Of a stretch of DNA of 64,000 nucleotides, positions 1 to 64,000 are shown piece after piece. Position 1 is the first letter of the stretch, and each line of letters starts with the position of its first letter. The stretch covers positions 4,460,001 through 4,524,000 of the forward strand of contig NZ_CP050296.1 in NCBI RefSeq assembly GCF_014189455.1, given 5' to 3'. Source of the stretch: Mesorhizobium huakuii (lineage in GTDB: Bacteria; Pseudomonadota; Alphaproteobacteria; Rhizobiales; Rhizobiaceae). The translations under genes were made by a program, and so were the position numbers. The notes under the pieces are model-generated. The model searched no databases. It was not told where the DNA came from and was given only the letters and a program-made list of their open reading frames with translations.

Positions 1-173
1 CCGGCCTCCAGCAACGCCTGGTCCAGCGTCAGCTGTTGAAAGCCGAACGTATGCAACTGCCCGGCCTGCAACGCGCCGCGCACTGTCGCTTCGAAAAAGC
101 GATCCTGCTGCTGGAAATGCTGGGTCCGCAGGAAAAGGCCTTCGGACCACAGCACCCTGTTTGCTTCGCTCAT
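1..173 (-). CDS. tssK: TssK (ImpJ) T6SS baseplate protein, 5' end only
   Basis: Only the first 57 codons are in the window; the gene continues past the left edge. The N-terminus reads MSEANRVLWSEGLFLRTQHF, followed by QQQDRF, which is the hallmark start of TssK/ImpJ/VasE. In the family TssK is a trimeric cytoplasmic protein that links the baseplate (TssE, F, G) to the TssL/TssM membrane complex. It lies 38 bases downstream of tssJ on the same strand, as expected for an imp-type operon. tssL and tssM probably lie beyond the edge, but this cannot be seen. Confidence 0.93.
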   Translation of the reverse strand, partial: MSEANRVLWSEGLFLRTQHFQQQDRFFEATVRGALQAGQLHTFGFQQLTLDQALLEA

Positions 174-211
174 GCCGCTACTCTCTGCATCGAGCTCCCT
201 TGCTTTGGCCG

Positions 212-664
212 CTAGGCGGAAATGCCACCGCTGCCAACCGTGACGTTGATCGTGAATTTCGATCCCGCCGACACCGACTTGGTCGTCCGCCAGTTCTTGC
301 CGGTAGGCTCGCGGATCAGGGCCACGAAGCCCAGCGCCGTCGCGTCCGGCTCGACGGTGATGGTCTTGGACGCGGATTTTCCCGGCCCGACAGCGATCTG
401 GTCGGATCCGATGAGATCGCCGCCCAGCGCGGAGCCGGCATCGCCCTGCAGCGCGAAGTAGTCGGCGGAATTGAATTTGCCGGTACTGCGCAGCCGCATG
501 ACGAGAACTGTCACCGGCCGGTCGCCGCCGCCCGGTCCCGGGTTCATGCCGGCCCCGCCGGTCACGTTGACGGTGATCACCGAAGGTTTCGGCGGGCCGC
601 TCTGGCAAGCCGCAAGCAGCCCGGTCGCGCCCAGGGCAACGATGAATTCGCGTCGGTCGATCAT
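212..664 (-). CDS. tssJ: TssJ (VasD) T6SS outer-membrane lipoprotein
   Basis: 150 aa. The N-terminus has a signal peptide ending in the lipobox LAAC, so lipidation at about Cys20 is expected, and is followed by a small beta-rich domain as in TssJ/SciN. In the family TssJ anchors the TssM periplasmic domain to the outer membrane. The signal begins MIDRREF, a twin-arginine pair in a Tat-like context, which is unusual for TssJ; whether it uses Tat or Sec cannot be decided from sequence. It sits 3 bases after the FHA gene and before tssK. The assignment rests on size, lipobox and position between fha and tssK, since TssJ sequences diverge strongly. Confidence 0.85.
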   Translation of the reverse strand: MIDRREFIVALGATGLLAACQSGPPKPSVITVNVTGGAGMNPGPGGGDRPVTVLVMRLRSTGKFNSADYFALQGDAGSALGGDLIGSDQIAVGPGKSASKTITVEPDATALGFVALIREPTGKNWRTTKSVSAGSKFTINVTVGSGGISA

Positions 665-667
665 GTT

Positions 668-2134
668 TCACTCCTCCTCATATGCGTCCCGAAAATCGGC
701 GCCGATCTCGCCAAGGAAGCTTTTCTCGGCACTCTCGGCGATTTCACGATGGCGTTTCTGGTAGAGCTCCCACAGCTTGGCGCCGCGCCCGCCCGAAAGC
801 AGGGTGCCGATCGCCGAATTCGATTTCAGCTCTTCCTCGATCGCTGCCGGGTCAAAACGGTCGACCATCCGGCGCAAGGCGGCCTGCACGCCGCGCCAGG
901 CGCGCACGTGATGCTGCGCAAGATCGCGAACCGCGTCGGCGATAGCCGCCTCGCCGGTGAGAAATCCGGGGCTGCGCTCGGCGAGAAGCGTGACGATGGC
1001 GTCGTCGACCGTCGGCAGAAACTTGAGCGGATTGACTTCGGAAGCCCCGACCACGGTCTGGGCGACGCGGGCATTTCCCTTTTCCTCGGCCCGCTTGCGC
1101 AGAAGCTGCATCAGGCCTTCCATCATCAACCGGTATTCGCGGCCGAACTTCTCCATTTCCGCGACGCTGTCGCGCCCCGGGAAATCGGCTTCCTCGACGC
1201 CCATGCCACGCAGGAATGCGGAGCGAAGCGCCATGTCGCCCGGCTGCGGTGCTACCGGCGGGCGGGCTGGCGTGGCTGCGGCACCTGTGCGGACTGGAGG
1301 AGGGGCGTCAGCTGCCTGCACAGGCGGATCCCAGGGATTGGCGGGTCGTTGGGCGACGCGCTCACGCTGTCCGGCCTGGCCGACACCGTTTGCCGAACCG
1401 GCTGTGGCGGCTGGCCCGAAAGCAAAATCATCACTGAAATCGGACGGCTTTCCCGGAGCGAGTTGGGCACCGCGGCCGAGGGACGGCGCAGGGTCGAGGC
1501 TGAATGGGTCCGTCTGGCTCGCCGCGCCGCCGGGTTCGCGGTAAGCGGCGGCGTCTTTCGACACAGGCGTCGAAACCGGGTCGAGGCTGAACGGGTCATC
1601 GAAGGCAGGCGAGCTGCGCTGGCTGGAGGCGGCACGTTCGAACGCGCCCGCAACCGGCTGCTCGAACGGGTTCGGCAGATCGGCCGGCCGTGGCCGTCGC
1701 GGCTCTTCCTCGATCTTGGCGGAAAAGAAGTCGTCACTGCCGATGTTCAGCGGCGCCCGCGATCCCGGCGGCAGGCGTTCCGGAACCGGCTGGCTGGCTG
1801 GCTGTGCCTGGGCGGTTGGCGTCTGCAGGTCGACATGGACGACATAGTCGCCAAGCCTCAGCCGCATGCCGCTTTGAAGGCGCGTCGACTGGCCGGCACC
1901 AAGCGGGCTGTCGGAGTCGTTTATGTACAGCCCGCTGCTCGACGTGTCGGTGACGAAATAGCCGTCTCGCCCGCCCGTGATCCTGCAATGGGCGCGGGAA
2001 ACGAACATGTCGGGATCGTTGATCTGCCAGCCTGCGTCCGCGCTGCGGCCGATCACCAGCTCGCCCTCGTCCAGCCGGGTCTGCCGTACCGCCTGGGTGC
2101 GTGGCCCTTGCTCCAGCGTCAGCAGCAGGCTCAT
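668..2134 (-). CDS. tagH: T6SS-associated FHA-domain protein (TagH/ImpI)
   Basis: 488 aa. The first ~90 residues form a forkhead-associated phosphothreonine-binding domain (VIGRSADAGWQIND, then SRAHCRI and a GLYIND strand). A long Pro/Ala/Ser-rich linker with repeated DPFSLDP motifs follows (roughly residues 120-290), then a conserved C-terminal domain of about 190 residues found in T6SS FHA proteins. In other species the FHA protein is a substrate of the PpkA kinase and promotes assembly. I chose the ATG at 2134 because it overlaps the tssG stop by 4 bases (ATGA); an upstream in-frame ATG would add 10 residues with no support. Confidence 0.9.
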   Translation of the reverse strand: MSLLLTLEQGPRTQAVRQTRLDEGELVIGRSADAGWQINDPDMFVSRAHCRITGGRDGYFVTDTSSSGLYINDSDSPLGAGQSTRLQSGMRLRLGDYVVHVDLQTPTAQAQPASQPVPERLPPGSRAPLNIGSDDFFSAKIEEEPRRPRPADLPNPFEQPVAGAFERAASSQRSSPAFDDPFSLDPVSTPVSKDAAAYREPGGAASQTDPFSLDPAPSLGRGAQLAPGKPSDFSDDFAFGPAATAGSANGVGQAGQRERVAQRPANPWDPPVQAADAPPPVRTGAAATPARPPVAPQPGDMALRSAFLRGMGVEEADFPGRDSVAEMEKFGREYRLMMEGLMQLLRKRAEEKGNARVAQTVVGASEVNPLKFLPTVDDAIVTLLAERSPGFLTGEAAIADAVRDLAQHHVRAWRGVQAALRRMVDRFDPAAIEEELKSNSAIGTLLSGGRGAKLWELYQKRHREIAESAEKSFLGEIGADFRDAYEEE

Positions 2135-3216
2135 GCCGCGACCCCCGCCATTTCCGGCCGCCATCCGACAATTGTCCGCAGCCGCAGATCGTCAGCATCG
2201 CCCCTTTCGGCGGGCCGCGCAAGCCAGGCGGTCCGGCCGAGTTGGACCGCTCCGATACGGGGCGGCGGCACGGCTTCACGCGCCAGCACGATGCGCAGGT
2301 CGACGTCGAGTGATTCCCCGACCATGTCGCGGACGGCCTGCTTGAACAGCTTGAGGCGCGAGCCGCCCGGCAGGAACGCCTTGAACTCCTCGAAACCGAG
2401 AGGGCCGACGCGCAGTTCGATCCTGCTTTGGCGGCTGAAAACGCGCGGGCCGATCGTCGCCCCTTTGCCCAGTCCCGCATAGGCTTTGGCGAGGCGGGTC
2501 TGCAGCCCGGTTGGTATGGTTATCCAGGCGGCGATGAACTCCTTAATTTGAACCGGCACCTTGAACGCTTCCGCCAGGAACAGCGTCAGCCGTTCGGGGC
2601 CGTCGACCTGACTGGCGAGCGACGCGGCCTGGCGGAGCTTGACGGTGTCGAGATCGGGATTTTGGGTGCCGGGAAGTCCGATCCCCGCCATCGCTTCAAG
2701 CATGGCGCGAACGCGGCCACCGACCGCGCGCTCGACCTGGACCGCCGGATGCGCGTCGGCCCAGGCCCGGTAGTAGAGGGCAATCATGCGGTGCTGAAGG
2801 ATGTTGACGAAATCCACGAATGTCGTGTCGCTGGTCTGCTGCGCGTCGGCGCCGGCGAACCAGCGCTGCGACAGGCGGTCGAGCACCCAGCGCGTCAGAT
2901 GCAGCGGCATTGGGCCCTCAGGCCCCAACAGGCCGAGATTTGCGACCGTGACCCGGGCCGGCGCCTTGTCGCTGGCTTCGCGGAACTGCACCAGGTCGCG
3001 CGCGGAAAAGGCCAGCCGCACATGTTGGCCGAGCCTTGCCGGCTCGCGGTCGGGGCGTCCGGAATGGCCGAACAGGCCGCCCCGTTGTTCGAGACGGCGC
3101 AGCAGTTCGAAAAAGTCGAACGCTTCGGAGGGAGCTTCGGCCCAGTCCGGGCCGATCTTGTCCAGATCAGGTGTCCTGTCTAGATCAGGTAGCGATTGCC
3201 GGGCGTCATCGGCCAT
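2131..3216 (-). CDS. tssG: TssG (ImpH/VasB) T6SS baseplate protein
   Basis: 361 aa. Typical TssG features are the N-terminal FDFFELLRRLE helix and the following FSARDLVQF, LGLLGPEGPMPLHLT and RWFAG blocks. In the family two TssG chains clamp TssF and TssE into the baseplate wedge. The ATG at 3216 is preceded by GGAGGA with good spacing and gives a normal family length; the open frame extends upstream without similarity to the family. The start lies inside tssF (37-base overlap) and the stop overlaps the fha start by 4 bases, so translation is probably coupled. Confidence 0.93.
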   Translation of the reverse strand: MADDARQSLPDLDRTPDLDKIGPDWAEAPSEAFDFFELLRRLEQRGGLFGHSGRPDREPARLGQHVRLAFSARDLVQFREASDKAPARVTVANLGLLGPEGPMPLHLTRWVLDRLSQRWFAGADAQQTSDTTFVDFVNILQHRMIALYYRAWADAHPAVQVERAVGGRVRAMLEAMAGIGLPGTQNPDLDTVKLRQAASLASQVDGPERLTLFLAEAFKVPVQIKEFIAAWITIPTGLQTRLAKAYAGLGKGATIGPRVFSRQSRIELRVGPLGFEEFKAFLPGGSRLKLFKQAVRDMVGESLDVDLRIVLAREAVPPPRIGAVQLGRTAWLARPAERGDADDLRLRTIVGWRPEMAGVAA

Positions 3217-5054
3217 GGCACATCCTCCTGCTTCTGCAGCAGCCGCGTGCGGGTCCGCACGAAGCCGTTTATTCCGGCATGACGGGCAAACAGCCGCGCC
3301 AGCAAGGCCGAAAGCAGCAAGGTGCTTTGCCCGGCCAGCACTGACTGATCGACATGCAGCGTCACTTCCGTGCCACGCCCGAAACACATCGGCCCGTCGA
3401 TCTGCAGCCGTTCGATCACCGAGCGCGAGTCGATGCGCACGATCGAATGCACGTTGCGGGCAAGGCTCGGATCGCCGCGGTCGGCGTACAGATCGAGCAG
3501 CGCATGCAGGGGGTCGACACCGCGGCCTTCCTTGGCGAGGCTCAAGAAATTGAGCGCCAGCTGCGCCACCATTCGCCAGGCGAGATCGTCGGCCCGGGAT
3601 TCGCCATTGGCCCCGGCAGGCAGCGCCGCGGGGATGGCCGGCTGCGGCGGACGCAACGCACCGAGCAGCCGAACGGATTCGACCGGGTCACCGGCCTCGA
3701 GCGTCAAGGTCGGATTGTCATCAAGGATCGGCAGGTCGCGGTTGGTGCAAAGCGCCATGATGTCGAGACGCTTCAACGGCCGGTTCGCGGGACTTGCGAG
3801 CGGTCTGGATACGGCCAGGAAAACATCATCCCCGGTGTATGATGTGCGGGTCAGGCCGTCGCGCCGTTCATCCTCCGTTGCCCGCCTTGGGCGCCGTTCT
3901 GTCGAATAGACCCAGCCGCTGCCACGGTTCTGCCCGAGGCTGAACAGCTCCGGTATCTCGGCGTCGCTGCCTTCACTGTCGGCATCCTCGACGCGCAGGA
4001 CACGATAGATCTCGAAGTCGCGCGCCCGCGTCCGGTCAGCGTGCAGCACCTGCCGCGTCTTGCGCTGATCGAGCTCGACGACGTTGCACTCACGCTCGAA
4101 CAGATTGATGATCGGCGTCGCGAAAAGTTCGAAATCCGCTGGCGTCAGGTCGGCGAGTTCGGGCACCGGGCGGCGGAACAGGAGGATGATCTCCAGTCCG
4201 GCCTCGCATTGGCGCACCACCGGCTGCAGCCCCAGAACCCGCACATAGTGAAAGCGCTCCGGCATGATGAAATATTCGCGCAGCAGGCGGTACCCTTCGA
4301 ATGTCGGGCGGGTACGTGGCATCAAGGCCTCGTCGTCGCTGATGCCGACCATTTCGGGCGCCGGCAAGGGCGACAGCCGATTGGTCTTGCCTTCCGGTCG
4401 TGCGCCGACAGCCACGCAGGCGCCGAAAATCGCGTCGAACAGAAGCGGTGCCTTGGTGCGTCCGGCAAAATAGAGGTCGAGTTGGTCGAGCGCCAATTCG
4501 TCGAGTTTGCCTTTTCCAGTCCGCGTCACCGCCAGACGCAGTGCCGCCTCGCCGCCGGTGCCGCCGATCGGCCCTATGCCGGCCGCGGCCAGCGCACTGC
4601 GATCCTGAAAATAGCTGACTGAGGTGATGGCTATCGGCCACAGGGTCATGTCCTGCGCGGTGGAGAAGGTGCAGCGCGTCGACAGGCCGGGCTGCAGGCT
4701 GGAGACCAGCCGCGTGTTGCGCTTGACGACATGGCCGGCGGGCATGGTCTGCACCTGCTGGCCGGGTTTCAGCACGGCCATCGCCGTCGCGGGCGCCGGC
4801 GTGACCAGATCGGGGTAGAGGACTTCGAGCACGCTGCGCGAAAATCGCGAGCGCTCGGCGTCGACTTTCAGCCGGGTGCGCGCGGCGAGGAAGGCGACAC
4901 CGTCCAGCAGCCGTTCGACATAAGGATCCGGGCAGGGCACCGTATCGAGGGAAAGGTTGCGCGCCACCGCCGGATGCATGTCGGCGAATTCCGCCGCAAG
5001 GCCGCGGATGTGGGTCAGTTCCTCCTCGTAATATTCGACGAAGACGCGATCCAT
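3180..5054 (-). CDS. tssF: TssF (ImpG/VasA) T6SS baseplate protein
   Basis: 624 aa, the usual length for the family. The N-terminus MDRVFVEYYEEELTHIRGLA and the AFLAARTRLKVDAE block that follows soon after are characteristic of TssF. In the family it is the largest baseplate wedge subunit and binds TssG, TssE and TssK. It starts 1 base after the tssE stop and overlaps tssG by 37 bases, a compact arrangement consistent with co-translation. No frameshift or missing segment is seen. Confidence 0.95.
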   Translation of the reverse strand: MDRVFVEYYEEELTHIRGLAAEFADMHPAVARNLSLDTVPCPDPYVERLLDGVAFLAARTRLKVDAERSRFSRSVLEVLYPDLVTPAPATAMAVLKPGQQVQTMPAGHVVKRNTRLVSSLQPGLSTRCTFSTAQDMTLWPIAITSVSYFQDRSALAAAGIGPIGGTGGEAALRLAVTRTGKGKLDELALDQLDLYFAGRTKAPLLFDAIFGACVAVGARPEGKTNRLSPLPAPEMVGISDDEALMPRTRPTFEGYRLLREYFIMPERFHYVRVLGLQPVVRQCEAGLEIILLFRRPVPELADLTPADFELFATPIINLFERECNVVELDQRKTRQVLHADRTRARDFEIYRVLRVEDADSEGSDAEIPELFSLGQNRGSGWVYSTERRPRRATEDERRDGLTRTSYTGDDVFLAVSRPLASPANRPLKRLDIMALCTNRDLPILDDNPTLTLEAGDPVESVRLLGALRPPQPAIPAALPAGANGESRADDLAWRMVAQLALNFLSLAKEGRGVDPLHALLDLYADRGDPSLARNVHSIVRIDSRSVIERLQIDGPMCFGRGTEVTLHVDQSVLAGQSTLLLSALLARLFARHAGINGFVRTRTRLLQKQEDVPWPMTPGNRYLI

Positions 5055-5055
5055 C

Positions 5056-5811
5056 TCAGGCGTCCCTAATTTCGGTCCGCGCCAAGCCGTTGTCGAGATT
5101 GATCGTCGTGCGCAGGCGCATGCGTTCCGGTGTGGGCGTCATGATCAGCACGGCATCGATCTCGATCTTCAGCCCCACGGTCTTGTCGCCCAGGGTGACG
5201 GTAACCTTCGTCGCACTTTCCTGCAGGCGCGGCTCGAAAGTGGCGAGCACCGAGCGGATCTCGCGCGCCAGAACGTCGCGGTCAAAGTCGCGCGATGACC
5301 GCCCCGAGAAGGACGGCACGCCGTAATTGACCACGCTTCGACGCACCTCCGGAAAATCGGCGAGCGACGGCGGATTGTCCGCCATTTGCTCATTCTCCAG
5401 GTCGGACAGCAGCGGCGTGGCCTCGAAGCGCTCGGTGTTGAACAGCGCCTCGATGTCGCGCCGCACCGCTTCCCTGAGCACGCGCGCCGATACCACCACG
5501 CCGCGGCTTTCGATCTCGACGCGGTGCTGGGTCTGAAAGGCCAGGCGATGCAGACGCCGTTTCTGATCGGGCGTCAGCTCCGCATCGGCATCGATGGTCC
5601 GTGCACTGCCGGCAACGAGGCTGTCGAGACGGTCCGCGCCAAGCTCGTCCAACAGGACATGGCGCAGCCCGTCTATCTCCGAGGTCAGGCCCGGCAGGTC
5701 GTTGACGAGGCGATCCCACAGCGACGGCTGGACCGCCTCGCTTTTCGCCCGCAGGCTGCCCGCGATCTGTTGCTTGCCCGCGCCGGGCCGCCGAACCTCA
5801 CTTGCCGACAT
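5056..5811 (-). CDS. tssE: TssE (gp25-like) T6SS baseplate protein, enlarged
   Basis: 251 aa from the ATG at 5811. The C-terminal ~130 residues carry the gp25/GPW pattern: REAVRRDIEALFNT, then VRRSVVNYGVPSFSG and LAREIRSVLATFEPRL. The N-terminal SLWDRLVND matches the normal TssE start, but about 70 residues intervene before the first conserved helix, whereas most TssE proteins are only about 140-180 aa. The start is uncertain: ATGs at 5817 and 5844 are also in frame, and none has a strong ribosome site. All overlap the hcp 3' end, so translation probably depends on hcp. The role is to nucleate the sheath on the baseplate. Confidence 0.85.
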   Translation of the reverse strand: MSASEVRRPGAGKQQIAGSLRAKSEAVQPSLWDRLVNDLPGLTSEIDGLRHVLLDELGADRLDSLVAGSARTIDADAELTPDQKRRLHRLAFQTQHRVEIESRGVVVSARVLREAVRRDIEALFNTERFEATPLLSDLENEQMADNPPSLADFPEVRRSVVNYGVPSFSGRSSRDFDRDVLAREIRSVLATFEPRLQESATKVTVTLGDKTVGLKIEIDAVLIMTPTPERMRLRTTINLDNGLARTEIRDA

Positions 5812-6253
5812 AGACATCCATTTCGGCTTCATCATTGCCGTCATAGACGAACTTGATCTTCTTGTAGGCGAAGCTGACCTCTTCCTGGATCAGGTCTTCC
5901 TCATCCTCGGCCTGCGACATGTCGTATTCCATGATCGAGGCGTCGGTGAGCGTGACGACCAGATAGTCCTTGGTCTCGCCATCGATGGTCCGTCGGGCCG
6001 AGAACACCACTTCATCGAGCGCCTTGTTCTCGAACAGTGCCTTTTTCAGGTAGGGCGAGGATTTGTCGTAGTGCTTGATGAACTTGATCATGCCCATCGA
6101 CACGCGCCCACGGCGTGAGAGCGAATTCGGGTCATAGGGTGCGACCATCTTGTAGTCGACGCCATGGATTTCGATTTCGTCGGAGTGGCCGTCGCGGGTG
6201 CTTGGGCCCTTGATATCGGGAACCTTCAGAAAACCATCGATCTTCATTGGCAT
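5798..6253 (-). CDS. hcp: Hcp (TssD) T6SS inner-tube protein
   Basis: 151 aa. The family pattern is clear: MKIDGFLKVPDIKGPSTRDGH, then IEIHGVDYK and a final beta-rich segment with VSFAYKKIKFVY. In the family Hcp hexamers stack into the tube that is propelled out with effectors. The start follows GGAGAGA with normal spacing; a second ATG lies two codons in. It sits 48 bases after tssC and overlaps tssE by 14 bases. Having hcp between tssC and tssE inside the main operon supports a complete firing apparatus encoded here. No C-terminal effector extension is present. Confidence 0.92.
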   Translation of the reverse strand: MPMKIDGFLKVPDIKGPSTRDGHSDEIEIHGVDYKMVAPYDPNSLSRRGRVSMGMIKFIKHYDKSSPYLKKALFENKALDEVVFSARRTIDGETKDYLVVTLTDASIMEYDMSQAEDEEDLIQEEVSFAYKKIKFVYDGNDEAEMDVYVGK

Positions 6254-6301
6254 TGTCTCTCTCCACCGCTTTCAAACGAAACAAGGTCAGGTTGCTGCAA
6301 A

Positions 6302-7804
6302 TCAGGTCTTCACGGACGGCAGTTCCGATACCAGCCGCAGCGAGGCGTTGATGCCTTCCAACTGGTAATGCGGGCGCAGATAGAAGCGGGCGTTGTAGTA
6401 GCCCGGCCGCCCTTCGACGCTGTCCACCTGGACCTCGGCCGCGGCAAGCGGGCGCTTGGCGCGCGCCTTGTCGTCGGCGAAGGCCGGGTTGGCCAGCACG
6501 TAGCGGTTGATCCACTCGGTCAGCCAGATCTGCATGTCGGAGCGCTCCTTGAACGAACCGACCTTGTCGCGCGCGATCGCCTTGAGATAGTGCGCGAAGC
6601 GCGAAACCGGGAAGAGATAAGGCAGGTTGGCGCTCAGCCTTTCGTTCGACTGCGCATCGGGGTCGACCAGCCGGCCCGCCCGCGTCTCGTCGTCCTGCAG
6701 CGAATGAGCGCCGATGAAGGCCGCCAGATCGGTGTTTTTCCGGTGCAGGATCGGCATCAGGCCGAGCTTGGCCAGTTCGGCCTCGCGCCGGTCGTCGATG
6801 GCGACCTCGGTCGGGCATTTCATCGCGATCGAGCCATCGTCGGTCGGGAAGCTGTGCACCGGCAAATTGAGCACCGTGCCGCCATTCTCGACGCCGCGGA
6901 TCTGCGTGCCCCAGCCGAAAAGCTTGTGGCTGCGGTTGATGTTGACGCCCATCGGGAAGGCGGCGTTCATCCAGACATATTTGTTGTGATCGCCGTGCAC
7001 CTCTTCCTCGAAGGTGAAGCCCTTTACCGGAACGGTATCGGTGCCATAGGGCAGCCTGGCCAGGACGCGGGGCATGGTCAGGCCGATATAGCGGGCGTCC
7101 TCGCTCTCGCGCAGCGACTGCCACGAGGCATAGGCCGGGTTGGAGACGATCTGCTGCAGGTCTTGCGGGTTGGGCAATTCCTGCCAGCTGTCCATGCGGA
7201 ACAGGCGGGGCGAGGCGGCTGCGATAAACGGCGTGTGCGCCGAGGCGCAGATGCCGGAGATGTTGCGCAGCAGGCCGACATCGCGCGGGTGGTTGGAGAA
7301 TTCATAGGCGCCGATCACGCAGCCGATCGGTTCGCCGCCCAGCATCGAATACTCGTCCGTATAGACTTTCTTGAAGATCGGACTCTGGTCCCACATCTGG
7401 CCTTCATAGTCTTCGAGCGTGTCGGCCAGCTGCTCCTTGGAAATGTTCATCACCCGGATCTTCAGCTTCTGATCCGTCTCGGTGTTGTTGACGAGATACC
7501 AGAGGCCGCGCCATGTGCCTTCCATCTCGCGCACTTCCGGTGCGTGCAGGATTTCGTTGACCTGTGCAGTCAGCATCTTGTCGATGCCCGCGATCAGCGA
7601 CTTGATCGACTTGATCGCATTGGACGAGATGGTCGTGGTCTCGGAACGCGATTGCGCCGCGAGCGCAAGATTGCGCACGAGTTGCTGCAGCTTCTCGCTG
7701 TCGTCCTTCTTGACCTTGAAATCCTTCTCGAGGAGCCCGCTGAATTCTCCAAGGTCGATGGCTTCGGCCTCGGCGACGGCGGCAGTCTTTTGCTGTTCGG
7801 CCAT
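6302..7804 (-). CDS. tssC: TssC (ImpC/VipB) T6SS contractile sheath large subunit
   Basis: 500 aa, standard length. Recognisable blocks include EMEGTWRGLWYLVNNTETD in the N-terminal half, YTDEYSMLGGEPIGCVIGAYEFSN with the DVGLL segment after it, and the C-terminal EGRPGYYNARFYLRPHYQLEG. Together with TssB it builds the contractile sheath, which is recycled by ClpV (TssH). It starts 3 bases after the tssB stop and is followed by hcp after 48 bases. The frame is intact with no unusual features. Confidence 0.96.
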   Translation of the reverse strand: MAEQQKTAAVAEAEAIDLGEFSGLLEKDFKVKKDDSEKLQQLVRNLALAAQSRSETTTISSNAIKSIKSLIAGIDKMLTAQVNEILHAPEVREMEGTWRGLWYLVNNTETDQKLKIRVMNISKEQLADTLEDYEGQMWDQSPIFKKVYTDEYSMLGGEPIGCVIGAYEFSNHPRDVGLLRNISGICASAHTPFIAAASPRLFRMDSWQELPNPQDLQQIVSNPAYASWQSLRESEDARYIGLTMPRVLARLPYGTDTVPVKGFTFEEEVHGDHNKYVWMNAAFPMGVNINRSHKLFGWGTQIRGVENGGTVLNLPVHSFPTDDGSIAMKCPTEVAIDDRREAELAKLGLMPILHRKNTDLAAFIGAHSLQDDETRAGRLVDPDAQSNERLSANLPYLFPVSRFAHYLKAIARDKVGSFKERSDMQIWLTEWINRYVLANPAFADDKARAKRPLAAAEVQVDSVEGRPGYYNARFYLRPHYQLEGINASLRLVSELPSVKT

Positions 7805-7807
7805 GGT

Positions 7808-8347
7808 TTACTCCCCTGCCTTGTCGTCGTCGGCGAGCGCCTGGTTGGCGATCTTGCCAAGCAACGGCTCGTTGTTCAGAAGCTGCGCGATGCGCTTTTC
7901 GGCGTCGACGCGACCATCCATGAAACCGAGCAATTCCTCGAGCTGGCGACGCATCTTCAGAATCTCGGCCAGTTGCGGCACCTGCTCGGCGATCTTGTCG
8001 GGAGCGAAATCACCCATCTTGGTGAAGGTTAGATCGAGCGCCAGTTCCTCGTCGCGCTCCTGGCCTTCGGCCTGCGGCAGCGTGTTCTTCACCCGGGCTT
8101 TGACGCGGGGCCCGAGCGCCTCCATGAATTTGGGGAAGCGGTTCGCGTCGGTCTCGACAAAGGCCCGGTCCAGCACCGATTTTGACGCTTCCCTGGTCTG
8201 CGAAGCACCGGAAAGGTCGGCCATCACGGCCATGACGAACGGCAATTCGATCGTCGTCGGGCTGCCGTAGGTTTCCACATCGTAGGCGATCTGCACCCGC
8301 GGCGCGCGATTTCGTTCGATGACCTTCGCTTTGCTTTCGGCTGGCAT
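7808..8347 (-). CDS. tssB: TssB (ImpB/VipA) T6SS sheath small subunit
   Basis: 179 aa. The RAPRVQIAYDVETYG segment near the N-terminus, followed by ELPFVMAVMADLSG, is diagnostic. The C-terminal half holds the predicted helices that in other species interact with the ClpV N-domain. It pairs with TssC, and the two genes are separated by only 3 bases. It begins 6 bases after the tssA stop. Length and conserved blocks are normal. Confidence 0.96.
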   Translation of the reverse strand: MPAESKAKVIERNRAPRVQIAYDVETYGSPTTIELPFVMAVMADLSGASQTREASKSVLDRAFVETDANRFPKFMEALGPRVKARVKNTLPQAEGQERDEELALDLTFTKMGDFAPDKIAEQVPQLAEILKMRRQLEELLGFMDGRVDAEKRIAQLLNNEPLLGKIANQALADDDKAGE

Positions 8348-8353
8348 GTGCTG

Positions 8354-9526
8354 TTACCTTTCATCCTTCTGAGCCGTCTTCTTGACATCGGGAACGCCGG
8401 CAAGCAGCCGGAATTCCTTCAGCCCCGACGGGGCGAGATCTTCCATCAGTTCAACGAAATCCATGTGCACCATGCGGCGCACGCGCCGCGCCAGATGCGG
8501 GATCGGGCTCGACGGTTCGGTGCGGTCATAGAAGGCGACGACCAGGTCGAGGCACTTCACCACGTCGTCGCGCGAGGAGATCCGGTCGGGAAGCCCGGTG
8601 CTGGTCTCCGTGTAGCTTGCCGCACTTGCCATAGTATCGGCTCCATGACCGTTTCGAGCAGACGTTGCCGGTTCTGCCGGGGTGGGCGTCTTGGCCGCGC
8701 CATTCGCCACGGCGCCGGCTGCCGCGTTCCGTTCGAGGGTCGTCAGCAAACGCTGCAGAAACCGTTTTAATTCCGGAACAGGAGCGCCACCGCCCTCGAG
8801 GCGAGCGTTGAGGGCGGTTTCGACCGCATCAAGGGCCGCGATCGCTGCCCGGGCGTCGGCGACGAGCGCGACCATCTCCGCACCGGCCTGATCCGCCTGC
8901 GCCGCGCATCCGGCACGCACCCGGTTCAGCAATTGTCCGTGCGCACTGACCAGCGCGGCCTTTTCCGCCGTGTTCAAGCCAGAGGCGGCTTCCTGGAGCA
9001 TGACACGGTCGTCGAGCGCGCTCTGTTCCAGGTCGCGTCCGCTGATCGGCCCGATCGAGCGTGGCGTAAAGAAGATCATCTGCCGCAGGTTCGCCAACAA
9101 CCCGTCCTGACCATTCTGCAGGTCGAGCAGCGCGTTGATGCGGCGCAAGGCGGCATCGCGCGGCGCAGCGTTGGGCCGCAGGGCCGGATGCATGGTTTCC
9201 CAATGCTGGTCGAAGGTTAGCGCAATGAGGGTCAGACCCTGCGCGAGCCCGGCTAGCCCTTCCTCATTGGCCAGCGCGCGCGTGACGATGACGAGCAGGC
9301 GCAGGTCGCGGCCATGCGCGCGCAATTCCGCCGCCTTTGCCAGTACGGCGGACCAGTCGACCGGAATGGTGCTTTGCGACGTGGGCTTGTTGTTGCCGTC
9401 GTGGACGACCTTGATCTCCGGCTCCGTCAGGCGCTCCAGCTCATGAAAAGCCGGGTCGTTGCGCAAATCCTCCCCTGACGGATTTCCACCGTCGAGCGGA
9501 CTAAGCCAGAGTGCGACATCAAGCAC
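8354..9526 (-). CDS. tssA: TssA (ImpA) T6SS assembly cap protein
   Basis: 390 aa. The N-terminal ImpA domain is visible in NPSGEDLRNDPAFHELERL, a DWSAVLAKAAELRAHGRDLRL block and the HWETMHPALRP motif. The middle is alanine-rich and less conserved. The C-terminus has ISSRDDVVKCLDLVVAFYDR and SSPIPHLARRVRRMV, matching the short-form TssA C-terminal region. In the family TssA primes baseplate formation and caps the growing sheath. It is the first gene of the leftward T6SS operon, so the operon promoter should lie in 9527-9858. Confidence 0.92.
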   Translation of the reverse strand: MLDVALWLSPLDGGNPSGEDLRNDPAFHELERLTEPEIKVVHDGNNKPTSQSTIPVDWSAVLAKAAELRAHGRDLRLLVIVTRALANEEGLAGLAQGLTLIALTFDQHWETMHPALRPNAAPRDAALRRINALLDLQNGQDGLLANLRQMIFFTPRSIGPISGRDLEQSALDDRVMLQEAASGLNTAEKAALVSAHGQLLNRVRAGCAAQADQAGAEMVALVADARAAIAALDAVETALNARLEGGGAPVPELKRFLQRLLTTLERNAAAGAVANGAAKTPTPAEPATSARNGHGADTMASAASYTETSTGLPDRISSRDDVVKCLDLVVAFYDRTEPSSPIPHLARRVRRMVHMDFVELMEDLAPSGLKEFRLLAGVPDVKKTAQKDER

Positions 9527-9858
9527 ACAAACCCCCAGCGACCGGCCTCAAACCGTAAGTGACGCGACGTTATCACACGGTTGCACTTTACCACAATTCA
9601 ACGACTGCTCAAAAATTAACAGAAGCTAAATGCGATCGCTCTCGAGGGCCGAAATCCGTGGTATGATTGCCAAAGCTGCATGCGAACCGCATTGCGGAGA
9701 GGCATTCAATTTCGTGGCTGTTTCCAGCCTGTAATGCGGGACTTTCCACAAATGGAAAGGAGCCGGCTAAACCGGGCATCCCGACATCGGTCCATCACGC
9801 GCTTTGTCAAGTGACGCCTTATGTGGCACGTTATCGGCAGATCGCAGGAGCACGTTCG
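9527..9858. promoter_or_regulatory. Divergent tssA/tssH intergenic region
   Basis: These 332 bases separate leftward tssA from rightward tssH and must hold the promoters for both unless tssH is read from elsewhere. The stretch 9550-9665 is clearly richer in A and T than its surroundings, as expected for promoter DNA. I see no convincing sigma-70 pair. A GG-N10-GC arrangement at 9825-9838 resembles a sigma-54 site but lies too close to the tssH start. No coding sequence is supported here. Confidence 0.5.
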
Positions 9859-12703
9859 ATGGAACAGCGCCGGTCATCGCAGACTTTCAAGCGCAAGGAA
9901 CTGGTCGGCAAGCTCAATCCTGTGGGTGTCCGCGCCTTCAAGGCTGCTGCCGACACCGCCAAACTGCGCGGCAATCCCTATGTCGAACTGGTCCATTTCA
10001 TCGAGCAACTGGTGCTGTCCGACCGCTCGGATGTGCAGATGATCATCGCCGATGCTGGCGTGGATGCGAGCCGGCTCACGGCCGACATGACCCGCGCCGT
10101 CGACAAATTGCCTTATGGCGCGACATCGATCGAGGAATTCTCCGACCATATCTTCCATGCCATCCAGGAAGCCTGGAACCTGGCGACGCTCGAGTTCGGC
10201 GTCGAGGAAGTCCGCAGCGCGCATATTCTGCTTGCTTGCCTGAAGACGCCGGTGCTGGAAGGCCTGTTGTCGAAGATCAGCGGCGAGTTTGACAAGATCG
10301 ACGCCGACGCCGTCATCTCGCGGTTCGCCGATGTCACGGAAGGCTCGCTCGAAGCCGGCGCCGCTCCGGCGACGCCCGCCACAGAAACGCCGATGAAACG
10401 AGGGCCGGGCGGGGATTCGGCGCTGGCCAAATACGCCACCGACCTGACCCAGCGCGCCCGCGACGGCAAGATCGACCCCGTCGTCGGCCGTGATCCGGAG
10501 ATCCGGCAGATCGTCGATATCCTGATGCGACGCCGGCAAAACAACCCGATCCTGACCGGTGAGGCCGGGGTCGGCAAGACCGCGGTCGTCGAGGGCTTTG
10601 CCTTGCGTATCGCCCAAGGCGACGTGCCGCCGACGCTGCAAGGCGTCAGCGTGCGCATGCTCGATGTCGGATTGATGCAGGCGGGCGCCAGCGTGAAGGG
10701 CGAATTCGAAAAACGGCTGAAGGCCGTCATCGATGAGGTCCAATCGTCCGAAACGCCGGTCATTCTGTTCATCGACGAAGCCCATACGCTGATCGGCGCC
10801 GGCGGCGCGGCAGGCACCGGCGACGCGGCCAATCTCTTGAAACCGGCGCTGGCGCGGGGCGAACTTCGCACCATCGCGGCAACGACCTGGGCCGAATACA
10901 AGCAGCACATCGAGAAGGACCCGGCGCTGACCCGCCGTTTCCAGGTGGTCAAGATCGACGAGCCGTCAGAGGCGGTGGCCGTCCTCATGTTACGCGGCGT
11001 GGCCGGGGTGCTGGAGAAGCATCACGAGGTGCAGATACTGGATGAGGCGATCGAGGCGGCGGTCGGCCTGTCGCATCGCTACATCCCGGCACGGCAACTG
11101 CCTGACAAGGCAGTGAGCCTCCTCGACACCGCTTGCGCGCGTGTCGCCATATCGCAGCACGCCACGCCGGCCGAGGTCGAGGACATCCTGCGCCGCCGCC
11201 AGGCGCTGGAGGTCGAGCGCGGCATCATCGGTCGCGAGGCGGCGATCGGCATCGAGGTGACTGACCGGCAGGCCCGTGTCGAGACCGGGCTTGCCGAAAG
11301 CGAGGTCACCCTGGCCGCCGCGCAGCAGCGTTGGGATCGTGAAAAGGCGCTCGTCGCCGAGATCCTCGAATTGCGCGCCCGGCTGCGCGGCGAGGGCGTG
11401 CCGCTCGATGCGGCGGCGACCGCCGAGGCCGATACCGAAACGGCAGCGGCGGACGCGGAAAAGACCAAGGTGCCCCAAACTGAGCCGTCCAAGACCGAGC
11501 CACCCAAGACTGAGCCGCCCAAGACTGAAACGGCGAAGGCGGAAACGGCGAAGACCAAGGCGGCCAAAGCCAAGGCCGGGGCGCCGGCGGCTGCCGATCC
11601 TGCGCCGTCAGATCCGGCGGCCGACCTTGCCCGGTTGCGCGAACTGATGGCCGAGCTGGCCGAGGCGCAAGGCGAAACACCGCTCATCCTGCCGTCCGTC
11701 GACCGCAATGCCGTGGCGGCCGTGGTTCAGGACTGGACCGGCATCCCGACGGGACGGATGCTGTCCAGCCAGACCGAAAAAGGCGCTCAAGCTCGCCACC
11801 ACGCTTTCGGAGCGGGTCGTCGGCCAGGATCACGCCATGGAGATGATCGCCAAACGCGTGCAGACCAGCCGCGCCGGCCTCGGCGCGCCGGAAAAGCCGG
11901 TTGGCGTGTTCCTGCTCTGTGGCCCCTCGGGCGTCGGCAAGACCGAAACCGCGCTGGCGCTGGCCGAAACGCTCTATGGCGGTGAGCAGAACCTGATCTC
12001 GATCAACATGTCCGAGTTCCAGGAGGCACACACCGTCTCGACGCTGAAGGGCGCACCGCCCGGCTATGTCGGCTACGGCAAGGGCGGCATCCTGACCGAG
12101 GCCGTGCGCAGAAAACCCTATTCGGTCATCCTGCTCGACGAGGTCGAGAAGGCGCATCCCGACGTGCACGAAATCTTCTTCCAGGTCTTCGACAAAGGCA
12201 TGATGGACGACAGCGAGGGCCGCCGGATCGATTTCAAGAACACGCTGATCCTGCTCACCTCGAATGTCGGCTCCGAGGTCATCATGGACCGCACCAAAAA
12301 TGGTACGCTGCGGGCCGGGCTCGACGATCTCGACACCGCCTTGCGCGCCCCGCTGCTGAAAGTCTTCCCTGCGGCCTTCCTCGGCCGGGTGGTGACCATT
12401 CCTTATTACCCGCTCTCGGATTCCATGATCGAGGCCATCACCCGTCACCAGTTCGCCAAGATCGCGCGCCGGCTGCGGGCGACCAACGATGCGGAACTGG
12501 TGATCGGCGACGGTGTCATGGATCTGGTCAAGGCCCGCTGCACCGAGATCGAATCCGGCGGACGCATGATCGATGCCATCCTGACCAACACGCTCTTGCC
12601 GGAATTGAGCCGCGGCGTGCTCAACCGGTCGCTTGCGGGCGAAAAGATGACAAAGGTCACCGTTGGCGCCTCCAAGGAAGGTTTCACCTATTCCTTCGAG
12701 TAG
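9859..12703 (+). pseudogene. tssH: TssH/ClpV T6SS AAA+ ATPase, apparent one-base frameshift
   Basis: About 947 aa if the frame is repaired. The start ATG follows GGAG. An N-terminal Clp-N domain is followed by a first AAA+ module with Walker A GEAGVGKT (residues ~234-241) and a FIDEAH Walker B, a middle-domain region with an unusual Lys/Thr/Glu/Pro-rich insert, and a second AAA+ module with GPSGVGKT (~residue 688). The frame is lost at the A5 run 11777-11781, about codon 640: upstream reads WTGIPTGRMLSSQTEK and downstream resumes as ALKLATTLSERVVGQDH. Removing one A restores the exact family spacing. ClpV disassembles the contracted sheath, so a true break would impair recycling. It may instead be a base-calling error. 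Confidence 0.85.
11476..11580 (+). repeat. Seven imperfect 15-bp tandem units inside tssH
   Basis: Units of 15 bases (pattern AAGACTGAGCCGCCC with drift) repeat seven times in frame, encoding QTEPS, KTEPP, KTEPP, KTETA, KAETA, KTKAA and KAKAG. They lie between the middle domain and the second ATPase module. Standard ClpV proteins have no such lysine-rich linker at this point, as far as I know. Decay runs from near-identical units in the middle to diverged units at the ends. Confidence 0.8.
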
Positions 12704-12845
12704 GTTCAGGTGAATGGGGATGAAGCATGCTTCGGTGCTGCGGCTCCCTTGTCAGAGGCGAGGCAAGGTCACCGCGGCACGGAGGAGATGACGGACAGAT
12801 CGGCGGCATGTCGGAGAAATACCCGGACGGCGCATCATCCTGCCG

Positions 12846-13661
12846 TCACGCCGGCTTGTCATCCGGGTGGCCAAGTTCGCAGAACCAGCCGCCGAGATAT
12901 TTTACCGACGGCCGTTTCGGATCGGGAATGGGGGTCTTGGCTTCGACCGCGGCGCGGAACGGTTCGGCGCTGTCCTGTGGGACGAAACCCAGATGGTTGG
13001 CGCCGCTGTTGTCGACCATCTTCAGCTTGTTGTCGGATATGCCGAAGGAGATCGTGTGGCCGACGCGCGGCGCGGTCAGCGCTGCCTCGACCAGGCGCAC
13101 GCAATCGGCGAAGGAGAGGTAGGACCACAGCATGCGGCGGTCCGCCGGTTCGGGGAAAGACGAGAAGATGCGCAGGCACACCGTCTCGATGCCGAACTTG
13201 TCCCAGTAGAGCCGGCTGAGGCTCTCGACGAAATTCTTCGACACGCCGTAGAGGCTGTCGGGCCGCACTGGCGCGTCGACGCCGATATGCGCCTCGACCT
13301 CGTGATAGCCGATGGCATGCACCGAGGAGGCGTAGATCACGCGCTTCACGCCGTGTTTCCGGGCGCCTTCATAGATATGGTAGGAGCCGCGGATGCTGGA
13401 ATCGAGGATCATCTGCCACTCGCATTCGAGCGGTGCGCCGCCGAAATGCACGATGGCGTCGCAATCCTTGGTCGCAGCGATCGTGGCTTCCATGTCGGCG
13501 AGGTCGAAGACAGCTTCCTCCTCGTGCGGCGCGAGATCGCCGAACGGTTCACGCCCCGCCAGCCGGATCGTCTTCGCCAGCGGCACCAGCCCCTTGCGCA
13601 GTTCCGAGCCGAGGCGGCCTGCAGCACCGGTGATCAGGATACGGTCATAATGCGGCATCAT
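12846..13661 (-). CDS. NAD-dependent epimerase/dehydratase, uronate dehydrogenase-like
   Basis: 271 aa extended SDR. The nucleotide motif is ITGAAGRLGSELR near the N-terminus, and the active-site YGVSK follows about 150 residues in, with an upstream ASSVHAIGYH segment. The layout (ITGAAGxLG, VHFGG, YASSVHAIGYH, RPDSLYGVSKNFVE) resembles Agrobacterium uronate dehydrogenase (Udh), which oxidises galacturonate or glucuronate to the aldarolactone. Its place directly after an aminotransferase in a hydantoinase-type operon is odd for a uronate enzyme, so the substrate may be another polyhydroxy or keto compound. The start abuts the aminotransferase stop. Confidence 0.75.
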   Translation of the reverse strand: MMPHYDRILITGAAGRLGSELRKGLVPLAKTIRLAGREPFGDLAPHEEEAVFDLADMEATIAATKDCDAIVHFGGAPLECEWQMILDSSIRGSYHIYEGARKHGVKRVIYASSVHAIGYHEVEAHIGVDAPVRPDSLYGVSKNFVESLSRLYWDKFGIETVCLRIFSSFPEPADRRMLWSYLSFADCVRLVEAALTAPRVGHTISFGISDNKLKMVDNSGANHLGFVPQDSAEPFRAAVEAKTPIPDPKRPSVKYLGGWFCELGHPDDKPA

Positions 13662-14864
13662 CTACTCCACTTGCGCGACGGCGGCGTTGATCCGCGCGAT
13701 CGCCTCGGTCAGCACCTCTTCGCTGGTCGCGGTCGAGATACGAAAATAGGGCGAAAGTCCATAGGCGGCACCCGGCACCGACGCCACGCGGCCTTCGGTG
13801 AGAAGATAGTTTGCCACCGCCGCATCGTTGTCCAGCACGACACCCCCGGGCGTCTTGCGGCCGATCAGGCTGGCGCAGCCGATATAGGCGTAGAAGGCGC
13901 CGTCCGGCGGTGACAGCGTCAGGCCGTTGATCTTCCTGATCCCATCGACGACAAGATCACGGCGCGCCTCGAAGGCTTGCCGGAAGCGCGCCACCTCGTC
14001 CTGCGGGCCGTTGAGCGCGGCCACCGTCGCTGCCTGCGCGATCGAGCAGACGGAGGTGCAGGACTGGCTCTGGATCGTCGACATCGCCTTCACCAGCGGC
14101 GCCGGTCCGGCCGCGTAGCCGACACGCCAGCCGGTCATCGCATAGGACTTCGAGACGCCGTTGACGATCAGTGTGCGGTCCCTGAGTTCCGGGCAGGCCT
14201 TACCAAAGGAAACGAATTCGCGCCCGTCGAAGAGGATATGCTCGTAGATCTCATCGGAGAGGATGAGCACTTGCGGGTGCTTCGAGAGAACCGCGCCGAG
14301 CGCCTTGAGATCGGCCTCGGAGTAAACTGCGCCAGACGGGTTGCCCGGCATATTGAGGAAAAGCCACTTCGTCCTCGGCGTGATGGCCTTCTTCAGCACG
14401 TCTGGTGTCAAGCGGAAGCCCGATGTCTCCGGGCATTCGACGGTGACAGGCGTACCGCCGAGCAGCTTCACCATTTCCGGATAGGAGACGAAGTAGGGCG
14501 CCGGCAGGATCGCCTCGTCGCCGCTCTCCAGCGTTGCCATCAGCGCATTGAAGATGATCTGCTTGGCGCCGTTGGCCACCACGATGTCATCGGCCGTGTA
14601 ATCCAGCCCGTTCTCGCGGCGGAACTTGCCGGCGATGGCTTCGCGCACCTCGGCCGTGCCGGCAGCACCCGTGTAGAGCGTCTGTCCGGCCTTGGCAGCG
14701 ACATGGGCGGCATCGATGATGTGGCTGGGCGTCGGGAAATCCGGTTCGCCCAGGCCGAGATCGATCACGTCGACGCCCTTGGCGCGCAGGGCCTTGGCGG
14801 CCTGCGATGCCGCCATGGAAGCCGAAGGCTTCACCGCCGACAGGCGCGAGGCAATGTAGCTCAT
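13662..14864 (-). CDS. PLP-dependent aminotransferase, class I/II (AspC/AatA-like)
   Basis: 400 aa fold-type I aminotransferase. Visible marks are the LGLGEPDFPTP segment, TLYTGAAGTAEVREAI, the NMPGNPSGAVYS motif, ILSDEIYEHILFDG, and the PLP-lysine motif VNGVSKSYAMTGWRVGYAAG. It is most like the Rhizobiales aspartate/prephenate aminotransferase subgroup, but the substrate cannot be read from sequence. The start overlaps the HyuB stop by 4 bases and the stop abuts the next gene, so it is translated as part of the HyuAB unit. Within the operon it would transfer an amino group to or from the 2-oxo acid made or used by the TPP enzyme (inference). Confidence 0.85.
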   Translation of the reverse strand: MSYIASRLSAVKPSASMAASQAAKALRAKGVDVIDLGLGEPDFPTPSHIIDAAHVAAKAGQTLYTGAAGTAEVREAIAGKFRRENGLDYTADDIVVANGAKQIIFNALMATLESGDEAILPAPYFVSYPEMVKLLGGTPVTVECPETSGFRLTPDVLKKAITPRTKWLFLNMPGNPSGAVYSEADLKALGAVLSKHPQVLILSDEIYEHILFDGREFVSFGKACPELRDRTLIVNGVSKSYAMTGWRVGYAAGPAPLVKAMSTIQSQSCTSVCSIAQAATVAALNGPQDEVARFRQAFEARRDLVVDGIRKINGLTLSPPDGAFYAYIGCASLIGRKTPGGVVLDNDAAVANYLLTEGRVASVPGAAYGLSPYFRISTATSEEVLTEAIARINAAVAQVE

Positions 14865-16480
14865 TTGCCGTTCTCCGAAATGTATTGCTTGGAGCGGTCG
14901 TTCGCCCGCGCCTCGGTGCTGCGTTTGGCCGGATCGCCATAGCCGCCGCCGCCCGGCAATTCCAGGATCAGCCGCCGGCCGGCCGGAACGTGCTGCCAGC
15001 CCTTGGGCCGCATCTGCGTGCCGTCGTCCAGTCTGACCACGCCGGCCACTCCAGGCTCGCCGCCATTGCGTCCGTGGGCAGGGTGATTGACGCGGTCGAA
15101 CATCGCCGAGAAGTCGAACTCATGGCCCTCGATCGCCTCGATCTCGATCACCTGTCCGAGGCCGCCACGGAATTCGCCGTCGCCGCCGGAGTCCGGCCGC
15201 AGCTCCTTGCGCCAGATGACGATCGGCCCGGTGTGCTCCGTCGCCTCGATCGGCATCGTGTGGACGCCGGACGGGAAAGCCGTCGCCGACAGGCCATCGA
15301 GGCCAGGGCGCGCGCCCATGCCGCCGGAGTTGAACATCAGCACTTCGGCACGGCGGCCCTGGCCGCCCGTGACCGGCCGCACCGAGATGTGGATGTTCCA
15401 CAGCGCGCCGGCGCCTTCGGCGAGGATCTTGCCCGGCAAGGCCTGGGAGATCGCGCCCAGCACCAGGTCTGGGACCATGTGGCCGAAAATGTGCCTGAGC
15501 GCCACAGGTGCTGGCCGCACCGCGTTCAGGATGTTGACCGGCGACGTCACCGTGAAGAAGGCGAGCGAGGCGGCGTTGTTGGGAATGTCGGGCGCCACCA
15601 CGCATTTCAGCGCGTAGCAGGCATAGGCCTTGCTGTAGATGATCGGGCAATTGATGCCCCATCGGCTCATCGGGTCGGTGCCGGTGAAATCGACCTCGAC
15701 ATGGTCGTCGCGGACCGACACTTTTGCCGCCAGCTTGACCGGCGCGTCGTAGCCGTCGGTGACGAGTTCGTTCGACCAGCTGCCCTTCGGCAGCGCCTTG
15801 ATGCGTTCGAGCATGGCGTCTCGTGTGCGCGAGAAGATGAAGTCGCCGAGCCCGTCGAGCGAGGAGAGCCCGATCTCCTTCATCATGTCGACAAGACGGC
15901 GATGACCGACCTCGTTGCAGGCGGCGAGTGAATAGAAATCGCCGACCACCTGGTTCGGCTCGCGGACATTGGCGCGCAGGATGCGGACGAGGTCGAGGTT
16001 GACCTTGCCCTTCTCGGCGAACTTCATGATCGGGATCTGGATGCCTTCCTCGTAGACCGACTTGGCGTCGGCGCCGAAGCCGCGCCCGCCGACATCGACG
16101 ACATGCGCGGTGCAGGCGAAGAAGGCCACCAGCTCGCCGTTCAGGAAGGACGGCGACACCATGGTGATGTCGTGCAGATGGCCCGTGCCCAACCAAGGAT
16201 CGTTGGTGACATAGGTGTCACCCTCGAACATGGCCTCGCGCAGGATCTCGTTCATGAAATGCAGCACCGCCTCGGCCATGGTGTTGACGTGGCCGGGCGT
16301 GCCGGTCACCGCCTGCGCCAGCATCTGGCCCCGCGGATCGAACACGCCGGCCGACAGGTCGCCGGACTCGCGCACCGAGGTCGAGAAGGCGGTGCGCAGC
16401 AAGGTCAGCGCCTGCTCCTCGACCACCGAGATCAACCGGTTCCACATCACCTGCATGCGGATATCGCCGATGTCGCTCAT
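14861..16480 (-). CDS. hyuB: HyuB-type hydantoinase/oxoprolinase beta subunit
   Basis: 539 aa. The hydantoinase B family is recognised from RTAFSTSVRESGDLSAGVFD, followed by TGTPGHVNTMA, GDTYVTNDPWLGTGHLHD and the C-terminal ELPGGGGYGDP. HyuA/HyuB pairs perform ATP-dependent cleavage of cyclic amides (5-oxoproline, N-methylhydantoin, caprolactam) or carboxylation of ketones. The start ATG overlaps the HyuA stop by 4 bases; an apparent longer frame upstream is out of register with HyuA and unsupported. The stop overlaps the aminotransferase start in the same way. Confidence 0.9.
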   Translation of the reverse strand: MSDIGDIRMQVMWNRLISVVEEQALTLLRTAFSTSVRESGDLSAGVFDPRGQMLAQAVTGTPGHVNTMAEAVLHFMNEILREAMFEGDTYVTNDPWLGTGHLHDITMVSPSFLNGELVAFFACTAHVVDVGGRGFGADAKSVYEEGIQIPIMKFAEKGKVNLDLVRILRANVREPNQVVGDFYSLAACNEVGHRRLVDMMKEIGLSSLDGLGDFIFSRTRDAMLERIKALPKGSWSNELVTDGYDAPVKLAAKVSVRDDHVEVDFTGTDPMSRWGINCPIIYSKAYACYALKCVVAPDIPNNAASLAFFTVTSPVNILNAVRPAPVALRHIFGHMVPDLVLGAISQALPGKILAEGAGALWNIHISVRPVTGGQGRRAEVLMFNSGGMGARPGLDGLSATAFPSGVHTMPIEATEHTGPIVIWRKELRPDSGGDGEFRGGLGQVIEIEAIEGHEFDFSAMFDRVNHPAHGRNGGEPGVAGVVRLDDGTQMRPKGWQHVPAGRRLILELPGGGGYGDPAKRSTEARANDRSKQYISENGK

Positions 16481-18573
16481 GACTGGCTGCCTTTGCGGAT
16501 CAGAAGGATGGCGCCGTCGCTCTGGATGACGGCGTCGAAGCTGGTGGTGACGACGGTGGACGTCTCGCGTTCGACGATGACCACAGGCCCGGCGACGCGG
16601 TCGCCGGCGCACAGCGCCTCGCGTTCGACGATGCCATAGGTCTGCGGCTCGCCGCTTGCCGGATCGAACACTGCGCGGGTCGTGGGCGGCTGGCTGGTTC
16701 GGGTGCCGGCCGTCAGTTCGTGCCTGGCAACATCGGGCCTTATATCCGTCGCCTTGACCGACCAGGTGACGATCTCGATCTCCAACCCGTCGAGCCCTTC
16801 TATGGCGCGGCCGAAGAAGCGCTGGTAGTTCGCCTCGAACAGCTCCTTGAGCCCGGTGATGGCATCGTCGCCGAACGGCTTGTCCGGCAGCAGCACCGGG
16901 ATTTCCCAGCCCTGGCCGGCATAACGCATGAAGGCGGTGATCTCGCAGGTGATGCTGCCGCTGGCGCCGCTGCGCACGAAGCTTTCGGCTGATGCTCTGA
17001 GGTCGCCGAGCAAGGCGTTGACCTCGGCCGGCTTGAACCGCGACAGGCGGGTCAGCTTCGACGCCAGCGCCTCGTAACCGAATGGCGCCTTGAGGAAGCC
17101 GATCGCCGACCCGACGCCGGCGCCCTTGGGGACGATACAGCGTTCGATGCCGAGTTTTTCGCACAGCCTTGCCGCGTGAAGCGGGGCAGCGCCGCCAAAG
17201 GCGATCATCAGATTGTCGGAGATGTTCTTGCCGTTCTCGACCGCGTGGACGCGGGCGGCATTGGCCATGTTCTCGTCCACCACCTCGCAGATGCCGAAGG
17301 CCGTCGACATGGCATCGAGCGACAGGCGCTCGCCGACATCGCGCAGGATGGCCTGTTCCGACGCCGCCGTGTTGAGCCGGATCGCGCCGCCGGCAAAATT
17401 GTCGGGATCGAGCTTGCCGAGCACGAGGTCAGCGTCGGTGATCGCCGGGCGCGTGCCGCCGCGGCCGTAGCAGGCAGGCCCCGGCTCCGAGCCTGCACTT
17501 TCCGGCCCGGTCTGGATGCGACCCATGGCGTCGACCCAGGCGATCGAGCCGCCGCCGGCACCGATCTCGATCATCTCGATGACCGGAATAGAGATCGGCA
17601 TGCCCGAGCCCTTGCAGAAGCGGTAGGTGCGCGCCACCTCGAAGGTTCTGGCCGTGCGCGGCGCAAAGTCCTCGATCAGGCAGATCTTCGCGGTGGTGCC
17701 GCCCATGTCGTAGGAGACGACCTTTTCCAGGCCGAAGCGCCTGGCGATATCGGCGGCGAAGATGGCGCCGCCGGCCGGGCCGGATTCGACCAGGCGCACG
17801 GGAAACTCAGAAGCTGTCTCCACCGAGATCAGGCCGCCGCCCGAATGGATCATGAAGACCGGGCAGTCGGCGCCCATCTCCTTCAGCCGTGTCTGGAAGC
17901 GGGCGAGATAGTCGGCCATTTGCGGCCGCACATAGGCGTTGGCGCAGACCGTGTTGAAGCGTTCGAATTCGCGCATCTGCGGCGACACTTCGGCGCTGAT
18001 CGAAATCGGGATGCTGAGCTTGCGGGACAGAATTTCGCGCGCGCGGCGTTCATGCGCCGGATTTGTGTAGGCGTGGATGAAGCCGATCGCCACCGAACCG
18101 AAGCCGCCGGCCGCGATCCGTCCGGCAATCTCCTCCAGCGCGGCTTCATCGAGCGGCTGCAGTTCCTGCCCTTCGGCGCCGATCCGGCCCTTCACCGTGA
18201 AGCGATGCTCGCGCGGGATGAGCGGCGTCGGCAGCTGCAGGTTCAGATCATATTGTTCGAAGCGGTTTTCGGTCCGCATCTCGATCACGTCGCGGAAGCC
18301 TTCGGTGGTGACCAGCGCGGTCTTGGCGCCACGGCGTTCGATCAGGGCGTTGGTGGCGAGCGTCGTGCCGTGGATGATGATGCCGATCTCGGCAGGCGAA
18401 ATGCCGGCATCGCGCGTGACGACGGCGATGCCGTCGAGGATCGCCTGCTCTGGCGCCGCATAGTTGGTCAGCACCTTGGTCGAGAACAGCGTTCCCCGGA
18501 GATCGAGGGCGATGTCTGTGAACGTGCCGCCTATGTCAGCGCCAAGACGGATGTCGTCGGTTCGGGAGGTCAT
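16477..18573 (-). CDS. hyuA: HyuA-type hydantoinase/oxoprolinase alpha (ATPase) subunit
   Basis: 698 aa. The N-terminal hydantoinase A domain opens with LGADIGGTFTDIAL, and the second ATP-binding motif is VVSYDMGGTTAKI in the middle; both belong to the ASKHA fold. HGTTLATNALIERRGAKTALV is a further family mark. It supplies the ATP-binding half of the HyuAB enzyme. The start overlaps the TPP-enzyme stop by 4 bases (ATGA) and the stop overlaps hyuB likewise. The exact substrate is not evident; 5-oxoprolinase, N-methylhydantoinase and acetone-carboxylase-like activities are alternatives. Confidence 0.9.
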   Translation of the reverse strand: MTSRTDDIRLGADIGGTFTDIALDLRGTLFSTKVLTNYAAPEQAILDGIAVVTRDAGISPAEIGIIIHGTTLATNALIERRGAKTALVTTEGFRDVIEMRTENRFEQYDLNLQLPTPLIPREHRFTVKGRIGAEGQELQPLDEAALEEIAGRIAAGGFGSVAIGFIHAYTNPAHERRAREILSRKLSIPISISAEVSPQMREFERFNTVCANAYVRPQMADYLARFQTRLKEMGADCPVFMIHSGGGLISVETASEFPVRLVESGPAGGAIFAADIARRFGLEKVVSYDMGGTTAKICLIEDFAPRTARTFEVARTYRFCKGSGMPISIPVIEMIEIGAGGGSIAWVDAMGRIQTGPESAGSEPGPACYGRGGTRPAITDADLVLGKLDPDNFAGGAIRLNTAASEQAILRDVGERLSLDAMSTAFGICEVVDENMANAARVHAVENGKNISDNLMIAFGGAAPLHAARLCEKLGIERCIVPKGAGVGSAIGFLKAPFGYEALASKLTRLSRFKPAEVNALLGDLRASAESFVRSGASGSITCEITAFMRYAGQGWEIPVLLPDKPFGDDAITGLKELFEANYQRFFGRAIEGLDGLEIEIVTWSVKATDIRPDVARHELTAGTRTSQPPTTRAVFDPASGEPQTYGIVEREALCAGDRVAGPVVIVERETSTVVTTSFDAVIQSDGAILLIRKGSQS

Positions 18574-20240
18574 GCCTTGGCCTTCTGCGAAGCGAGCGCG
18601 GCTTCGCGCATCTGGGAGAGGGTCTGCCGGGGCGTCAGCGCTTCGGGCGAGATGGCGATGTCGAGGACGGCGCCGGTCGTCGAGCTGAGTGCCCGCCCGA
18701 AGGCCGCGGCGAAATCCGCGGTGGATTCGACCCGCTCGGCATGGAAGCCATAGGCCTTCGCCAGCGCCACGAAGTCCGGGTTTTCGAGCGAGGTTCCGGA
18801 GACGCGGGCCGGGTAGTGGCGCTCCTGATGCGCACGGATGGTGCCGTAAATGCCGTTGTTGATGATCAGCACGATCGGCTGCGCGCCCGCCTGCATGGCG
18901 GTGCCGAGTTCCTGGCAGTTCATCTGGAAATCGCCGTCGCCGGCAAAGCAGACGACGGTGCGCTCCGGGAACGCGACTTTTGCCGCGACCGCCGCCGGCA
19001 GGCCGTAGCCCATGGCGCCGGACTGCGGCGCGAGCAGCCGCGCCTGTGGCCCGAACTTGAAGAACTTGTTCGGCCATACCGTGAAATTGCCGGCACCGTT
19101 GGTGAGGATGACGTCGGCGGGCAAGGTCTCGCGCAGCCAGGCGCTGACCGCCACCATATCCACCGGGCCCGGCTGGACGGGTGCCGCGAATGTCCCTTCA
19201 TAGGCCTTGCGCGCTGCCGCGCGCCACTCCGCCCATGTACCCTTGACCGGCGTCAAAGCCTTGGCGAAGGCGTTCGGGCCGGCATGGATGCCGATGACAG
19301 GCACATAGATCTTGCCGATCTCGCGGTCGGAGCCATGGACGTGGATCAGCTTCTGGCGCGGCTGCGGCACCGACAGCAGCGTATAGCCGTCCGTGGTCAT
19401 CTCGCCGAAGCGCACATTGACGGCCAGGATCACATCGGCGTCGCTGATCAGCTTCTTCACATGCGCCACCATGCCGACACCGGCCTCGCCGACGAAGGCG
19501 AGCGAATGGTTGTCGAACTGATCCTGATAGCGGAAGGCGGCCACGACCGGGATGTCGGACGCCTCGGCGAAAGCCTGCAGCGCCGTACGTCCAGCCTCCG
19601 TCCAGTTGGCACCGCCCATGAGCAGAACCGGCTTTTCCGCAGCCGCTAGCAGTTTGAATGCCGCAGCCATCGCATCCACGCTCGGCGCCGGCTCGAAAAT
19701 CGCTGCCGGCCCGCTGAGCGGAGCGGCTTCGGTCAGCGTGGTCAGCATGTCCTCCGGCAGCGCGACCACCACGGGGCCAGGCCGTCCGGTCAAGGCGGTG
19801 GTCCAGGCCCGCGCGACGATCTCCGGCAGGCGCGCGACGTCGTCGATCTCGACCGCCCATTTGGCGACGGTGCCGTAAACGGCCCGGTAGTCGATCTCCT
19901 GGAAAGCCTCGCGGCCCTTCATGTCGGTGCCGACCTGGCCGACGAACAGGATCATCGGCGAACTGTCCTGCATGGCCGTGTGGACGCCGATGCTGGCATT
20001 GGTGACGCCCGGGCCGCGCGTCACGAAGCAGATGCCCGGCGATCCCGTCAGCTTGCCATAGGCGGAAGCCATGAACGCCGCGCCGCCCTCATTGCGGCAC
20101 AGCACATAGTCCAGCTTTCCCTCTGTGTCATGCAGCGCATCGAGAACGGCCAGGTAGCTCTCACCCGGTACGCCGAAGCTCTTGCTCGCGCCCAGAGCGA
20201 TCAGGCATTCGACAAGAAGGCGGCCGCCATTGCGGATCAT
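18570..20240 (-). CDS. Thiamine-diphosphate-dependent enzyme (acetolactate synthase-like)
   Basis: 556 aa with the three TPP-enzyme domains. The N-terminal domain keeps the cofactor-activating Glu in CRNEGGAAFMA (~residue 51). The C-terminal domain has the cofactor motif GDGDFQMN running to IINNGIYG. It is closer to the acetolactate-synthase/benzoylformate-decarboxylase superfamily than to E1 dehydrogenases, but a biosynthetic role in branched-chain amino acids is unlikely because no IlvN-like subunit is present and it sits in a hydantoinase operon. Likely a 2-oxo acid decarboxylase or carboligase. It is the first gene of the four-gene overlapping block, 115 bases after the GlcD-like gene. 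Confidence 0.85.
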   Translation of the reverse strand: MIRNGGRLLVECLIALGASKSFGVPGESYLAVLDALHDTEGKLDYVLCRNEGGAAFMASAYGKLTGSPGICFVTRGPGVTNASIGVHTAMQDSSPMILFVGQVGTDMKGREAFQEIDYRAVYGTVAKWAVEIDDVARLPEIVARAWTTALTGRPGPVVVALPEDMLTTLTEAAPLSGPAAIFEPAPSVDAMAAAFKLLAAAEKPVLLMGGANWTEAGRTALQAFAEASDIPVVAAFRYQDQFDNHSLAFVGEAGVGMVAHVKKLISDADVILAVNVRFGEMTTDGYTLLSVPQPRQKLIHVHGSDREIGKIYVPVIGIHAGPNAFAKALTPVKGTWAEWRAAARKAYEGTFAAPVQPGPVDMVAVSAWLRETLPADVILTNGAGNFTVWPNKFFKFGPQARLLAPQSGAMGYGLPAAVAAKVAFPERTVVCFAGDGDFQMNCQELGTAMQAGAQPIVLIINNGIYGTIRAHQERHYPARVSGTSLENPDFVALAKAYGFHAERVESTADFAAAFGRALSSTTGAVLDIAISPEALTPRQTLSQMREAALASQKAKA

Positions 20241-20355
20241 GCTTCGATATCCTTACAGCTGGCGGCAAGCGGACCGAGCCTGCCCTTCGGTTTATACCTG
20301 CACTCTGGCGGGTCGGGGCGAAATCAAGAAATGCGGACTATTCGAAAGTTTTTCT

Positions 20356-21762
20356 TTACTGTGGCGAACGCACCAGAACACCGGGATTCATCGTGCCCAG
20401 CGGATCGAACGCGCTCTTCAGCCGCGCCATGAGTTCCCGCTCCACCAAACCGCGATTGCGCTCGGCCAGGGCGATCTTGGCACGGCCCAATCCATGCTCG
20501 GCCGCGAAGCTGCCGCCCATTTGCGTGGCAAGCGCCGACAGTGCCTCGGCAAACTGCCCGGCCTTGCCGTCGAAATCGCCACGGCCTTCCGGCGGCGACA
20601 GATTGTAGTGGATGTTGCCGTCGCCGAGATGCCCGAACGGGTTGATCCGCACGCCGGGCAGAATCTCATGGCAGATTTTTGCACCGGCCTCGACGAAGCG
20701 CCCGATCGCGCCCGGCGGCACGGAGATGTCGTGCTTGAGCTGTTCGCCTTCCAGACGCTGCCCCTCCGGCTGTTCCTCGCGCAGCCGCCAGAACTGCGCC
20801 CGATGCGCGCCCGACGTCGCCAGCGCGCCATCCAGCACCAGGCCTTGCTCCATTCCCCATTCCAACGCCGAATTCAGGATCTCGTCCAGCGGAACGCGGC
20901 TAGAGCCGGAAGCCAGTTCGACGAGCAGGTAGACATCGCCCCGCGTCTCCAACTGATAGGCGAGATCGGGCAAGTGCTTGAGCGCCAGTTCCAGCCCGAC
21001 ATCGCTGAAGAATTCGACGCCGGTCAGAAATTCCCCTGCCTCGCCGCGCAGGTAGGCGCCGAACGAAACGGCAGCGGCAAAGTCGGATATGACGAGAAGT
21101 GCGCTCGCCTGCTGCCTTGGCGTCGGATAGAGCCGCAGCACCGCGCGCGTCACGATGCCGAGCGTTCCTTCCGCGCCGCAGAACAGCTTGCGCAGCTGAT
21201 AGCCCGCATTGTCCTTCTGCACCGCGCGCAGTCCGTCCCACACGGTGCCGTCCGGTGTCACCACTTCGAGGCCGAGCACGAGGTCCTGCATCATGCCATA
21301 GCGAAACCCCTGGCTGCCGCCGGCATTGGTTCCGATCAAGCCGCCGATCCCAGCGCTGCCTTCCGCGCCGAGATGCATGGGAAACATCAGGCCATGCGGC
21401 TCCAGCGCCTCGTGCAGCGCGGCAAGCACGACGCCCGCTTCGACGACGATCGAGCCGCTGTCGAGATCGGGTTCGCCGATCGCCGCCATGCGCGACAGCG
21501 AGACGATCACCGCGTTCGGCTGCTCCGCGACGGCACCGCCGCAAAGCCCGGTATTGCCACCTTGCGGCACCACCGCCAGCCCAGCCTCGCGGCACGCCTT
21601 GACGACCGCGGCCACTTCAACGGTTGTCGCGGGGCGTGCAACGCCCAGCGGCGCGACGCCATAGCGGTTGAGCCAATCGCGCTGGTAGGGCGCGGCATCG
21701 GCGCCCGAAAGCCAGCCTTTCGGTCCGAGGATCTGGCGCAGCGCGGCTGTGGGGTCAGTCAT
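20356..21762 (-). CDS. FAD-binding oxidoreductase, D-2-hydroxyacid dehydrogenase (GlcD/D2HGDH) type
   Basis: 468 aa. The FAD_binding_4 domain shows VVPQGGNTGLCGGAV and the TNAGGSQGFRYG loop; the C-terminal FAD-oxidase domain has NPFGHLGDGNIHYN (metal-binding HLGDGN) and EHGLGRAKI. Such enzymes oxidise D-2-hydroxy acids (D-2-hydroxyglutarate, D-lactate, glycolate) to 2-oxo acids and pass electrons to an ETF or quinone. I chose the ATG at 21762, with AGGGA before it, over one 19 codons upstream. Its product type, a 2-oxo acid, fits the adjacent TPP enzyme and aminotransferase. It follows the transporter ATPase after 53 bases. Confidence 0.85.
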   Translation of the reverse strand: MTDPTAALRQILGPKGWLSGADAAPYQRDWLNRYGVAPLGVARPATTVEVAAVVKACREAGLAVVPQGGNTGLCGGAVAEQPNAVIVSLSRMAAIGEPDLDSGSIVVEAGVVLAALHEALEPHGLMFPMHLGAEGSAGIGGLIGTNAGGSQGFRYGMMQDLVLGLEVVTPDGTVWDGLRAVQKDNAGYQLRKLFCGAEGTLGIVTRAVLRLYPTPRQQASALLVISDFAAAVSFGAYLRGEAGEFLTGVEFFSDVGLELALKHLPDLAYQLETRGDVYLLVELASGSSRVPLDEILNSALEWGMEQGLVLDGALATSGAHRAQFWRLREEQPEGQRLEGEQLKHDISVPPGAIGRFVEAGAKICHEILPGVRINPFGHLGDGNIHYNLSPPEGRGDFDGKAGQFAEALSALATQMGGSFAAEHGLGRAKIALAERNRGLVERELMARLKSAFDPLGTMNPGVLVRSPQ

Positions 21763-21815
21763 GGAAATCCCTGAATGTGTGTGCTGCTTGAACGTTGCAT
21801 CTTCAAAAATGCCGT

Positions 21816-22580
21816 TCAATGACCCAGCACCTGCGACAGGAATTGTCGAGTGCGCTCGTTGCGGGACGCTGTGAAGAATTCTTCCGGTGGCGCCTCCTCG
21901 ACGATCTCGCCGCCATCCATGAAGACCACCCGGTCGGCGACCCTTCGGGCAAAGCCCATCTCATGCGTGACGCAGATCATCGTCATGCCTTCGGAGGCGA
22001 GCGTCACCATGACGTCGAGCACTTCCGAAATCATTTCCGGATCGAGCGCCGAGGTCGGTTCGTCGAACAGCATGATCTGCGGCTGCATGCACAGCGCCCG
22101 CGCGATCGCCACCCGCTGCTGCTGGCCGCCGGAAAGCTGGCCGGGAAACTTCATCGCCTGTTCGGGAATGCGGACCTTCTCCAGATAGCGCCGGGCGGTT
22201 GCCTCGGCGTCAGCGCGCGGCTTTCTGCGCACGATCATCGGCGACAGCATGCAGTTCTCCAGCACCGTCATGTGCGGAAACAGGTTGAAGTGCTGGAACA
22301 CCATGCCGACCTCCCGCCTGATCTCGTCGATGTTGCCGACATCGTCGTTGAGCTCTGTGCCGAGCACAGTGATACGACCTGCGTTATGTTGTTCGAGGCG
22401 ATTGATGCAGCGGATCATGGTCGACTTGCCCGAGCCCGATGGACCGCAGACGACGATCTTTTCGCCGCGCTCCACGGACAGGTTCACCTTTCTCAACGCG
22501 TGGAACGTCCCGTAATATTTGTCGAGATTTTCGATGCGGAGCGCGGGTCCGGCCGGTTGCGTCGATTTGCCTGAAATCAT
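21816..22580 (-). CDS. aapP: Amino acid ABC transporter ATP-binding protein (AapP-like)
   Basis: 254 aa. Walker [10 protein letters not shown], signature LSGGQQQR, Walker [16 protein letters not shown] and the switch THEMGFA are all intact, as is the Q-loop [14 protein letters not shown]. This is the polar-amino-acid (PAAT) ATPase subgroup, closest to AapP/GlnQ. The start follows AGGAGG at good spacing, 12 bases after the aapM stop. It energises the AapQ/AapM permease pair. Confidence 0.92.
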
Positions 22581-22592
22581 GTCCGCGCCTCC

Positions 22593-23665
22593 TTAGCGTT
22601 CACTGACCGACATGCGGCGTTCCAGGAAGGCGCCGTAGCGGGACAGGCTGAAAACGAAGACGAAATAGATGAAGGCGATGAAGGCGTAGACCTCGACATA
22701 GGCGAAGCGCCATTCGCCGGTGCCGTAGGCAGCATTGCCGGAAGCCAGAATCTCGAAGAAACCGACGATGACCACCAGCGAGGTCTCCTTGAACGAGATG
22801 ACGAACTGGTTGATCGTCGCCGGCAGCGCGTTGCGCATGGCCTGCGGCAAGAGAATGCGGCCGATGCGCTGCCAGTAGCGCATGCCGAGCGCCATGGCGG
22901 CTTCTTCCTGTCCCTTGGCAACGCCCTGCATGCCGCCGCGCACGATCTCCGCCTGGTAGGCGGAGAAGAACAGCGCCGAACCCAGGATCACCCGGTAGAG
23001 CTTGTCGCCCTGCAGCCATTGCGGCAGCGCGAACGGCAGCACGATGGCGAATGTGAACAGGATCGAGATCAGCGGCAGCGAGCGCACCCCATCGATGATC
23101 AGGCCGGTGGTGCGGGAAATCCAGGGCAGTTCCGAGCGGCGCAGCAAAGCGAGGCAGATCGCCAGCGGGAAGCCGATCAGGCAGGTGGTGACAAAGATGA
23201 ACAGGGTCAGCGCCAGCCCGCCCCACGCTTCCTCGCCGACGAAGGGCAGGCCGAGCACGCCGCCTTTCATCAGCACGTAGAAGACGGTGGTTCCGACACC
23301 CCAGACCAGGGCGATGCGGCGGCCCGTCCAGAAGGCTGGAATGCAGCTCAGCACCGTCATCACCACCACGGCCACGCAGGCCAGCGCCGAGCGCCATTGC
23401 TCCTCATAGGGATAGAGGCCGAAAAAGATGATGCGCCACCTGGCCGCGATGACCGACCAGCAGGCCCCGGCCGCGGCCTGGCAGGCTTCGGGCCCGCCGC
23501 TGGTGGTGAAGACAGCCGAGAAGACCGCCCAGTTCAGCAGCTTCCAGACGATGAAAGCCATGATCGCCAGGGAGATCAGCGACATCACGGCCTGAAGCGG
23601 CGTCGCGAAGAAGCGTCGCCTCAGATCTTTGAGCTTTCCGGGGGCGGGGGAGCGACAATCTCCAT
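22593..23665 (-). CDS. aapM: Amino acid ABC permease AapM, 5' end apparently frameshifted
   Basis: The permease body is intact: several membrane segments and the EAA loop (AAMALGMRYWQRIGRILLPQAM) near the C-terminus. The natural start is the ATG at 23665, 3 bases after the aapQ stop with GAGGGG in front, but that frame (MEIVAPPPPESSKI) stops after 14 codons. Inserting one C in the double C5 tract at 23640-23650 joins it to KLKDLRRRFFATPLQ and the rest, giving 357 aa with the family's RxxFATPL N-terminus. As the bases stand, the next in-frame ATG is at 23585 (330 aa), which would remove the cytoplasmic N-terminus. A sequencing error in the C run is the simplest reading. Confidence 0.85.
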
Positions 23666-23668
23666 GGC

Positions 23669-24832
23669 TCAGCCCCTCAGCTGATTGCCCTTGAGGGCAA
23701 TGGCCTTGTTGAGGCGGTTGAACAGGGCGGCCAGCGAGAGGTTGATGGCGAGGAAGCCCGCCATCAGGATGCCGATCACTTCGAGGGTCTGGCCGGAATG
23801 ATTGATCGTCAGCGCCACGATCATGAAGAAATCCGTGAAGCCCACCGCAATGCCCATCGTGGTCGCCTTCATCAGCCAGACATACTGGTTGGCCAGGATC
23901 GGCAACATGGCGCGCAGCGCCAGCGGCAGCCGCACCAACGTGAACACCCGCCACGGGCTGAGCCCCAGTGAGAGCGCCGCTTCCATCTGACCCTTGCCGA
24001 CAGACTGGAAGCCACCGCGCACGATCTCTGCGATGTAGGAGCCGCCATAGATCGCGATGGCGATGGCCAGCGCGGAAAACTCCGGCGGAATGCGCAGGCC
24101 ACCCCTGAGGTTCAGGCCTTGCAATGCCGGGAAGTCGATGAACGGAGCGTCGGGCAGGCGGCCGATCACCAGAATGATCGCCGTGCAAGCGAGCGCTGCC
24201 GCCACGGCGGCGAATTGGATCGTACGGCGCTGGCCGATTGCCTGGCTCAGGCGCGATGTGCTGCCCAGCCAGAGCGGCAGCGCTATGGCCGCGACCAGGG
24301 CCAACAGGGCCAGCGCCATTGCCACTCCGCCGACATTCGGAAACGGGATGTAGAGCCCGCGGCTGGTGAGCAGAAAGCCCCAGGCTTCGTGCGCGGCGCG
24401 CGGCGTCGGCAAATGCGTGATCAGCGCATACCAGAAGAACACCTGCAGGATCAGCGGGATGTTGCGGAAGATGTCGACATAGGTGCGGCCGAGCAACTGC
24501 GCCAATTCGTTGGTGGAGGTCCGCGCCAGGCCGACGATGGTGCCGACTGTTGTCGCCAGCATCAGGCCGACGGTCCCCAGAAACAGCGTGTTGGTGATGC
24601 CGATGAGGAAGAACCACCAATAGGGGTCATTGGCCGTGGCGGGCAGCAGCGTGAAGTTCACGTCCCAGCCCGTCGACTTGAACAGGAAGTCGAAGCCGGA
24701 GGTGATCCCTTGCTCGGCCAGATTCCGCCGTGCGATCACGACACCGGCAAGCACCAGCGCTGCGATCGAACCGACATAGAGAAGCTGCAACAGCGCGTTG
24801 CGGACCTTCTGATTTCTCAGCAGGCTGCTCAT
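23669..24832 (-). CDS. aapQ: Amino acid ABC permease AapQ
   Basis: 387 aa with an N-terminal membrane segment, the long periplasmic N-terminal region typical of AapQ/BztB (DFLFKSTGWDVNFTLLP), and a C-terminal permease domain with the EAA-type loop EAALSLGLSPWRVFTLVRLPLAL. In Rhizobium the Aap system takes up a broad range of L-amino acids and also affects efflux. It is separated from aapJ by 81 bases that contain a strong hairpin, and its stop is 3 bases from the aapM start. Confidence 0.92.
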   Translation of the reverse strand: MSSLLRNQKVRNALLQLLYVGSIAALVLAGVVIARRNLAEQGITSGFDFLFKSTGWDVNFTLLPATANDPYWWFFLIGITNTLFLGTVGLMLATTVGTIVGLARTSTNELAQLLGRTYVDIFRNIPLILQVFFWYALITHLPTPRAAHEAWGFLLTSRGLYIPFPNVGGVAMALALLALVAAIALPLWLGSTSRLSQAIGQRRTIQFAAVAAALACTAIILVIGRLPDAPFIDFPALQGLNLRGGLRIPPEFSALAIAIAIYGGSYIAEIVRGGFQSVGKGQMEAALSLGLSPWRVFTLVRLPLALRAMLPILANQYVWLMKATTMGIAVGFTDFFMIVALTINHSGQTLEVIGILMAGFLAINLSLAALFNRLNKAIALKGNQLRG

Positions 24833-24858
24833 TGACCAATCTTTCCCGAATTGTCGCC

Positions 24859-24887
24859 GGCTCCGCCCGGCAAAGCCGGGCAGAGCC
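24859..24887 (-). promoter_or_regulatory. Strong stem-loop between aapJ and aapQ
   Basis: GGCTC (24859-24863) pairs with GAGCC (24883-24887), and GCCCGGC (24865-24871) with GCCGGGC (24875-24881), with one C/A mismatch and a 3-base loop. No T tract follows in the direction of transcription. Hairpins in this position after a binding-protein gene commonly protect that part of the mRNA or cause partial termination, so that more binding protein than permease is made. Confidence 0.6.
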
Positions 24888-24913
24888 TAGAGCGGGATGT
24901 GTTTAAGAGCGGA

Positions 24914-25948
24914 TCAGTCGATGACCAGCGGGAACAGGACGCCGCCATTGTTCCACAAATTGGTCAGCTCACGGTCCATCTTGTAGGGCGAGCCCTTGCC
25001 GAGGTCGCGATCGAAGATTTCGCCGTAATTGCCGACATTCTTGATCACCTTGTAGGCCCAGTCGTCGGAGAGCCCGAGACCCTTGCCCATGCCTGGCGTC
25101 ACGCCGAGGAACTTGGCCACTTGCGGCGAGGTCGGCTTGGCCTTGATCTCGTCGACATTCTTGGAGGTGATGCCTTCCTGCTCGGCGAAGATCAGCGTGC
25201 TCAGCGTCCAGTTGGCGATGTCAACCCAATTGTCGTCGCCTTGCCGCATGATCATCACTTCGGGCTCGACCGCCAGCACGTCGGGCAGGATGACATGGTC
25301 TTCGACCTTGCCCTTGGCGATGCGCGCGATGGCCAGCGTCGGGCCCCACTGCGCATAGAGATCGCAGCGTCCCGAGAAATAGGCCTGTTCGAGTTCCTCG
25401 GTCTTTTCGATGAGCACCGGCTCGAGCTTGATGCCGAGCTTGGCCGTGTAGGCGGCGACCTGCTGTTCCTGCGAGGTGCCGGCGGGAATGCAGATCGTGC
25501 CACCCGCGGCATCCTTGAGCGACTTCAGATTGAGTTCCTTGTGCGCCATCACCTTGGTCGTGCCGAGGTAGTAGGACATGGAGAACTGCAGCCCGAGTTC
25601 CGTGTCGCGGCTGAGCGTGCCGCCCGATGCCTTGATGATGATGTCGACATCGCCCGATTGCAACGCCGGCCAGCGCTGCGCCCAACTGATCGGGACGACC
25701 TTCAGCTTCGTCGGATCGCCGAACACCGCCGTGGCCACTGCCTTGCAGAGGTCGATGTCCATGCCCTTCCAATTGCCCTTGTCGTCCACCTCGGCAAAGC
25801 CGAGATAGGAGCCGTCATGGCCGGTGCAATTCAGCACGCCGCGTGCCTTGACCGTTTCGAGCGTCTTGCCGCCAGCAGCTTGCGCCGGCGCTGAAAAATG
25901 CACGAGGCCAAGGGCCAGGGCCGCAGCCCCCCATTTCATCGTCTTCAT
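24914..25948 (-). CDS. aapJ: Amino acid ABC substrate-binding protein AapJ
   Basis: 344 aa. A Sec signal peptide (MKTMKWGAAALALGLVHFSA, ending in AQA) precedes a family-3 periplasmic binding domain: TLETVKARGVLNCTGHDGSY, then GNWKGMDIDLCKAVATAVFG and ASGGTLSRDTELGL. The C-terminal WAYKVIKNVGNYGEIFDRD is typical of AapJ/BztA. I chose the ATG at 25948 because the upstream extension is not signal-like. It is the first gene of aapJQMP and lies downstream of the LysR gene on the same strand. The bound substrate here may be a specialised amino acid derivative rather than common L-amino acids, given the genes that follow. Confidence 0.92.
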   Translation of the reverse strand: MKTMKWGAAALALGLVHFSAPAQAAGGKTLETVKARGVLNCTGHDGSYLGFAEVDDKGNWKGMDIDLCKAVATAVFGDPTKLKVVPISWAQRWPALQSGDVDIIIKASGGTLSRDTELGLQFSMSYYLGTTKVMAHKELNLKSLKDAAGGTICIPAGTSQEQQVAAYTAKLGIKLEPVLIEKTEELEQAYFSGRCDLYAQWGPTLAIARIAKGKVEDHVILPDVLAVEPEVMIMRQGDDNWVDIANWTLSTLIFAEQEGITSKNVDEIKAKPTSPQVAKFLGVTPGMGKGLGLSDDWAYKVIKNVGNYGEIFDRDLGKGSPYKMDRELTNLWNNGGVLFPLVID

Positions 25949-26037
25949 GTTTGTTGTCTCCGCTGTTGAGGTTGTTCCGTTTCTTGTTGTTGGAGCCGCG
26001 AAAGAGAGCTTTCGAGGCCCGGTCTCGAAGCCGCTTC

Positions 26038-26985
26038 CTATTCGGAAAGCGGGGTCGGTTTCGGCAAGGGGATGGTGAGGTCGCTTCGCCAGTCTTGCTG
26101 GGCCAGCCATCGATGCAGGGCGGCCACCGCCTTCACGCGCAGATGTCCGCGCGGGACGACGAGGTAGAAACCCGGAACTTCCTCCGGCCGCATATCGGCG
26201 ATGGCATCGCGGCCGATCGGCGCGACCAGCATGCCCGCCCGGAAATCCTCTTCGGCGTCGATGACGGAAACCAGGCCCACGCCGATGCCTTGCAGGGTCG
26301 CCCGGCGCATCGTCGCCGCGTCATCGAAGCTGATGCTGCGGTCGCCTTCGGTCAGTTCCACACCGAGGTGGCGCAATATATCCGGCCACAGGCGCTTCGA
26401 CTTGACGGTGTCGAGCAGCGTGAACTTCGTCAGGTCGCGCGCCGACTTGATCTTTTCGCCGATCGCCGGCGTGCAGCAGATGATCTTCGGGTCCGGCACC
26501 AGCAGCGTGGTCTCGTAGTCTGGCCAGTTGCCGTAGCCCCACTGCACCGTCATATCGATGTCGTCGCGCCCGAAATCGGGCAGGTCGACCATCGTCGTCA
26601 GCCGCAGATCCGCGCCCGGCAGGATTTCCCGGAACAGCGAAAGCCTGGGCAGCAGATAGTGCGTGGCGAAATATGGGCTCGCATTCAGGTTGATGCGGTC
26701 GCGGTAGGTCGACTTGGTGACGCGGCGTACACCTTCCGAAAACTCGTCGAAGCCGGCTTTGACGTAGTGCGACAGAAGGATGGCGGACTCGGTCAGTTCG
26801 ATCGACCGGCCCTTGCGCTCGAACAGTGTCACCTGAAGCGTGTCTTCCAAGAGCTTGATCTGCTGGCCGACCGCTTGCGGCGTGACCAGCAATTCGTCCG
26901 CGGCCTGTCGAAAGCTCTTGTGCTGCGCCACGGCGTGGAAGACGCGAAGCGCGTTCAGCGAGGGAAGGCGCAGCTTGCCGGTCAT
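26038..26985 (-). CDS. LysR-family regulator (GcvA-like)
   Basis: 315 aa. The N-terminal winged helix-turn-helix reads LPSLNALRVFHAVAQHKSFRQAADE, followed by VTPQAVGQQIKLLE, the GcvA/AmpR subgroup. The remaining ~200 residues are a periplasmic-binding-like effector domain. It lies between the two SDR genes and the aapJQMP-hyu run, all on the same strand, so it is the obvious candidate regulator of that cluster. Because it is not divergent from its likely targets, autoregulation and operator position cannot be deduced. Confidence 0.88.
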   Translation of the reverse strand: MTGKLRLPSLNALRVFHAVAQHKSFRQAADELLVTPQAVGQQIKLLEDTLQVTLFERKGRSIELTESAILLSHYVKAGFDEFSEGVRRVTKSTYRDRINLNASPYFATHYLLPRLSLFREILPGADLRLTTMVDLPDFGRDDIDMTVQWGYGNWPDYETTLLVPDPKIICCTPAIGEKIKSARDLTKFTLLDTVKSKRLWPDILRHLGVELTEGDRSISFDDAATMRRATLQGIGVGLVSVIDAEEDFRAGMLVAPIGRDAIADMRPEEVPGFYLVVPRGHLRVKAVAALHRWLAQQDWRSDLTIPLPKPTPLSE

Positions 26986-27067
26986 CGAATATTCCGCTCC
27001 TTCCGCTCGAGGCTCCGTTGATCATGCACTGCCGTATTTCAGCCGCCGCCGGCTGCAGAAAGCCGCC

Positions 27068-27817
27068 TCAGGCGTAGATATAACCACCTGAAACAATGAC
27101 GTTTTCACCGGTCATGTAGGTGTTCTTCGGGCCACCGGTCATCAGCACCCATTCGGCGATCTCGGCCGGCTCGGCGCCGCGGCCGAGCGGGCTTGCCTTG
27201 GCCAGTTCCTCCAGGAAGCCGAGCGCTTTTGCCTTCTCCGTGGCCATACCGGCCGGCGCCACCGAGTTCACCAGAATGCCGTCCTTGGCCACGTGATGGG
27301 CGAAGGATCGCGTCAGGCTGACGACGGCGGCCTTGGTCGCCGCATAATGGGCGTTCTGCGGATGCGCCTTGAAGGCGTCGACGGAGGTCAGGTTGACGAT
27401 GCGGCCGCGTACATGCGCCTTCGGCTGTTGCGCCTGCATATGGCGAACCGCCGCCACCATCATGTGATAGGTGCCCTTGATGTTGATGCCGTTGGAGGCA
27501 TCCCAATCGGCGTCGCTGATTTCCAGAAGCGGGCGGCGCGGATAGATCGCGGCGCAATTGATAAGCGTGTCGACGCGCCCGAGCTTGGCAACGATGGCGT
27601 CGAATGCGGTGTGACATTGCGGGCCGACCTGGATGTCGCATGCCGCCGCCGCTGTTGGCAGGCCCTTGGCCTTCGCCGGCGCGAGCGCGGATTCGGCGGC
27701 CTCCTGATTGATGTCGATGATGCCGATCTTCGCCGCCCCGGCCGCCACGGCCATTTCGGCCAGGAGGGCGCCGAGGCCGGCACCGCCGCCAACGATCAAA
27801 ACGGAAAGATCCTTCAT
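27068..27817 (-). CDS. Short-chain dehydrogenase/reductase (SDR)
   Basis: 249 aa classical SDR. The cofactor loop is [13 protein letters not shown], a variant of TGxxxGxG with [17 protein letters not shown] stands where NNAG is usual. The catalytic Ser is in NLTSVDAF and the YxxxK motif is HYAATKAAV. The C-terminus ends in the tetramerising [13 protein letters not shown] type. It overlaps nothing but sits 12 bases after the next SDR gene upstream. The substrate is unknown; it may oxidise a hydroxy intermediate imported by the Aap-type system. Confidence 0.85.
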
Positions 27818-27829
27818 CTAAAGTTTTCC

Positions 27830-28540
27830 TTACTTGGTGCCGCTTGGCGATGTCGGCCAGGTCGGCATGATGTCGAAACGGGTGACGTCGGCCCATGCGG
27901 GCAGTGCAAGCACCGCGACCACCATCCTGGCCACGTCGTCCGGCTGCACCACTTTGCTGGCGTACATGGCGGCACGCGCCTCGGCGCCGAGGATGTCCTG
28001 GTAGAGCTGCGTCTCGACACGGCCGGCGACGATTTCGGTGACGCGTATGCCTGACGGGGAGAGGTCGGCGCGGAGTGCTGCGGCAAAGCCTGATATCGCC
28101 GCCTTGGTGGCTGCGTAGACGGCGATGTTGGAGAAGGCCGCGTGGCCGGCGACGGATCCGGTGAACAATATGTGGCCGGACTGCCGCTCGCGCATCTGCG
28201 GTACGACGAGGCGGGTGAGCAGGATCGCCGCGCTGAGGTTTATCTCCAGCGTCGTGTCGATATCTGATATCTTCATGTCGGCGAAATTGCCGAGCGGCGG
28301 CATGATGCCGGCATTGTTGATCAGCACGTCGATGGTGAGATCCGCCAGAACCGCCTCCAGCGCCTCGCGGTCTGTGATGTCGACGGCGATCGGCACGATG
28401 CCGGGCCGCTCGGCCTGCAGCGCCTTGAGCGCGGCCTGGCTGCGCCCGACCGCATAGACCTCGTAGCCGGCATCGCTCAGCGCGATCGCCATGGCCCGCC
28501 CTATGCCGCTTGTCGCTCCTGTGATGAAGGCTGTCGTCAC
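27830..28540 (-). CDS. Short-chain dehydrogenase/reductase (SDR), GTG start
   Basis: 236 aa. The start is a GTG at 28540 directly before TTAFITGATSGIGRAMAIAL; an ATG 24 codons upstream gives a non-homologous extension. TGATSGIG, NNAG, catalytic Ser in FTGSVAGH and YAATKAAISGF are all present. The end (DVTRFDIMPTWPTSP) resembles YdfG-type serine/3-hydroxy acid dehydrogenases. It is the first gene of the leftward cluster; the promoter should lie in the gene-free stretch just upstream. Confidence 0.82.
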   Translation of the reverse strand: MTTAFITGATSGIGRAMAIALSDAGYEVYAVGRSQAALKALQAERPGIVPIAVDITDREALEAVLADLTIDVLINNAGIMPPLGNFADMKISDIDTTLEINLSAAILLTRLVVPQMRERQSGHILFTGSVAGHAAFSNIAVYAATKAAISGFAAALRADLSPSGIRVTEIVAGRVETQLYQDILGAEARAAMYASKVVQPDDVARMVVAVLALPAWADVTRFDIMPTWPTSPSGTK

Positions 28541-29026
28541 CTGGGCTTCCCCGTTTGCCTGGATTTCAATGTGCGGCGCTGGCCGGCGCCGCGAAACCAA
28601 GAAAACCAGCAAAAAGGAAAGATAAACTTTCGAATTCTCTTTTCCCGCCCGAAAATCGGGCAGATGGCCAGCCCGGTGCCGAGGCTGTAAACCCGGGAAA
28701 ACGGCAGGAAAACGGCATTCTGAGCCTGCTGAAAGCGCCTTCGGTCAGCTGGCGGAGCAAAAACTTGGCTTTCGCAATGCGCGGCTAATCTGGTTGTCGA
28801 CGAATGCCTGTGCGATCTAGGCCGTGAACCCATAAACACGAACGGCTGAGATGAGGTGGAAAGCTTCAATTCGCCTCGTCCGATCGGAACGACTAAGGAC
28901 GCCTTCTCTAAACCTACGGGTCGCCCCAGTACCGTCGCGTCGACCGGGTCCAATCGATAGCGGCTGGGTATCAAGCGGAGGTTAAGGCTTTCAGCGTATT
29001 CGAGATGACGCGGGAGTAGTGACAAC
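28541..29026. other. Gene-free stretch upstream of the SDR genes
   Basis: 486 bases with no supportable gene. A 6-bp stem GCCCGA/TCGGGC occurs at about 28648-28662. Composition is less GC-rich than the flanking operons, especially after 28600, like that of the interrupted gene that follows, which suggests that 28600-31080 arrived as a different segment. A leftward frame of 192 codons crosses the area but has no recognisable family, so I do not call it. Confidence 0.5.
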
Positions 29027-29168
29027 TTGAAGAGCCGTTGGGAACTTAAGCACGAAGACAGCCAAAGGGCGTTTACGACCTCAGGCACTGTAGTCGCCCT
29101 GCTGACTGCATTCATTTATGCCTTTTTCTCCCAAGCGGATTCTGGGTTCGCAACGTCGTTTTCAACGG
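29027..29168 (+). pseudogene. 5' fragment of unknown membrane protein, split by ISAs1-family element
   Basis: The first ~47 codons from a TTG at 29027 encode a hydrophilic start and one membrane segment (TSGTVVALLTAFIYAFF), ending ...SFST at the insertion point. An in-frame stop lies just upstream, so TTG is the only plausible start; GGGAG lies about 10 bases before it. Joining 29168 to 30462 continues the same frame through the 3' fragment, giving about 253 aa. I do not recognise the family. Confidence 0.7.
29158..29168. repeat. Left copy of 11-bp target-site duplication
   Basis: GTTTTCAACGG abuts the left inverted repeat and is repeated exactly at 30451-30461 abutting the right one. Direct repeats of about 8-10 bp are usual for ISAs1-family insertion, so either the duplication is 10 bp plus a chance match or it is 11 bp. 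Confidence 0.85.
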
Positions 29169-30450
29169 CAGGGCTGTTCAACGCTAACATCTTTGTGATC
29201 GGCTTTGATGCGTCGCGGGCAAAAAGGGCGATTCCCTCCGGGAGATTTGTCTGAATCTATGCAGGGCAACCAATCATGAGGGTTGCACCGTTGCCCGGCA
29301 CATTGCTGTCATTGTTTTCGCAGATCCCCGATCCACGCCGTGGCCAGGGGCAGATGTATCCCCAGGCGCCGATCCTGCTGTTCACGGTGCTGGCGATGCT
29401 GGCCGGGGCGGTTTCGTATCGTCAGGTCCACGCCTTCATCCGCATCCATCTTGTCCGCCTGAACGGCGTGTTCGGGGTCTCGGTGCGAAAGGCCCCAGCC
29501 TACTCGACGGTGCGGTTCATCCTTCGCGGTCTCGACGGGGCGGAGGTCGAAAGGGTGTTCCGCCAGCATGCGGCCGGCCTGCCGACGCCCCCGGCCCAAG
29601 AGCCGGACGACGCCATGCCGGACGACGTCATGCCGGCGTGCGTGGCCATTGACGGCAAGACGCTGCGCGGCAGCTTCGACGCCTTCAACGATCGCAAAGC
29701 GGCGCATCTGCTGAGTGCTTTCGCCAGCGATGGTCAGATCATCCTCGGCCATCTGGCGATCGATGAGAAGAGCAACGAAATCCCCGCCGCCCAGGACTTG
29801 ATCGCCACGCTGGGCCTGACCGGGCGCATGTTCACTCTCGACGCCATGCATGCCCAAAAAAACCTTCGCCGTAGCCCTGGCCACGGGTAACCATCTGCTG
29901 GTTCAACTCAAGGAGAACCAGCCCAATCTGGATGACGAGATTCGCGCCATCGTCGACAGCCGCACTCCCAGCGACACGGCCTCCTCACGCGACACAGTGC
30001 GATCCCGGCAGGAGGATCGAACCGTGGACGTCTTTCCCGTCGGCAAGGCCCTCGTCGACAGCGAATGGCAGCCCTTCGTCAAGACCATCATCCGCGTCAC
30101 CCGCCAAACTTGGCTCCGCAGTGCCGCCACGGGCATGTGGCAGCCGCGCGGCGAGGTCTCATACTATATCTCCTCCGAACAGGGTCTCCCCGCCAAGACT
30201 TGGGCCGCCATCATCCGAGGCCACTGGGGCATCGAGAACCGCAACCACTATGTCCGCGACGTGTCCTGCGACGAGGACCGCAGCCGTATCCGCGACAACC
30301 CCGGCATCATGGCCAGAGCCCGCAGCTTCGCCCTCAACATCCTGCGTCACAACGGCACGAAAAACGTCGCTCAAGCCCTCTGGAACGGCGCTCTCTCCCT
30401 CGATCTCATCCTCGCTTACAAGGCTCTGTAATCAGCGTTGAACAGCCCTG
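29169..30450 (+). mobile_element. ISAs1-family insertion sequence, 1282 bp
   Basis: Ends are inverted repeats: CAGGGCTGTTCAACGCT at 29169-29185 and its complement at 30434-30450, 17 of 17 matching. The element is flanked by 11-bp direct repeats and contains one transposase gene in two frames. Length, terminal CAGGG and the DDE transposase all fit the ISAs1 family. Exact direct repeats and perfect inverted repeats point to a fairly recent insertion. Confidence 0.92.
29276..30431 (+). pseudogene. ISAs1-family DDE transposase, frameshifted at an A7 run
   Basis: The N-terminal half (to about 29860) has LSLFSQIPDPRRGQGQMY, the first catalytic Asp in VAIDGKTLRGS and the second in FTLDAMHAQ. The C-terminal half, in another frame from the A7 tract at 29856-29862, begins KTFAVALATGNHLLVQLKEN and holds the catalytic Glu in HWGIENRNHYVRDV. 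Deleting one A (or adding two) joins them into about 384 aa, the usual size. As given, a product would stop soon after the second Asp, so the element should be immobile unless slippage at A7 restores the frame. Confidence 0.9.
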
Positions 30451-30461
30451 GTTTTCAACGG
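30451..30461. repeat. Right copy of 11-bp target-site duplication
   Basis: Exact second copy of GTTTTCAACGG, next to the right inverted repeat of the element. One copy must be discarded when reconstructing the interrupted gene. Confidence 0.85.
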
Positions 30462-31081
30462 CCTTTTCGCTCACTGTCGATCTCGGAAGGTGCTCTTCAT
30501 CTTTCTCAGCGATCATCATGGCGCAGATGGTCTATTCCATCGCGGTTACTTTGCTTTTGGTATCCATCGCGGGCAGGTGCGCATTCGGCGCGATTACGGA
30601 TGCTGGAAGCAGAAAACCGTTCTTATGGATGGCTGTCGGGGCGCTGCTTTTCGGCGGGTTCCTCATTGGGCTCGCAACGACTGAAAGCGCATGGTGGTTT
30701 TTCGGAAGTCGTAGGTCGATCAGTCGCGCGATTTCGTTTCAACAAGCATGTTTGAACAGCCGTCAAGTTCTCCATCCCCAGCTTTATCTGATCAGCGTCT
30801 GGCTTTTCGGAATAACCTGGATGGCTTTAATGGTGTTAACGATGCTCACACAAAGAGTGGCGTTTCACCGTGAGTACGAAGACTTGCCCAGGGACCCGCA
30901 ACTTCGCGAAGAAATCCTGAAAATTCGAGCGAAGTATCCGCCAGTTCCACAGCCGAAGCCGAAGAGTAGCGACTATTCGATCGTCAGCTTAGTCTTAGTT
31001 GTCGGAGGCTGCATCATAGGCCTGACGCACGGCCTTTATAAAGCTGGTATCGCCTTCGCCCTATTGGCTTTTGGGAGCTAG
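30462..31081 (+). pseudogene. 3' fragment of the interrupted membrane protein
   Basis: 206 codons in the same frame as 29027-29168 once the element and one repeat are removed. It encodes membrane segments around MVYSIAVTLLLVSIAG, WMAVGALLFGGFLIGLA, LYLISVWLFGITWMALMVL and a C-terminal SIVSLVLVVGGCIIGLTHGL, with a charged cytoplasmic loop before the last one. The whole would be a protein of ~253 aa with about five membrane segments and no family I recognise. An internal ATG at 30519 could allow a shortened product. It is convergent with the GntR gene, 7 bases apart. Confidence 0.7.
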
Positions 31082-31088
31082 CCGCCAG

Positions 31089-31877
31089 CTATCCGCCGGT
31101 GGGCGAGGGCCTCTTCATATCGGTGAACAGCGAGGCCGCTGCCGCCTTCTGCTCCGCCTCCGTCGCCTCGACGCCGGAAGCTCGGGCCAGCGCCCGCACA
31201 CGCCCGAGGCTGTTGTGCAGGTGCTTGCGCATGGCCTGGCGCGCGGCGCGGCCGTCCTGCCTTTCAATGGCGTCGACGATTGTCCTGTGCTCGTTGTGGA
31301 TGCGCGTGTAGTAGCTGTCCTTGCGCTCCGGCGTGACCACGTAGCCGAGCTGGAAGCGCGGAACGATCATCGGCCTGAGATAGGCGAGGAAGCCGTGGAT
31401 GAATTCATTGCGCGCCGCTTTGGCGATCGCCAGGTGGAAATCATAGTCGTAGTGGATCTGGACGACGGCCGGATCGGCCTGCTGGGCGTCGACCTGTTCC
31501 ATCAGCGCGCGGATGCCGCTGGCCTCCGCATCGGTTCGCCGTTCCGCGCAGAGCCCGGCGGACTCCACCTCGACGCTTAGCCTCAATTCTAGCAAGGCGA
31601 TGGTTTCTGGCAAGGTCCTCAGCGCCTCGTCGGGGATCGAGAAATTGCGCGGCGCCGGTGTTTCGCTGACGAACATGCCGCGCCCCTGCTGCGGCACGAC
31701 CATGCCTTCGGAGCGCAGCCGTGCCACCGCTTCCCGCACAACCGTGCGGCTGACATCGTATTCGGCGCAAAGCTCCGCCTCGGTCGGCAATTGCGCGCCG
31801 GGAAGCAGCGATCCGGAACGGATCTTTTCCGACAGGCTCTCCGCCACGACGGTGGAAAGCGGCTTGCGCTTCGTCAT
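31089..31877 (-). CDS. GntR-family regulator, FadR/FCD subgroup
   Basis: 262 aa. The N-terminal wHTH contains LPTEAELCAEYDVSRTVVREAVARLRSEGMV, written here as two blocks: LPTEAELCAEYDVSR and TVVREAVARLRSEG. The C-terminal all-helical FCD ligand domain starts near EALRTLPETIALLELR and contains the usual D/H metal-site positions (DYDFHLAIAKAARN and later HRTIVDAI). ATG at 31877 follows GAGGGAGA. It is the last gene of the leftward ridA-SDR-aroE-like operon and probably controls the divergent promoter at about 33902-34034, where a matching dyad is seen. Confidence 0.88.
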   Translation of the reverse strand: MTKRKPLSTVVAESLSEKIRSGSLLPGAQLPTEAELCAEYDVSRTVVREAVARLRSEGMVVPQQGRGMFVSETPAPRNFSIPDEALRTLPETIALLELRLSVEVESAGLCAERRTDAEASGIRALMEQVDAQQADPAVVQIHYDYDFHLAIAKAARNEFIHGFLAYLRPMIVPRFQLGYVVTPERKDSYYTRIHNEHRTIVDAIERQDGRAARQAMRKHLHNSLGRVRALARASGVEATEAEQKAAAASLFTDMKRPSPTGG

Positions 31878-31927
31878 CAGTCTCCCTCTCGCCCGATTCG
31901 CGATGATGCCCGAACCGGCAGGACCAT

Positions 31928-32275
31928 TCAAACCGCCGCGGTGACGATCAGCTCGACCAGCATTCCGGGCTTGGCCATCCGTCCCTCGCCGGAAGAGCGC
32001 GCCGGCGCATGCTCCTTCGGTATCCAGGCGTCCCACACCGTGTTGACCTCGTCGAAGTCTCTGACATCGTCCAACCACATCTGCACGTGCAGGATGCGGG
32101 TCTTGTCCGTGCCTGCTTTGGCCAGCAGCGCATCGATCTTGCCGAGCACCTCGCGCATCTGGTCGGCGGCCGACTGGCCCGGTCTCGCGACCTGGCCGGT
32201 GAGGTAGAGCGTGCCATTGTGGATGACGCCGTGGTGGATGCGGGTGTCGAAGTCGAAACGCTTGATGTCGCTCAC
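31928..32275 (-). CDS. RidA/YjgF-family protein with conserved Arg
   Basis: 115 aa, one RidA domain. LYLTGQVARPGQSAADQM and ILHVQMWLDDVRDFDEVN are the usual blocks, and Arg in HAPARSS occupies the place of the catalytic Arg of RidA imine deaminases. Active RidA proteins hydrolyse reactive enamines/imines released by PLP enzymes or amine oxidases. That suits the divergent DAO-type flavoprotein, which would produce an imine from an amino compound. It lies 50 bases before the GntR gene and 14 bases after the SDR gene. Confidence 0.88.
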   Translation of the reverse strand: MSDIKRFDFDTRIHHGVIHNGTLYLTGQVARPGQSAADQMREVLGKIDALLAKAGTDKTRILHVQMWLDDVRDFDEVNTVWDAWIPKEHAPARSSGEGRMAKPGMLVELIVTAAV

Positions 32276-32289
32276 GGATTTTTCCCTCG

Positions 32290-33096
32290 TCAGATTGCCG
32301 GCGTTTGCCGGATGGGATTGCCTTGCAGATATTGGGCGTAGGGCGCCTGGACGAGCCAGCCGGCGTCGACAGGCAAGGTAACGCCGGTTATCGACGCTGC
32401 ACGGTCCGAGCAGAGGAACAGCGCCGCCTCGGCAACGTCGCGCGGCTCGACGAAGCGGCGCAGCGCCGTCGTGGCCTGGATCGCTTCGGGATTGCGCTCG
32501 CCCTTGGCGATCCTGGCCTTCAGCCCATCGGACAGTGTGTAGCCGGGCGCGACCGCATTGACGCGCACCCCATGCGGGCCGAGTTCAGCGGCGAGGATCT
32601 GTGTCAGCGCCAGGACCGCGTGCTTGCCAGGCGTGTAGGCGGGCAGCGACAGCGGCGCGAAGGAGGCGAGCGAGCCGACATTGAGGATCGCGCCGCGTCC
32701 GGCCGCCGACATCAGCCGGCCGAACATCTGGCACCCCAGCAGCGTGCCGCGATAGTTCACCCGCCACATCTTCTCGTCCTCGTCCAAATCCTGGTCGAGG
32801 ACATGCTTGCCGCTCTGCAGGATACCGGCGCAGTTGACCACGACATGCGGCGTGCCGAACGCAGCGCTGACGGCCTGAGCCAGCGCCTCCACCGAGGCGG
32901 CTTCGGCGACATCGGTCTGGACAAACAGCGCGCGCGGCGCGCCCGCCGTCTCGCAGGCGCTGGCCGCCTCCTTGCCTCGTGTCGCGTCCCGGCCGGCGAC
33001 GACCACCTGGTAGCCGTCCTCGGCGAAGCGCAGCGCGATCGCGCGGCCGATGCCGGAAGTGCCGCCGATGACGACAGCCGTCAATGTCTCAGCCAT
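32290..33096 (-). CDS. Short-chain dehydrogenase/reductase (SDR)
   Basis: 268 aa classical SDR with VIGGTSGIGRAIALRF, DVAEAAS, NCAG, catalytic Ser in NVGSLASF and YTPGKHAV for YxxxK. The end shows ITGVTLPVDAGWLVQ. The ATG at 33096 lies 8 bases inside the 3' end of the shikimate-dehydrogenase-like gene, so the two are coupled; a start 16 codons upstream is less likely. The substrate is unknown; it shares an operon with a shikimate-dehydrogenase homologue, so a cyclic polyol or hydroxy acid is possible. Confidence 0.85.
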   Translation of the reverse strand: MAETLTAVVIGGTSGIGRAIALRFAEDGYQVVVAGRDATRGKEAASACETAGAPRALFVQTDVAEAASVEALAQAVSAAFGTPHVVVNCAGILQSGKHVLDQDLDEDEKMWRVNYRGTLLGCQMFGRLMSAAGRGAILNVGSLASFAPLSLPAYTPGKHAVLALTQILAAELGPHGVRVNAVAPGYTLSDGLKARIAKGERNPEAIQATTALRRFVEPRDVAEAALFLCSDRAASITGVTLPVDAGWLVQAPYAQYLQGNPIRQTPAI

Positions 33097-33901
33097 GGCT
33101 ACGATCCCTGCGCTCGATATCGAAGAATTCGGCCATGGCTTCAACCTGGAAATCCATCATCGGGCGTCCGGGCTGGACGCGGCAGCCGATCTCCTTGGCT
33201 GCCTTCAGCAGCGCTGTCTCGGCCGGCTCCATGATGATGTCGACGACCGTCATGTCGGGCGTCAGCTTCGTCACATCCATGGGCAGCGGATCGCTGGCCT
33301 TCAGCCCGGAAGGCGTGGCATTGATCGCCATGTCCATGCCGGACGGATCGGGTTGGCCAACCTCGATACGGCATTTTGGAAAGGACTTGCTGACCAGCGC
33401 GGCCAGCTTCTCCGCGCGTCCCCTGTCGATGTCGGCCAGCCGGATCTCCGCCGCGCCTGCCTCGGCCAGACAGTAGGTCAGCGAAGCGCCGGCGCCGCCG
33501 GCGCCGACCTGGAGGATGCGGCGGCCGGCGATCTGATGCCCGCCTGCCTTCAGCCCGTCGATGAAGCCGACGCCGTCGAAATTGTCGGCGTACCAGCTTC
33601 CATCGGGCATCCGCCGCACGGAATTGGCGCTCTCGACCCGCGCCGCGCGGTCATGCGCGGCGGAACACTTGTGGTAGACCGCGACCTTGTACGGCACCGA
33701 GATGATGACGCCGCGGATGTTCTCGGCCGCGGTGAGGCCGGCCCAGAAGGTGTCGAAATCCTCCGGGCGGCAGCTCAGCGGAACCATCAGGCTGTCGAGG
33801 CCCTTCTGCTCGAAGATCTCGTTGAACATGCCGGGGCTCTTGGCGTGGCCCACGGGATGGGCCAGCATGACGAAGACATCGGCCTTGCCGGTTCCGCGCA
33901 T
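33089..33901 (-). CDS. Shikimate dehydrogenase-like (AroE family) oxidoreductase
   Basis: 270 aa. The N-terminal substrate domain begins VFVMLAHPVGHAKSPGMFNEI, with catalytic Lys in SVPYKVA and catalytic Asp in DNFDGVGF. The Rossmann loop VGAGGAGASLTY follows. It differs from biosynthetic AroE at conserved positions: the usual GxNTDG reads ADNFDG, and EPAETALLKAAKEIG replaces YxPxxTxLL. It therefore probably acts on another cyclic hydroxy acid such as quinate or an amino analogue. ATG at 33901 follows AAAGGA. It is the first gene of the leftward operon. Confidence 0.83.
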   Translation of the reverse strand: MRGTGKADVFVMLAHPVGHAKSPGMFNEIFEQKGLDSLMVPLSCRPEDFDTFWAGLTAAENIRGVIISVPYKVAVYHKCSAAHDRAARVESANSVRRMPDGSWYADNFDGVGFIDGLKAGGHQIAGRRILQVGAGGAGASLTYCLAEAGAAEIRLADIDRGRAEKLAALVSKSFPKCRIEVGQPDPSGMDMAINATPSGLKASDPLPMDVTKLTPDMTVVDIIMEPAETALLKAAKEIGCRVQPGRPMMDFQVEAMAEFFDIERRDRSHG

Positions 33902-33974
33902 CGATTTATTCCTTTCCGTTTGACAGTTCATGGTCGCTCAGCGGTCGGGCACATCTTGCATCGAGTCAAAGCCA

Positions 33975-33993
33975 TATGATATAGGACATCATA
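33975..33993. promoter_or_regulatory. Dyad TATGAT-N7-ATCATA, candidate GntR operator
   Basis: A perfect 6-bp inverted repeat (33975-33980 and 33988-33993) lies in the 133-base region between the divergent aroE-like and HpaI-like genes, in an AT-rich pocket. FadR-subfamily GntR proteins typically bind short dyads of this size, and a GntR gene ends the leftward operon. No direct proof of binding exists. Confidence 0.5.
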
Positions 33994-34034
33994 CAAATTT
34001 CAATGCACCTTCTTGGATTGGAGACCGCCGCGTA

Positions 34035-34799
34035 ATGCAGGAGCGCCGCAACACATTGAAGGTCGCCTTGACGGCCGGCCGGGCCCATATCGGCATCTGG
34101 TGCTCGCTGGCTTCGGCTCTCACCACGGAGATCGTCGCCGGCTCCGGAGCCGGCTGGGTGCTGATCGACGGCGAGCACAGCCCCAACGATCTGCGCAGCA
34201 TCATGGCGCAGCTCCAGGTGATGGGCGGCTTCGACAGCGAACCCGTCGTCAGGTTGCCGTCCGACGACCCCAATCTGATCAAGCAGGCGCTCGATATCGG
34301 CGCCCGCAGCCTGATGATCCCCAATGTGCGCACGGCCGAGCAGGCCCGCGCCATCGTCGCGGCCATGACCTATGCGCCTGGCGGGTTTCGCGGCTTCTCG
34401 GTCGGTCACCGCGCCAACGCCTTCGGCCGCATCGCCGGTTACCATGCCAAGGCGCGCGAGCAGCAGCTTCTCGCCGTGCAGATCGAATGCGAGACAGGGG
34501 TGGCCAATGCCGCCGAGATCGCCGCCGTCGACGGCGTCGATGTCCTCTTCGTCGGCCCCGGCGATCTCTCGACCAATATGGGTGCGATGGGCAATCCGGG
34601 TGCCGCGCCTGTCCAGGAGGCGATCGCCTCGGTGCGCAAGGCCGCAAAGGCGGCAGGCAAGGCCAGCGGCATACTGGCGCCGGCAAAGGCCGATGCCGAC
34701 CGCTACCTCGCCGACGGCTTCACTATGGTTGCCGTCGGGTCGGACCTCGGCCTGCTGGCACGGGGCTCGGACGCCCTGATCGCTTCATTCAACCAGTAG
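34035..34799 (+). CDS. HpcH/HpaI-type class II aldolase
   Basis: 254 aa. The family marks are GIWCSLASA, WVLIDGEHSPND (catalytic His), VRLPSDDP (Arg), QIECETGVANAAEI (metal-binding Glu) and DVLFVGPGDLSTNMG (metal-binding Asp). Such enzymes cleave 4-hydroxy-2-oxo acids to pyruvate and an aldehyde. ATG at 34035 fits family length. It is followed after 14 bases by the flavoprotein gene. Together they could deaminate an amino acid to a 4-hydroxy-2-oxo acid and split it (inference). Confidence 0.87.
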   Translation: MQERRNTLKVALTAGRAHIGIWCSLASALTTEIVAGSGAGWVLIDGEHSPNDLRSIMAQLQVMGGFDSEPVVRLPSDDPNLIKQALDIGARSLMIPNVRTAEQARAIVAAMTYAPGGFRGFSVGHRANAFGRIAGYHAKAREQQLLAVQIECETGVANAAEIAAVDGVDVLFVGPGDLSTNMGAMGNPGAAPVQEAIASVRKAAKAAGKASGILAPAKADADRYLADGFTMVAVGSDLGLLARGSDALIASFNQ

Positions 34800-34813
34800 A
34801 CCGGAGACAGACC

Positions 34814-36031
34814 GTGGCAATTCCTCCTTACAAGGCGCCGTCGCGCGCTGCCTATGACATCGTCATCGTCGGTGGCGCGGTTGTCGGTTCGTCGACGGCC
34901 TATTGGCTGAGCCAGGCGCTGGGCAATGGCGCCTCGATCCTCGTGGTCGAACGCGATTCGAGCTACACCTTTTCCTCGACGGCGCTCTCCACCAGCGCCA
35001 TTCGCCAGCAATATTCCAATCCGATCAATGTGAAGATCAGCCAGTTCGGCATCGACATCATCCGCAATTTTCCGGAGCGGATGGCGCCCTTCTACAAGGA
35101 TGAGCCGGCACCCGATCTCGGCTTCAAGGAACATGGCTATCTCTACTGTTGCTCACCCGATGGCGTGGACGCGGCGCGCGAAAGGGTGGATCTGCAGCGC
35201 AGTCTCGGCGCTCACACCGTCTTCCTCGAGCCGGGTCCGCTGAAGGAGCGTTTCCCCTGGCTCAATGTTGAGGATCTCGGCGGCGGCTCCTGGGGCTCGC
35301 GCGAAGAGGGCTGGTTCGATTCCATGGGCCTGCTGAACGGCTTCCGCCGCGCGGCGCGTGCCAGCGGCGTCGAGTACATCGACAACGCCGTGACCGGACT
35401 GGAACTCGCCGACGGGCGCGTCGTCTCGGCGCGCCTCGCGACCGGTGAGACGATTTCCTGCGGAACCCTGGTCAACGCCGCCGGCCCGCGAGCGCAGCAG
35501 GTCGCGGCCATGGCCGGCCTCTCCATCCCGGTCGCGCCCTACAAGCGCTACAGCTTCGTCTTCGCCAGCGCCACTCCGATCCCCGGCCCCATGCCCAATG
35601 TCATCGACCTCTCCGGCACTTTCGTGCGTCCGGAAGGCGAGCTTTTCCTCACCGGCAACACGCCGCAGGGCGATGGACCGGCCGACTACGACGACTTCGA
35701 AATGCACTTCGAGGAGTTCGACGATTACATCTGGCCGGCGCTCTGGCACCGCATTCCGGCCTTCGATGCGCTGAAGGTCCAGACCAGCTGGACCGGCCAC
35801 TACGAATACAACATGCTCGACCACAACGGCATCGTCGGCTTCCACCCGGAAGTGACCAACTTCATGTTCGCCAATGGTTTTTCGGGACACGGCCTGCAGC
35901 AGTCACCGGCCGTGGGCCGGGCCGTGTCGGAGCTGATCGTTCATGGCGCCTTCCAGACACTCGACCTGTCGCCGTTCTGTTACGAACGCATCGCGCGCAA
36001 CGAACCGTTCCTGGAAGAAGCCGTGATCTGA
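34814..36031 (+). CDS. FAD-dependent amino acid/amine oxidoreductase (DAO family), GTG start
   Basis: 405 aa. YDIVIVGGAVVGSSTAYWLS is the N-terminal dinucleotide motif of the DAO/sarcosine oxidase/dimethylglycine dehydrogenase group. TLVNAAGPRAQQVAAMAG and the C-terminal MFANGFSGHGLQQSPAVGRAV are further marks. The start is GTG at 34814 with GGAG at good spacing; frames upstream belong to the aldolase region. It oxidises a C-N bond of an amino acid or N-methyl compound to an imine; no covalent-flavin motif could be confirmed. It is convergent with the deformylase-like gene. Confidence 0.85.
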   Translation: MAIPPYKAPSRAAYDIVIVGGAVVGSSTAYWLSQALGNGASILVVERDSSYTFSSTALSTSAIRQQYSNPINVKISQFGIDIIRNFPERMAPFYKDEPAPDLGFKEHGYLYCCSPDGVDAARERVDLQRSLGAHTVFLEPGPLKERFPWLNVEDLGGGSWGSREEGWFDSMGLLNGFRRAARASGVEYIDNAVTGLELADGRVVSARLATGETISCGTLVNAAGPRAQQVAAMAGLSIPVAPYKRYSFVFASATPIPGPMPNVIDLSGTFVRPEGELFLTGNTPQGDGPADYDDFEMHFEEFDDYIWPALWHRIPAFDALKVQTSWTGHYEYNMLDHNGIVGFHPEVTNFMFANGFSGHGLQQSPAVGRAVSELIVHGAFQTLDLSPFCYERIARNEPFLEEAVI

Positions 36032-36091
36032 GGCGAGGGGTCATCTGGACTTTGCCCGGCCTGGCGACGGCGGATGCTTGGATGCAATCGA

Positions 36092-36592
36092 CTAAAAGCC
36101 CCGCTGCTGTTTCTGGTAGCGTTTGACAAGCCGCTCCCGCTTCAGGCGGGAGAGCCGCTCGATCCAGAACTGCCCGTTGAGCTGGTCGATCTCGTGCTGG
36201 TGACAGACAGCGAGCAGGCCCTCGGCCTCCTCGACGGCCTCGTCGCCATCCAGGGTCTGGTAGCCGATACGCACGCGTGCATTCCGTTCTATCTCCTCGG
36301 TAACCCCTGGCATGGACACGCTGCCTTCGACATGGCGGATCATTTCGCCCGATGCCCAAAGGATGGTCGGATTGACGTAGCTGCGCAGGCTCGCCGCCGG
36401 CGACACTTCGAGGACGACCAGCCGCTTCAGGATGCCGATATGAGGCGCGGTGATTCCGATGCCTGGAGCGGCGCGCATTGTGTCGGCGAGATCGCCGGCA
36501 AGCCGGTGCAGGTCTTCGTCAAAGACCGATATGGGCTCGGCGACGGAGCGCAGACGAAGGTCGGGAAATCTCACGATTGGCCGTATCGTCAC
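36092..36592 (-). CDS. Peptide deformylase-like protein with altered active site
   Basis: 166 aa with the overall deformylase fold pattern. Motif I is GIGITAPH (residues 44-51) instead of GxGxAAxQ; motif II is EGSVS (89-93) with Ser91 where the metal-binding Cys belongs; motif III is QHEIDQ (132-137), keeping His133 and Glu134 but with Gln137 instead of the second metal His. Thus the catalytic Gln and two of three metal ligands are changed. A normal role in removing formyl from nascent proteins is unlikely; it may be a specialised hydrolase or non-catalytic. It is 74 bases downstream of the AA_synth gene on the same strand. Confidence 0.8.
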   Translation of the reverse strand: MTIRPIVRFPDLRLRSVAEPISVFDEDLHRLAGDLADTMRAAPGIGITAPHIGILKRLVVLEVSPAASLRSYVNPTILWASGEMIRHVEGSVSMPGVTEEIERNARVRIGYQTLDGDEAVEEAEGLLAVCHQHEIDQLNGQFWIERLSRLKRERLVKRYQKQQRGF

Positions 36593-36666
36593 ATGTCACT
36601 CCCGCGTTCGGCAAGCGCAGAGGCTAACGCCAGGCGATCGAGAGGCCAAGCCGGCAGGGCAAAATG

Positions 36667-37257
36667 TCAGGCTTGAACGGCGCCCCGCTCTTGCTCCATC
36701 TCGGCCATGTCCTGGAAGCGGTCGGCGATGCGGGGATGGATGCGGCCGCCATCCGCCGCGCCGATGGCGACGACGATCTCGTCCGCGGCCGGGCCGTCGG
36801 CGATCTGGAAGTTGGCGGTAATGAAATGCGAGCGGCGGCCGTTTTCGCTCTTGTGCATCATCGGCAGCGACAACAGTGCGCCCGGCGCATTGCGGGTGTT
36901 GCAGAATTCGAGATAGGTCGTGCCGCCGACGGCATCGCGGAAAACATTGCCGAAGCGCAGCGTGTGGATCATGGCGGAGGCATGCTCGATCTCGCCGGCG
37001 GTTCCGACGGCCGCGGCCTTGCCGTAGCTCTCGATGCGTTCCGCCGGCATCAGCCCGATCAGGCGGCGCGTCAGTTCCTGCCCGAGCCGGGGGGCGATGG
37101 CGACAATCTCCGGCCGCAAATCCTCGACGAAGCCGCGCCCGGCCCATGGATTGCCCAGGACGGCGGCGACGACGATCGATGTCACCGGCCTGGCGGCCAC
37201 CTTGCTGCCTTCAAGGTGTACTTCCTCGATGAAGGTACAGATCTTCCGCAATTCCAT
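36667..37257 (-). CDS. AA_synth (DUF1185)-family protein
   Basis: 196 aa, single-domain. MELRKICTFIEEVHLEGSK begins the protein, followed by RPVTSIVVAAVLGNPWAGRG, VEDLRPEIVAIAPRLG, a YGKAAAVGTAGEIEHASA loop and the LRFGNVFRDAVGGTTYLEF segment. The family is named for a supposed amino acid synthesis role, but I know of no established reaction. I chose ATG 37257 (GGAGAGG upstream) over one 15 codons before it. It is divergent from the PucR-type regulator, so it is probably a target of it. Confidence 0.8.
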   Translation of the reverse strand: MELRKICTFIEEVHLEGSKVAARPVTSIVVAAVLGNPWAGRGFVEDLRPEIVAIAPRLGQELTRRLIGLMPAERIESYGKAAAVGTAGEIEHASAMIHTLRFGNVFRDAVGGTTYLEFCNTRNAPGALLSLPMMHKSENGRRSHFITANFQIADGPAADEIVVAIGAADGGRIHPRIADRFQDMAEMEQERGAVQA

Positions 37258-37312
37258 GATTTTGGCCTCTCCACGTGGAAGCTCAAATCTAATGCGCGCC
37301 AATCGGCGGGTA

Positions 37313-37338
37313 TTCCTCCGATTCGTAGGAAGAATCGG
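37313..37338. promoter_or_regulatory. Nested dyads between AA_synth and PucR genes
   Basis: CCGATTC (37318-37324) and GAATCGG (37332-37338) form a 7-7-7 perfect inverted repeat. A second pair, TTCCT (37313-37317) and AGGAA (37327-37331), is interleaved with it. AATCGGCG also occurs once more in direct orientation at 37301-37308. The position, between divergent genes, makes it a candidate operator for the PucR-type regulator. Confidence 0.5.
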
Positions 37339-37422
37339 CGTGCGCCCCGCTTGGAAGCGGTGTAGCGTTCGTATATCCGCGACGGCTTAAATTCGCCCTT
37401 CGCGAGTGGCGGAAAATCAGGC

Positions 37423-39219
37423 GTGGACCACGAGTCGCAAATTCTCTCCTTGCGGGACGCCGCCAGCCTCATCAATTCGGGCGGCGATCTCCAGTCCGTG
37501 CTGCGCGACCTCGTGCTGGCGGCCTGCCGACATGCCCAATGGACGTTGGGCTCGATCATGGGCATCGATGCCCCGCATGGCCACGCCTATGTGATCGTGC
37601 GCCACGACCCGACGCTCATTCAGCGCACGCTGCCGGATCGCTGGGAACTCGCCACCAGTCCCTCGATCGTTGCGCTCAACCGCAATGAGCCGGTCTATAT
37701 CAGGGACGCGCGGGTGTCGGAGGAGTTCCCGGGCTATCGCCGCGAGGCCTTCGAGCGCGACTACCGCAGCGTGCTGGTCATGCCGATGAACTGCCTCGAC
37801 GAAGACGGCCGACCGATGGTGCTGACCGTCGTCTCGCGCGAAATCACCGAAGTGACGGCGCAGGATATCGCCTTCATCGGCATGATCGTGCATCTGGGCG
37901 AGATCGCGGTCGAGAAGCAGCATCGGCTGCGCCAGGAGAAGCAGGCCGGCGAACGCCTGCAACGCGCCCTCTCGGCGCACACCTCGCTTCTGCAGCAGGC
38001 CTTGTCGGACGGGTCGGTGGTCTCGCTCGCCGAGAAGGTCAGCGAACTTCTGCCCAATCCGGTGGTGGTGATCGATTTCCATGCCAATCTGGTCGTCGCT
38101 GGCCGTTCCCCGAGCGAGGCGCATTTCGACATCGCCTCGTGGCAGGCGGTGAGCGGAACACTGAGCCGGCAGATATTCAAGATCGCGCGCGGCGCGTCCG
38201 ACGGACGCCACACCGAGACGCTGTTCGTCGATGACGGCAAGCGCCAGCTCAAGCTTTCGGTGCGCATCGAACCGCTTACCATCGATGCCGAAGTGGTTGG
38301 CGCGCTGATGATTTTCCCGACGCCGCAGGCATCGGGCCAGCTCGAGCAGATGCTGCTCGACAGCACCAAATTTGCGCTCAGCGTGCAGATGATGCGCAGT
38401 TTCGTGCGCTTTCGCTTCGAGACCAGGTCGCTCACGGAACTGTTTCTGGAAGTGACGGAGCGCCGCTGGCGCGACGAGGCCGATATCGTCAATCGCGCCC
38501 GCCGGCTGGGGCTCGACCTGACGGTTGCGCACAAGATGATCGTCGTCGATCTCGCCGAGCAGGTGAAGGACGGTGCCATCGGTCTTGCCGATCCGCATCA
38601 TGCGCTGGTGCGTCTTTTGCAGCAGGCCGGTATTGCCGGCACGGCCATAGCGGTGGAAGACGGCCTTGTCTGCCTCGTCCCGGCCGATGCCGGACAGGAC
38701 GGCGCGCGCTTCGCGAAATTGCCGCACAGGATCGCGGCCGAGCTTGGCCGCTATTTCGAACGCGAGCCGGTGGTGGTGCTGTCTGAAGCCTGTGCCGCGC
38801 TGGCCGATTATCCCATCGCCTGGGAGCGATGCCGCCGCATGATCCGGATCGGCCGTTCCTTCGGACGCACCGGTGTTTTTGCCGGCCAGGATTTCGGCCC
38901 GCTGCCGATATTGGTCGCCGCCGCCGACGCTCCCGACGTGCGCGGCTTCGTCGAGGACAGTGTCGGCGCTCTGATCGCGCATGATCGCGACCACGGCACG
39001 CCCTATCTGGACACGCTGTTTGCCTATCTGCGCGAGGGCTGTCGCAGCCAGGCCTGCGCCGACGCCATCGGCCTGCATGTCACCACCTTGCGCTATCGCC
39101 TGTCGCGCATGGAGGAACTGTTCGGGATCCGTCTCGACACGCCCGAACAGCGCTTCGCGGTTGAACTGGCGATCCGTCTCAGCGGCATCATCGACAGCCG
39201 CGTGCCGCCCGTCCGCTAG
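37423..39219 (+). CDS. PucR/CdaR-type regulator with N-terminal GAF-like domain
   Basis: 598 aa, GTG start. Residues ~15-165 look like a GAF sensor domain (LRDLVLAACRHAQWTLGSIM, then YRSVLVMPMNC). The centre is a linker with a further small-molecule-binding-like region, and the C-terminus is the PucR_C helix-turn-helix: YLDTLFAYLREGCRSQACAD followed by HVTTLRYRLSRMEELFGI. PucR-type regulators activate purine, pyrimidine and other nitrogen-compound catabolic genes on sensing the substrate. It is divergent from AA_synth and precedes the flavin reductase operon. Confidence 0.87.
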   Translation: MDHESQILSLRDAASLINSGGDLQSVLRDLVLAACRHAQWTLGSIMGIDAPHGHAYVIVRHDPTLIQRTLPDRWELATSPSIVALNRNEPVYIRDARVSEEFPGYRREAFERDYRSVLVMPMNCLDEDGRPMVLTVVSREITEVTAQDIAFIGMIVHLGEIAVEKQHRLRQEKQAGERLQRALSAHTSLLQQALSDGSVVSLAEKVSELLPNPVVVIDFHANLVVAGRSPSEAHFDIASWQAVSGTLSRQIFKIARGASDGRHTETLFVDDGKRQLKLSVRIEPLTIDAEVVGALMIFPTPQASGQLEQMLLDSTKFALSVQMMRSFVRFRFETRSLTELFLEVTERRWRDEADIVNRARRLGLDLTVAHKMIVVDLAEQVKDGAIGLADPHHALVRLLQQAGIAGTAIAVEDGLVCLVPADAGQDGARFAKLPHRIAAELGRYFEREPVVVLSEACAALADYPIAWERCRRMIRIGRSFGRTGVFAGQDFGPLPILVAAADAPDVRGFVEDSVGALIAHDRDHGTPYLDTLFAYLREGCRSQACADAIGLHVTTLRYRLSRMEELFGIRLDTPEQRFAVELAIRLSGIIDSRVPPVR

Positions 39220-39247
39220 AACCACTCCATCCCGACACCGCTGGCAC

Positions 39248-39270
39248 TGCCTGGCGTCCGCTGCCAGGCA
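39248..39270 (+). terminator. Stem-loop after the PucR gene
   Basis: TGCCTGGC (39248-39255) and GCCAGGCA (39263-39270) form a perfect 8-bp stem with a 7-base loop, 29 bases after the regulator stop. No T tract follows, so a simple intrinsic terminator is uncertain; it separates the regulator from the catabolic genes. Confidence 0.45.
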
Positions 39271-39395
39271 CAGGCTCGCCGCGCCTGCACTTGCTCGGGA
39301 TGGCAGCAGCGCGCCACGACATCTTTCCTACAGACCGGAGGAAGAACGCCGGCCGGCTCCTGCCTAGCTTTCATCCGACACTATGGAGGAAAGCA

Positions 39396-40373
39396 ATGGC
39401 GGACGCGGTGGCACAAAGGACGATCGACCCGATCGCCTTGCGTCGTGCCTTCGGCACCTTCGTCACCGGCGTCACCGTCATCACCGCGCGCGACTGCGAC
39501 GGCAATCCGCGCGGCATGACCGCCAACTCCTTCACTTCGGTCTCGCTTGACCCGCCTCTGCTCCTGGTCTGCGTCGGCAAGGCGGCGGCGAGCTTTCCGG
39601 CATTTAACGAAACGCGGTCCTTCGCGGTGAATTTCCTGCATGAAGGCCAGGCCGATGTTTCTTCGGTGTTCGCGTCGAAAGCGGCGGACAAGTTCCAGTC
39701 GGTCGACCATGACCGCGCCCACACCGGCGCGCCGATCCTCACCGACAGCCTGACCTGGTTCGACTGCACCGTTCACAACCGCATCGAGGCCGGCGACCAC
39801 ATCATCCTGATCGGCCAGGTCCAGGCTTTTGGAACGAGCCCATCGGCGCCGCTCGGATTTTGCCGCGGCCGTTACGCCAGCGTGAAGGATCCGCTGCCCG
39901 CCGGCTGGCTGGCCTCGCAGGACATGATCATCGGCTATCTCGTCGAAGCTGGTGACCGGATCCTCTTGCGCACCGACGGCAAGGGAAGCTGGGTGCTGCC
40001 GACGGCGCGGCGGCGCAAGGCCGACAGCCAACTTGTGCTGGATGGCGGCGAGGCGCTGAGCCTCGTCCCTGAAAACACCTTCCTCTATTCGGTGTTCGAC
40101 GTCGCCGACAGCGATCCCGGCTATCTGATCTACCGCGCCGAACTGAGCCGTGAGAGCGTTGAAGCAGCACTTCCGGACGGCCACGCCTTCTTTGCCGTCG
40201 ACGCGCTGCCCTATGAACGGATCGCCACGCATGAATTGCGCGCCATGCTGCGCCGCTATGCACGCGAGCGCCAGGACAAGCGCTTCGGCATCTACATCGA
40301 CACCGGTGACGGCGGCCGTGTCGCCATGATCGACGGCCAGTCGCAATCGTGGACGCAGGCCGCGTCCGAATGA
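39396..40373 (+). CDS. Flavin reductase-domain protein with C-terminal Nudix-like extension
   Basis: 325 aa. Residues 1-~165 are a flavin reductase of the HpaC/RutF type (RAFGTFVTGVTVITARD, NSFTSVSLDPPLLLVCV, FAVNFL). The remaining ~155 residues include DRILLRTDGKGSWVLPTARR, resembling the start of a Nudix fold, but the canonical Nudix box (GX5EX7REUXEEXGU) is absent. The start follows a perfect GGAGGA. It would supply reduced flavin to the luciferase-like monooxygenase encoded three genes on; the tail might bind that partner or a nucleotide (inference). Confidence 0.83.
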   Translation: MADAVAQRTIDPIALRRAFGTFVTGVTVITARDCDGNPRGMTANSFTSVSLDPPLLLVCVGKAAASFPAFNETRSFAVNFLHEGQADVSSVFASKAADKFQSVDHDRAHTGAPILTDSLTWFDCTVHNRIEAGDHIILIGQVQAFGTSPSAPLGFCRGRYASVKDPLPAGWLASQDMIIGYLVEAGDRILLRTDGKGSWVLPTARRRKADSQLVLDGGEALSLVPENTFLYSVFDVADSDPGYLIYRAELSRESVEAALPDGHAFFAVDALPYERIATHELRAMLRRYARERQDKRFGIYIDTGDGGRVAMIDGQSQSWTQAASE

Positions 40374-40395
40374 TGCTCCACGCAGGACAGACAGC

Positions 40396-41907
40396 ATGAA
40401 AACGACGGTCGCATCGCTCGAAGGCTCGCGCCAGAACCTGTTCATCAACGGGGCTTTCGTGGCGCCCAGGAGTGGGCAGTACATCGACAGTTTCGACCCG
40501 ACCACCGGCAAGCCCTGGTACCAGTTCGCCGAGGCCAGCGCCGAGGATGTCGGCGCAGCTGTCGAGGCCGCGCGGTCCGCCTTCGCGGCGCCGGCCTGGC
40601 GGCGCATGACCCAGACTGACCGGGGCAAGCTCGTTCGCCGGCTGGCGGAGCTGGTGCTGGAGCACGCCGACGAACTGGCGCTGATCGAGACGCGCGACAA
40701 TGGCAAGCTGCTGAAGGAAATGCGGGCGCAGATGCGCGCCATGCCCGACAGCTACACCTATTTCGCCGGCATGGCTGACAAGCTGCTCGGCGACACCATT
40801 CCGGTGAACAAGCTCGACATGCTCAACTTCAACCTGCGCGAGCCGATTGGTGTCGTCGGCATGATCACGCCATGGAACTCGCCGCTGATGCTGCTCACCG
40901 GCACGCTGGCGCCATGCCTGGCGCTCGGCAATACAGTGGTCGTCAAGCCGTCCGAGCATGCCAGTGCCTCGACGCTCGCTCTGGCCGAGCTGATCATGGA
41001 AGCTGGCTTTCCCGCCGGCGTCGTCAACGTCGTGACCGGCACGGGTGTTGTGGCCGGCGACGCGCTGACGCGGCATCCGGGCATCGCCAAATTGGTCTTC
41101 ACCGGCTCGACCGTGACGGGGCGGCGGATTGCCGCCAATGCGGCGCAGAATCTCATCCCCTGCTCGATGGAACTCGGCGGCAAGTCGCCGCATGTCGTCT
41201 TCGGCGATGTCGACATCGACCATGCCGTCAACGGCGTCGTGTCCGGTGTGTTCGCGGCCGCCGGGCAGAGCTGCGTCGCCGGTTCGCGCTGTTTCGTCGA
41301 GGCCAGCGTCCATGACCGTTTCGTCGAGGCGCTGGTCGAGCGCACGAAGCGCGTGCGGGTCGGGCTGCCGATGCTGGAGGAAACCGACATCGGCCCGCTG
41401 GCGCTGTCGGCGCAGCTTGCCAAGGTGGAAGGCTACGTCGCCTCGGGCGTGCGCCAGGGCGCCAGCATCGCGGCCGGCGGCAGGCGGCCGCAGGCGGCCG
41501 AGCTTGCCGGCGGCTGGTATTTCGAACCGACCGTCATGACCGATGTCGACAACGGCATGGACTTCATGCAGGAGGAACTGTTCGGCCCCGTCGTCGGCGT
41601 CATGCCGTTCTCGTCGGAAGAGGAGATGATCCGGCTCGCCAACGACACCCGCTATGGCCTCGCCTCCGGCATCTGGACGCGGGACATCAACCGCGCGCTG
41701 CGCTTCGCCAGGAACGTCGAGGCCGGCACCGTCTGGATCAACACCTATCGCGCCTCCTCCTTCATGTCCGCCAATGGCGGCTTCAAGGAGAGCGGCTACG
41801 GCCGACGCGGCGGCTTCGACGCCATGGAGGAGTTCTCGCGCCTGAAGAATGTCGTCATCGACTATTCGGGCGCCATGCAGGACCCGTTCGTCATCCGCCT
41901 TCGCTGA
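40396..41907 (+). CDS. NAD(P)-dependent aldehyde dehydrogenase
   Basis: 503 aa. All ALDH marks are intact: VVGMITPWNSPLMLL, FTGSTVTGRRI, catalytic Glu in SMELGGKSP and catalytic Cys in AAGQSCVAGSRC. It oxidises an aldehyde to an acid, probably the one released by the monooxygenase pathway. It begins 22 bases after the flavin reductase and is followed by the luciferase-like gene after 29 bases. The substrate cannot be read; similarity is to the broad betaine/semialdehyde group. Confidence 0.9.
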   Translation: MKTTVASLEGSRQNLFINGAFVAPRSGQYIDSFDPTTGKPWYQFAEASAEDVGAAVEAARSAFAAPAWRRMTQTDRGKLVRRLAELVLEHADELALIETRDNGKLLKEMRAQMRAMPDSYTYFAGMADKLLGDTIPVNKLDMLNFNLREPIGVVGMITPWNSPLMLLTGTLAPCLALGNTVVVKPSEHASASTLALAELIMEAGFPAGVVNVVTGTGVVAGDALTRHPGIAKLVFTGSTVTGRRIAANAAQNLIPCSMELGGKSPHVVFGDVDIDHAVNGVVSGVFAAAGQSCVAGSRCFVEASVHDRFVEALVERTKRVRVGLPMLEETDIGPLALSAQLAKVEGYVASGVRQGASIAAGGRRPQAAELAGGWYFEPTVMTDVDNGMDFMQEELFGPVVGVMPFSSEEEMIRLANDTRYGLASGIWTRDINRALRFARNVEAGTVWINTYRASSFMSANGGFKESGYGRRGGFDAMEEFSRLKNVVIDYSGAMQDPFVIRLR

Positions 41908-41936
41908 CCAAGACCCGATACACTGGGGAGACCGAC

Positions 41937-43013
41937 ATGAAATTCGCCGTTTCGCTGACCATGGAGCGCTTCTCGCCCGACATCCCGATGTCGAAGGTGA
42001 AGAGCAATCTGCTTGAGCTGGCGCGCATGGCCGACGAAGGCGGCTTCGAGACGCTATGGACGGCGGAGCATCACACGATCGAATGCACGATCTCGCCCAA
42101 TCCGCTGATGACGCTGACATGGCTTGCCCAGCATACCGAGCAGATCCGGCTCGGTACCTCGACGCTGGTCGCGCCCTATTGGAACCCGATCCGGTTGGCG
42201 GGGGAGGCGGCGCTTTGCGATCACCTGACCGGCGGTCGGCTGGAGTTCGGCATCGCGCGCGGTTCGTACCAATACGAGTTCGACCGCATGGCCGGCGGCA
42301 TGCCGCAGCAGGAAGGCGTTGCCTATCTGAAGGAACTGGTGCCGGCGGTGAAGAAACTGTGGGCGCAGGATTATGCCCATGACGGCCACTACTGGAAGTT
42401 CCCGCTCGCCGCTGGCGTCCCGAAGCCGCTGCAGAAGCCGCATCCGCCGATCTGGGTGGCCGCGCGAGACCCGGGCACCTTCGATTGGGCCGTCGGCATC
42501 GGCGCCTCGATCCTGTCGACGCCCCTGTCGGCGCCGGCGGCCGAAATCGCGGTGCTCGGCGAGAAATTCCGCAAGGCCGTCGCCGATCATCCGGAGGTGC
42601 CGCGCCCGCGCCTGATGATGCAGCGGCGCACCTGCGTCTACGAACGGGCGCAGGACTGGGAGATCGCGGTCGGGCATGCCATCGACTACGGCCGCGCCTT
42701 CGAGAACCTGTTCCAGAACATCGGCACCGTGCAAAACGGCTTTCCCGAAGCCGTCCCCTATGAGAGCGTCAAGGGCAAGGACAACTACAATCCCGAGAAC
42801 ATCCGCCGCAACCTGATGTTCGGCACGCCGGACGAGGTGATCGAGAAGCTGCTCGACTATGAAGCGGCGGGCGTCGACCAGTACTGCCTCGGCCTGACGT
42901 TCAACCTGCCGTTCGAATTGCAGAAGAAGACGATCAAGCTGTGGGTCGACGAGGTAATGCCGGTCTTTGCCGCGCGCGAGCGCGACAAAGCGCGCCAGGC
43001 GGCGAGGGCGTGA
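41937..43013 (+). CDS. Luciferase-like (LLM) flavin-dependent monooxygenase
   Basis: 358 aa, class C two-component flavin monooxygenase (bacterial luciferase fold). MKFAVSLTMERFSPD at the start, FETLWTAEHHTIECTISPNP with the paired His, RLGTSTLVAPYWNPIRLAGE and GRLEFGIARGSYQYEFDRM are the family blocks. Such enzymes need reduced FMN from a separate reductase, here probably the protein at 39396-40373. RutA belongs to the same superfamily but differs clearly in sequence, so the uracil pathway is not implied. The stop is 2 bases before the hydrolase start. Confidence 0.88.
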   Translation: MKFAVSLTMERFSPDIPMSKVKSNLLELARMADEGGFETLWTAEHHTIECTISPNPLMTLTWLAQHTEQIRLGTSTLVAPYWNPIRLAGEAALCDHLTGGRLEFGIARGSYQYEFDRMAGGMPQQEGVAYLKELVPAVKKLWAQDYAHDGHYWKFPLAAGVPKPLQKPHPPIWVAARDPGTFDWAVGIGASILSTPLSAPAAEIAVLGEKFRKAVADHPEVPRPRLMMQRRTCVYERAQDWEIAVGHAIDYGRAFENLFQNIGTVQNGFPEAVPYESVKGKDNYNPENIRRNLMFGTPDEVIEKLLDYEAAGVDQYCLGLTFNLPFELQKKTIKLWVDEVMPVFAARERDKARQAARA

Positions 43014-43015
43014 CC

Positions 43016-43840
43016 ATGGCGCGCACCGGCCAGCTCGATGTCGAAGGCGTGCTGCTCAACTGGCGCCTGGACGGCGAGGGCGGCGTGCCGCTGGTCTGCA
43101 TCCATGGCGTCGGCTCCTACCTCGAAGCCTGGAATGGCGTGGCCGGGCAGTTGAAGGATCACTTCGCGGTTCTCACCTTCGACCTGCGCGGCCACGGTCG
43201 CTCCAGCCGCGTGAAGGGTCGCTACGAGATCGACGATTTCGTCGGCGAGACTCTGGCGCTGGCCGACCATATGGGGTTTGCCACTTTCCATCTGGCCGGG
43301 TTTTCGCTGGGTGGCCTGATCGCACAGCGCCTGGCGCTGACGCATGCCGAGCGCCTGCAAAAAATGGTGCTGTTGTCTACGGTCGCCGGCCGCACGCCCG
43401 AAGAGCGGCACGCGGTGCGTGGCCGGCTGGCGGCGCTGATGGCGAGCGACGCCTCGGCGCATCACGCCGCCTCGCTGTCGCGTTGGCTGACGGAGGAATT
43501 TCAGGACAGCAATCCGGAGATTATCGCGGAGCTGCGCCGGCGGGATGCCGAGAACGACCGCGACTGCTACGTGGCAGCCTATCGCGTTCTGGCCGAAACC
43601 GATTTCGGCGGCATTCTCGACCGCATCACTTGCCCGACGCTGATCGTGACCGGCGAGGATGACCAGGGTTCCAGCCCGCGCATGGCGCGGCTGATGCACG
43701 AACAGCTGCAAGGGTCGCAACTCGCGATCCTGCCCGGACTTCGCCATTCGATCCTGATCGAGGCGCCGGCTCGGGTTGCCGCGGCGATGGGCGATTTCCT
43801 GTTGGATCAAGGTGCCAAGAGGGCGGCGGCCCATGGATAG
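43016..43840 (+). CDS. Alpha/beta-hydrolase
   Basis: 274 aa. The oxyanion segment is CIHGVGSYLEAW, followed by FDLRGHGRS; the nucleophile elbow is AGFSLGGLIAQ (Ser), a late acid position lies in VTGEDDQGS, and the catalytic His is in GLRHSILIEAP. Thus a complete triad is present. It may hydrolyse an ester, enol-lactone or carbamate made by the monooxygenase, analogous in position to RutD. A GTG two codons earlier is possible, but ATG has GAGGG at a better distance. Confidence 0.87.
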   Translation: MARTGQLDVEGVLLNWRLDGEGGVPLVCIHGVGSYLEAWNGVAGQLKDHFAVLTFDLRGHGRSSRVKGRYEIDDFVGETLALADHMGFATFHLAGFSLGGLIAQRLALTHAERLQKMVLLSTVAGRTPEERHAVRGRLAALMASDASAHHAASLSRWLTEEFQDSNPEIIAELRRRDAENDRDCYVAAYRVLAETDFGGILDRITCPTLIVTGEDDQGSSPRMARLMHEQLQGSQLAILPGLRHSILIEAPARVAAAMGDFLLDQGAKRAAAHG

Positions 43841-44105
43841 CAACCTTCGCGAGGCAGGAGAGCAACGCCGGCCCCAAGCTTCGCGTGACGCTTCGCCGGC
43901 ATCAGGCCGGGGCCTTCCCTGTGATCGGGGGAATGGCGACGGCGAACATCCTCCGCGACATCGGAAGACCGGAACGGCCGCGACGTCGCTAAATCCGCGA
44001 GCCTTTGGGAGAAGACGCCGACCTGGTCGGCACGAGATTGCGACGTCACGACCGGCTGAACGGAAGTGACCGCAAGTGACTGAACAACAACAGGGGAATA
44101 CGCAC
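43841..44105. other. Gap between hydrolase and transporter genes
   Basis: 265 bases with no supported gene. A GGCCCC/GGGGCC pair around 43875-43915 could fold, and GCTTCGC is repeated, but nothing forms a clear terminator or operator. It may hold a separate promoter for the transporter operon; the ribosome site AGGGGA is at its end. Confidence 0.4.
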
Positions 44106-44939
44106 ATGACAATCTGGAACAGACGACAGCTGACGATGGCCGCGATGGCGCTTGCGCTTGGCGCATATCCTGCTCACGCCGGCGCTGTGCTCGACCGCGT
44201 GATGGCGGCCGGCACGCTCAAGGTGGCGACCGACGCCAACTGGGCGCCGCAATCCTTCGTGAATGCCAGCAACGAGCTGGACGGCTTCGATGTCGACGTC
44301 GCCAAGGCGATCGGCAAGCACCTCGGCGTCAAGGTCGAGTTCATCACGCCCGGCTGGGACATCATCACGGCCGGCAATTGGGCAGGGCGCTGGGACATGC
44401 ATGCCGGCTCGATGACGCCGACCAAGAAGCGCGCCGAGATCTTCGATTTTCCGGCGGTCTATTATTACACACCGGCGGCCGTTGCCGTGCACAAGGACAG
44501 CAAGGCGAAGACTTTGGCCGATCTCGACGGCAAGGTGGTCGGCGCCACCAGCACCTCCACCTTCGAGGCCTATGCCAAGAAGGATCTGACGCTCGACGCC
44601 GCCGGCGCGCCGCCATTCGAGTACAAGCTCAACCCGAAGGAGGTCCACTCCTACGAGAATTCGACGACCGCCTTCGACGACCTTCGCCTTGGCGATGGCG
44701 TGCGCCTCGACGCGGTGGTCTCCTCGCTGCCGTCGATCCTGGATGCGCAGAAGGCCGGCTACCCGATCAAGCAGCTGGGCGATCCGGTATTCTACGAACC
44801 GCTGGCGATCGCCATCGAGCGCGGCGATCCCGAACTCTCCGCCAAGATCGCCGACGCCGTGAAGGCGATGAAGGCGGACGGCACGCTGAGCAAGCTTTCC
44901 GAAAAATGGTACGGGCAGGATTATTCGAAGACAAACTAG
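44106..44939 (+). CDS. ABC substrate-binding protein, family 3 (polar amino acid type)
   Basis: 277 aa. A signal peptide (TIWNRRQLTMAAMALALGA, cleaved after AHA) precedes GTLKVATDANWAPQSFV and DGFDVDVAKAIGKHLGVK, typical of PAAT binding proteins. The region MHAGSMTPTKKRAEIFDF forms part of the ligand pocket; an Arg/Lys binding the alpha-carboxylate is probably Lys in TPTKKR, so the ligand is likely an amino acid-like or carboxylate compound. First gene of a three-gene transporter, presumably feeding the monooxygenase pathway just upstream. Confidence 0.88.
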   Translation: MTIWNRRQLTMAAMALALGAYPAHAGAVLDRVMAAGTLKVATDANWAPQSFVNASNELDGFDVDVAKAIGKHLGVKVEFITPGWDIITAGNWAGRWDMHAGSMTPTKKRAEIFDFPAVYYYTPAAVAVHKDSKAKTLADLDGKVVGATSTSTFEAYAKKDLTLDAAGAPPFEYKLNPKEVHSYENSTTAFDDLRLGDGVRLDAVVSSLPSILDAQKAGYPIKQLGDPVFYEPLAIAIERGDPELSAKIADAVKAMKADGTLSKLSEKWYGQDYSKTN

Positions 44940-44946
44940 CCCTTAA

Positions 44947-44972
44947 GGCGGCCTGCCTTGGGGCAGGCCGCC
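44947..44972 (+). promoter_or_regulatory. Perfect 11-bp stem-loop between binding protein and permease genes
   Basis: GGCGGCCTGCC (44947-44957), loop TTGG, then GGCAGGCCGCC (44962-44972). It starts 7 bases after the binding-protein stop. There is no T tract, so mRNA protection or partial read-through is more likely than full termination. Confidence 0.65.
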
Positions 44973-44991
44973 GAACAGCCGGTGCTCAAAG

Positions 44992-45966
44992 ATGCTCTAT
45001 CCGGATACCGTCGAAGCCGAAATCCTCGTCCACAAACCCTGGTTTGTGGCGACGATGTTCGGCGTCGTTCTGCTGCTCTTCATGGCCTTCAACATGGCGG
45101 GCACCAGCTTCGCTGAACTGATGCGTCCGGTGATCGGCGAACCGTCGGTGAGTGGCCTCTACGGCCGCTTTGCCATTGCTTTCGCTATAGCGGTGATCTT
45201 CACCTTGAATGTCGTGCTGATCGGTTTCGCGCCGATCAAGTTCCAGATCGGCATCGTCTGGCTCGAACTGCTGCTGCTGTTCATCGCCTTCTTCGAGACG
45301 TTCCATCTCAGCCTGCCCTTCATCAGGGAGAAGCTGCCGTTCCTGATCAGCCAGGGCGTTGTCACCACGCTCTACGTTTCGGCGATTTCCATCGTCATCG
45401 CCTCGGTCATCGCCGTTGCCGGCGCGGTCGCCAAGCTTTCCAGCAATGGCTTCGCTTACGCCATCGCCAGCTTCTACACCTCCTTCTTCCGCGGCCTTCC
45501 GCTGCTCATGCAGGTCTATCTGATCTATCTCGGCTTGCCGCAACTCGGCTTCGTCATCAACGCGGTGCCTGCCGGCATCCTGGCGCTTTCGCTCTGCTAT
45601 GGCGCCTACATGACCGAGATTTTCCGCTCCGGCATACAGAGTATCGATCGCGGCCAGTGGGAGGCGTCGCGCTCCATGGGTTTCGGCTTCGCATTGACCA
45701 TGCGCCGCATCATCCTGCCGCAGGCGCTGCCGGTCATCATTCCGCCGACCGGCAACCAGTTCATCTCGATGCTGAAGGATTCCTCGCTGGTCTCGGTCAT
45801 CGGCGTCTGGGAACTGATGTTCCTGGCGCGCACCCTCGGCCAGAAGACCTTCCAGCACATGGAGATGCTGATTTCGGCCGCCATGATCTACTGGATGCTG
45901 TCCATCTGCCTCGAACTGATCCAGGCACGGATCGAGCGGCACTACCGCAGGAGCAAGGTCAGATGA
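44992..45966 (+). CDS. Amino acid-type ABC permease
   Basis: 324 aa. It has two or three N-terminal membrane segments not found in short HisM-type permeases, then the five-helix permease core with EAA loop [21 protein letters not shown]. Only one permease gene is present, so the channel is probably a homodimer. The stop overlaps the ATPase start by 4 bases. The longer N-terminus resembles GltK/YckA-type extended permeases but I cannot assign the substrate. Confidence 0.88.
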
Positions 45967-46706
45967 ACGCTCATGTCATCATCGAAGCGCGCAACGTATC
46001 GAAGTGGTACGGCGCCTTTCACGTCTTGAAGGACATCAACCTGACCGTCCACAAGGGCGAGCGGATCGTCATTTGCGGGCCGTCGGGTTCCGGCAAATCG
46101 ACGCTCATCCGCTGCTTCAATCGCCTGGAGGCGCATCAGGAGGGCGATATCACCGTCAATGGCGTTGCCTTGCATGGCAAGATGGGCAACGTCGCCGACG
46201 TGCGCTCCAACGTCGGCATGGTGTTCCAGCATTTCAACCTGTTTCCGCACATGACGGTGCTGATGAACTGCATGGCCGGCCCGATGTGGGTGAAGGGGGT
46301 GTCGGAAAAGGAGGCGCGCAAGACCGCGCTGAAGTTCCTCGAGCGGGTTCGCATTCCCGAGCAGGCGAACAAGTTCCCCATCCAGCTGTCCGGCGGCCAG
46401 CAGCAGCGTGTGGCGATTGCCCGCAGCCTGTGCATGGAGCCGGCTGTCATGCTGTTCGACGAACCGACCTCCGCCCTCGACCCGGAAATGGTCTCGGAGG
46501 TGCTGGACACCATGACGGAACTGGCCCGCGACGGCATGACCATGGTGTGCGTGACGCATGAGATGGGCTTTGCCCGTGCCGTGGCCGACCGCGTCATCTT
46601 CATGGACGCCGGGCAGATCGTCGAGGCCGGTACGCCAGACGAATTCTTCGGCCACCCACGCCACGATCGAACCAGATTGTTCCTCAGCCAGATCCTGAAA
46701 CACTGA
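45963..46706 (+). CDS. Amino acid-type ABC ATP-binding protein
   Basis: 247 aa. Walker [11 protein letters not shown]-loop [14 protein letters not shown], signature LSGGQQQR, Walker [16 protein letters not shown] and THEMGFA are intact. It is closely related to the AapP-like protein at 21816-22580, but sequence differs through the helical domain ([13 protein letters not shown]). It overlaps the permease by 4 bases and is the last gene of this transporter. Confidence 0.92.
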
Positions 46707-46810
46707 CCGGAGCGTCCCACCGTTTCACGGAAATGCCCTGTCGGCACGGCCTCCAGGGGGCTGCGAACGCCTGCTTCTTCGCGCGGCCATCCCGATACGG
46801 TCATCCATGC

Positions 46811-46859
46811 GCCTAAGGCCCCAGCGCGGTCAGCGCTGGCCTGGTTAGGCCCAGCCTAA
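46811..46859 (+). promoter_or_regulatory. Two mutually exclusive hairpins after the transporter operon
   Basis: TTAGGC (46845-46850) can pair upstream with GCCTAA (46811-46816), enclosing a CCAGCGC/GCGCTGG stem (46821-46827 and 46833-46839), or downstream with GCCTAA (46854-46859) across a 3-base loop. Both cannot form together. Only a bidirectional terminator or a leader switch for the next operon (start 47030) would explain such an arrangement; no T tract is seen. Confidence 0.5.
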
Positions 46860-47029
46860 GCAGAATTATAGAAAATCATTATTTGTGCATCGCACACAGC
46901 GTGCTTTGCTCCCTCCACCGGCTGAAAGAGAACAAAAAGAACGTCAGGCGGCAGCCTTCGGCGATGCGTCCGAAGCGGGTTGTTTTGGCGCCGACAGCGC
47001 CTGACCTCAGAAAAAGACAGGGGAACGTG
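46860..47029 (+). promoter_or_regulatory. Leader/promoter region of the NitT/TauT-type operon
   Basis: An AT-rich block at 46863-46885 is the likeliest promoter location. TGTGC-ATC-GCACA (46884-46896) is a short dyad just after it, suitable as an operator. Two small potential stems, CTTCGG/CCGAAG and GGCGC/GCGCC, lie further on. No gene is supported here. Confidence 0.4.
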
Positions 47030-48019
47030 ATGACGACAATAATCTCGAAGTTTCGCCGCGCCGCGCTTGCGGCCGGCATTGCGCTGAGCGCCCTTTCGGT
47101 GAGCCTCCACGCCGAAGCCGGCAGCTTGAAGCTGGGCATGACGACCTGGGTCGGATACGGCCCGCTCTTCCTTGCGCGTGACATGGGCTACTTCAAGGAA
47201 GGCGGCCTCGATGTCTCGCTCGAAATCATCGAGGAAGCATCGATGTACATGGCGGCCGTCGCCGCCGGCGAGCTCGACGGCAGTGCCTCGACCATCGACG
47301 AAATCATGAAATACCGTTCGAAGGATGTCTGCTTCAAATCGGTCTATGCCCTGGACGACAGCCATGGCGGCGACGGCGTTCTGGCGCCGAGCGGCGTCAA
47401 GAGCGTCGCCGATCTCAAGGGCATGGAAGTCGGGCTGAACGAAGGCTCGGTGTCGCAGTTCTGGTTCAACATCCTGCTCAAGCAGGCCGGTCTCAGCCAG
47501 ACCGATGTGAAGATCACCAACATGACGGCGGATGATGCCGCCGCCGCCTTCATGGCCGACCGCATTCCCGTTGCCGTCACCTGGGAACCGCATCTGACGC
47601 TGGCCAAGAAGGAAAACAAAGGACAGGTGCTGATCGACTCCTCCAAGACGCCAGGCCTGATCGTCGATGTGGTGGCGCTGAACTGCGACTACATCACCAA
47701 GAACCCGGCGGATGTCGAGGCGCTGGTCAAGGGGCTCTACAAGGCCAACGAGTTCATCAAGGAAAATCCTGCGAAGGCTTATGAGGTGATGGCCAAGGGC
47801 GTCGGCGGCTGGCTGAAGGATCCGAAGGACTTCGCCTCCTCCGCCGCGGGCGTGAACTTCTACGGCAAGGACCGCAATGCCCAATTCTTCGCCGGCGGCG
47901 AGACTGGCGAAGCCGGCAAGCTGATCAAGCTCGGCGGCGATATCTGGGGCGGCTTCGGCAAGCTCAAGATGGACATCAAATACGACGACCTCGTCGATAC
48001 GTCGTTCCTTGCGAAGTGA
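47030..48019 (+). CDS. NitT/TauT-family ABC substrate-binding protein
   Basis: 329 aa. A signal peptide (ISKFRRAALAAGIALSALS, ending near AEA) is followed by LKLGMTTWVGYGPLFLARDM and FKEGGLDVSLEIIEE, the mark of NMT1/OpuAC-like binding proteins for sulfonates, nitrate or thiamine precursors. ATG 47030 follows AGGGGAACGTG; longer upstream frames lack a signal. The WVGYGPLFLA motif is shared with proteins for taurine and aromatic or amine compounds, so the ligand is open. Its end lies in a tandem repeat that triplicates the stop codon. Confidence 0.88.
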   Translation: MTTIISKFRRAALAAGIALSALSVSLHAEAGSLKLGMTTWVGYGPLFLARDMGYFKEGGLDVSLEIIEEASMYMAAVAAGELDGSASTIDEIMKYRSKDVCFKSVYALDDSHGGDGVLAPSGVKSVADLKGMEVGLNEGSVSQFWFNILLKQAGLSQTDVKITNMTADDAAAAFMADRIPVAVTWEPHLTLAKKENKGQVLIDSSKTPGLIVDVVALNCDYITKNPADVEALVKGLYKANEFIKENPAKAYEVMAKGVGGWLKDPKDFASSAAGVNFYGKDRNAQFFAGGETGEAGKLIKLGGDIWGGFGKLKMDIKYDDLVDTSFLAK

Positions 48020-48060
48020 CTTGGCCTTGCGAAGTAACCTATCCTTGTAAAGTGAGCTCG
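48007..48060 (+). repeat. Three 18-bp tandem units at the 3' end of the binding-protein gene
   Basis: Imperfect copies begin at 48007, 48025 and 48043, each starting CCTTG(C/T)(G/A)AAGT. Since 18 is a multiple of 3, each unit carries an in-frame stop: TGA, TAA and TGA. The first encodes the natural end LAK-stop; the others lie in the untranslated gap. Confidence 0.75.
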
Positions 48061-48061
48061 C

Positions 48062-48095
48062 TGGACCGCGGGCCGGGCCTCGCGCCCGCGGTCCA
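48062..48095 (+). promoter_or_regulatory. Perfect 12-bp stem-loop before the permease gene
   Basis: TGGACCGCGGGC (48062-48073) pairs with GCCCGCGGTCCA (48084-48095) across a 10-base loop. Like the hairpins at 24859 and 44947, it stands between a binding-protein gene and a permease gene and lacks a T tract. Confidence 0.65.
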
Positions 48096-48116
48096 TCCGG
48101 CCCAAAGGGTTTCCCT

Positions 48117-48983
48117 GTGACACTGGCACCGAATGCAACGTCTCCCATCAGCCATATCGTGACCACGAGCGTGGAAAAAAATCAGCCCGGTCGATCCGCC
48201 TGGAAAGCTGTCACCACGCCTTTTCAGGCCGTGTCGCGCCCTCTCTCCATCACGCTCAGCGTCCTGGTCTGGGGCGCGGTCATCGGCGGCTGGTTTGCCT
48301 TGACCTATTCCGGAGCGGTCAAGGAAATGTTCCTGCCGCGCCCGGAATCCGTACTGTTCACCACCATCAACATGGCGCTTGACGGCTCCTTGTGGGAGCA
48401 CGTGCTGGCCAGCGTCCAGGTGGTGCTGATCGGCTTCGTCATTTCGAGCATCGTGGCGGTGCCGCTTGGGCTAACGATGGGCACCTACCGCATCGTCCAG
48501 GCCGCGCTCGACCCGCTCGTCAATTTCATCCGCTATCTGCCGGTGACGTCCTTCGTGCCGCTTTTCATCCTGTGGATCGGCATCGGCATCGAGCAGCGCG
48601 TGGCCGTCATCATCTTCGGCATCTTCTTCCAGCAACTGGTGATGATCGCCGACAGCGCCCGCAGCGTTCAGCGCGACCTCGTCAATGCGGCTTACACGCT
48701 CGGGACGAAACGCAGCGACACGGTCTTCCACATCGTCTTTCCGGCCACGCTTCCCAATGTGCTCGACGTGCTGCGCGTCACGATGGGCTGGGCCTGGACC
48801 TATCTCGTCGTCGCCGAACTCGTCGCCGCGCGCAGCGGGCTTGGCTACATATCGCTGAAGGCCATGCGCGGCTTCCAGGTCGACGTCATCTTCATGGCCA
48901 TCGCCCTGATCGGCATCCTTGGCCTTTGCACCGACCAATTGTTCCGGGGCATCCGCCGCCTCGTCGCTCCCTGGGCCAATTGA
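48117..48983 (+). CDS. NitT/TauT-family ABC permease (TauC/SsuC-like)
   Basis: 288 aa, GTG start. A hydrophilic N-terminus precedes six membrane segments. The LWEHVLASVQVVLIGFVISS and ALDPLVNFIRYLPVTSFVPL blocks, the NAAYTLGTKRSDTVFHIVFP EAA loop and the ELVAARSGLGY segment are as in TauC/SsuC. It lies 97 bases after the binding protein, 13 bases before the ATPase, and completes a three-gene importer. Confidence 0.9.
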   Translation: MTLAPNATSPISHIVTTSVEKNQPGRSAWKAVTTPFQAVSRPLSITLSVLVWGAVIGGWFALTYSGAVKEMFLPRPESVLFTTINMALDGSLWEHVLASVQVVLIGFVISSIVAVPLGLTMGTYRIVQAALDPLVNFIRYLPVTSFVPLFILWIGIGIEQRVAVIIFGIFFQQLVMIADSARSVQRDLVNAAYTLGTKRSDTVFHIVFPATLPNVLDVLRVTMGWAWTYLVVAELVAARSGLGYISLKAMRGFQVDVIFMAIALIGILGLCTDQLFRGIRRLVAPWAN

Positions 48984-48996
48984 GGAGTTCGTAGAC

Positions 48997-49800
48997 ATGG
49001 ATGCCCTGACACTCGCGACGAAACCGAAGAGCGCCGACATCGGCATCGACAATGTGGTCCTGCGCTACGGCAAGGGCGACAACGCCGTGCTGGCGCTGGA
49101 CGGCATCTCATTCCATGTCGTGCCCAATGAGTTCTGCGTGATCGTCGGCCCATCGGGCTGCGGCAAGTCGAGCCTGCTCTATCTCATTGCCGGTCTCGAG
49201 GAGCGCACCGGCGGCATGATCTCCGTCGGCGGCAAGCCGGTCACCGAGCCAGGCCCGGATCGCGGCATGGTGTTTCAGGCCTATACCCTGTTTCCCTGGC
49301 TGACCGTGGCGCAGAACGTCGAATACGGCCCGAAGCGCAAGGGCATGCCGGCGGCCGAGCGCAGGGCCACCGTCGAGCATTTTCTCCAGGAAGTCGGCCT
49401 GGCGAAATTCGCCAACCATTATCCCTCGCAGCTGTCCGGCGGCATGAAGCAGCGCGTGGCGATTGCGCGTGCGCTCGCCAACGATCCGCAGGTGCTGCTG
49501 ATGGACGAACCCTTCGGAGCGCTCGACAGCCAGCCCCGCCACTCCATGCAGAAGCTTTTGCTGAGGATCTGGGACCATTCCAAGAAAACCGTCCTGTTCG
49601 TCACCCACGACATTGACGAGGCGATCCTGCTGGCGGACCGGGTGCTCGTCATGTCCGGCCGGCCCGGCCAGATCAAGAAAGAAATCCGCGTCGGCCTCCC
49701 GCGTCCGCGCAGCATGGACCTGGTCATGGAGCCGAACTTCATCGCCATGAAGCGGGAAATCCTCGAGCTCTTGAAGAACGACGAAGACGACGAGCACTAA
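48997..49800 (+). CDS. NitT/TauT-family ABC ATP-binding protein (TauB/SsuB-like)
   Basis: 267 aa. Walker A GPSGCGKSS, Q-loop MVFQAYTLFPWLTV, signature LSGGMKQR, Walker B VLLMDEPFGALD, and switch THDIDEA. These are the TauB/SsuB variants, differing from the amino acid-type ATPases elsewhere in the window. The stop codon's last base starts a long inverted repeat that extends into the start of the next gene. Confidence 0.91.
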   Translation: MDALTLATKPKSADIGIDNVVLRYGKGDNAVLALDGISFHVVPNEFCVIVGPSGCGKSSLLYLIAGLEERTGGMISVGGKPVTEPGPDRGMVFQAYTLFPWLTVAQNVEYGPKRKGMPAAERRATVEHFLQEVGLAKFANHYPSQLSGGMKQRVAIARALANDPQVLLMDEPFGALDSQPRHSMQKLLLRIWDHSKKTVLFVTHDIDEAILLADRVLVMSGRPGQIKKEIRVGLPRPRSMDLVMEPNFIAMKREILELLKNDEDDEH

Positions 49801-49847
49801 TGCATGTCGCCCAAAAGTGACCTCGGTTTTGGGAGGACGACATGCAT
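49800..49847. repeat. REP-like palindrome covering the SD and first ATG of the GMC gene
   Basis: Outer arms ATGCATGTCG (49800-49809) and CGACATGCAT (49838-49847) and inner arms CCCAAAA (49810-49816) and TTTTGGG (49827-49833) give 17 base pairs with a 10-base loop and a 4-base bulge AGGA. I recall closely similar palindromes (GCATGTCG...CCAAAA...TTTTGG...CGACATGC) dispersed in Mesorhizobium genomes. Here the bulge is the ribosome site and the ATG at 49842 is in the stem. Confidence 0.75.
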
Positions 49848-51467
49848 GAAACGAAGACCGGCATGAGCATCGCGACCGCGGAATTCGACTATATCGTCAT
49901 CGGCGCGGGCTCGGCCGGTTGTGTCCTGGCCAACAGGCTGAGCGCAAACCCCGCCAATCGCGTCTGCCTCATCGAGGCCGGCGGCAGCGACGATCGAACA
50001 AGGGTGCGCGTGCCGGCCGGCATTCTCTCGCTCTACGGCAATCCGACTTTCGACTACGGCTACAAGGGCGTGCCGCAGCCGCTGCTCAACAACCGCCGCA
50101 TACCGGTCAATCGAGGCAAGCTTCTTGGCGGGTCGAGTTCGATCAACTCGATGGTCTACATCCGTGGCGCCGTGCAGGACTACGACGAGTGGGCAGCGCT
50201 TGGCTGCGCGGGGTGGTCCTATGCCGACGTGCTGCCGGTCTTCAAGACGCTGGAGCGCAATCTCCTGTCGCAGAGCCCGGCCTATCACGGCTTCGACGGC
50301 GAATTGCTGGTCGACAATCCGCGTGATCCCAACGCCGTATCCAGCCTCTGGGTAGAGGCGGGTCGCAGCGTCGGCCTGCCCGAAAACCGCGACTTCAACG
50401 GCGATGGCCAACTCGGCCTCGGCATCTACAACGTCACCCAGGACAAGGGCGAGCGCTTCTCGGCCTACACCGCCTTCGTCCGGCCGGTTCTCGGCCGCTC
50501 GAACCTCCAGGTCCTGTCAGGCGTCGAGGTGCTTAATCTGGCGATCGAAAACGGACGCGTGACCGGCGTCAATGTGATCAGGGACGGAGCAGCCCAAAGG
50601 CTGTCATGCCGCGCCGAAGTCGTCCTGAGTGCGGGTGCGATCGGATCGCCGCGCATCCTGCTTGCTTCCGGCATTGGCCCGGCCGAAGAGCTGAAGGCGG
50701 CGGGGGTGGAACCGGTCATGAACCTGCCCGGCGTCGGCAAGAATTTGCGCGACCATGTCGACGGCATGATCACCGTGCGGTCGAACAGCACCAGGACGCT
50801 CGGCCTGTCGCTCGCCAATCTGCCGGCGATGCTGGCCGCACCCTTTCAGTATTTCGTCCGGCGCAAGGGCATGCTGACGACCAATTACGTCGAGGCCGGC
50901 GGTTTCGCCAGGACGAAATATGCCGGCGATATTCCCGATGTCCAATTCCACTTTGTCCCGGGCTACCGCAGCCATCGCGGCCGGCTCGTCGAATATGGCC
51001 ATGGCTATGCCGTGCACACTTGCGTGCTGCGGCCGGGAAGCGTCGGCGCAATCACGCTCGAGCGCGACGGCACCCGCCGCAACGTGCTGATCGATCACCG
51101 CTTCTTCAGTGACGGGCAGGATGCTTTGACCCTGGTCGAAGGCATCAAGCTGGCGCGCTCGATCCTGGCTGCACCGGTCTTTGCCGATATTCGCGGACCG
51201 GAAATCCTGCCGGGACCCGATGTCGTCAGCGACGACGAGATCCTCGCCTATCTGCGTGCCGAAGCGCTCACCGTCTATCACCCGGTCGGCACGGCCAAGA
51301 TGGGCAACGACGCCATGGCAGTGGTCGATCCCGCCGGCCTCAAGGTGCGCGGCTTCGACAATCTGCGCGTGGGGGACGCCTCGATCATGCCGACACTGAT
51401 CGGCGGCAACACCAATGCGCCGTCCATGATGATCGGCGAAAAAGCAGCCAGGGCGATGCTGTCGTAG
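49842..51467 (+). CDS. GMC-family FAD oxidoreductase (choline/alcohol dehydrogenase-like)
   Basis: 541 aa. FAD motif DYIVIGAGSAGCVLANRLS, second flavin segment LLGGSSSINSMVYIRGAV, GMC signature GSPRILLASGIGPAE and the active-site His in YHPVGTAKMGND with Asn in GGNTNAPSMMIGEKAA are intact. It oxidises an alcohol to an aldehyde, which could pass to the aldehyde dehydrogenase encoded at 54055. The start is either ATG 49842, with GGAGGA but inside a hairpin, or ATG 49863 with weaker signals. Substrates of the group include choline, polyethylene glycols and aliphatic alcohols. Confidence 0.9.
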   Translation: MHETKTGMSIATAEFDYIVIGAGSAGCVLANRLSANPANRVCLIEAGGSDDRTRVRVPAGILSLYGNPTFDYGYKGVPQPLLNNRRIPVNRGKLLGGSSSINSMVYIRGAVQDYDEWAALGCAGWSYADVLPVFKTLERNLLSQSPAYHGFDGELLVDNPRDPNAVSSLWVEAGRSVGLPENRDFNGDGQLGLGIYNVTQDKGERFSAYTAFVRPVLGRSNLQVLSGVEVLNLAIENGRVTGVNVIRDGAAQRLSCRAEVVLSAGAIGSPRILLASGIGPAEELKAAGVEPVMNLPGVGKNLRDHVDGMITVRSNSTRTLGLSLANLPAMLAAPFQYFVRRKGMLTTNYVEAGGFARTKYAGDIPDVQFHFVPGYRSHRGRLVEYGHGYAVHTCVLRPGSVGAITLERDGTRRNVLIDHRFFSDGQDALTLVEGIKLARSILAAPVFADIRGPEILPGPDVVSDDEILAYLRAEALTVYHPVGTAKMGNDAMAVVDPAGLKVRGFDNLRVGDASIMPTLIGGNTNAPSMMIGEKAARAMLS

Positions 51468-51613
51468 TCTCGCACTGGCCGGTCTCCTGGCATTTAGGGA
51501 CAAGCTAACCACTGCCACGTGAAATCGTAATTTTCGCTAATCAGTCCCTCCAGTACACCAGCGATCTGACCTCCTCGCATCCGCAGAAACTCTTGGGGGG
51601 AAAGGACGCAGAA

Positions 51614-52888
51614 ATGTCGGTGGAAAAAATAGACACACTTGTCGTCGGCGGTGGCCAGGCGGGGGTGGCTATGTCTGAGCATCTGAGCAAATGCGGCGTG
51701 CCGCATCTCGTTCTCGAGCGTGGCCGGATCGCTGAGCGCTGGCGTTCGCAGCGGTGGGACTCGCTCGTTGCCAACGGCCCGGCCTGGCACGACCGTTTCC
51801 CGGGCATGGAATTTCCCGTGACGGGTCCCGACGGCTTTCCCTCCAAGGAGGAGGTTGCGGACTATTTCGCCGCCTATGCAAAACAGATCAATGCGCCGAT
51901 CCGCTGCGGCGTCGAGGTCAAGCTCGCACAAAGAAATGTCGGACGGCCCGGGTTCCGCGTCGAGACGTCGGACGGGGTGATCGAAGCCAACAGCATCGTC
52001 GCGGCGACCGGACCGTTCCAGGTCCCCGTCATCCCCGCTCTTGTCCCCGGCGATGCCGGCATTCCGCAGATCCATTCCAGCGAGTACCGCAACCCCGGAC
52101 AATTGCCAAAGGGCGCGGTGCTGGTGGTCGGGGCGGGATCGTCAGGTGTGCAGATCGCCGATGAGTTGCAGCGCTCGGGGCGGCGCGTCTACCTCTCGGT
52201 CGGCCCGCACGACCGCCCGCCGCGCGCCTATCGCGGGCGCGATTTCTGCTGGTGGCTTGGCGTTCTCGGCAAATGGGACCTCGAGACCCCAGGGCCTGGC
52301 ACAGAACATGTCACGATCGCGGTGAGCGGCGCGCGTGGCGGCGAGACGATTGATTTCCGTCGGCTGGCCGCGCAGGGACTTACCCTGGTCGGCATGACGA
52401 AAACATATCAGGACGGCGTGCTGACCTTCGCGCCCGATCTGGCGAAGAACATTGCCCGCGGTGACGCCAACCTGATGTCGCTGCTGGACGAGGCTGACGC
52501 CTATGTCGCGCGCAACGGCCTCGACCTTCCGCAAGAGCCCGCGGCCCGTCGGATCGACCCGGATCCCGAATGCCTGGCTAATCCGCTTCGTGAACTCGAT
52601 CTGGCCGAAGCCGGCATATCGTCGATCATCTGGGCGACAGGCTTTGCCGTCGATTACAGCTGGCTGAAGGTCGATGCTTTTGACGGGAAGGGCCGGCCGA
52701 GGCATCAGCGCGGCGTCTCGACCGAACCTGGAATCTATTTTCTCGGCCTTCCCTGGCAGTCGCGAAGAGGATCGAGTTTCATCTGGGGTGTCTGGCATGA
52801 TGCCAAGCATGTCGCCGACCGTATTTCGACGCAGCGCAAATATCTGGCCTATCACGCTGCCGCTCAACGCGAGACAGTGGACGCCTGA
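51614..52888 (+). CDS. FMO-type NAD(P)/FAD-dependent monooxygenase
   Basis: 424 aa. FAD-binding VVGGGQAGVAMSEHL near residue 11 and NADPH-binding VVGAGSSGVQIADEL near residue 170 frame an HSSEYRNP segment like the FMO fingerprint (HxxxY). ERWRSQRWDSLVANGPAWHD is typical of the CzcO/YUCCA-like group. It probably oxygenates N, S or a ketone carbon of a small molecule. It is not the bacterial trimethylamine monooxygenase type. ATG 51614 follows AAAGGA. It lies 146 bases after the GMC gene; the gap has no evident gene. Confidence 0.86.
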   Translation: MSVEKIDTLVVGGGQAGVAMSEHLSKCGVPHLVLERGRIAERWRSQRWDSLVANGPAWHDRFPGMEFPVTGPDGFPSKEEVADYFAAYAKQINAPIRCGVEVKLAQRNVGRPGFRVETSDGVIEANSIVAATGPFQVPVIPALVPGDAGIPQIHSSEYRNPGQLPKGAVLVVGAGSSGVQIADELQRSGRRVYLSVGPHDRPPRAYRGRDFCWWLGVLGKWDLETPGPGTEHVTIAVSGARGGETIDFRRLAAQGLTLVGMTKTYQDGVLTFAPDLAKNIARGDANLMSLLDEADAYVARNGLDLPQEPAARRIDPDPECLANPLRELDLAEAGISSIIWATGFAVDYSWLKVDAFDGKGRPRHQRGVSTEPGIYFLGLPWQSRRGSSFIWGVWHDAKHVADRISTQRKYLAYHAAAQRETVDA

Positions 52889-52932
52889 CCGACGTTGACG
52901 ACAGCCGCGAGCCCGATCTGATGGAGACCAGC

Positions 52933-53349
52933 ATGGCGCATACGAGAATTCGCAAGTTCAACACCAAGGACACCTATCCCGAGCAGAAGCTCGACAATGA
53001 TCTGTGCCAGGCGGTCGTCACGCGGGGTGGCCGGACGGTCTATCTGCGTGGCCAGTGTCCTCAGGATCTCGACACCGCCAAGAATATCGACAGCCACGAT
53101 CCGGCCGAGCAGACGCACAAGGTGATGCAGAACATCAGGCAGCTCATCGAGGAGTGCGGCGGCACCATGGAGCATCTGGTCAAGGTGGTCGTCTACATCA
53201 CCGACGTGCGCCATCGCGAGGCGGTCTACCGCACCATGGGCGAGTACATCAAAGGCGTGCATCCCGTCTCGACCGGCCTCGTCGTGTCGGCCCTGGCGCG
53301 GCCGGACTGGCTGGTCGAGATAGACGGCACCGCCGTCATCCCGGATTGA
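52933..53349 (+). CDS. RidA-family protein lacking the catalytic Arg
   Basis: 138 aa from the ATG at 52933, which has GGAGA at the right distance; ATG 52921 would add 4 residues. VYLRGQCPQDLDTAKN and HKVMQNIRQLIEECGGTMEHLVKVVVYITD are RidA blocks. Where active imine deaminases have P-x-R, this reads HPVSTGLVV, so the Arg is missing. It belongs to one of the Rid subfamilies without known deaminase activity. It is followed after 5 bases by the DUF1028 gene, with which such proteins often occur. Confidence 0.86.
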   Translation: MAHTRIRKFNTKDTYPEQKLDNDLCQAVVTRGGRTVYLRGQCPQDLDTAKNIDSHDPAEQTHKVMQNIRQLIEECGGTMEHLVKVVVYITDVRHREAVYRTMGEYIKGVHPVSTGLVVSALARPDWLVEIDGTAVIPD

Positions 53350-53354
53350 TCCTG

Positions 53355-54029
53355 ATGACGTTCTCAATTGTCGCGCGGTGCAGCCGCACCGGCATGTTCG
53401 GCGTCGCGGTGTCGTCCTCCTCACCGGCGGTGGCGGCGCGTTGCGCCTATGCGCAGGCGGGCGTGGGCGCGGTCGCCAGCCAGAACGTCACCGATCCGAC
53501 TCTCGGTACGAGAGGGCTCGAACTGCTGGCGCGCGGAGCCTCGGCCGCCGAGGCGGTCGCCATCCTGAAGCGCACCGGCGCCTACAGCGAGTACCGGCAG
53601 GTGCTGGCTGTCGATGTCGCCGGGACCACCGCCATCCATTCCGGGCCGAGGGCGCTTGGCATCTGGGCGGAAGCGCGTGCGGACAATGTCGCCTGCGGCG
53701 GCAACATGCTGGCCCATGATGGCGTGCCGCAAGCCATGGTCGAGGCCTTCCTCGCCTCGGAAGGGCATCTCGGCGACCGCCTGATCGCGACCATGCGCGC
53801 CGCGCTGAAGGCGGGTGGCGAGGCGGGTCCGGTCCATTCGGCTGGAATGAAGCTGGTGCGCGAGGTCGCCTGGCCGGTCGCGGACCTGCGCTGCGACTGG
53901 AGCGAAAGCTGCCCGATCGAGGAGCTGGCAGCCCTGTGGGATCGCTACAAGCCGCAACTCGATGCCTATGTCACCCGCGCGATCAATCCGTCCGACGCGC
54001 CGAGCTATGGCGTGCCGGGCGACGAGTAG
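53355..54029 (+). CDS. DUF1028-family protein (putative Ntn-hydrolase fold)
   Basis: 224 aa, single domain. MTFSIVARCSRTGMFGVAVS, then GVGAVASQNVTDPTLGTRGLE and NVACGGNMLAHDGVPQAM are the conserved blocks. After removal of Met, Thr2 would be N-terminal, consistent with the Ntn-hydrolase-like assignment; a reaction has not been shown to my knowledge. Its place between RidA and aldehyde dehydrogenase genes suggests hydrolysis of an amide in the pathway (inference). ATG 53355 is chosen; frames upstream belong to RidA. Confidence 0.83.
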   Translation: MTFSIVARCSRTGMFGVAVSSSSPAVAARCAYAQAGVGAVASQNVTDPTLGTRGLELLARGASAAEAVAILKRTGAYSEYRQVLAVDVAGTTAIHSGPRALGIWAEARADNVACGGNMLAHDGVPQAMVEAFLASEGHLGDRLIATMRAALKAGGEAGPVHSAGMKLVREVAWPVADLRCDWSESCPIEELAALWDRYKPQLDAYVTRAINPSDAPSYGVPGDE

Positions 54030-54054
54030 TGAGTACGCAGGGGGAGGCGTCCGC

Positions 54055-55545
54055 ATGAGCGAACTCAGTCACAAGGACTGGATCGGCAAGGCATCGGCGA
54101 TCCGTTTTCGCGACAAGGCGTTCATCGACGGCAAGACGGTTGCCGCGCGTTCGGGCCGCACCTTCGCCAGTATCAACCCGGCCACCGGCGAAACGTTGGC
54201 CGAGGTGGCGTCGTGCGGCGAGGAGGATATCGATCTGGCCGTTGCCGCGGCGCGCCGCAGTTTCGAGGCCGGTGTCTGGTCGCGCACCAGCCCGGCGCAC
54301 CGCAAGGAGGTTCTGCTGCGGCTGGCACGGCTGCTGCGCGAAAACCTGCAGGAGCTTGCCCTGCTCGAATCGCTCGACATGGGCAAGTTGGTCACGGATG
54401 CCGCCACCGTTGATGTTCCCGGCTCGGCGGCGATCTTCCAGTGGTATGGCGAGGCCATCGACAAGATCTACGACGAGATCGCGCCGACAGGCGCGAGCGA
54501 TCTGGTATTGGTGCGGCGCGAGCCACTCGGCGTCATCGGCGCTGTGGTGCCGTGGAATTTCCCGCTCGACATGGCCACATGGAAATGCGCGCCCGCGCTG
54601 GCGGCGGGCAATTCGGTGGTGCTGAAGCCCGCGGAACAGTCGCCTTTCTCGGCGCTCAGGCTGGCGGAACTCGCCATGGAGGCGGGCCTGCCGGCCGGTG
54701 TGCTCAACGTTGTACCCGGCCTTGGCGAGACGGCCGGACAGGCGCTCGGTCGCCACATGGACGTGGATTGCCTCGCCTTCACCGGATCGACCGCGGTCGG
54801 CAAGATGTTCCTGCAATATTCGGGTCAGTCGAACATGAAGCAGGTCTGGCTCGAAACCGGCGGCAAGAGCCCGAACCTTGTCTTCGCCGATTGCGGCGAT
54901 CTCGATGCGGCAGCCGACATGGCGGCATTTGGCATCTTCTTCAACCAGGGCGAGGTCTGTTCGGCCAATTCGCGCCTGCTCGTGCAACGCTCCATCAAGG
55001 ATGCCTTCGTGGAGAAACTGGCTGAGCGCGCGGCGGTCACCCAGCCTGGCGATCCGCTCGACCCGGCCTCGAAAATGGGCGCCATGGTCGATGCCCGCCA
55101 TGCCGCTAACGTCATGCGCTTCGTCGAGGCCGGCAAGAAGACCGCGCGCCTGGTCGCCGGCGGCGATCGCGTCACGGTCAATGGTCGGGGCAGCTTCATA
55201 CAGCCCACCATCTTCGACAATGTCGCCCATGACGACCCGATCGCCAGGGACGAGATATTCGGGCCGGTGCTCTCGGTCATTGCTTTCGACGCTGAGGAGG
55301 AGGCTATCCGCATAGCCAATGACAGCCCCTACGGGCTGGCCGCATCGCTATGGACCGACAGTCTTTCGCGCGCGCACCGCGTCGCCGGCCGGCTCCGCGT
55401 CGGCACGGTTTCCGTCAATACGGTCGACGCGCTGAGCCCGATGACGCCGTTCGGCGGTATCAAGCAATCCGGCTTCGGCCGCGACCTGTCGCTGCATGCG
55501 CTGGACAAGTACACCGCGCTGAAAACGACATGGATCAAGTACTGA
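54055..55545 (+). CDS. Aldehyde dehydrogenase (PuuC/AldA-like)
   Basis: 496 aa. VIGAVVPWNFPLDMATWKC, FTGSTAVGKMFLQYS, catalytic Glu in VWLETGGKSP and catalytic Cys in FFNQGEVCSANSR are intact. Similarity is to gamma-glutamyl-gamma-aminobutyraldehyde dehydrogenase and related enzymes acting on amino-aldehydes. ATG 54055 has GGGGGAGG upstream. It follows DUF1028 after 25 bases and likely oxidises the aldehyde produced by the GMC oxidoreductase. Confidence 0.9.
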   Translation: MSELSHKDWIGKASAIRFRDKAFIDGKTVAARSGRTFASINPATGETLAEVASCGEEDIDLAVAAARRSFEAGVWSRTSPAHRKEVLLRLARLLRENLQELALLESLDMGKLVTDAATVDVPGSAAIFQWYGEAIDKIYDEIAPTGASDLVLVRREPLGVIGAVVPWNFPLDMATWKCAPALAAGNSVVLKPAEQSPFSALRLAELAMEAGLPAGVLNVVPGLGETAGQALGRHMDVDCLAFTGSTAVGKMFLQYSGQSNMKQVWLETGGKSPNLVFADCGDLDAAADMAAFGIFFNQGEVCSANSRLLVQRSIKDAFVEKLAERAAVTQPGDPLDPASKMGAMVDARHAANVMRFVEAGKKTARLVAGGDRVTVNGRGSFIQPTIFDNVAHDDPIARDEIFGPVLSVIAFDAEEEAIRIANDSPYGLAASLWTDSLSRAHRVAGRLRVGTVSVNTVDALSPMTPFGGIKQSGFGRDLSLHALDKYTALKTTWIKY

Positions 55546-55595
55546 GGCGGAGCGGGCGCTTGATCGCGGCCCCCAAACCGGCAACATAGAAGCCC

Positions 55596-56531
55596 ATGCC
55601 GCTACGCTTCACGCTCAGACAACTGGAATATTTCGTCGCCGTCGGCGAAGCCGGCTCCATTACCAAGGCGGCCGAGCAGGTCAATGTCTCGCCGCCTTCG
55701 ATCTCGGCGTCGATCGCGCAGCTCGAGGCCGAATTCGGCGTCCAGCTTTTCGTCCGCAAGCATTCGCATGGCCTGTCGCTCACGGCCGGCGGGCGCGTTT
55801 TCCTGAAGGAGGCCGCCCGGCTTTTGGCCGATGCCGACGCCCTGCACGATATTGCCGGCGACATCGCCGAGAAGGTGCGCGGGCCGCTGGCGGTCGGATG
55901 CTTGCTGACCTTCGCGCAGATCGTCATGCCGACCCTGCGCATGAAGTTCGAGCGCGCCTATCCCGAAGTGCGGTTCCGGCAGTTCGAACGCAACCAGGGG
56001 CAGTTGCTCGAAATGTTGCAGCGGGGCGAGATCGATGCAGCACTTACCTACGATCTCGAACTGTCGCAGGACACGACGTTCGAACCGCTGATGCTGGTGC
56101 CGGCCTATGTCATGCTGCCACAGGGGCACCGCTTCGCCGGCAAGGCTTCGATCACGACGGAAGAACTGGCTGACGAGCCGATGGTGCTGCTCGACCTGCC
56201 ATACAGCCGCGAATATTTTCTCTCGGCCTTCCAGATGCGGGGCATCAGGCCCAACATTGCCGAGCGCACCGGCGACATCGCGGTGATGCGGTCGATGGTA
56301 GCGAACGGCTTCGGCTACGGCATCGCCAACATGCGGCCGCTCAACACGCTGGCGCCCGACGGCAAGCCGCTGGTCTTCGTGCCTCTGGCAGGGGATTTGC
56401 GGCCTCTGACCATGGGTGTCGCCTTGCCCAACGCCGAGCACCGCACCCAGACGGTGCAGGCTTTCATCGATCATTGCCGCCGTTTCGTCGTCGAACAGGG
56501 CGTGTTCGGCAGCGGGCGGGTTGTGGAATAG
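55596..56531 (+). CDS. LysR-family regulator (CynR/CatM-like subgroup)
   Basis: 311 aa. The N-terminal wHTH reads FTLRQLEYFVAVGEAGSITK and EQVNVSPPSISASIAQLEAE; the rest is a substrate-binding domain with VRGPLAVGCLLTFAQIVMPT. It is on the same strand as, and 50 bases after, the aldehyde dehydrogenase, and convergent with the M20 peptidase gene. It probably controls one or both of the flanking catabolic sets; a T-N11-A dyad at 57822-57840 could be its site. Confidence 0.88.
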   Translation: MPLRFTLRQLEYFVAVGEAGSITKAAEQVNVSPPSISASIAQLEAEFGVQLFVRKHSHGLSLTAGGRVFLKEAARLLADADALHDIAGDIAEKVRGPLAVGCLLTFAQIVMPTLRMKFERAYPEVRFRQFERNQGQLLEMLQRGEIDAALTYDLELSQDTTFEPLMLVPAYVMLPQGHRFAGKASITTEELADEPMVLLDLPYSREYFLSAFQMRGIRPNIAERTGDIAVMRSMVANGFGYGIANMRPLNTLAPDGKPLVFVPLAGDLRPLTMGVALPNAEHRTQTVQAFIDHCRRFVVEQGVFGSGRVVE

Positions 56532-56541
56532 AGGCGTTCCG

Positions 56542-57708
56542 TCACGCAAGCTGAAGCCGGTGATCGGCAAGCCGTTGCAGCAGATTGTCCAGCATGTCGT
56601 CGCAGCGGCGTAGCTGTTCGACGCTGACGAATTCGTCCGGCCGGTGCCCTTGCGCCATCGAGCCCGGCCCGCACACGATGGTCGGCGTGCCGAGGTCGCG
56701 GCTGAACAATCCGCCTTCGGTGCCGAAGGCAACCTTGATGGTGTCGTTGGCGCCGGTCAACGACTTCACGAAGGCCACGGCCTGCGAATTCGCCGGTGTG
56801 TCCAGTCCCGGATAAATGTTGGTGATCTCGATGTCGATGGCCGCTTCCGGCGCGATCGTTGAGGCGGCAACGGCAATACGCTGCGCCTCCGCGCGCAGGC
56901 CATCGAGGATTTCGTCCGGATTGTCGGCCGCGACGTTGCGGATCTCGAAGTCGAGCTGGCAGAGGTTCGGCACAATGTTGAGCGCCACGCCGGCATTGAT
57001 CTTGCCGACGTGGACGGTGGTGTAGGGAATATCATAGTCGCCGTCGCGCGCGCCATCGCTGGCCAGCCGGTCCTGTTCCCGGCGCAATGCGCAGACGAAG
57101 TCGCAGCCCAGATGAATGGCGTTGAGCGCCAGCGGAGCGAGCGCCGAATGGCCTTCGCGTCCCCTGCAGAGGGCGCGCGCCGCAAGCTTGCCCTTGTGTC
57201 CGGTCGCCACCTGCATGTTGGTCGGCTCGCCGACGATGCACAGCAGAGGCCGGTGCGGCGCGGATCGCAGCATGTCGATAAGGCTGTGTACGCCGATGCA
57301 GCCGATCTCCTCGTCATAGGAAAGCGCCAGATGCAAGGGCGTTAGCAGGCTCATTTTCGCGGCCTTGAGACAGGCCGCGAGCGCGCAGGCCACGAAACCC
57401 TTCATGTCGGCGGCACCACGGCCGTACAGCTTGCCGTCGCGCGCGGTCATCTCGAAAGGCGCCAGCGTCCAGTCCTGCCCGTCGACGGGGACGACGTCAG
57501 TGTGGCCGGACAGCATGACGCCGGGCGCGTCGGCCGGCCCGATGGTGGCGAACAGGTTCGCCTTGTGGCCATCCGCGCTGCGGATGATCTGGCAGGCAAT
57601 GCCCTGCGTCCCCAGCAACTCCGTCACATAGCCGATGAGGTCGAGGTTCGAGTCGCGGCTGACCGTCGGAAAGGCGATCAGCTTTTCAAGGATCTGGATG
57701 CTGTCCAT
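56542..57708 (-). CDS. M20-family deacylase (ArgE/acetylornithine deacetylase-like)
   Basis: 388 aa. Metal and catalytic residues are visible in LSGHTDVVPVDGQDW (His, Asp), GRGAADMKGF (bridging Asp), SYDEEIGCIG (Glu-Glu), GTEGGLFS (Glu region) and the final His in SMAQGHRPDEFV. The dimerisation domain lies between about residues 180 and 290. It resembles the ArgE form with acetylornithine-like substrates, but genes of this subgroup in catabolic clusters often act on other N-acyl amino acids. ATG 57708 fits the family; it is divergent from the amine dehydrogenase-like gene. Confidence 0.88.
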   Translation of the reverse strand: MDSIQILEKLIAFPTVSRDSNLDLIGYVTELLGTQGIACQIIRSADGHKANLFATIGPADAPGVMLSGHTDVVPVDGQDWTLAPFEMTARDGKLYGRGAADMKGFVACALAACLKAAKMSLLTPLHLALSYDEEIGCIGVHSLIDMLRSAPHRPLLCIVGEPTNMQVATGHKGKLAARALCRGREGHSALAPLALNAIHLGCDFVCALRREQDRLASDGARDGDYDIPYTTVHVGKINAGVALNIVPNLCQLDFEIRNVAADNPDEILDGLRAEAQRIAVAASTIAPEAAIDIEITNIYPGLDTPANSQAVAFVKSLTGANDTIKVAFGTEGGLFSRDLGTPTIVCGPGSMAQGHRPDEFVSVEQLRRCDDMLDNLLQRLADHRLQLA

Positions 57709-57821
57709 GCGTCTCACGTCTTGTTGGCCGTGCGCGCTATCTAGCATCGCGTGGCCACCGCCTTGAAGTCGCATTTGGCTCAGCCGGGATTTGCCGGATG
57801 CTAATCCAGGCGGCGAGGGCT

Positions 57822-57840
57822 GATTAGGAGCGTCCTAATC
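57822..57840. promoter_or_regulatory. Perfect dyad GATTAGGA-GCG-TCCTAATC
   Basis: 8-bp arms at 57822-57829 and 57833-57840 with a 3-base centre, in the 274-base region between the divergent M20 and amine dehydrogenase-like genes. It contains TAGGAGCGTCCTA, a T-N11-A core as used by LysR proteins. A further CTAATC half-site lies at 57811-57816. Confidence 0.6.
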
Positions 57841-57982
57841 GGCACAGAAGAAATCTGTAGTTTTCCGGCGCGCGCCGCAACTTATGAGTAGGGTCACGGC
57901 ATCTACCCAGCGGGCAGACCGGCTTGCGCCAAGTTTCATCACCGCGCATGCCGCGATGCGACGCAGGCAGGAAGGAAGCACC

Positions 57983-60052
57983 ATGCGTGATCCACGCTAC
58001 GACATTCTGTTCGAGCCCGTGAAGATCGGTCCGGTGACCGCCAAGAACCGCTTTTACCAGGTGCCGCACTGCAATGGCGGCGGCTACCGCGATCCCTCCG
58101 CCGCGGCCGAGATGCGGCGCATCAAGTCGGAAGGCGGCTGGAGCGTCATCTTCACCGAGCAGACCGAGATGCACCACACTTCGGAGATCACGCCCTTCAT
58201 CGAGCTCAGGCTGTGGGACGACGCCGACATCCCGGCGCTGGCGAAGATGGCTGAGGCCATGCACCAGCATGGCGCGCTGGCCGGTATTCAGCTCGCCTAT
58301 TCCGGCATCAACGGCCCGAACCTCTACACCAAGGAGGTGCCGCGCGGGCCGTCGGCCTTGCCGATCCGCACCTTCACCAACGATCCGGTGCAGGCGCGCG
58401 CCATGGACAGAGAGGATATACGCGACCTCAGGCGCTGGCACCGCAACGCCTTCAAACGCGCCAAGATGGCTGGCTTCGATCTGGTATGTCTCTACGGCGC
58501 GCATGGTTTCGGCATCATCCAGCACTTCCTGTCCACCGCCACCAACCAGCGCAGCGACGAATATGGCGGCTCGCTGGAAAACCGTTCGCGGCTGATGCGC
58601 GAACTGATCGAAGAGGGCAGGGATGCCATCGGCGACACCTGCGGCCTGACGCTGCGGCTGTCGCTGGACGAGATGATCGGCGAGCTTGGCTTCGCCAATT
58701 CCGAAGTGCGCGACATGATCGAGATGCACGCCGACCTGCCCGACCTCTGGGACCTGGCGCATGGTGCCTGGGAGGATTGTTCGGGGCCGTCGCGCTTCAA
58801 GGAAGAGGCCGCGCAGGAAAGCCTGGTATCCGGCATCAAGACGCTGACCTCGAAGCCGGTCGTCGGCGTCGGCCGTTTCACCTCGCCGGATGTGATGGTC
58901 AGGATGATCAAGTCCGGCACGCTCGATTTCATCGGCTGCGCCCGTCCATCGATCGCCGACCCCTTCCTGCCGAAGAAGGTGGAGGAGGGGCGCATCGAGG
59001 ACATCCGCGAATGCATCGGCTGCAACATCTGCATCACCGGCGACATGACCATGTCGATCTCGCGCTGCACGCAGAACCCGACCTTCATGGAGGAGTGGCG
59101 CAAGGGCTGGCATCCCGAGCGCATGCAGGCCAAGGGCGACAGCGACAGCGTGCTGATCGTCGGCGCCGGTCCCGCCGGGCTGGAGGCCGCCCGGGCGCTC
59201 GGCCTGCGCGGCTACCAGGTGGCCATCGCCGAGGCCGGCACCGAGCTCGGCGGCCGCGTCGCGCGCGAGTGCCGCCTGCCTGGGCTGTCGGCCTGGGGCC
59301 GCGTGCGCGACTATCGCCAGTACCAGCTCAGCCAGATGTCCAATGTCGACGTCTATTTCGAAAGCCGTTTGTCGGAGCAGGATATCCTGGCCTTCGGCTT
59401 TCAGCACATCGCCCTTGCCACCGGCTCGACATGGCGCCGCGATGGCGTGGCGCGCGCCCATGTCGTGCCGATGCCAATCGACCAGGCCACGCCGGTCTAC
59501 ACGCCGGACGATTTGATAGGCGGCAATGTGCCGACCGGCGCTGTCGTACTGTTCGACGACGACCACTACTATATGGGTGGCGTTCTGGCCGAGCTGATGG
59601 CGCGCCAGGGCGCCAAGGTGACGCTGGTGACGCCGTCCGCCTATGTCTCGGACTGGACCCGCAACACGCTGGAGCAGGGCGCTATCCACCGCCGCCTGGC
59701 CGGACTCGGTGTCGAGATCGTGCTCAACCGGACCGTGACGCGCGTCGTGCCGGGAGGCGTTGCCACCGCCTGCGCCTACACCGGTGCCGAACGCGACATC
59801 GCCGCCGACGCCGTGGTGCTAGTGACGTCGCGCCAGCAGGACGACGAGGTCTGGCGCGCGCTGAAAGCGCGGCGCGACGAATGGGCCGACAATGGTATCC
59901 GTTCGATCAAGGTCATAGGCGATGCCGAGGCGCCGGGGCCGATCGCCTGGGCGACCTATGCCGGCCACCGCTTCGCACGCGAGCTGGACGAACACGATAT
60001 CGGTGATGCGCTGCCGTTCCGGCGGGAAGTGACGGCCCTGGCGGCGGAATAG
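57983..60052 (+). CDS. Dimethylamine/trimethylamine dehydrogenase-family flavoprotein
   Basis: 689 aa with an N-terminal FMN barrel, a [4Fe-4S] site and C-terminal FAD/ADP-binding Rossmann domains (VLIVGAGPAGLEAARALGL). The N-terminus MRDPRYDILFEPVKIGP then KNRFYQVPHC matches TMADH; Cys30 is the residue that binds 6-S-cysteinyl FMN. The cluster Cys residues are in ECIGCNICITG plus a later Cys (SRCTQN), and YGAH of the active site is kept. Position 60 is Gln (TEQ), as in dimethylamine dehydrogenase, not Tyr as in TMADH. However the Trp355 region differs (GDMT). It would demethylate a secondary or tertiary amine to formaldehyde and pass electrons to ETF. Confidence 0.87.
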   Translation: MRDPRYDILFEPVKIGPVTAKNRFYQVPHCNGGGYRDPSAAAEMRRIKSEGGWSVIFTEQTEMHHTSEITPFIELRLWDDADIPALAKMAEAMHQHGALAGIQLAYSGINGPNLYTKEVPRGPSALPIRTFTNDPVQARAMDREDIRDLRRWHRNAFKRAKMAGFDLVCLYGAHGFGIIQHFLSTATNQRSDEYGGSLENRSRLMRELIEEGRDAIGDTCGLTLRLSLDEMIGELGFANSEVRDMIEMHADLPDLWDLAHGAWEDCSGPSRFKEEAAQESLVSGIKTLTSKPVVGVGRFTSPDVMVRMIKSGTLDFIGCARPSIADPFLPKKVEEGRIEDIRECIGCNICITGDMTMSISRCTQNPTFMEEWRKGWHPERMQAKGDSDSVLIVGAGPAGLEAARALGLRGYQVAIAEAGTELGGRVARECRLPGLSAWGRVRDYRQYQLSQMSNVDVYFESRLSEQDILAFGFQHIALATGSTWRRDGVARAHVVPMPIDQATPVYTPDDLIGGNVPTGAVVLFDDDHYYMGGVLAELMARQGAKVTLVTPSAYVSDWTRNTLEQGAIHRRLAGLGVEIVLNRTVTRVVPGGVATACAYTGAERDIAADAVVLVTSRQQDDEVWRALKARRDEWADNGIRSIKVIGDAEAPGPIAWATYAGHRFARELDEHDIGDALPFRREVTALAAE

Positions 60053-60127
60053 CCGGGGCTTGCGCCTGGCAACCATGGTCCTTAGACAGGCGGCCGTTAA
60101 GGACGTTTGCCGAAGGCGGAGAAGAAC

Positions 60128-61000
60128 ATGTCGGACCGGATGAAGACCATCTCAGCTGCCAAATCGCATGGCGGCATGCAGGGGGTCTATTCGCATGCTT
60201 CGGATGCCTGCGCCTGCGACATGATTTTTGCCGTCTTCGTGCCGCCGCAGGCCCGTGAAAAACCTTGCCCGGTCGTATGGTATCTCTCCGGCCTCACCTG
60301 CACCCATGCGAATGTCATGGACAAGGGTGAGTACCGGCGGATGGCCGCCGAGCTCGGGCTGATCATCGTCTGTCCCGACACCAGCCCGCGCGGCGCCGAC
60401 ATTCCCGACGAGAAGGACAATTGGCAGTTCGGCAGCGGCGCCGGCTTCTATGTCGATGCGACGCAAGCGCCCTACGCCACGAACTATCGCATGTACTCCT
60501 ACGTCACCGAGGAATTGCCGGCGTTGATCGCGAGGGAGTTTCCGGCTGACATGACGCGCCAGGCGATCTTCGGCCACTCGATGGGCGGGCATGGCGCGCT
60601 GACGATCGCGCTGAAAAATCCCGAGCGCTTCAAAAGCTGCTCGGCCTTCGCGCCGATCGTGCAGCCGAGCACCGCCGGCTGGTCGAAGCCGGCCTTTGAA
60701 AAATATCTCGGCGCGGACGAGACATCATGGCGGCGCTACGATGCCACCTTGCTCATCGAGGATGGCCACCGTTTCCCCGAGCTTTTCGTCGATCAGGGAA
60801 CGTCGGACGGCTTTCTCAAGGACGGGCTGAGGCCCTGGCTTCTGGAAGCGGCGTGCGCCGACGCCGGCATCGCGCTGACCCTGCGCATGCAGGACGGCTA
60901 CGACCACTCGTATTTCTTCATTTCGACATTCATGGACGACCATCTGCGATGGCACGCCCAAAGATTGTCTGGCCCGGTCGCTGACACCGGGCCACGCTGA
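60128..61000 (+). CDS. fghA: S-formylglutathione hydrolase
   Basis: 290 aa, esterase D family. VVWYLSGLTCTHANVM, GADIPDEKDNWQFGSGAGFY, the nucleophile GHSMGGHGALT and a late YDHSYFFISTFMDDH (His) are all family marks. It hydrolyses S-formylglutathione to formate and glutathione, the second step of glutathione-linked formaldehyde oxidation. Its place 75 bases after an amine dehydrogenase that would release formaldehyde supports a shared pathway. ATG 60128 has GGAGAAGAAC before it. A formaldehyde dehydrogenase (FrmA/AdhC) is not in the window. Confidence 0.92.
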   Translation: MSDRMKTISAAKSHGGMQGVYSHASDACACDMIFAVFVPPQAREKPCPVVWYLSGLTCTHANVMDKGEYRRMAAELGLIIVCPDTSPRGADIPDEKDNWQFGSGAGFYVDATQAPYATNYRMYSYVTEELPALIAREFPADMTRQAIFGHSMGGHGALTIALKNPERFKSCSAFAPIVQPSTAGWSKPAFEKYLGADETSWRRYDATLLIEDGHRFPELFVDQGTSDGFLKDGLRPWLLEAACADAGIALTLRMQDGYDHSYFFISTFMDDHLRWHAQRLSGPVADTGPR

Positions 61001-61025
61001 ACCAAGGGAATATCCCCGAGCGGCT

Positions 61026-61958
61026 CTAATCCCGCAGCAGGTCGAACATCAGCTTGAAGAAACGGTCCGCGTCGACCTCGTGGGCGATACGCGCATTGTC
61101 CTTCTCGCCGCGCTCGCCCCAGAAATCGGCAACCGTCGCGCCGAACGCATAGGTGCCGGACAGATCGACATCGATATGGGCGGGACGCGTGCGCACCAGC
61201 GTCGGGTCGATGGCGAGCGCCAAGGCCAGCGGATCGTGCATTGCGCCGCCGACGCCCATCGAGTTGCGGTGCAGCTTCTCGTAGAACAGCAGCCAGTCAT
61301 TGACGAGCTTGCCGAGCGGCGTGTCGATGGTCGCCAGTTCGGCGTATTGCGGCGCCTCGATCAGCACCTGCATGGTGACGTCGAGCCCGACCATCAGGAT
61401 CGGCACACCGCTGTCCAGCACGATCTTCAGCGCCTCAGGATCGCAGAATGCATTGAACTCGGTCGGCGTGATGATCTCGCTCTTGCGGTAGAAGACGCCG
61501 CCCATCCAGATCAATTCCTTGATCTTGGGCAGCACATCGCGATGCTTGAGGATCATCAGGCCGATATTGGACAATGGGCCGGTGGCGACAACCAGGATCG
61601 GTTCGGGCGCGGCGCGCAGCTTGTCGGCCAGGAAATCGACGGCGTGCTGGTCGACCGGCTTGATCGTCGCCTGCGGCAGATAGGGCGAACCTTCGAGGCC
61701 GCTCGGACCATCGGCGGTGCCGAGCACCAGCGGCCGCGCCAGCGGGCGGTGGCAGCCTTGCGCGACGGGCACGTCGCCGGCGCCGATATATTCAAGGATG
61801 CGCAGCGCGTTGGCGGTCGTCTTCTCGACCTCGGCATTGCCACAGGTGGTGGTGACGCCGATGAGTTCGATATCAGGCGAGCGATGCGCCATGACCAGCG
61901 CGATGGCGTCGTCGTGGCCTGGGTCGCAGTCGAACAGGATGGGAGTTGCAATGGTCAT
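61026..61958 (-). CDS. Nucleoside hydrolase (RihA/IunH type)
   Basis: 310 aa. The calcium-binding N-terminal motif is FDCDPGHDDAIALVMA (DxDPGxDD), followed by GVTTTCGNAEVEKTT. VVATGPLSNIGLMI and a NAFCDPEALKIVL segment are conserved. It cleaves the N-glycosidic bond of ribonucleosides. ATG 61958 has GAGGA upstream; a GTG at 61973 would overlap the previous gene's stop by 4 bases. A His acting on the base is seen in GAMHDPLALALAI. Confidence 0.88.
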   Translation of the reverse strand: MTIATPILFDCDPGHDDAIALVMAHRSPDIELIGVTTTCGNAEVEKTTANALRILEYIGAGDVPVAQGCHRPLARPLVLGTADGPSGLEGSPYLPQATIKPVDQHAVDFLADKLRAAPEPILVVATGPLSNIGLMILKHRDVLPKIKELIWMGGVFYRKSEIITPTEFNAFCDPEALKIVLDSGVPILMVGLDVTMQVLIEAPQYAELATIDTPLGKLVNDWLLFYEKLHRNSMGVGGAMHDPLALALAIDPTLVRTRPAHIDVDLSGTYAFGATVADFWGERGEKDNARIAHEVDADRFFKLMFDLLRD

Positions 61959-61969
61959 TTTGTCGGTCC

Positions 61970-62983
61970 TCACGCCGCTTGCTCGTAGCGCGCGACGGTT
62001 TGCTTGAAGATGTTCAGGAAGCGGCGGCCGTCGAGATCGGTGCAGATGCGCGTGGTCTTCGGCCCGCCGCCGGGTAGCAACTGCCGGCCGCGATGGGCAA
62101 CCGTCTGTCCACGTGCGAGGCGGCCATCCAGCACGACATCGACGAAGAGCGGTTCGGTCATGGTGGCAAGGGCCGGATCGAAGGCCAGCGCCACGGTGAT
62201 GACGTCATCCATCGGGAAGCCGACCAGGTCGAAGAACTCGCGCCAGATGTCGATATAGATCGGAAAGCTGTCGGCGATCATGTCGAAGACGGCGTTCTTC
62301 CGGGCAACGGCCTGCATGTCGGCAATGTCGTCGCGCGTCAGCATCGAGGCGGCGACGCGGTTGTCCTCGCAGATGTCGAGCGGCACCAGGATCTTGTCGA
62401 CGTCGGCGTTGAGCACGATGCGCGACGCCTCCGGATCGGCCCAGATGTTGTATTCCGACAGCGGCGTCATGTTGCCGGGCGTCTGGAAATTGCCGCCCAA
62501 GACCAGCATCCGTTTGAGCGCGCCGGTCAGGCGCGGCTCCTGCAGCAGCGCCATCGCCGCATTGGTCAGCGGCCCCGTCGTCACCAGCGTGATCTCACCC
62601 GGATTGGCCATCACCGTCTCGATGATGAAGTCGACCGCATGTCCCGACGTTGCCAGGCGGACGGGAGTCGGTGCCGGCGGGTTGAATTTCTTCAGCCGGT
62701 CGCCGAAGCGGGCAACCAGCCGCTTTTCGAAATGGACAGGCGCCTCCATGTCGGCCTTGGCGTTGCCGACGATCGGCCGCCACGCCCCGGCATGGACCGG
62801 TATGTCGTCGCGCCCGGCCAGCGTCAGCGTGTTGAGCACGACATTGGTGACCTGTTCGATCGGGCCTGCCGCACCGGTTACGGTGGTCACGCCTTCGAGC
62901 CGGACATTCGGGTTCGCCGCGGCAAACAGCACGGCGAGAATATCGTCGCCGGCAGAATCCACGTCGAGGATTATGCGTTCCAT
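61970..62983 (-). CDS. Second nucleoside hydrolase
   Basis: 337 aa paralogue of the next gene. The metal motif is LDVDSAGDDILAVLFA, with SAG in place of PGH but the four Asp residues kept. GVTTVTGAAGPIEQVT differs from the CGN loop of the first enzyme, and VTTGPLTNAAMALLQ and EYNIWADPEASRIVL are conserved. Divergence in the loops suggests different base or sugar preference. It begins 10 bases after the permease stop. Confidence 0.87.
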   Translation of the reverse strand: MERIILDVDSAGDDILAVLFAAANPNVRLEGVTTVTGAAGPIEQVTNVVLNTLTLAGRDDIPVHAGAWRPIVGNAKADMEAPVHFEKRLVARFGDRLKKFNPPAPTPVRLATSGHAVDFIIETVMANPGEITLVTTGPLTNAAMALLQEPRLTGALKRMLVLGGNFQTPGNMTPLSEYNIWADPEASRIVLNADVDKILVPLDICEDNRVAASMLTRDDIADMQAVARKNAVFDMIADSFPIYIDIWREFFDLVGFPMDDVITVALAFDPALATMTEPLFVDVVLDGRLARGQTVAHRGRQLLPGGGPKTTRICTDLDGRRFLNIFKQTVARYEQAA

Positions 62984-62993
62984 GAGAGTTCCT

Positions 62994-63984
62994 TCACTGA
63001 GGATTTTTGTCGACCGGGGCGCTGCTGTTCCTGTCCACCGACAGCAGTTTCTGCATCGATGCCAGCGTCTCCTTGATGATTTTCGGCCGTGCCCGGTAGG
63101 ACAGCGCGAACAGCGCCGTCAGCGCGACGACATAGGGCACGGTCAGCACCAGATAGGAGGGGAAGCCGAAGGTCTGCAGGCGCAGCGAGAAGGCATCGGC
63201 GAAACCGAACAGCAGGCAGCCGGCCAGCACTTTCAGCGGATCGCCATTGGAGAAGATCAGGATGGCCACCGCCATGAAGCCGCGGCCCGACGACATGTTC
63301 TCGGTGAACATGGTGATGTAGCCGAGCGACAGATGCGCGCCGGCCAGCCCCGCCAGCAATCCGCACAGCAGCGAGGCGGTGTAGCGGACGCGGGTGATCG
63401 AGATGCCGAGCGCTTCGGCGGCTTCGGGCTTTTCGCCGACGACGCGGATGTAGAGGCCGAGCCGGGTGCGGTTGTAGAACAGCACCAGCAACGGCACCGC
63501 GATGAAGGCGACATAGACGATCGGCGTGAAGCCCGAGATCAGCGGCGCCCACGAGCCGAGCAGCGCCTGGGCGCCTGGTATCTGCACCTTGGGCAGGCCG
63601 ACAATGCCGTGACCGACGATCGATCCGCGCGTGCCGAAAATCGCTTTCATCAGCGAGATCGTCATGCCGCCGGCGAGGATGTTGAGCGCCAGGCCGACGA
63701 CCACCTCATTGGCCCGGAACGTAACCACAAGAACGGCAAAGGCGAGCGCGAAGGCAAGGGCCGCGGCGACGCCGCAGGCGACGCCCGCGAATGCCGAACC
63801 TGTCCAGATCGAGCCGATGACGGCGAAGAAGGCGCCGGCCAGCATCTGTCCCTCGAGGCCGATGTTGAAGATGCCGGCCTTGGTGGTGAACGAGCCGCCG
63901 AGCGCGACCAGCAGGATCGGCGCGGTGGTGCGCAGCGTCGCCGCGATCAGCGCAACGTTGACAAGCTTGTCTCAGAATTTCCAT
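62994..63984 (-). CDS. Nucleoside-type ABC permease (BPD_transp_2), 5' end frameshifted
   Basis: About 329 aa when repaired. Eight to ten membrane segments and AVLVVTFRANEVVVGLALN, GRGFMAVAILIFSNGDPL and SYLVLTVPYVVALTALF match the second permease of BmpDEFG/NupABC-type importers. The likely start ATG 63984 (GGGGGAG upstream) opens MEILRQACQ, but the conserved N-terminus LVNVALIAATLRTTAPILL lies in the next frame. Dropping one base near 63970-63976 gives MEILDKLVNVALIAATL. As the bases stand the first in-frame ATG is at 63845 (283 aa). Together with two nucleoside hydrolases it makes a nucleoside uptake and cleavage set. Confidence 0.85.
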
Positions 63985-64000
63985 CGCCGCTCCCCCGCCT

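Follow-up and report, generated by a model that had tools for sequence, protein, structure and literature searches.

This locus raises the question of which compound is consumed by a catabolic gene set of Mesorhizobium huakuii, and whether its pathway already has a name. The genes lie at positions 36,092 to 46,706 of a 64,000-nucleotide stretch (NZ_CP050296.1, 4,460,001 to 4,524,000), referred to here as the window. A first-pass annotation had read them as an undescribed system for opening a nitrogen heterocycle or cyclic amide. We consider it likely that they are instead a complete Tgn-type module for the uptake and degradation of a pyridinium betaine, either trigonelline or a close analogue.

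Gene content and layout

All genes named in the first-pass annotation were recovered at the positions given there, and Pfam confirmed the family of each (Table 1). Gene starts were set via annotated homologues, and the first ATG was taken for AA_synth. The gaps in the run from flavin reductase through aldehyde dehydrogenase and LLM-class monooxygenase to alpha/beta hydrolase were 22, 29, and 2 bases, so this run is likely an operon, and the permease and ATPase genes overlapped by 4 bases. Short repeats were observed near gene starts of the module.

Table 1. Genes of the window region, with family evidence.
Product	Position	Strand	Evidence and remarks
Deformylase-like protein	36092..36592	-	PF01327, 133.9 bits; adjoining gene, judged outside the module
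AA_synth protein, TgnF-like	36667..37257	-	PF06684 (formerly DUF1185), 212.3 bits
PucR-type regulator	37423..39219	+	GAF_2 (24.1 bits, under the Pfam cut-off of 28.6), GGDEF_2, HTH_30
Flavin reductase with C-terminal domain, TgnA-like	39396..40373	+	Flavin_Reduct PF01613, 144 bits
Aldehyde dehydrogenase, TgnC-like by place in the set	40396..41907	+	Aldedh PF00171, 567 bits
LLM-class flavin-dependent monooxygenase, oxygenase component, TgnB-like	41937..43013	+	Bac_luciferase PF00296, 184.6 bits
Alpha/beta hydrolase, TgnD-like	43016..43840	+	Pfam
Amino-acid-type solute-binding protein, SBP_bac_3	44076..44939	+	PF00497, 123 bits
ABC importer permease	44992..45966	+	PF00528, 96.6 bits
ABC importer ATPase	45963..46706	+	PF00005, 128.7 bits; best NCBIfam model GlnQ, 308 bits, below the cut-off of 379

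The extra domain that had been singled out in the flavin reductase is present at its C-terminus, but it is not peculiar to this protein, being common to the solved structure 3rh7, which matches residues 8-312 with the C-terminal domain included. The aldehyde dehydrogenase reached no cut-off among 25 of 45 NCBIfam families listed; both a TgnC and a TgnE identity fit, and we refer to it as TgnC-like.

Conservation of the core and exchange of the importer

We defined the core as AA_synth, PucR-type regulator, two-domain flavin reductase, aldehyde dehydrogenase, LLM monooxygenase, and alpha/beta hydrolase, and followed it in a sample of 80 related loci from alpha-, beta-, and gammaproteobacteria. 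Carriers included rhizobia, Azospirillum, Burkholderia relatives, and Pseudomonas. All six genes were present in 76 loci, with AA_synth and the PucR-type regulator each found in 78 of the 80. This six-gene linkage is far from chance, and the full core in 76 loci indicates that the AA_synth half is truly linked to the divergent monooxygenase operon. Both the linkage of these halves across genomes and the reading of the genes as one catabolic module, proposed at the outset, are supported.

The importer was exchangeable. It was of the SBP_3 amino-acid type in 40/80 loci and of the glycine-betaine ProXWV type in 39/80 (in one representative, the ProX model scored 391.6 bits against a cut-off of 215). 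No locus had both, and the single locus with neither lay at a contig end. Given that the two types alternate and never occur together, the substrate of the module looks like a betaine.

Correspondence with the trigonelline pathway

A trigonelline degradation pathway, tgnA-F, was reportedly described in Acinetobacter baylyi ADP1 by Perchat and colleagues in 2018. There, TgnC is an aldehyde dehydrogenase, TgnD is an alpha/beta hydrolase, and TgnE, a succinate semialdehyde dehydrogenase (SSADH), is clustered with the other tgn genes. Compared at the family level, the A. baylyi system shares its LLM oxygenase, flavin reductase, aldehyde dehydrogenase, alpha/beta hydrolase, and AA_synth protein with the window. 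The window LLM oxygenase is paired with a separate flavin reductase, as in TgnA/TgnB, and an aldehyde dehydrogenase and an alpha/beta hydrolase, again compared by family, accompany them as TgnC and TgnD do. The notion that no named pathway fits this set is therefore not supported, as the set matches the trigonelline pathway by family, including AA_synth as the relative of TgnF, which makes the window module a near relative of an established pathway.

Published passages on the Tgn proteins describe ring opening by the TgnA/TgnB oxygenase system in the first step (PMC8269262) and count the trigonelline monooxygenase Q6F9F6 (TgnB) among luciferase-like enzymes (PMC11354265). In its passages on the AA_synth family, one study describes A. 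baylyi TgnF as homologous to a DUF1185/AA_synth protein and as stimulating TgnE-dependent succinate semialdehyde oxidation, while attempts to see similar stimulation by the related AA_synth protein HcdD failed (PMC7913881).

The A. baylyi system has two aldehyde dehydrogenases, TgnC and TgnE, whereas the window cluster has one, so a counterpart of either TgnC or TgnE is missing between positions 36,092 and 46,706. A missing TgnE counterpart would not exclude a Tgn-type pathway because SSADH can be encoded elsewhere. An SSADH-like dehydrogenase flanked 25 of the 80 related loci (for one representative, the top two NCBIfam models were both SSADH and both below cut-off), and a class III aminotransferase flanked 21.

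Among the homologues listed, 6/120 LLM proteins were named flavin-dependent trigonelline monooxygenase, oxygenase component, and 1/120 hydrolases (P0166, 73%) was named (E)-2-((N-methylformamido)methylene)succinate hydrolase. Most other names were generic, such as LLM class oxidoreductase or alkanesulfonate monooxygenase SsuD-like for the former and pimeloyl-ACP methyl ester carboxylesterase for the latter; the few trigonelline labels were probably assigned automatically. No Acinetobacter was present among the LLM-bearing genomes sampled from the order or class of a Pseudomonas genome (n = 293), nor was any found among 145, 8, and 369 genomes with an Acinetobacter 16S probe that had no positive control. 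The open-licence literature yielded no description of the window clade, a scope that is not proof of absence.

A second copy and the S. meliloti pSymA cluster

The same genome carries the module a second time, in diverged form, at C1:1952-1961 kb, with the LLM gene of this copy at C1:1954343. Its proteins were 57% (AA_synth), 47% (aldehyde dehydrogenase), 43% (LLM), 40% (reductase), and 32% (hydrolase) identical to those of the window. It differs from the window in having a GntR/FCD regulator, an SBP_bac_8 importer, and a single open frame that holds both hydrolase and reductase.

A further cluster lies on S. meliloti pSymA between nodL/noeB and nifT/nifD (NC_003037, about 430-440 kb; also seen in strain ABS7). 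Trigonelline (trc) genes of S. meliloti were reportedly mapped by Boivin in 1990 to the nod-nif region of pSymA, and rhizobial trigonelline genes are said, in the title of a report, to be induced in symbiosis. The pSymA cluster is probably these trc genes. It shares AA_synth, alpha/beta hydrolase, two-domain flavin reductase (36% identity, 110/308), LLM, and aldehyde dehydrogenase with the window, and NIPSNAP genes with 32/80 window-type loci. However, its gene order and importer family differ, the ATPase being best matched by PhnT2/PotA, below cut-offs. The S. meliloti LLM was 41% identical to the window LLM and 40-45% identical to ten representatives of the window clade. In the LLM tree, in which the outgroup branches were saturated and carry a long-branch warning, the window clade was separate (30 rows, 100/100), and the window LLM fell outside the S. 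meliloti/Rhodobacter/Marinomonas clade (8 rows, 100/98). These sequences place the window module in a clade sister to the S. meliloti type.

Between these clades, 14 LLM positions were fixed differently. G252, L258, and G319 of the window clade correspond to Y, W, and W in the other clade. According to the alignment and an AlphaFold2 model (pLDDT 91), these sites lie on a helix aligned with luciferase alpha-Trp250, which we take to be a pocket residue, and at the end of the strand 315-319.

Competing readings of pathway and substrate

The first-pass annotation had likened the set to the Rut system (RutA, RutD, and RutF). The likeness stands as chemical logic, with labour split in the same way among an LLM oxygenase, a flavin reductase, and an alpha/beta hydrolase, but it does not extend to closer kinship: the RutF model scored 87.5 bits against a cut-off of 254.75 and the RutD model 78.7 against 238.5, RutA structures matched the family profile at only about 23.5 bits, and no RutB- or RutC-type Pfam match was present among the cluster genes scanned. 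With betaine-type importers in half of the relatives as well, a Rut-type pyrimidine degradation system is extremely improbable. Very improbable, too, is the reading in which an N-heterocycle or cyclic amide is degraded by an undescribed pathway with the deformylase-like protein as one of its enzymes. An N-formyl intermediate is chemically plausible, and the deformylase-like gene adjoins AA_synth on the same strand at a distance of 74 bases, but of the 74 loci with enough room for this gene only 2 had it, and the set without it matches a named pathway by family. The metal-ligand motifs of peptide deformylase are EGCxS and HExxH. The protein passes the NCBIfam equivalog NF009484 (268.6 against a cut-off of 190), yet it matches neither motif, having EGSVS in motif 2 and HEIDQ in motif 3 where a second deformylase-family gene of the same genome has EGCLS and HEIDHL, and its catalytic motifs read as degenerate or lost. 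Its earlier placement within the module is consequently rejected.

The substrate is a closer question. Something other than trigonelline may be the substrate of the window module, given that the S. meliloti LLM belongs to the other clade, that the window genome's own second copy is nearer to that LLM (63% identity), and that positions are fixed differently between the clades. The chance is not far short of even that this is the same kind of module for another substrate, such as a different N-methylpyridinium carboxylate (homarine, for example), N-methylnicotinamide, or a non-betaine compound of the pyridine/picoline type, with the second copy as the trigonelline system; most of this alternative falls within our best explanation. 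Arthrobacter pyridine degradation (PyrA-E), which follows the same chemical logic, belongs under it. The three lost aromatic positions speak for another substrate, as does the occurrence of both LLM types in the window genome and, among 146 Mesorhizobium genomes, in 24 (35 had the window type and 83 the 40-49% type), but this co-occurrence was not significant (Fisher p 0.12), and at position 62, one of the 14, the aromatic W belongs to the window clade and Y or D to the others. The trigonelline names also point the other way, being absent (0/120) from a list centred on Marinomonas, although most names in both lists were generic. For homarine, a published passage argues that TgnA/TgnB are unlikely to act on it (PMC8269262), and we recognised no gene paper in the open-licence literature. 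Trigonelline itself is a possible but doubtful substrate. We put forward, tentatively and at somewhat less than even likelihood, that the window module encodes a distinct, so far undescribed route for some plant pyridinium betaine that is not trigonelline. In this reading it would run alongside the trigonelline module within the same rhizobia, its oxygenase pocket would have been reshaped by the loss of three aromatic positions, and its importer would be exchangeable. Going one step further, AA_synth, which is constant in both modules, might process enamines or imines among the ring-opening products in the manner of RutC.

Proposed working and implications

For the Tgn-type module that we favour, we infer every chemical step, the regulator ligand, and the substrate. 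The ABC importer would take up a zwitterionic, betaine-like substrate, which the PucR-type regulator may sense, perhaps via its GAF-like domain, to switch on the operon. With reduced flavin supplied by the flavin reductase, the LLM oxygenase would use O2 to open the pyridinium ring, yielding an N-formyl-enamine aldehyde or lactol; the original suggestion that a nitrogen ring is opened in a flavin-dependent reaction is supported as probable. The aldehyde dehydrogenase would convert this product to the acid, from which the alpha/beta hydrolase would release (methyl)amine, formate, CO2, and succinate semialdehyde. AA_synth may aid a late step, as TgnF does in A. baylyi, and a putative succinate semialdehyde dehydrogenase encoded elsewhere in the genome would finish the pathway.

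Legumes contain trigonelline and related betaines. A second Tgn-type module, carried by rhizobia, Azospirillum, Burkholderia relatives, and Pseudomonas, would reveal the plant alkaloids that root bacteria feed on, and better names would follow for many genes now annotated as 'LLM class oxidoreductase' or 'amino acid synthesis'. The module would also be a clean system for learning the function of AA_synth proteins.

Composition and conservation of the module

Profile searches of the window confirmed every gene that the first-pass annotation had named in this part of the 8.45 Mb Mesorhizobium huakuii genome. On the minus strand, a deformylase-like gene lies leftmost, followed by AA_synth, while the plus strand carries, in order, a PucR-type regulator, a flavin reductase with a C-terminal domain, an aldehyde dehydrogenase, a luciferase-type flavin-dependent (LLM-class) monooxygenase, an alpha/beta hydrolase and an SBP_3-type ABC importer. 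Reductase, dehydrogenase, LLM and hydrolase genes are spaced by 22, 29 and 2 bases, and the regulator has GGDEF_2 and HTH_30 domains, with a GAF_2 match below cut-off. The repeat directly ahead of the reductase start is possibly a regulator site or a product of chance. An NMT1-type ABC importer directly follows the module, and its binding protein was matched at one locus (L011) among the 80 described next.

LLM relatives were encoded in 222 stretches of species genomes, and locus counts use the best 80 (77–99% identity). The six core genes, AA_synth to hydrolase, occurred together in 76 of these, in genera including Mesorhizobium, Rhizobium, Shinella, Ensifer, Bosea, Azospirillum, Pseudomonas, Paraburkholderia, Caballeronia and Pandoraea. 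The exceptions were a contig end cutting AA_synth (L010), a short contig missing AA_synth, PucR and reductase genes (L025), a locus where PucR was not found (L059), and one where aldehyde dehydrogenase was not found within 11.5 kb and reductase and LLM genes were adjacent (L081). In Pseudomonas and Azospirillum, AA_synth and PucR are ordered differently, so linkage persists despite rearrangement. Linkage of the divergent halves thus held for AA_synth but failed for the deformylase-like gene, which had been counted as part of the system and was present in only 2 (L011, L040) of the 74 loci whose sequence extends 1.5 kb or more past AA_synth. This gene passes the cut-off of an NCBIfam deformylase model. 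Its motifs are GIGITAPH, EGSVS and HEIDQ, the latter two reading EGCLS and HEIDHL in another deformylase-family gene of the genome (at L099; 40% identical by BLAST). With EGSVS and HEIDQ it lacks two of the three metal-binding residues of known deformylases. Given its rarity and degraded motifs, we left this gene out of the module.

The distribution of the window-type LLM is patchy. Among 293 genomes sampled from the order of Pseudomonas, eight had an LLM match at E 1e-60 or better, with the window type (81%) only in the genome used as sample centre and 38–45% identity in the rest. A plasmid collection gave 1164 matching records, 60 of them with at least 60% identity. Of 146 Mesorhizobium genomes, 35 had the window type (seven at only 71–78% identity) and 83 a 40–49% type (one a fragment), the latter pooling two non-window clades and scoring the LLM gene alone; 24 had both, a co-occurrence that was not significant (p 0.12).

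Locations of features discussed (plain numbers, window positions; C1, contig NZ_CP050296.1; L098–L101, stretches fetched around homologues elsewhere in the same genome)
Feature	Location	Location on C1	Remarks
Window		4460001-4524000	
Core six genes	36667-43840		
LLM monooxygenase	41937-43013 (+)		
Repeat	39323-39393		imperfect 27-base inverted and 18-base direct repeat; includes GGAGGAA
NMT1-type importer	46883-49800		
GMC oxidoreductase	49842-51467		near DUF1028 gene
Pyr_redox_3/flavin monooxygenase-like gene	51593-52888		near DUF1028 gene
DUF1028 gene	53004-54029		
Two tandem AA_synth genes	L101:5906-7122	4527905-4529121	4 kb past window; 35% and 40% to window AA_synth; adjoined by amidohydrolase-family gene
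Further AA_synth gene	L100:6146-9225	4226-4229 kb	region in which the gene lies after FAD_binding_3 monooxygenase, before class II aldolase
Further AA_synth gene	L099:7488-14084	3201-3208 kb	region in which the gene lies near two LLM-like genes (BLAST, 30–32% over 90–92 residues)
Second module	L098	1952-1961 kb	
Hydrolase-reductase frame	L098:6443-8347	1952442-1954346	634 residues

Related clusters in the same genome and in S. meliloti

The genome holds six AA_synth matches in all, and AA_synth may tend to accompany flavin monooxygenases more generally. One belongs to a second, diverged module, with identities to the window of 57% (AA_synth), 47% (aldehyde dehydrogenase), 43% (LLM), 40% (reductase) and 32% (hydrolase). 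Its hydrolase is the best paralogue of the window hydrolase among 24 genome matches, including the gene itself, by a narrow 116.9 versus 113.2 bits. Hydrolase and reductase share one open frame there, a probable fusion, whereas S. meliloti has a separate gene for each.

A search of the S. meliloti 1021 plasmids pSymA and pSymB placed the best LLM match (41% identical) on pSymA, and an AA_synth gene lies 1.8 kb upstream of it. In the annotated strain ABS7, the LLM gene is accompanied by AA_synth, hydrolase, reductase, aldehyde dehydrogenase, NIPSNAP and ABC importer genes, between nodL/noeB and nifT/nifD. Boivin reportedly found in 1990 that the trigonelline trc genes map in close linkage to the nif-nod genes of pSym, and the S. 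meliloti cluster is therefore probably trc. Over its full length, the reductase of this cluster matches the solved structure 3rh7 (675 bits); for the window reductase, the match to 3rh7 covers residues 8–312.

Relation to trigonelline degradation

The module, initially proposed as an undescribed catabolic system, is real and well conserved, yet not an undescribed kind of system. It combines an LLM oxygenase, a flavin reductase, an aldehyde dehydrogenase, an alpha/beta hydrolase and AA_synth, as does trigonelline (Tgn) degradation in Acinetobacter baylyi. Perchat and colleagues (2018) and UniProt reportedly describe TgnA as the reductase, TgnC as the dehydrogenase that acts on the ring-opened product and TgnD as the hydrolase yielding succinate semialdehyde. 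A. baylyi has two aldehyde dehydrogenases, TgnC and TgnE, while the window cluster has one, which can match either but not both. Names given by the sources of homologues agree in part: among the matches listed, 6 of 120 for LLM were named flavin-dependent trigonelline monooxygenase, oxygenase component, and 1 of 120 for the hydrolase (E)-2-((N-methylformamido)methylene)succinate hydrolase, most others being generic (LLM class oxidoreductase, alkanesulfonate monooxygenase SsuD-like, pimeloyl-ACP methyl ester carboxylesterase). In the literature, ring opening by the TgnA/TgnB oxygenase system is the first step (PMC8269262), trigonelline monooxygenase TgnB (Q6F9F6) is grouped with luciferase-like enzymes (PMC11354265), and TgnF, which is homologous to a DUF1185 (PF06684) protein, stimulates TgnE-dependent succinate semialdehyde oxidation, a stimulation that could not be seen for the related DUF1185 protein HcdD (PMC7913881).

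Flanking genes included an SSADH-like dehydrogenase (25 of 80 loci), a class III aminotransferase (21) and an Lrp-type regulator (39), and a pathway exit via succinate semialdehyde fits. A CMD-family gene was present in 50 loci, in 39 directly after the hydrolase and in 11 nearly 4 kb further on (45–50% identical); 32 loci had a NIPSNAP gene, in one case far from the cluster.

Substrate of the module

The window's SBP_3 importer (at least 60% identity) was present in 40 of the 80 loci and a ProXWV-type importer took its place downstream of the hydrolase in 39; no locus had both, and the one with neither (L081) ends at a contig end. In a representative locus (L035), the ProX-type protein reached 391.6 bits with the glycine betaine/L-proline binding-protein model (cut-off 215), the ATPase passed the betaine/proline/choline subfamily model (343.3 versus 326.6), and the permease was nearest ProW, below cut-off. 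That one importer type can stand in for the other beside the same enzymes points to a zwitterionic, betaine-like substrate.

In the LLM tree, the window clade (30 rows, 100/100) and a S. meliloti/Rhodobacter/Marinomonas clade (8 rows, 100/98) were separate. Since outgroup branches were saturated, with a long-branch warning, and the second copy was unresolved at the ingroup base, we rely on the clade split and on identities: 63% or more within the window clade versus 36–50% to others, with the second-copy LLM 63% identical to S. meliloti and 51–54% to the Pseudomonas-order clade. A third clade, from genomes of the order of Pseudomonas (L117, L119, L120, L121), is 42–45% identical to the window LLM and has a short flavin reductase (161–186 residues) nearby; AA_synth had no match in the 11–17 kb fetched there. 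Across 22 LLM representatives, 14 positions were fixed differently between clades, among them G252, L258 and G319 in the window clade versus Y, W and W in the others, and position 62 was W versus Y or D. In the predicted structure (pLDDT 91, pTM 0.90), 252 and 258 lie on helix 238–260 and 319 ends strand 315–319, and residue 251 aligns with luciferase alpha-Trp250, an active-site residue. Loss of the aromatic residues at 252, 258 and 319 would fit a ring substituent that is different or larger.

Trigonelline itself, to which the gene combination and some homologue names point, is a tentative candidate as substrate; something else of that kind, as the altered positions would suit, is slightly more plausible, in part outside the betaines. 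We consider it likely that the module encodes a Tgn-type pyridinium-betaine pathway.
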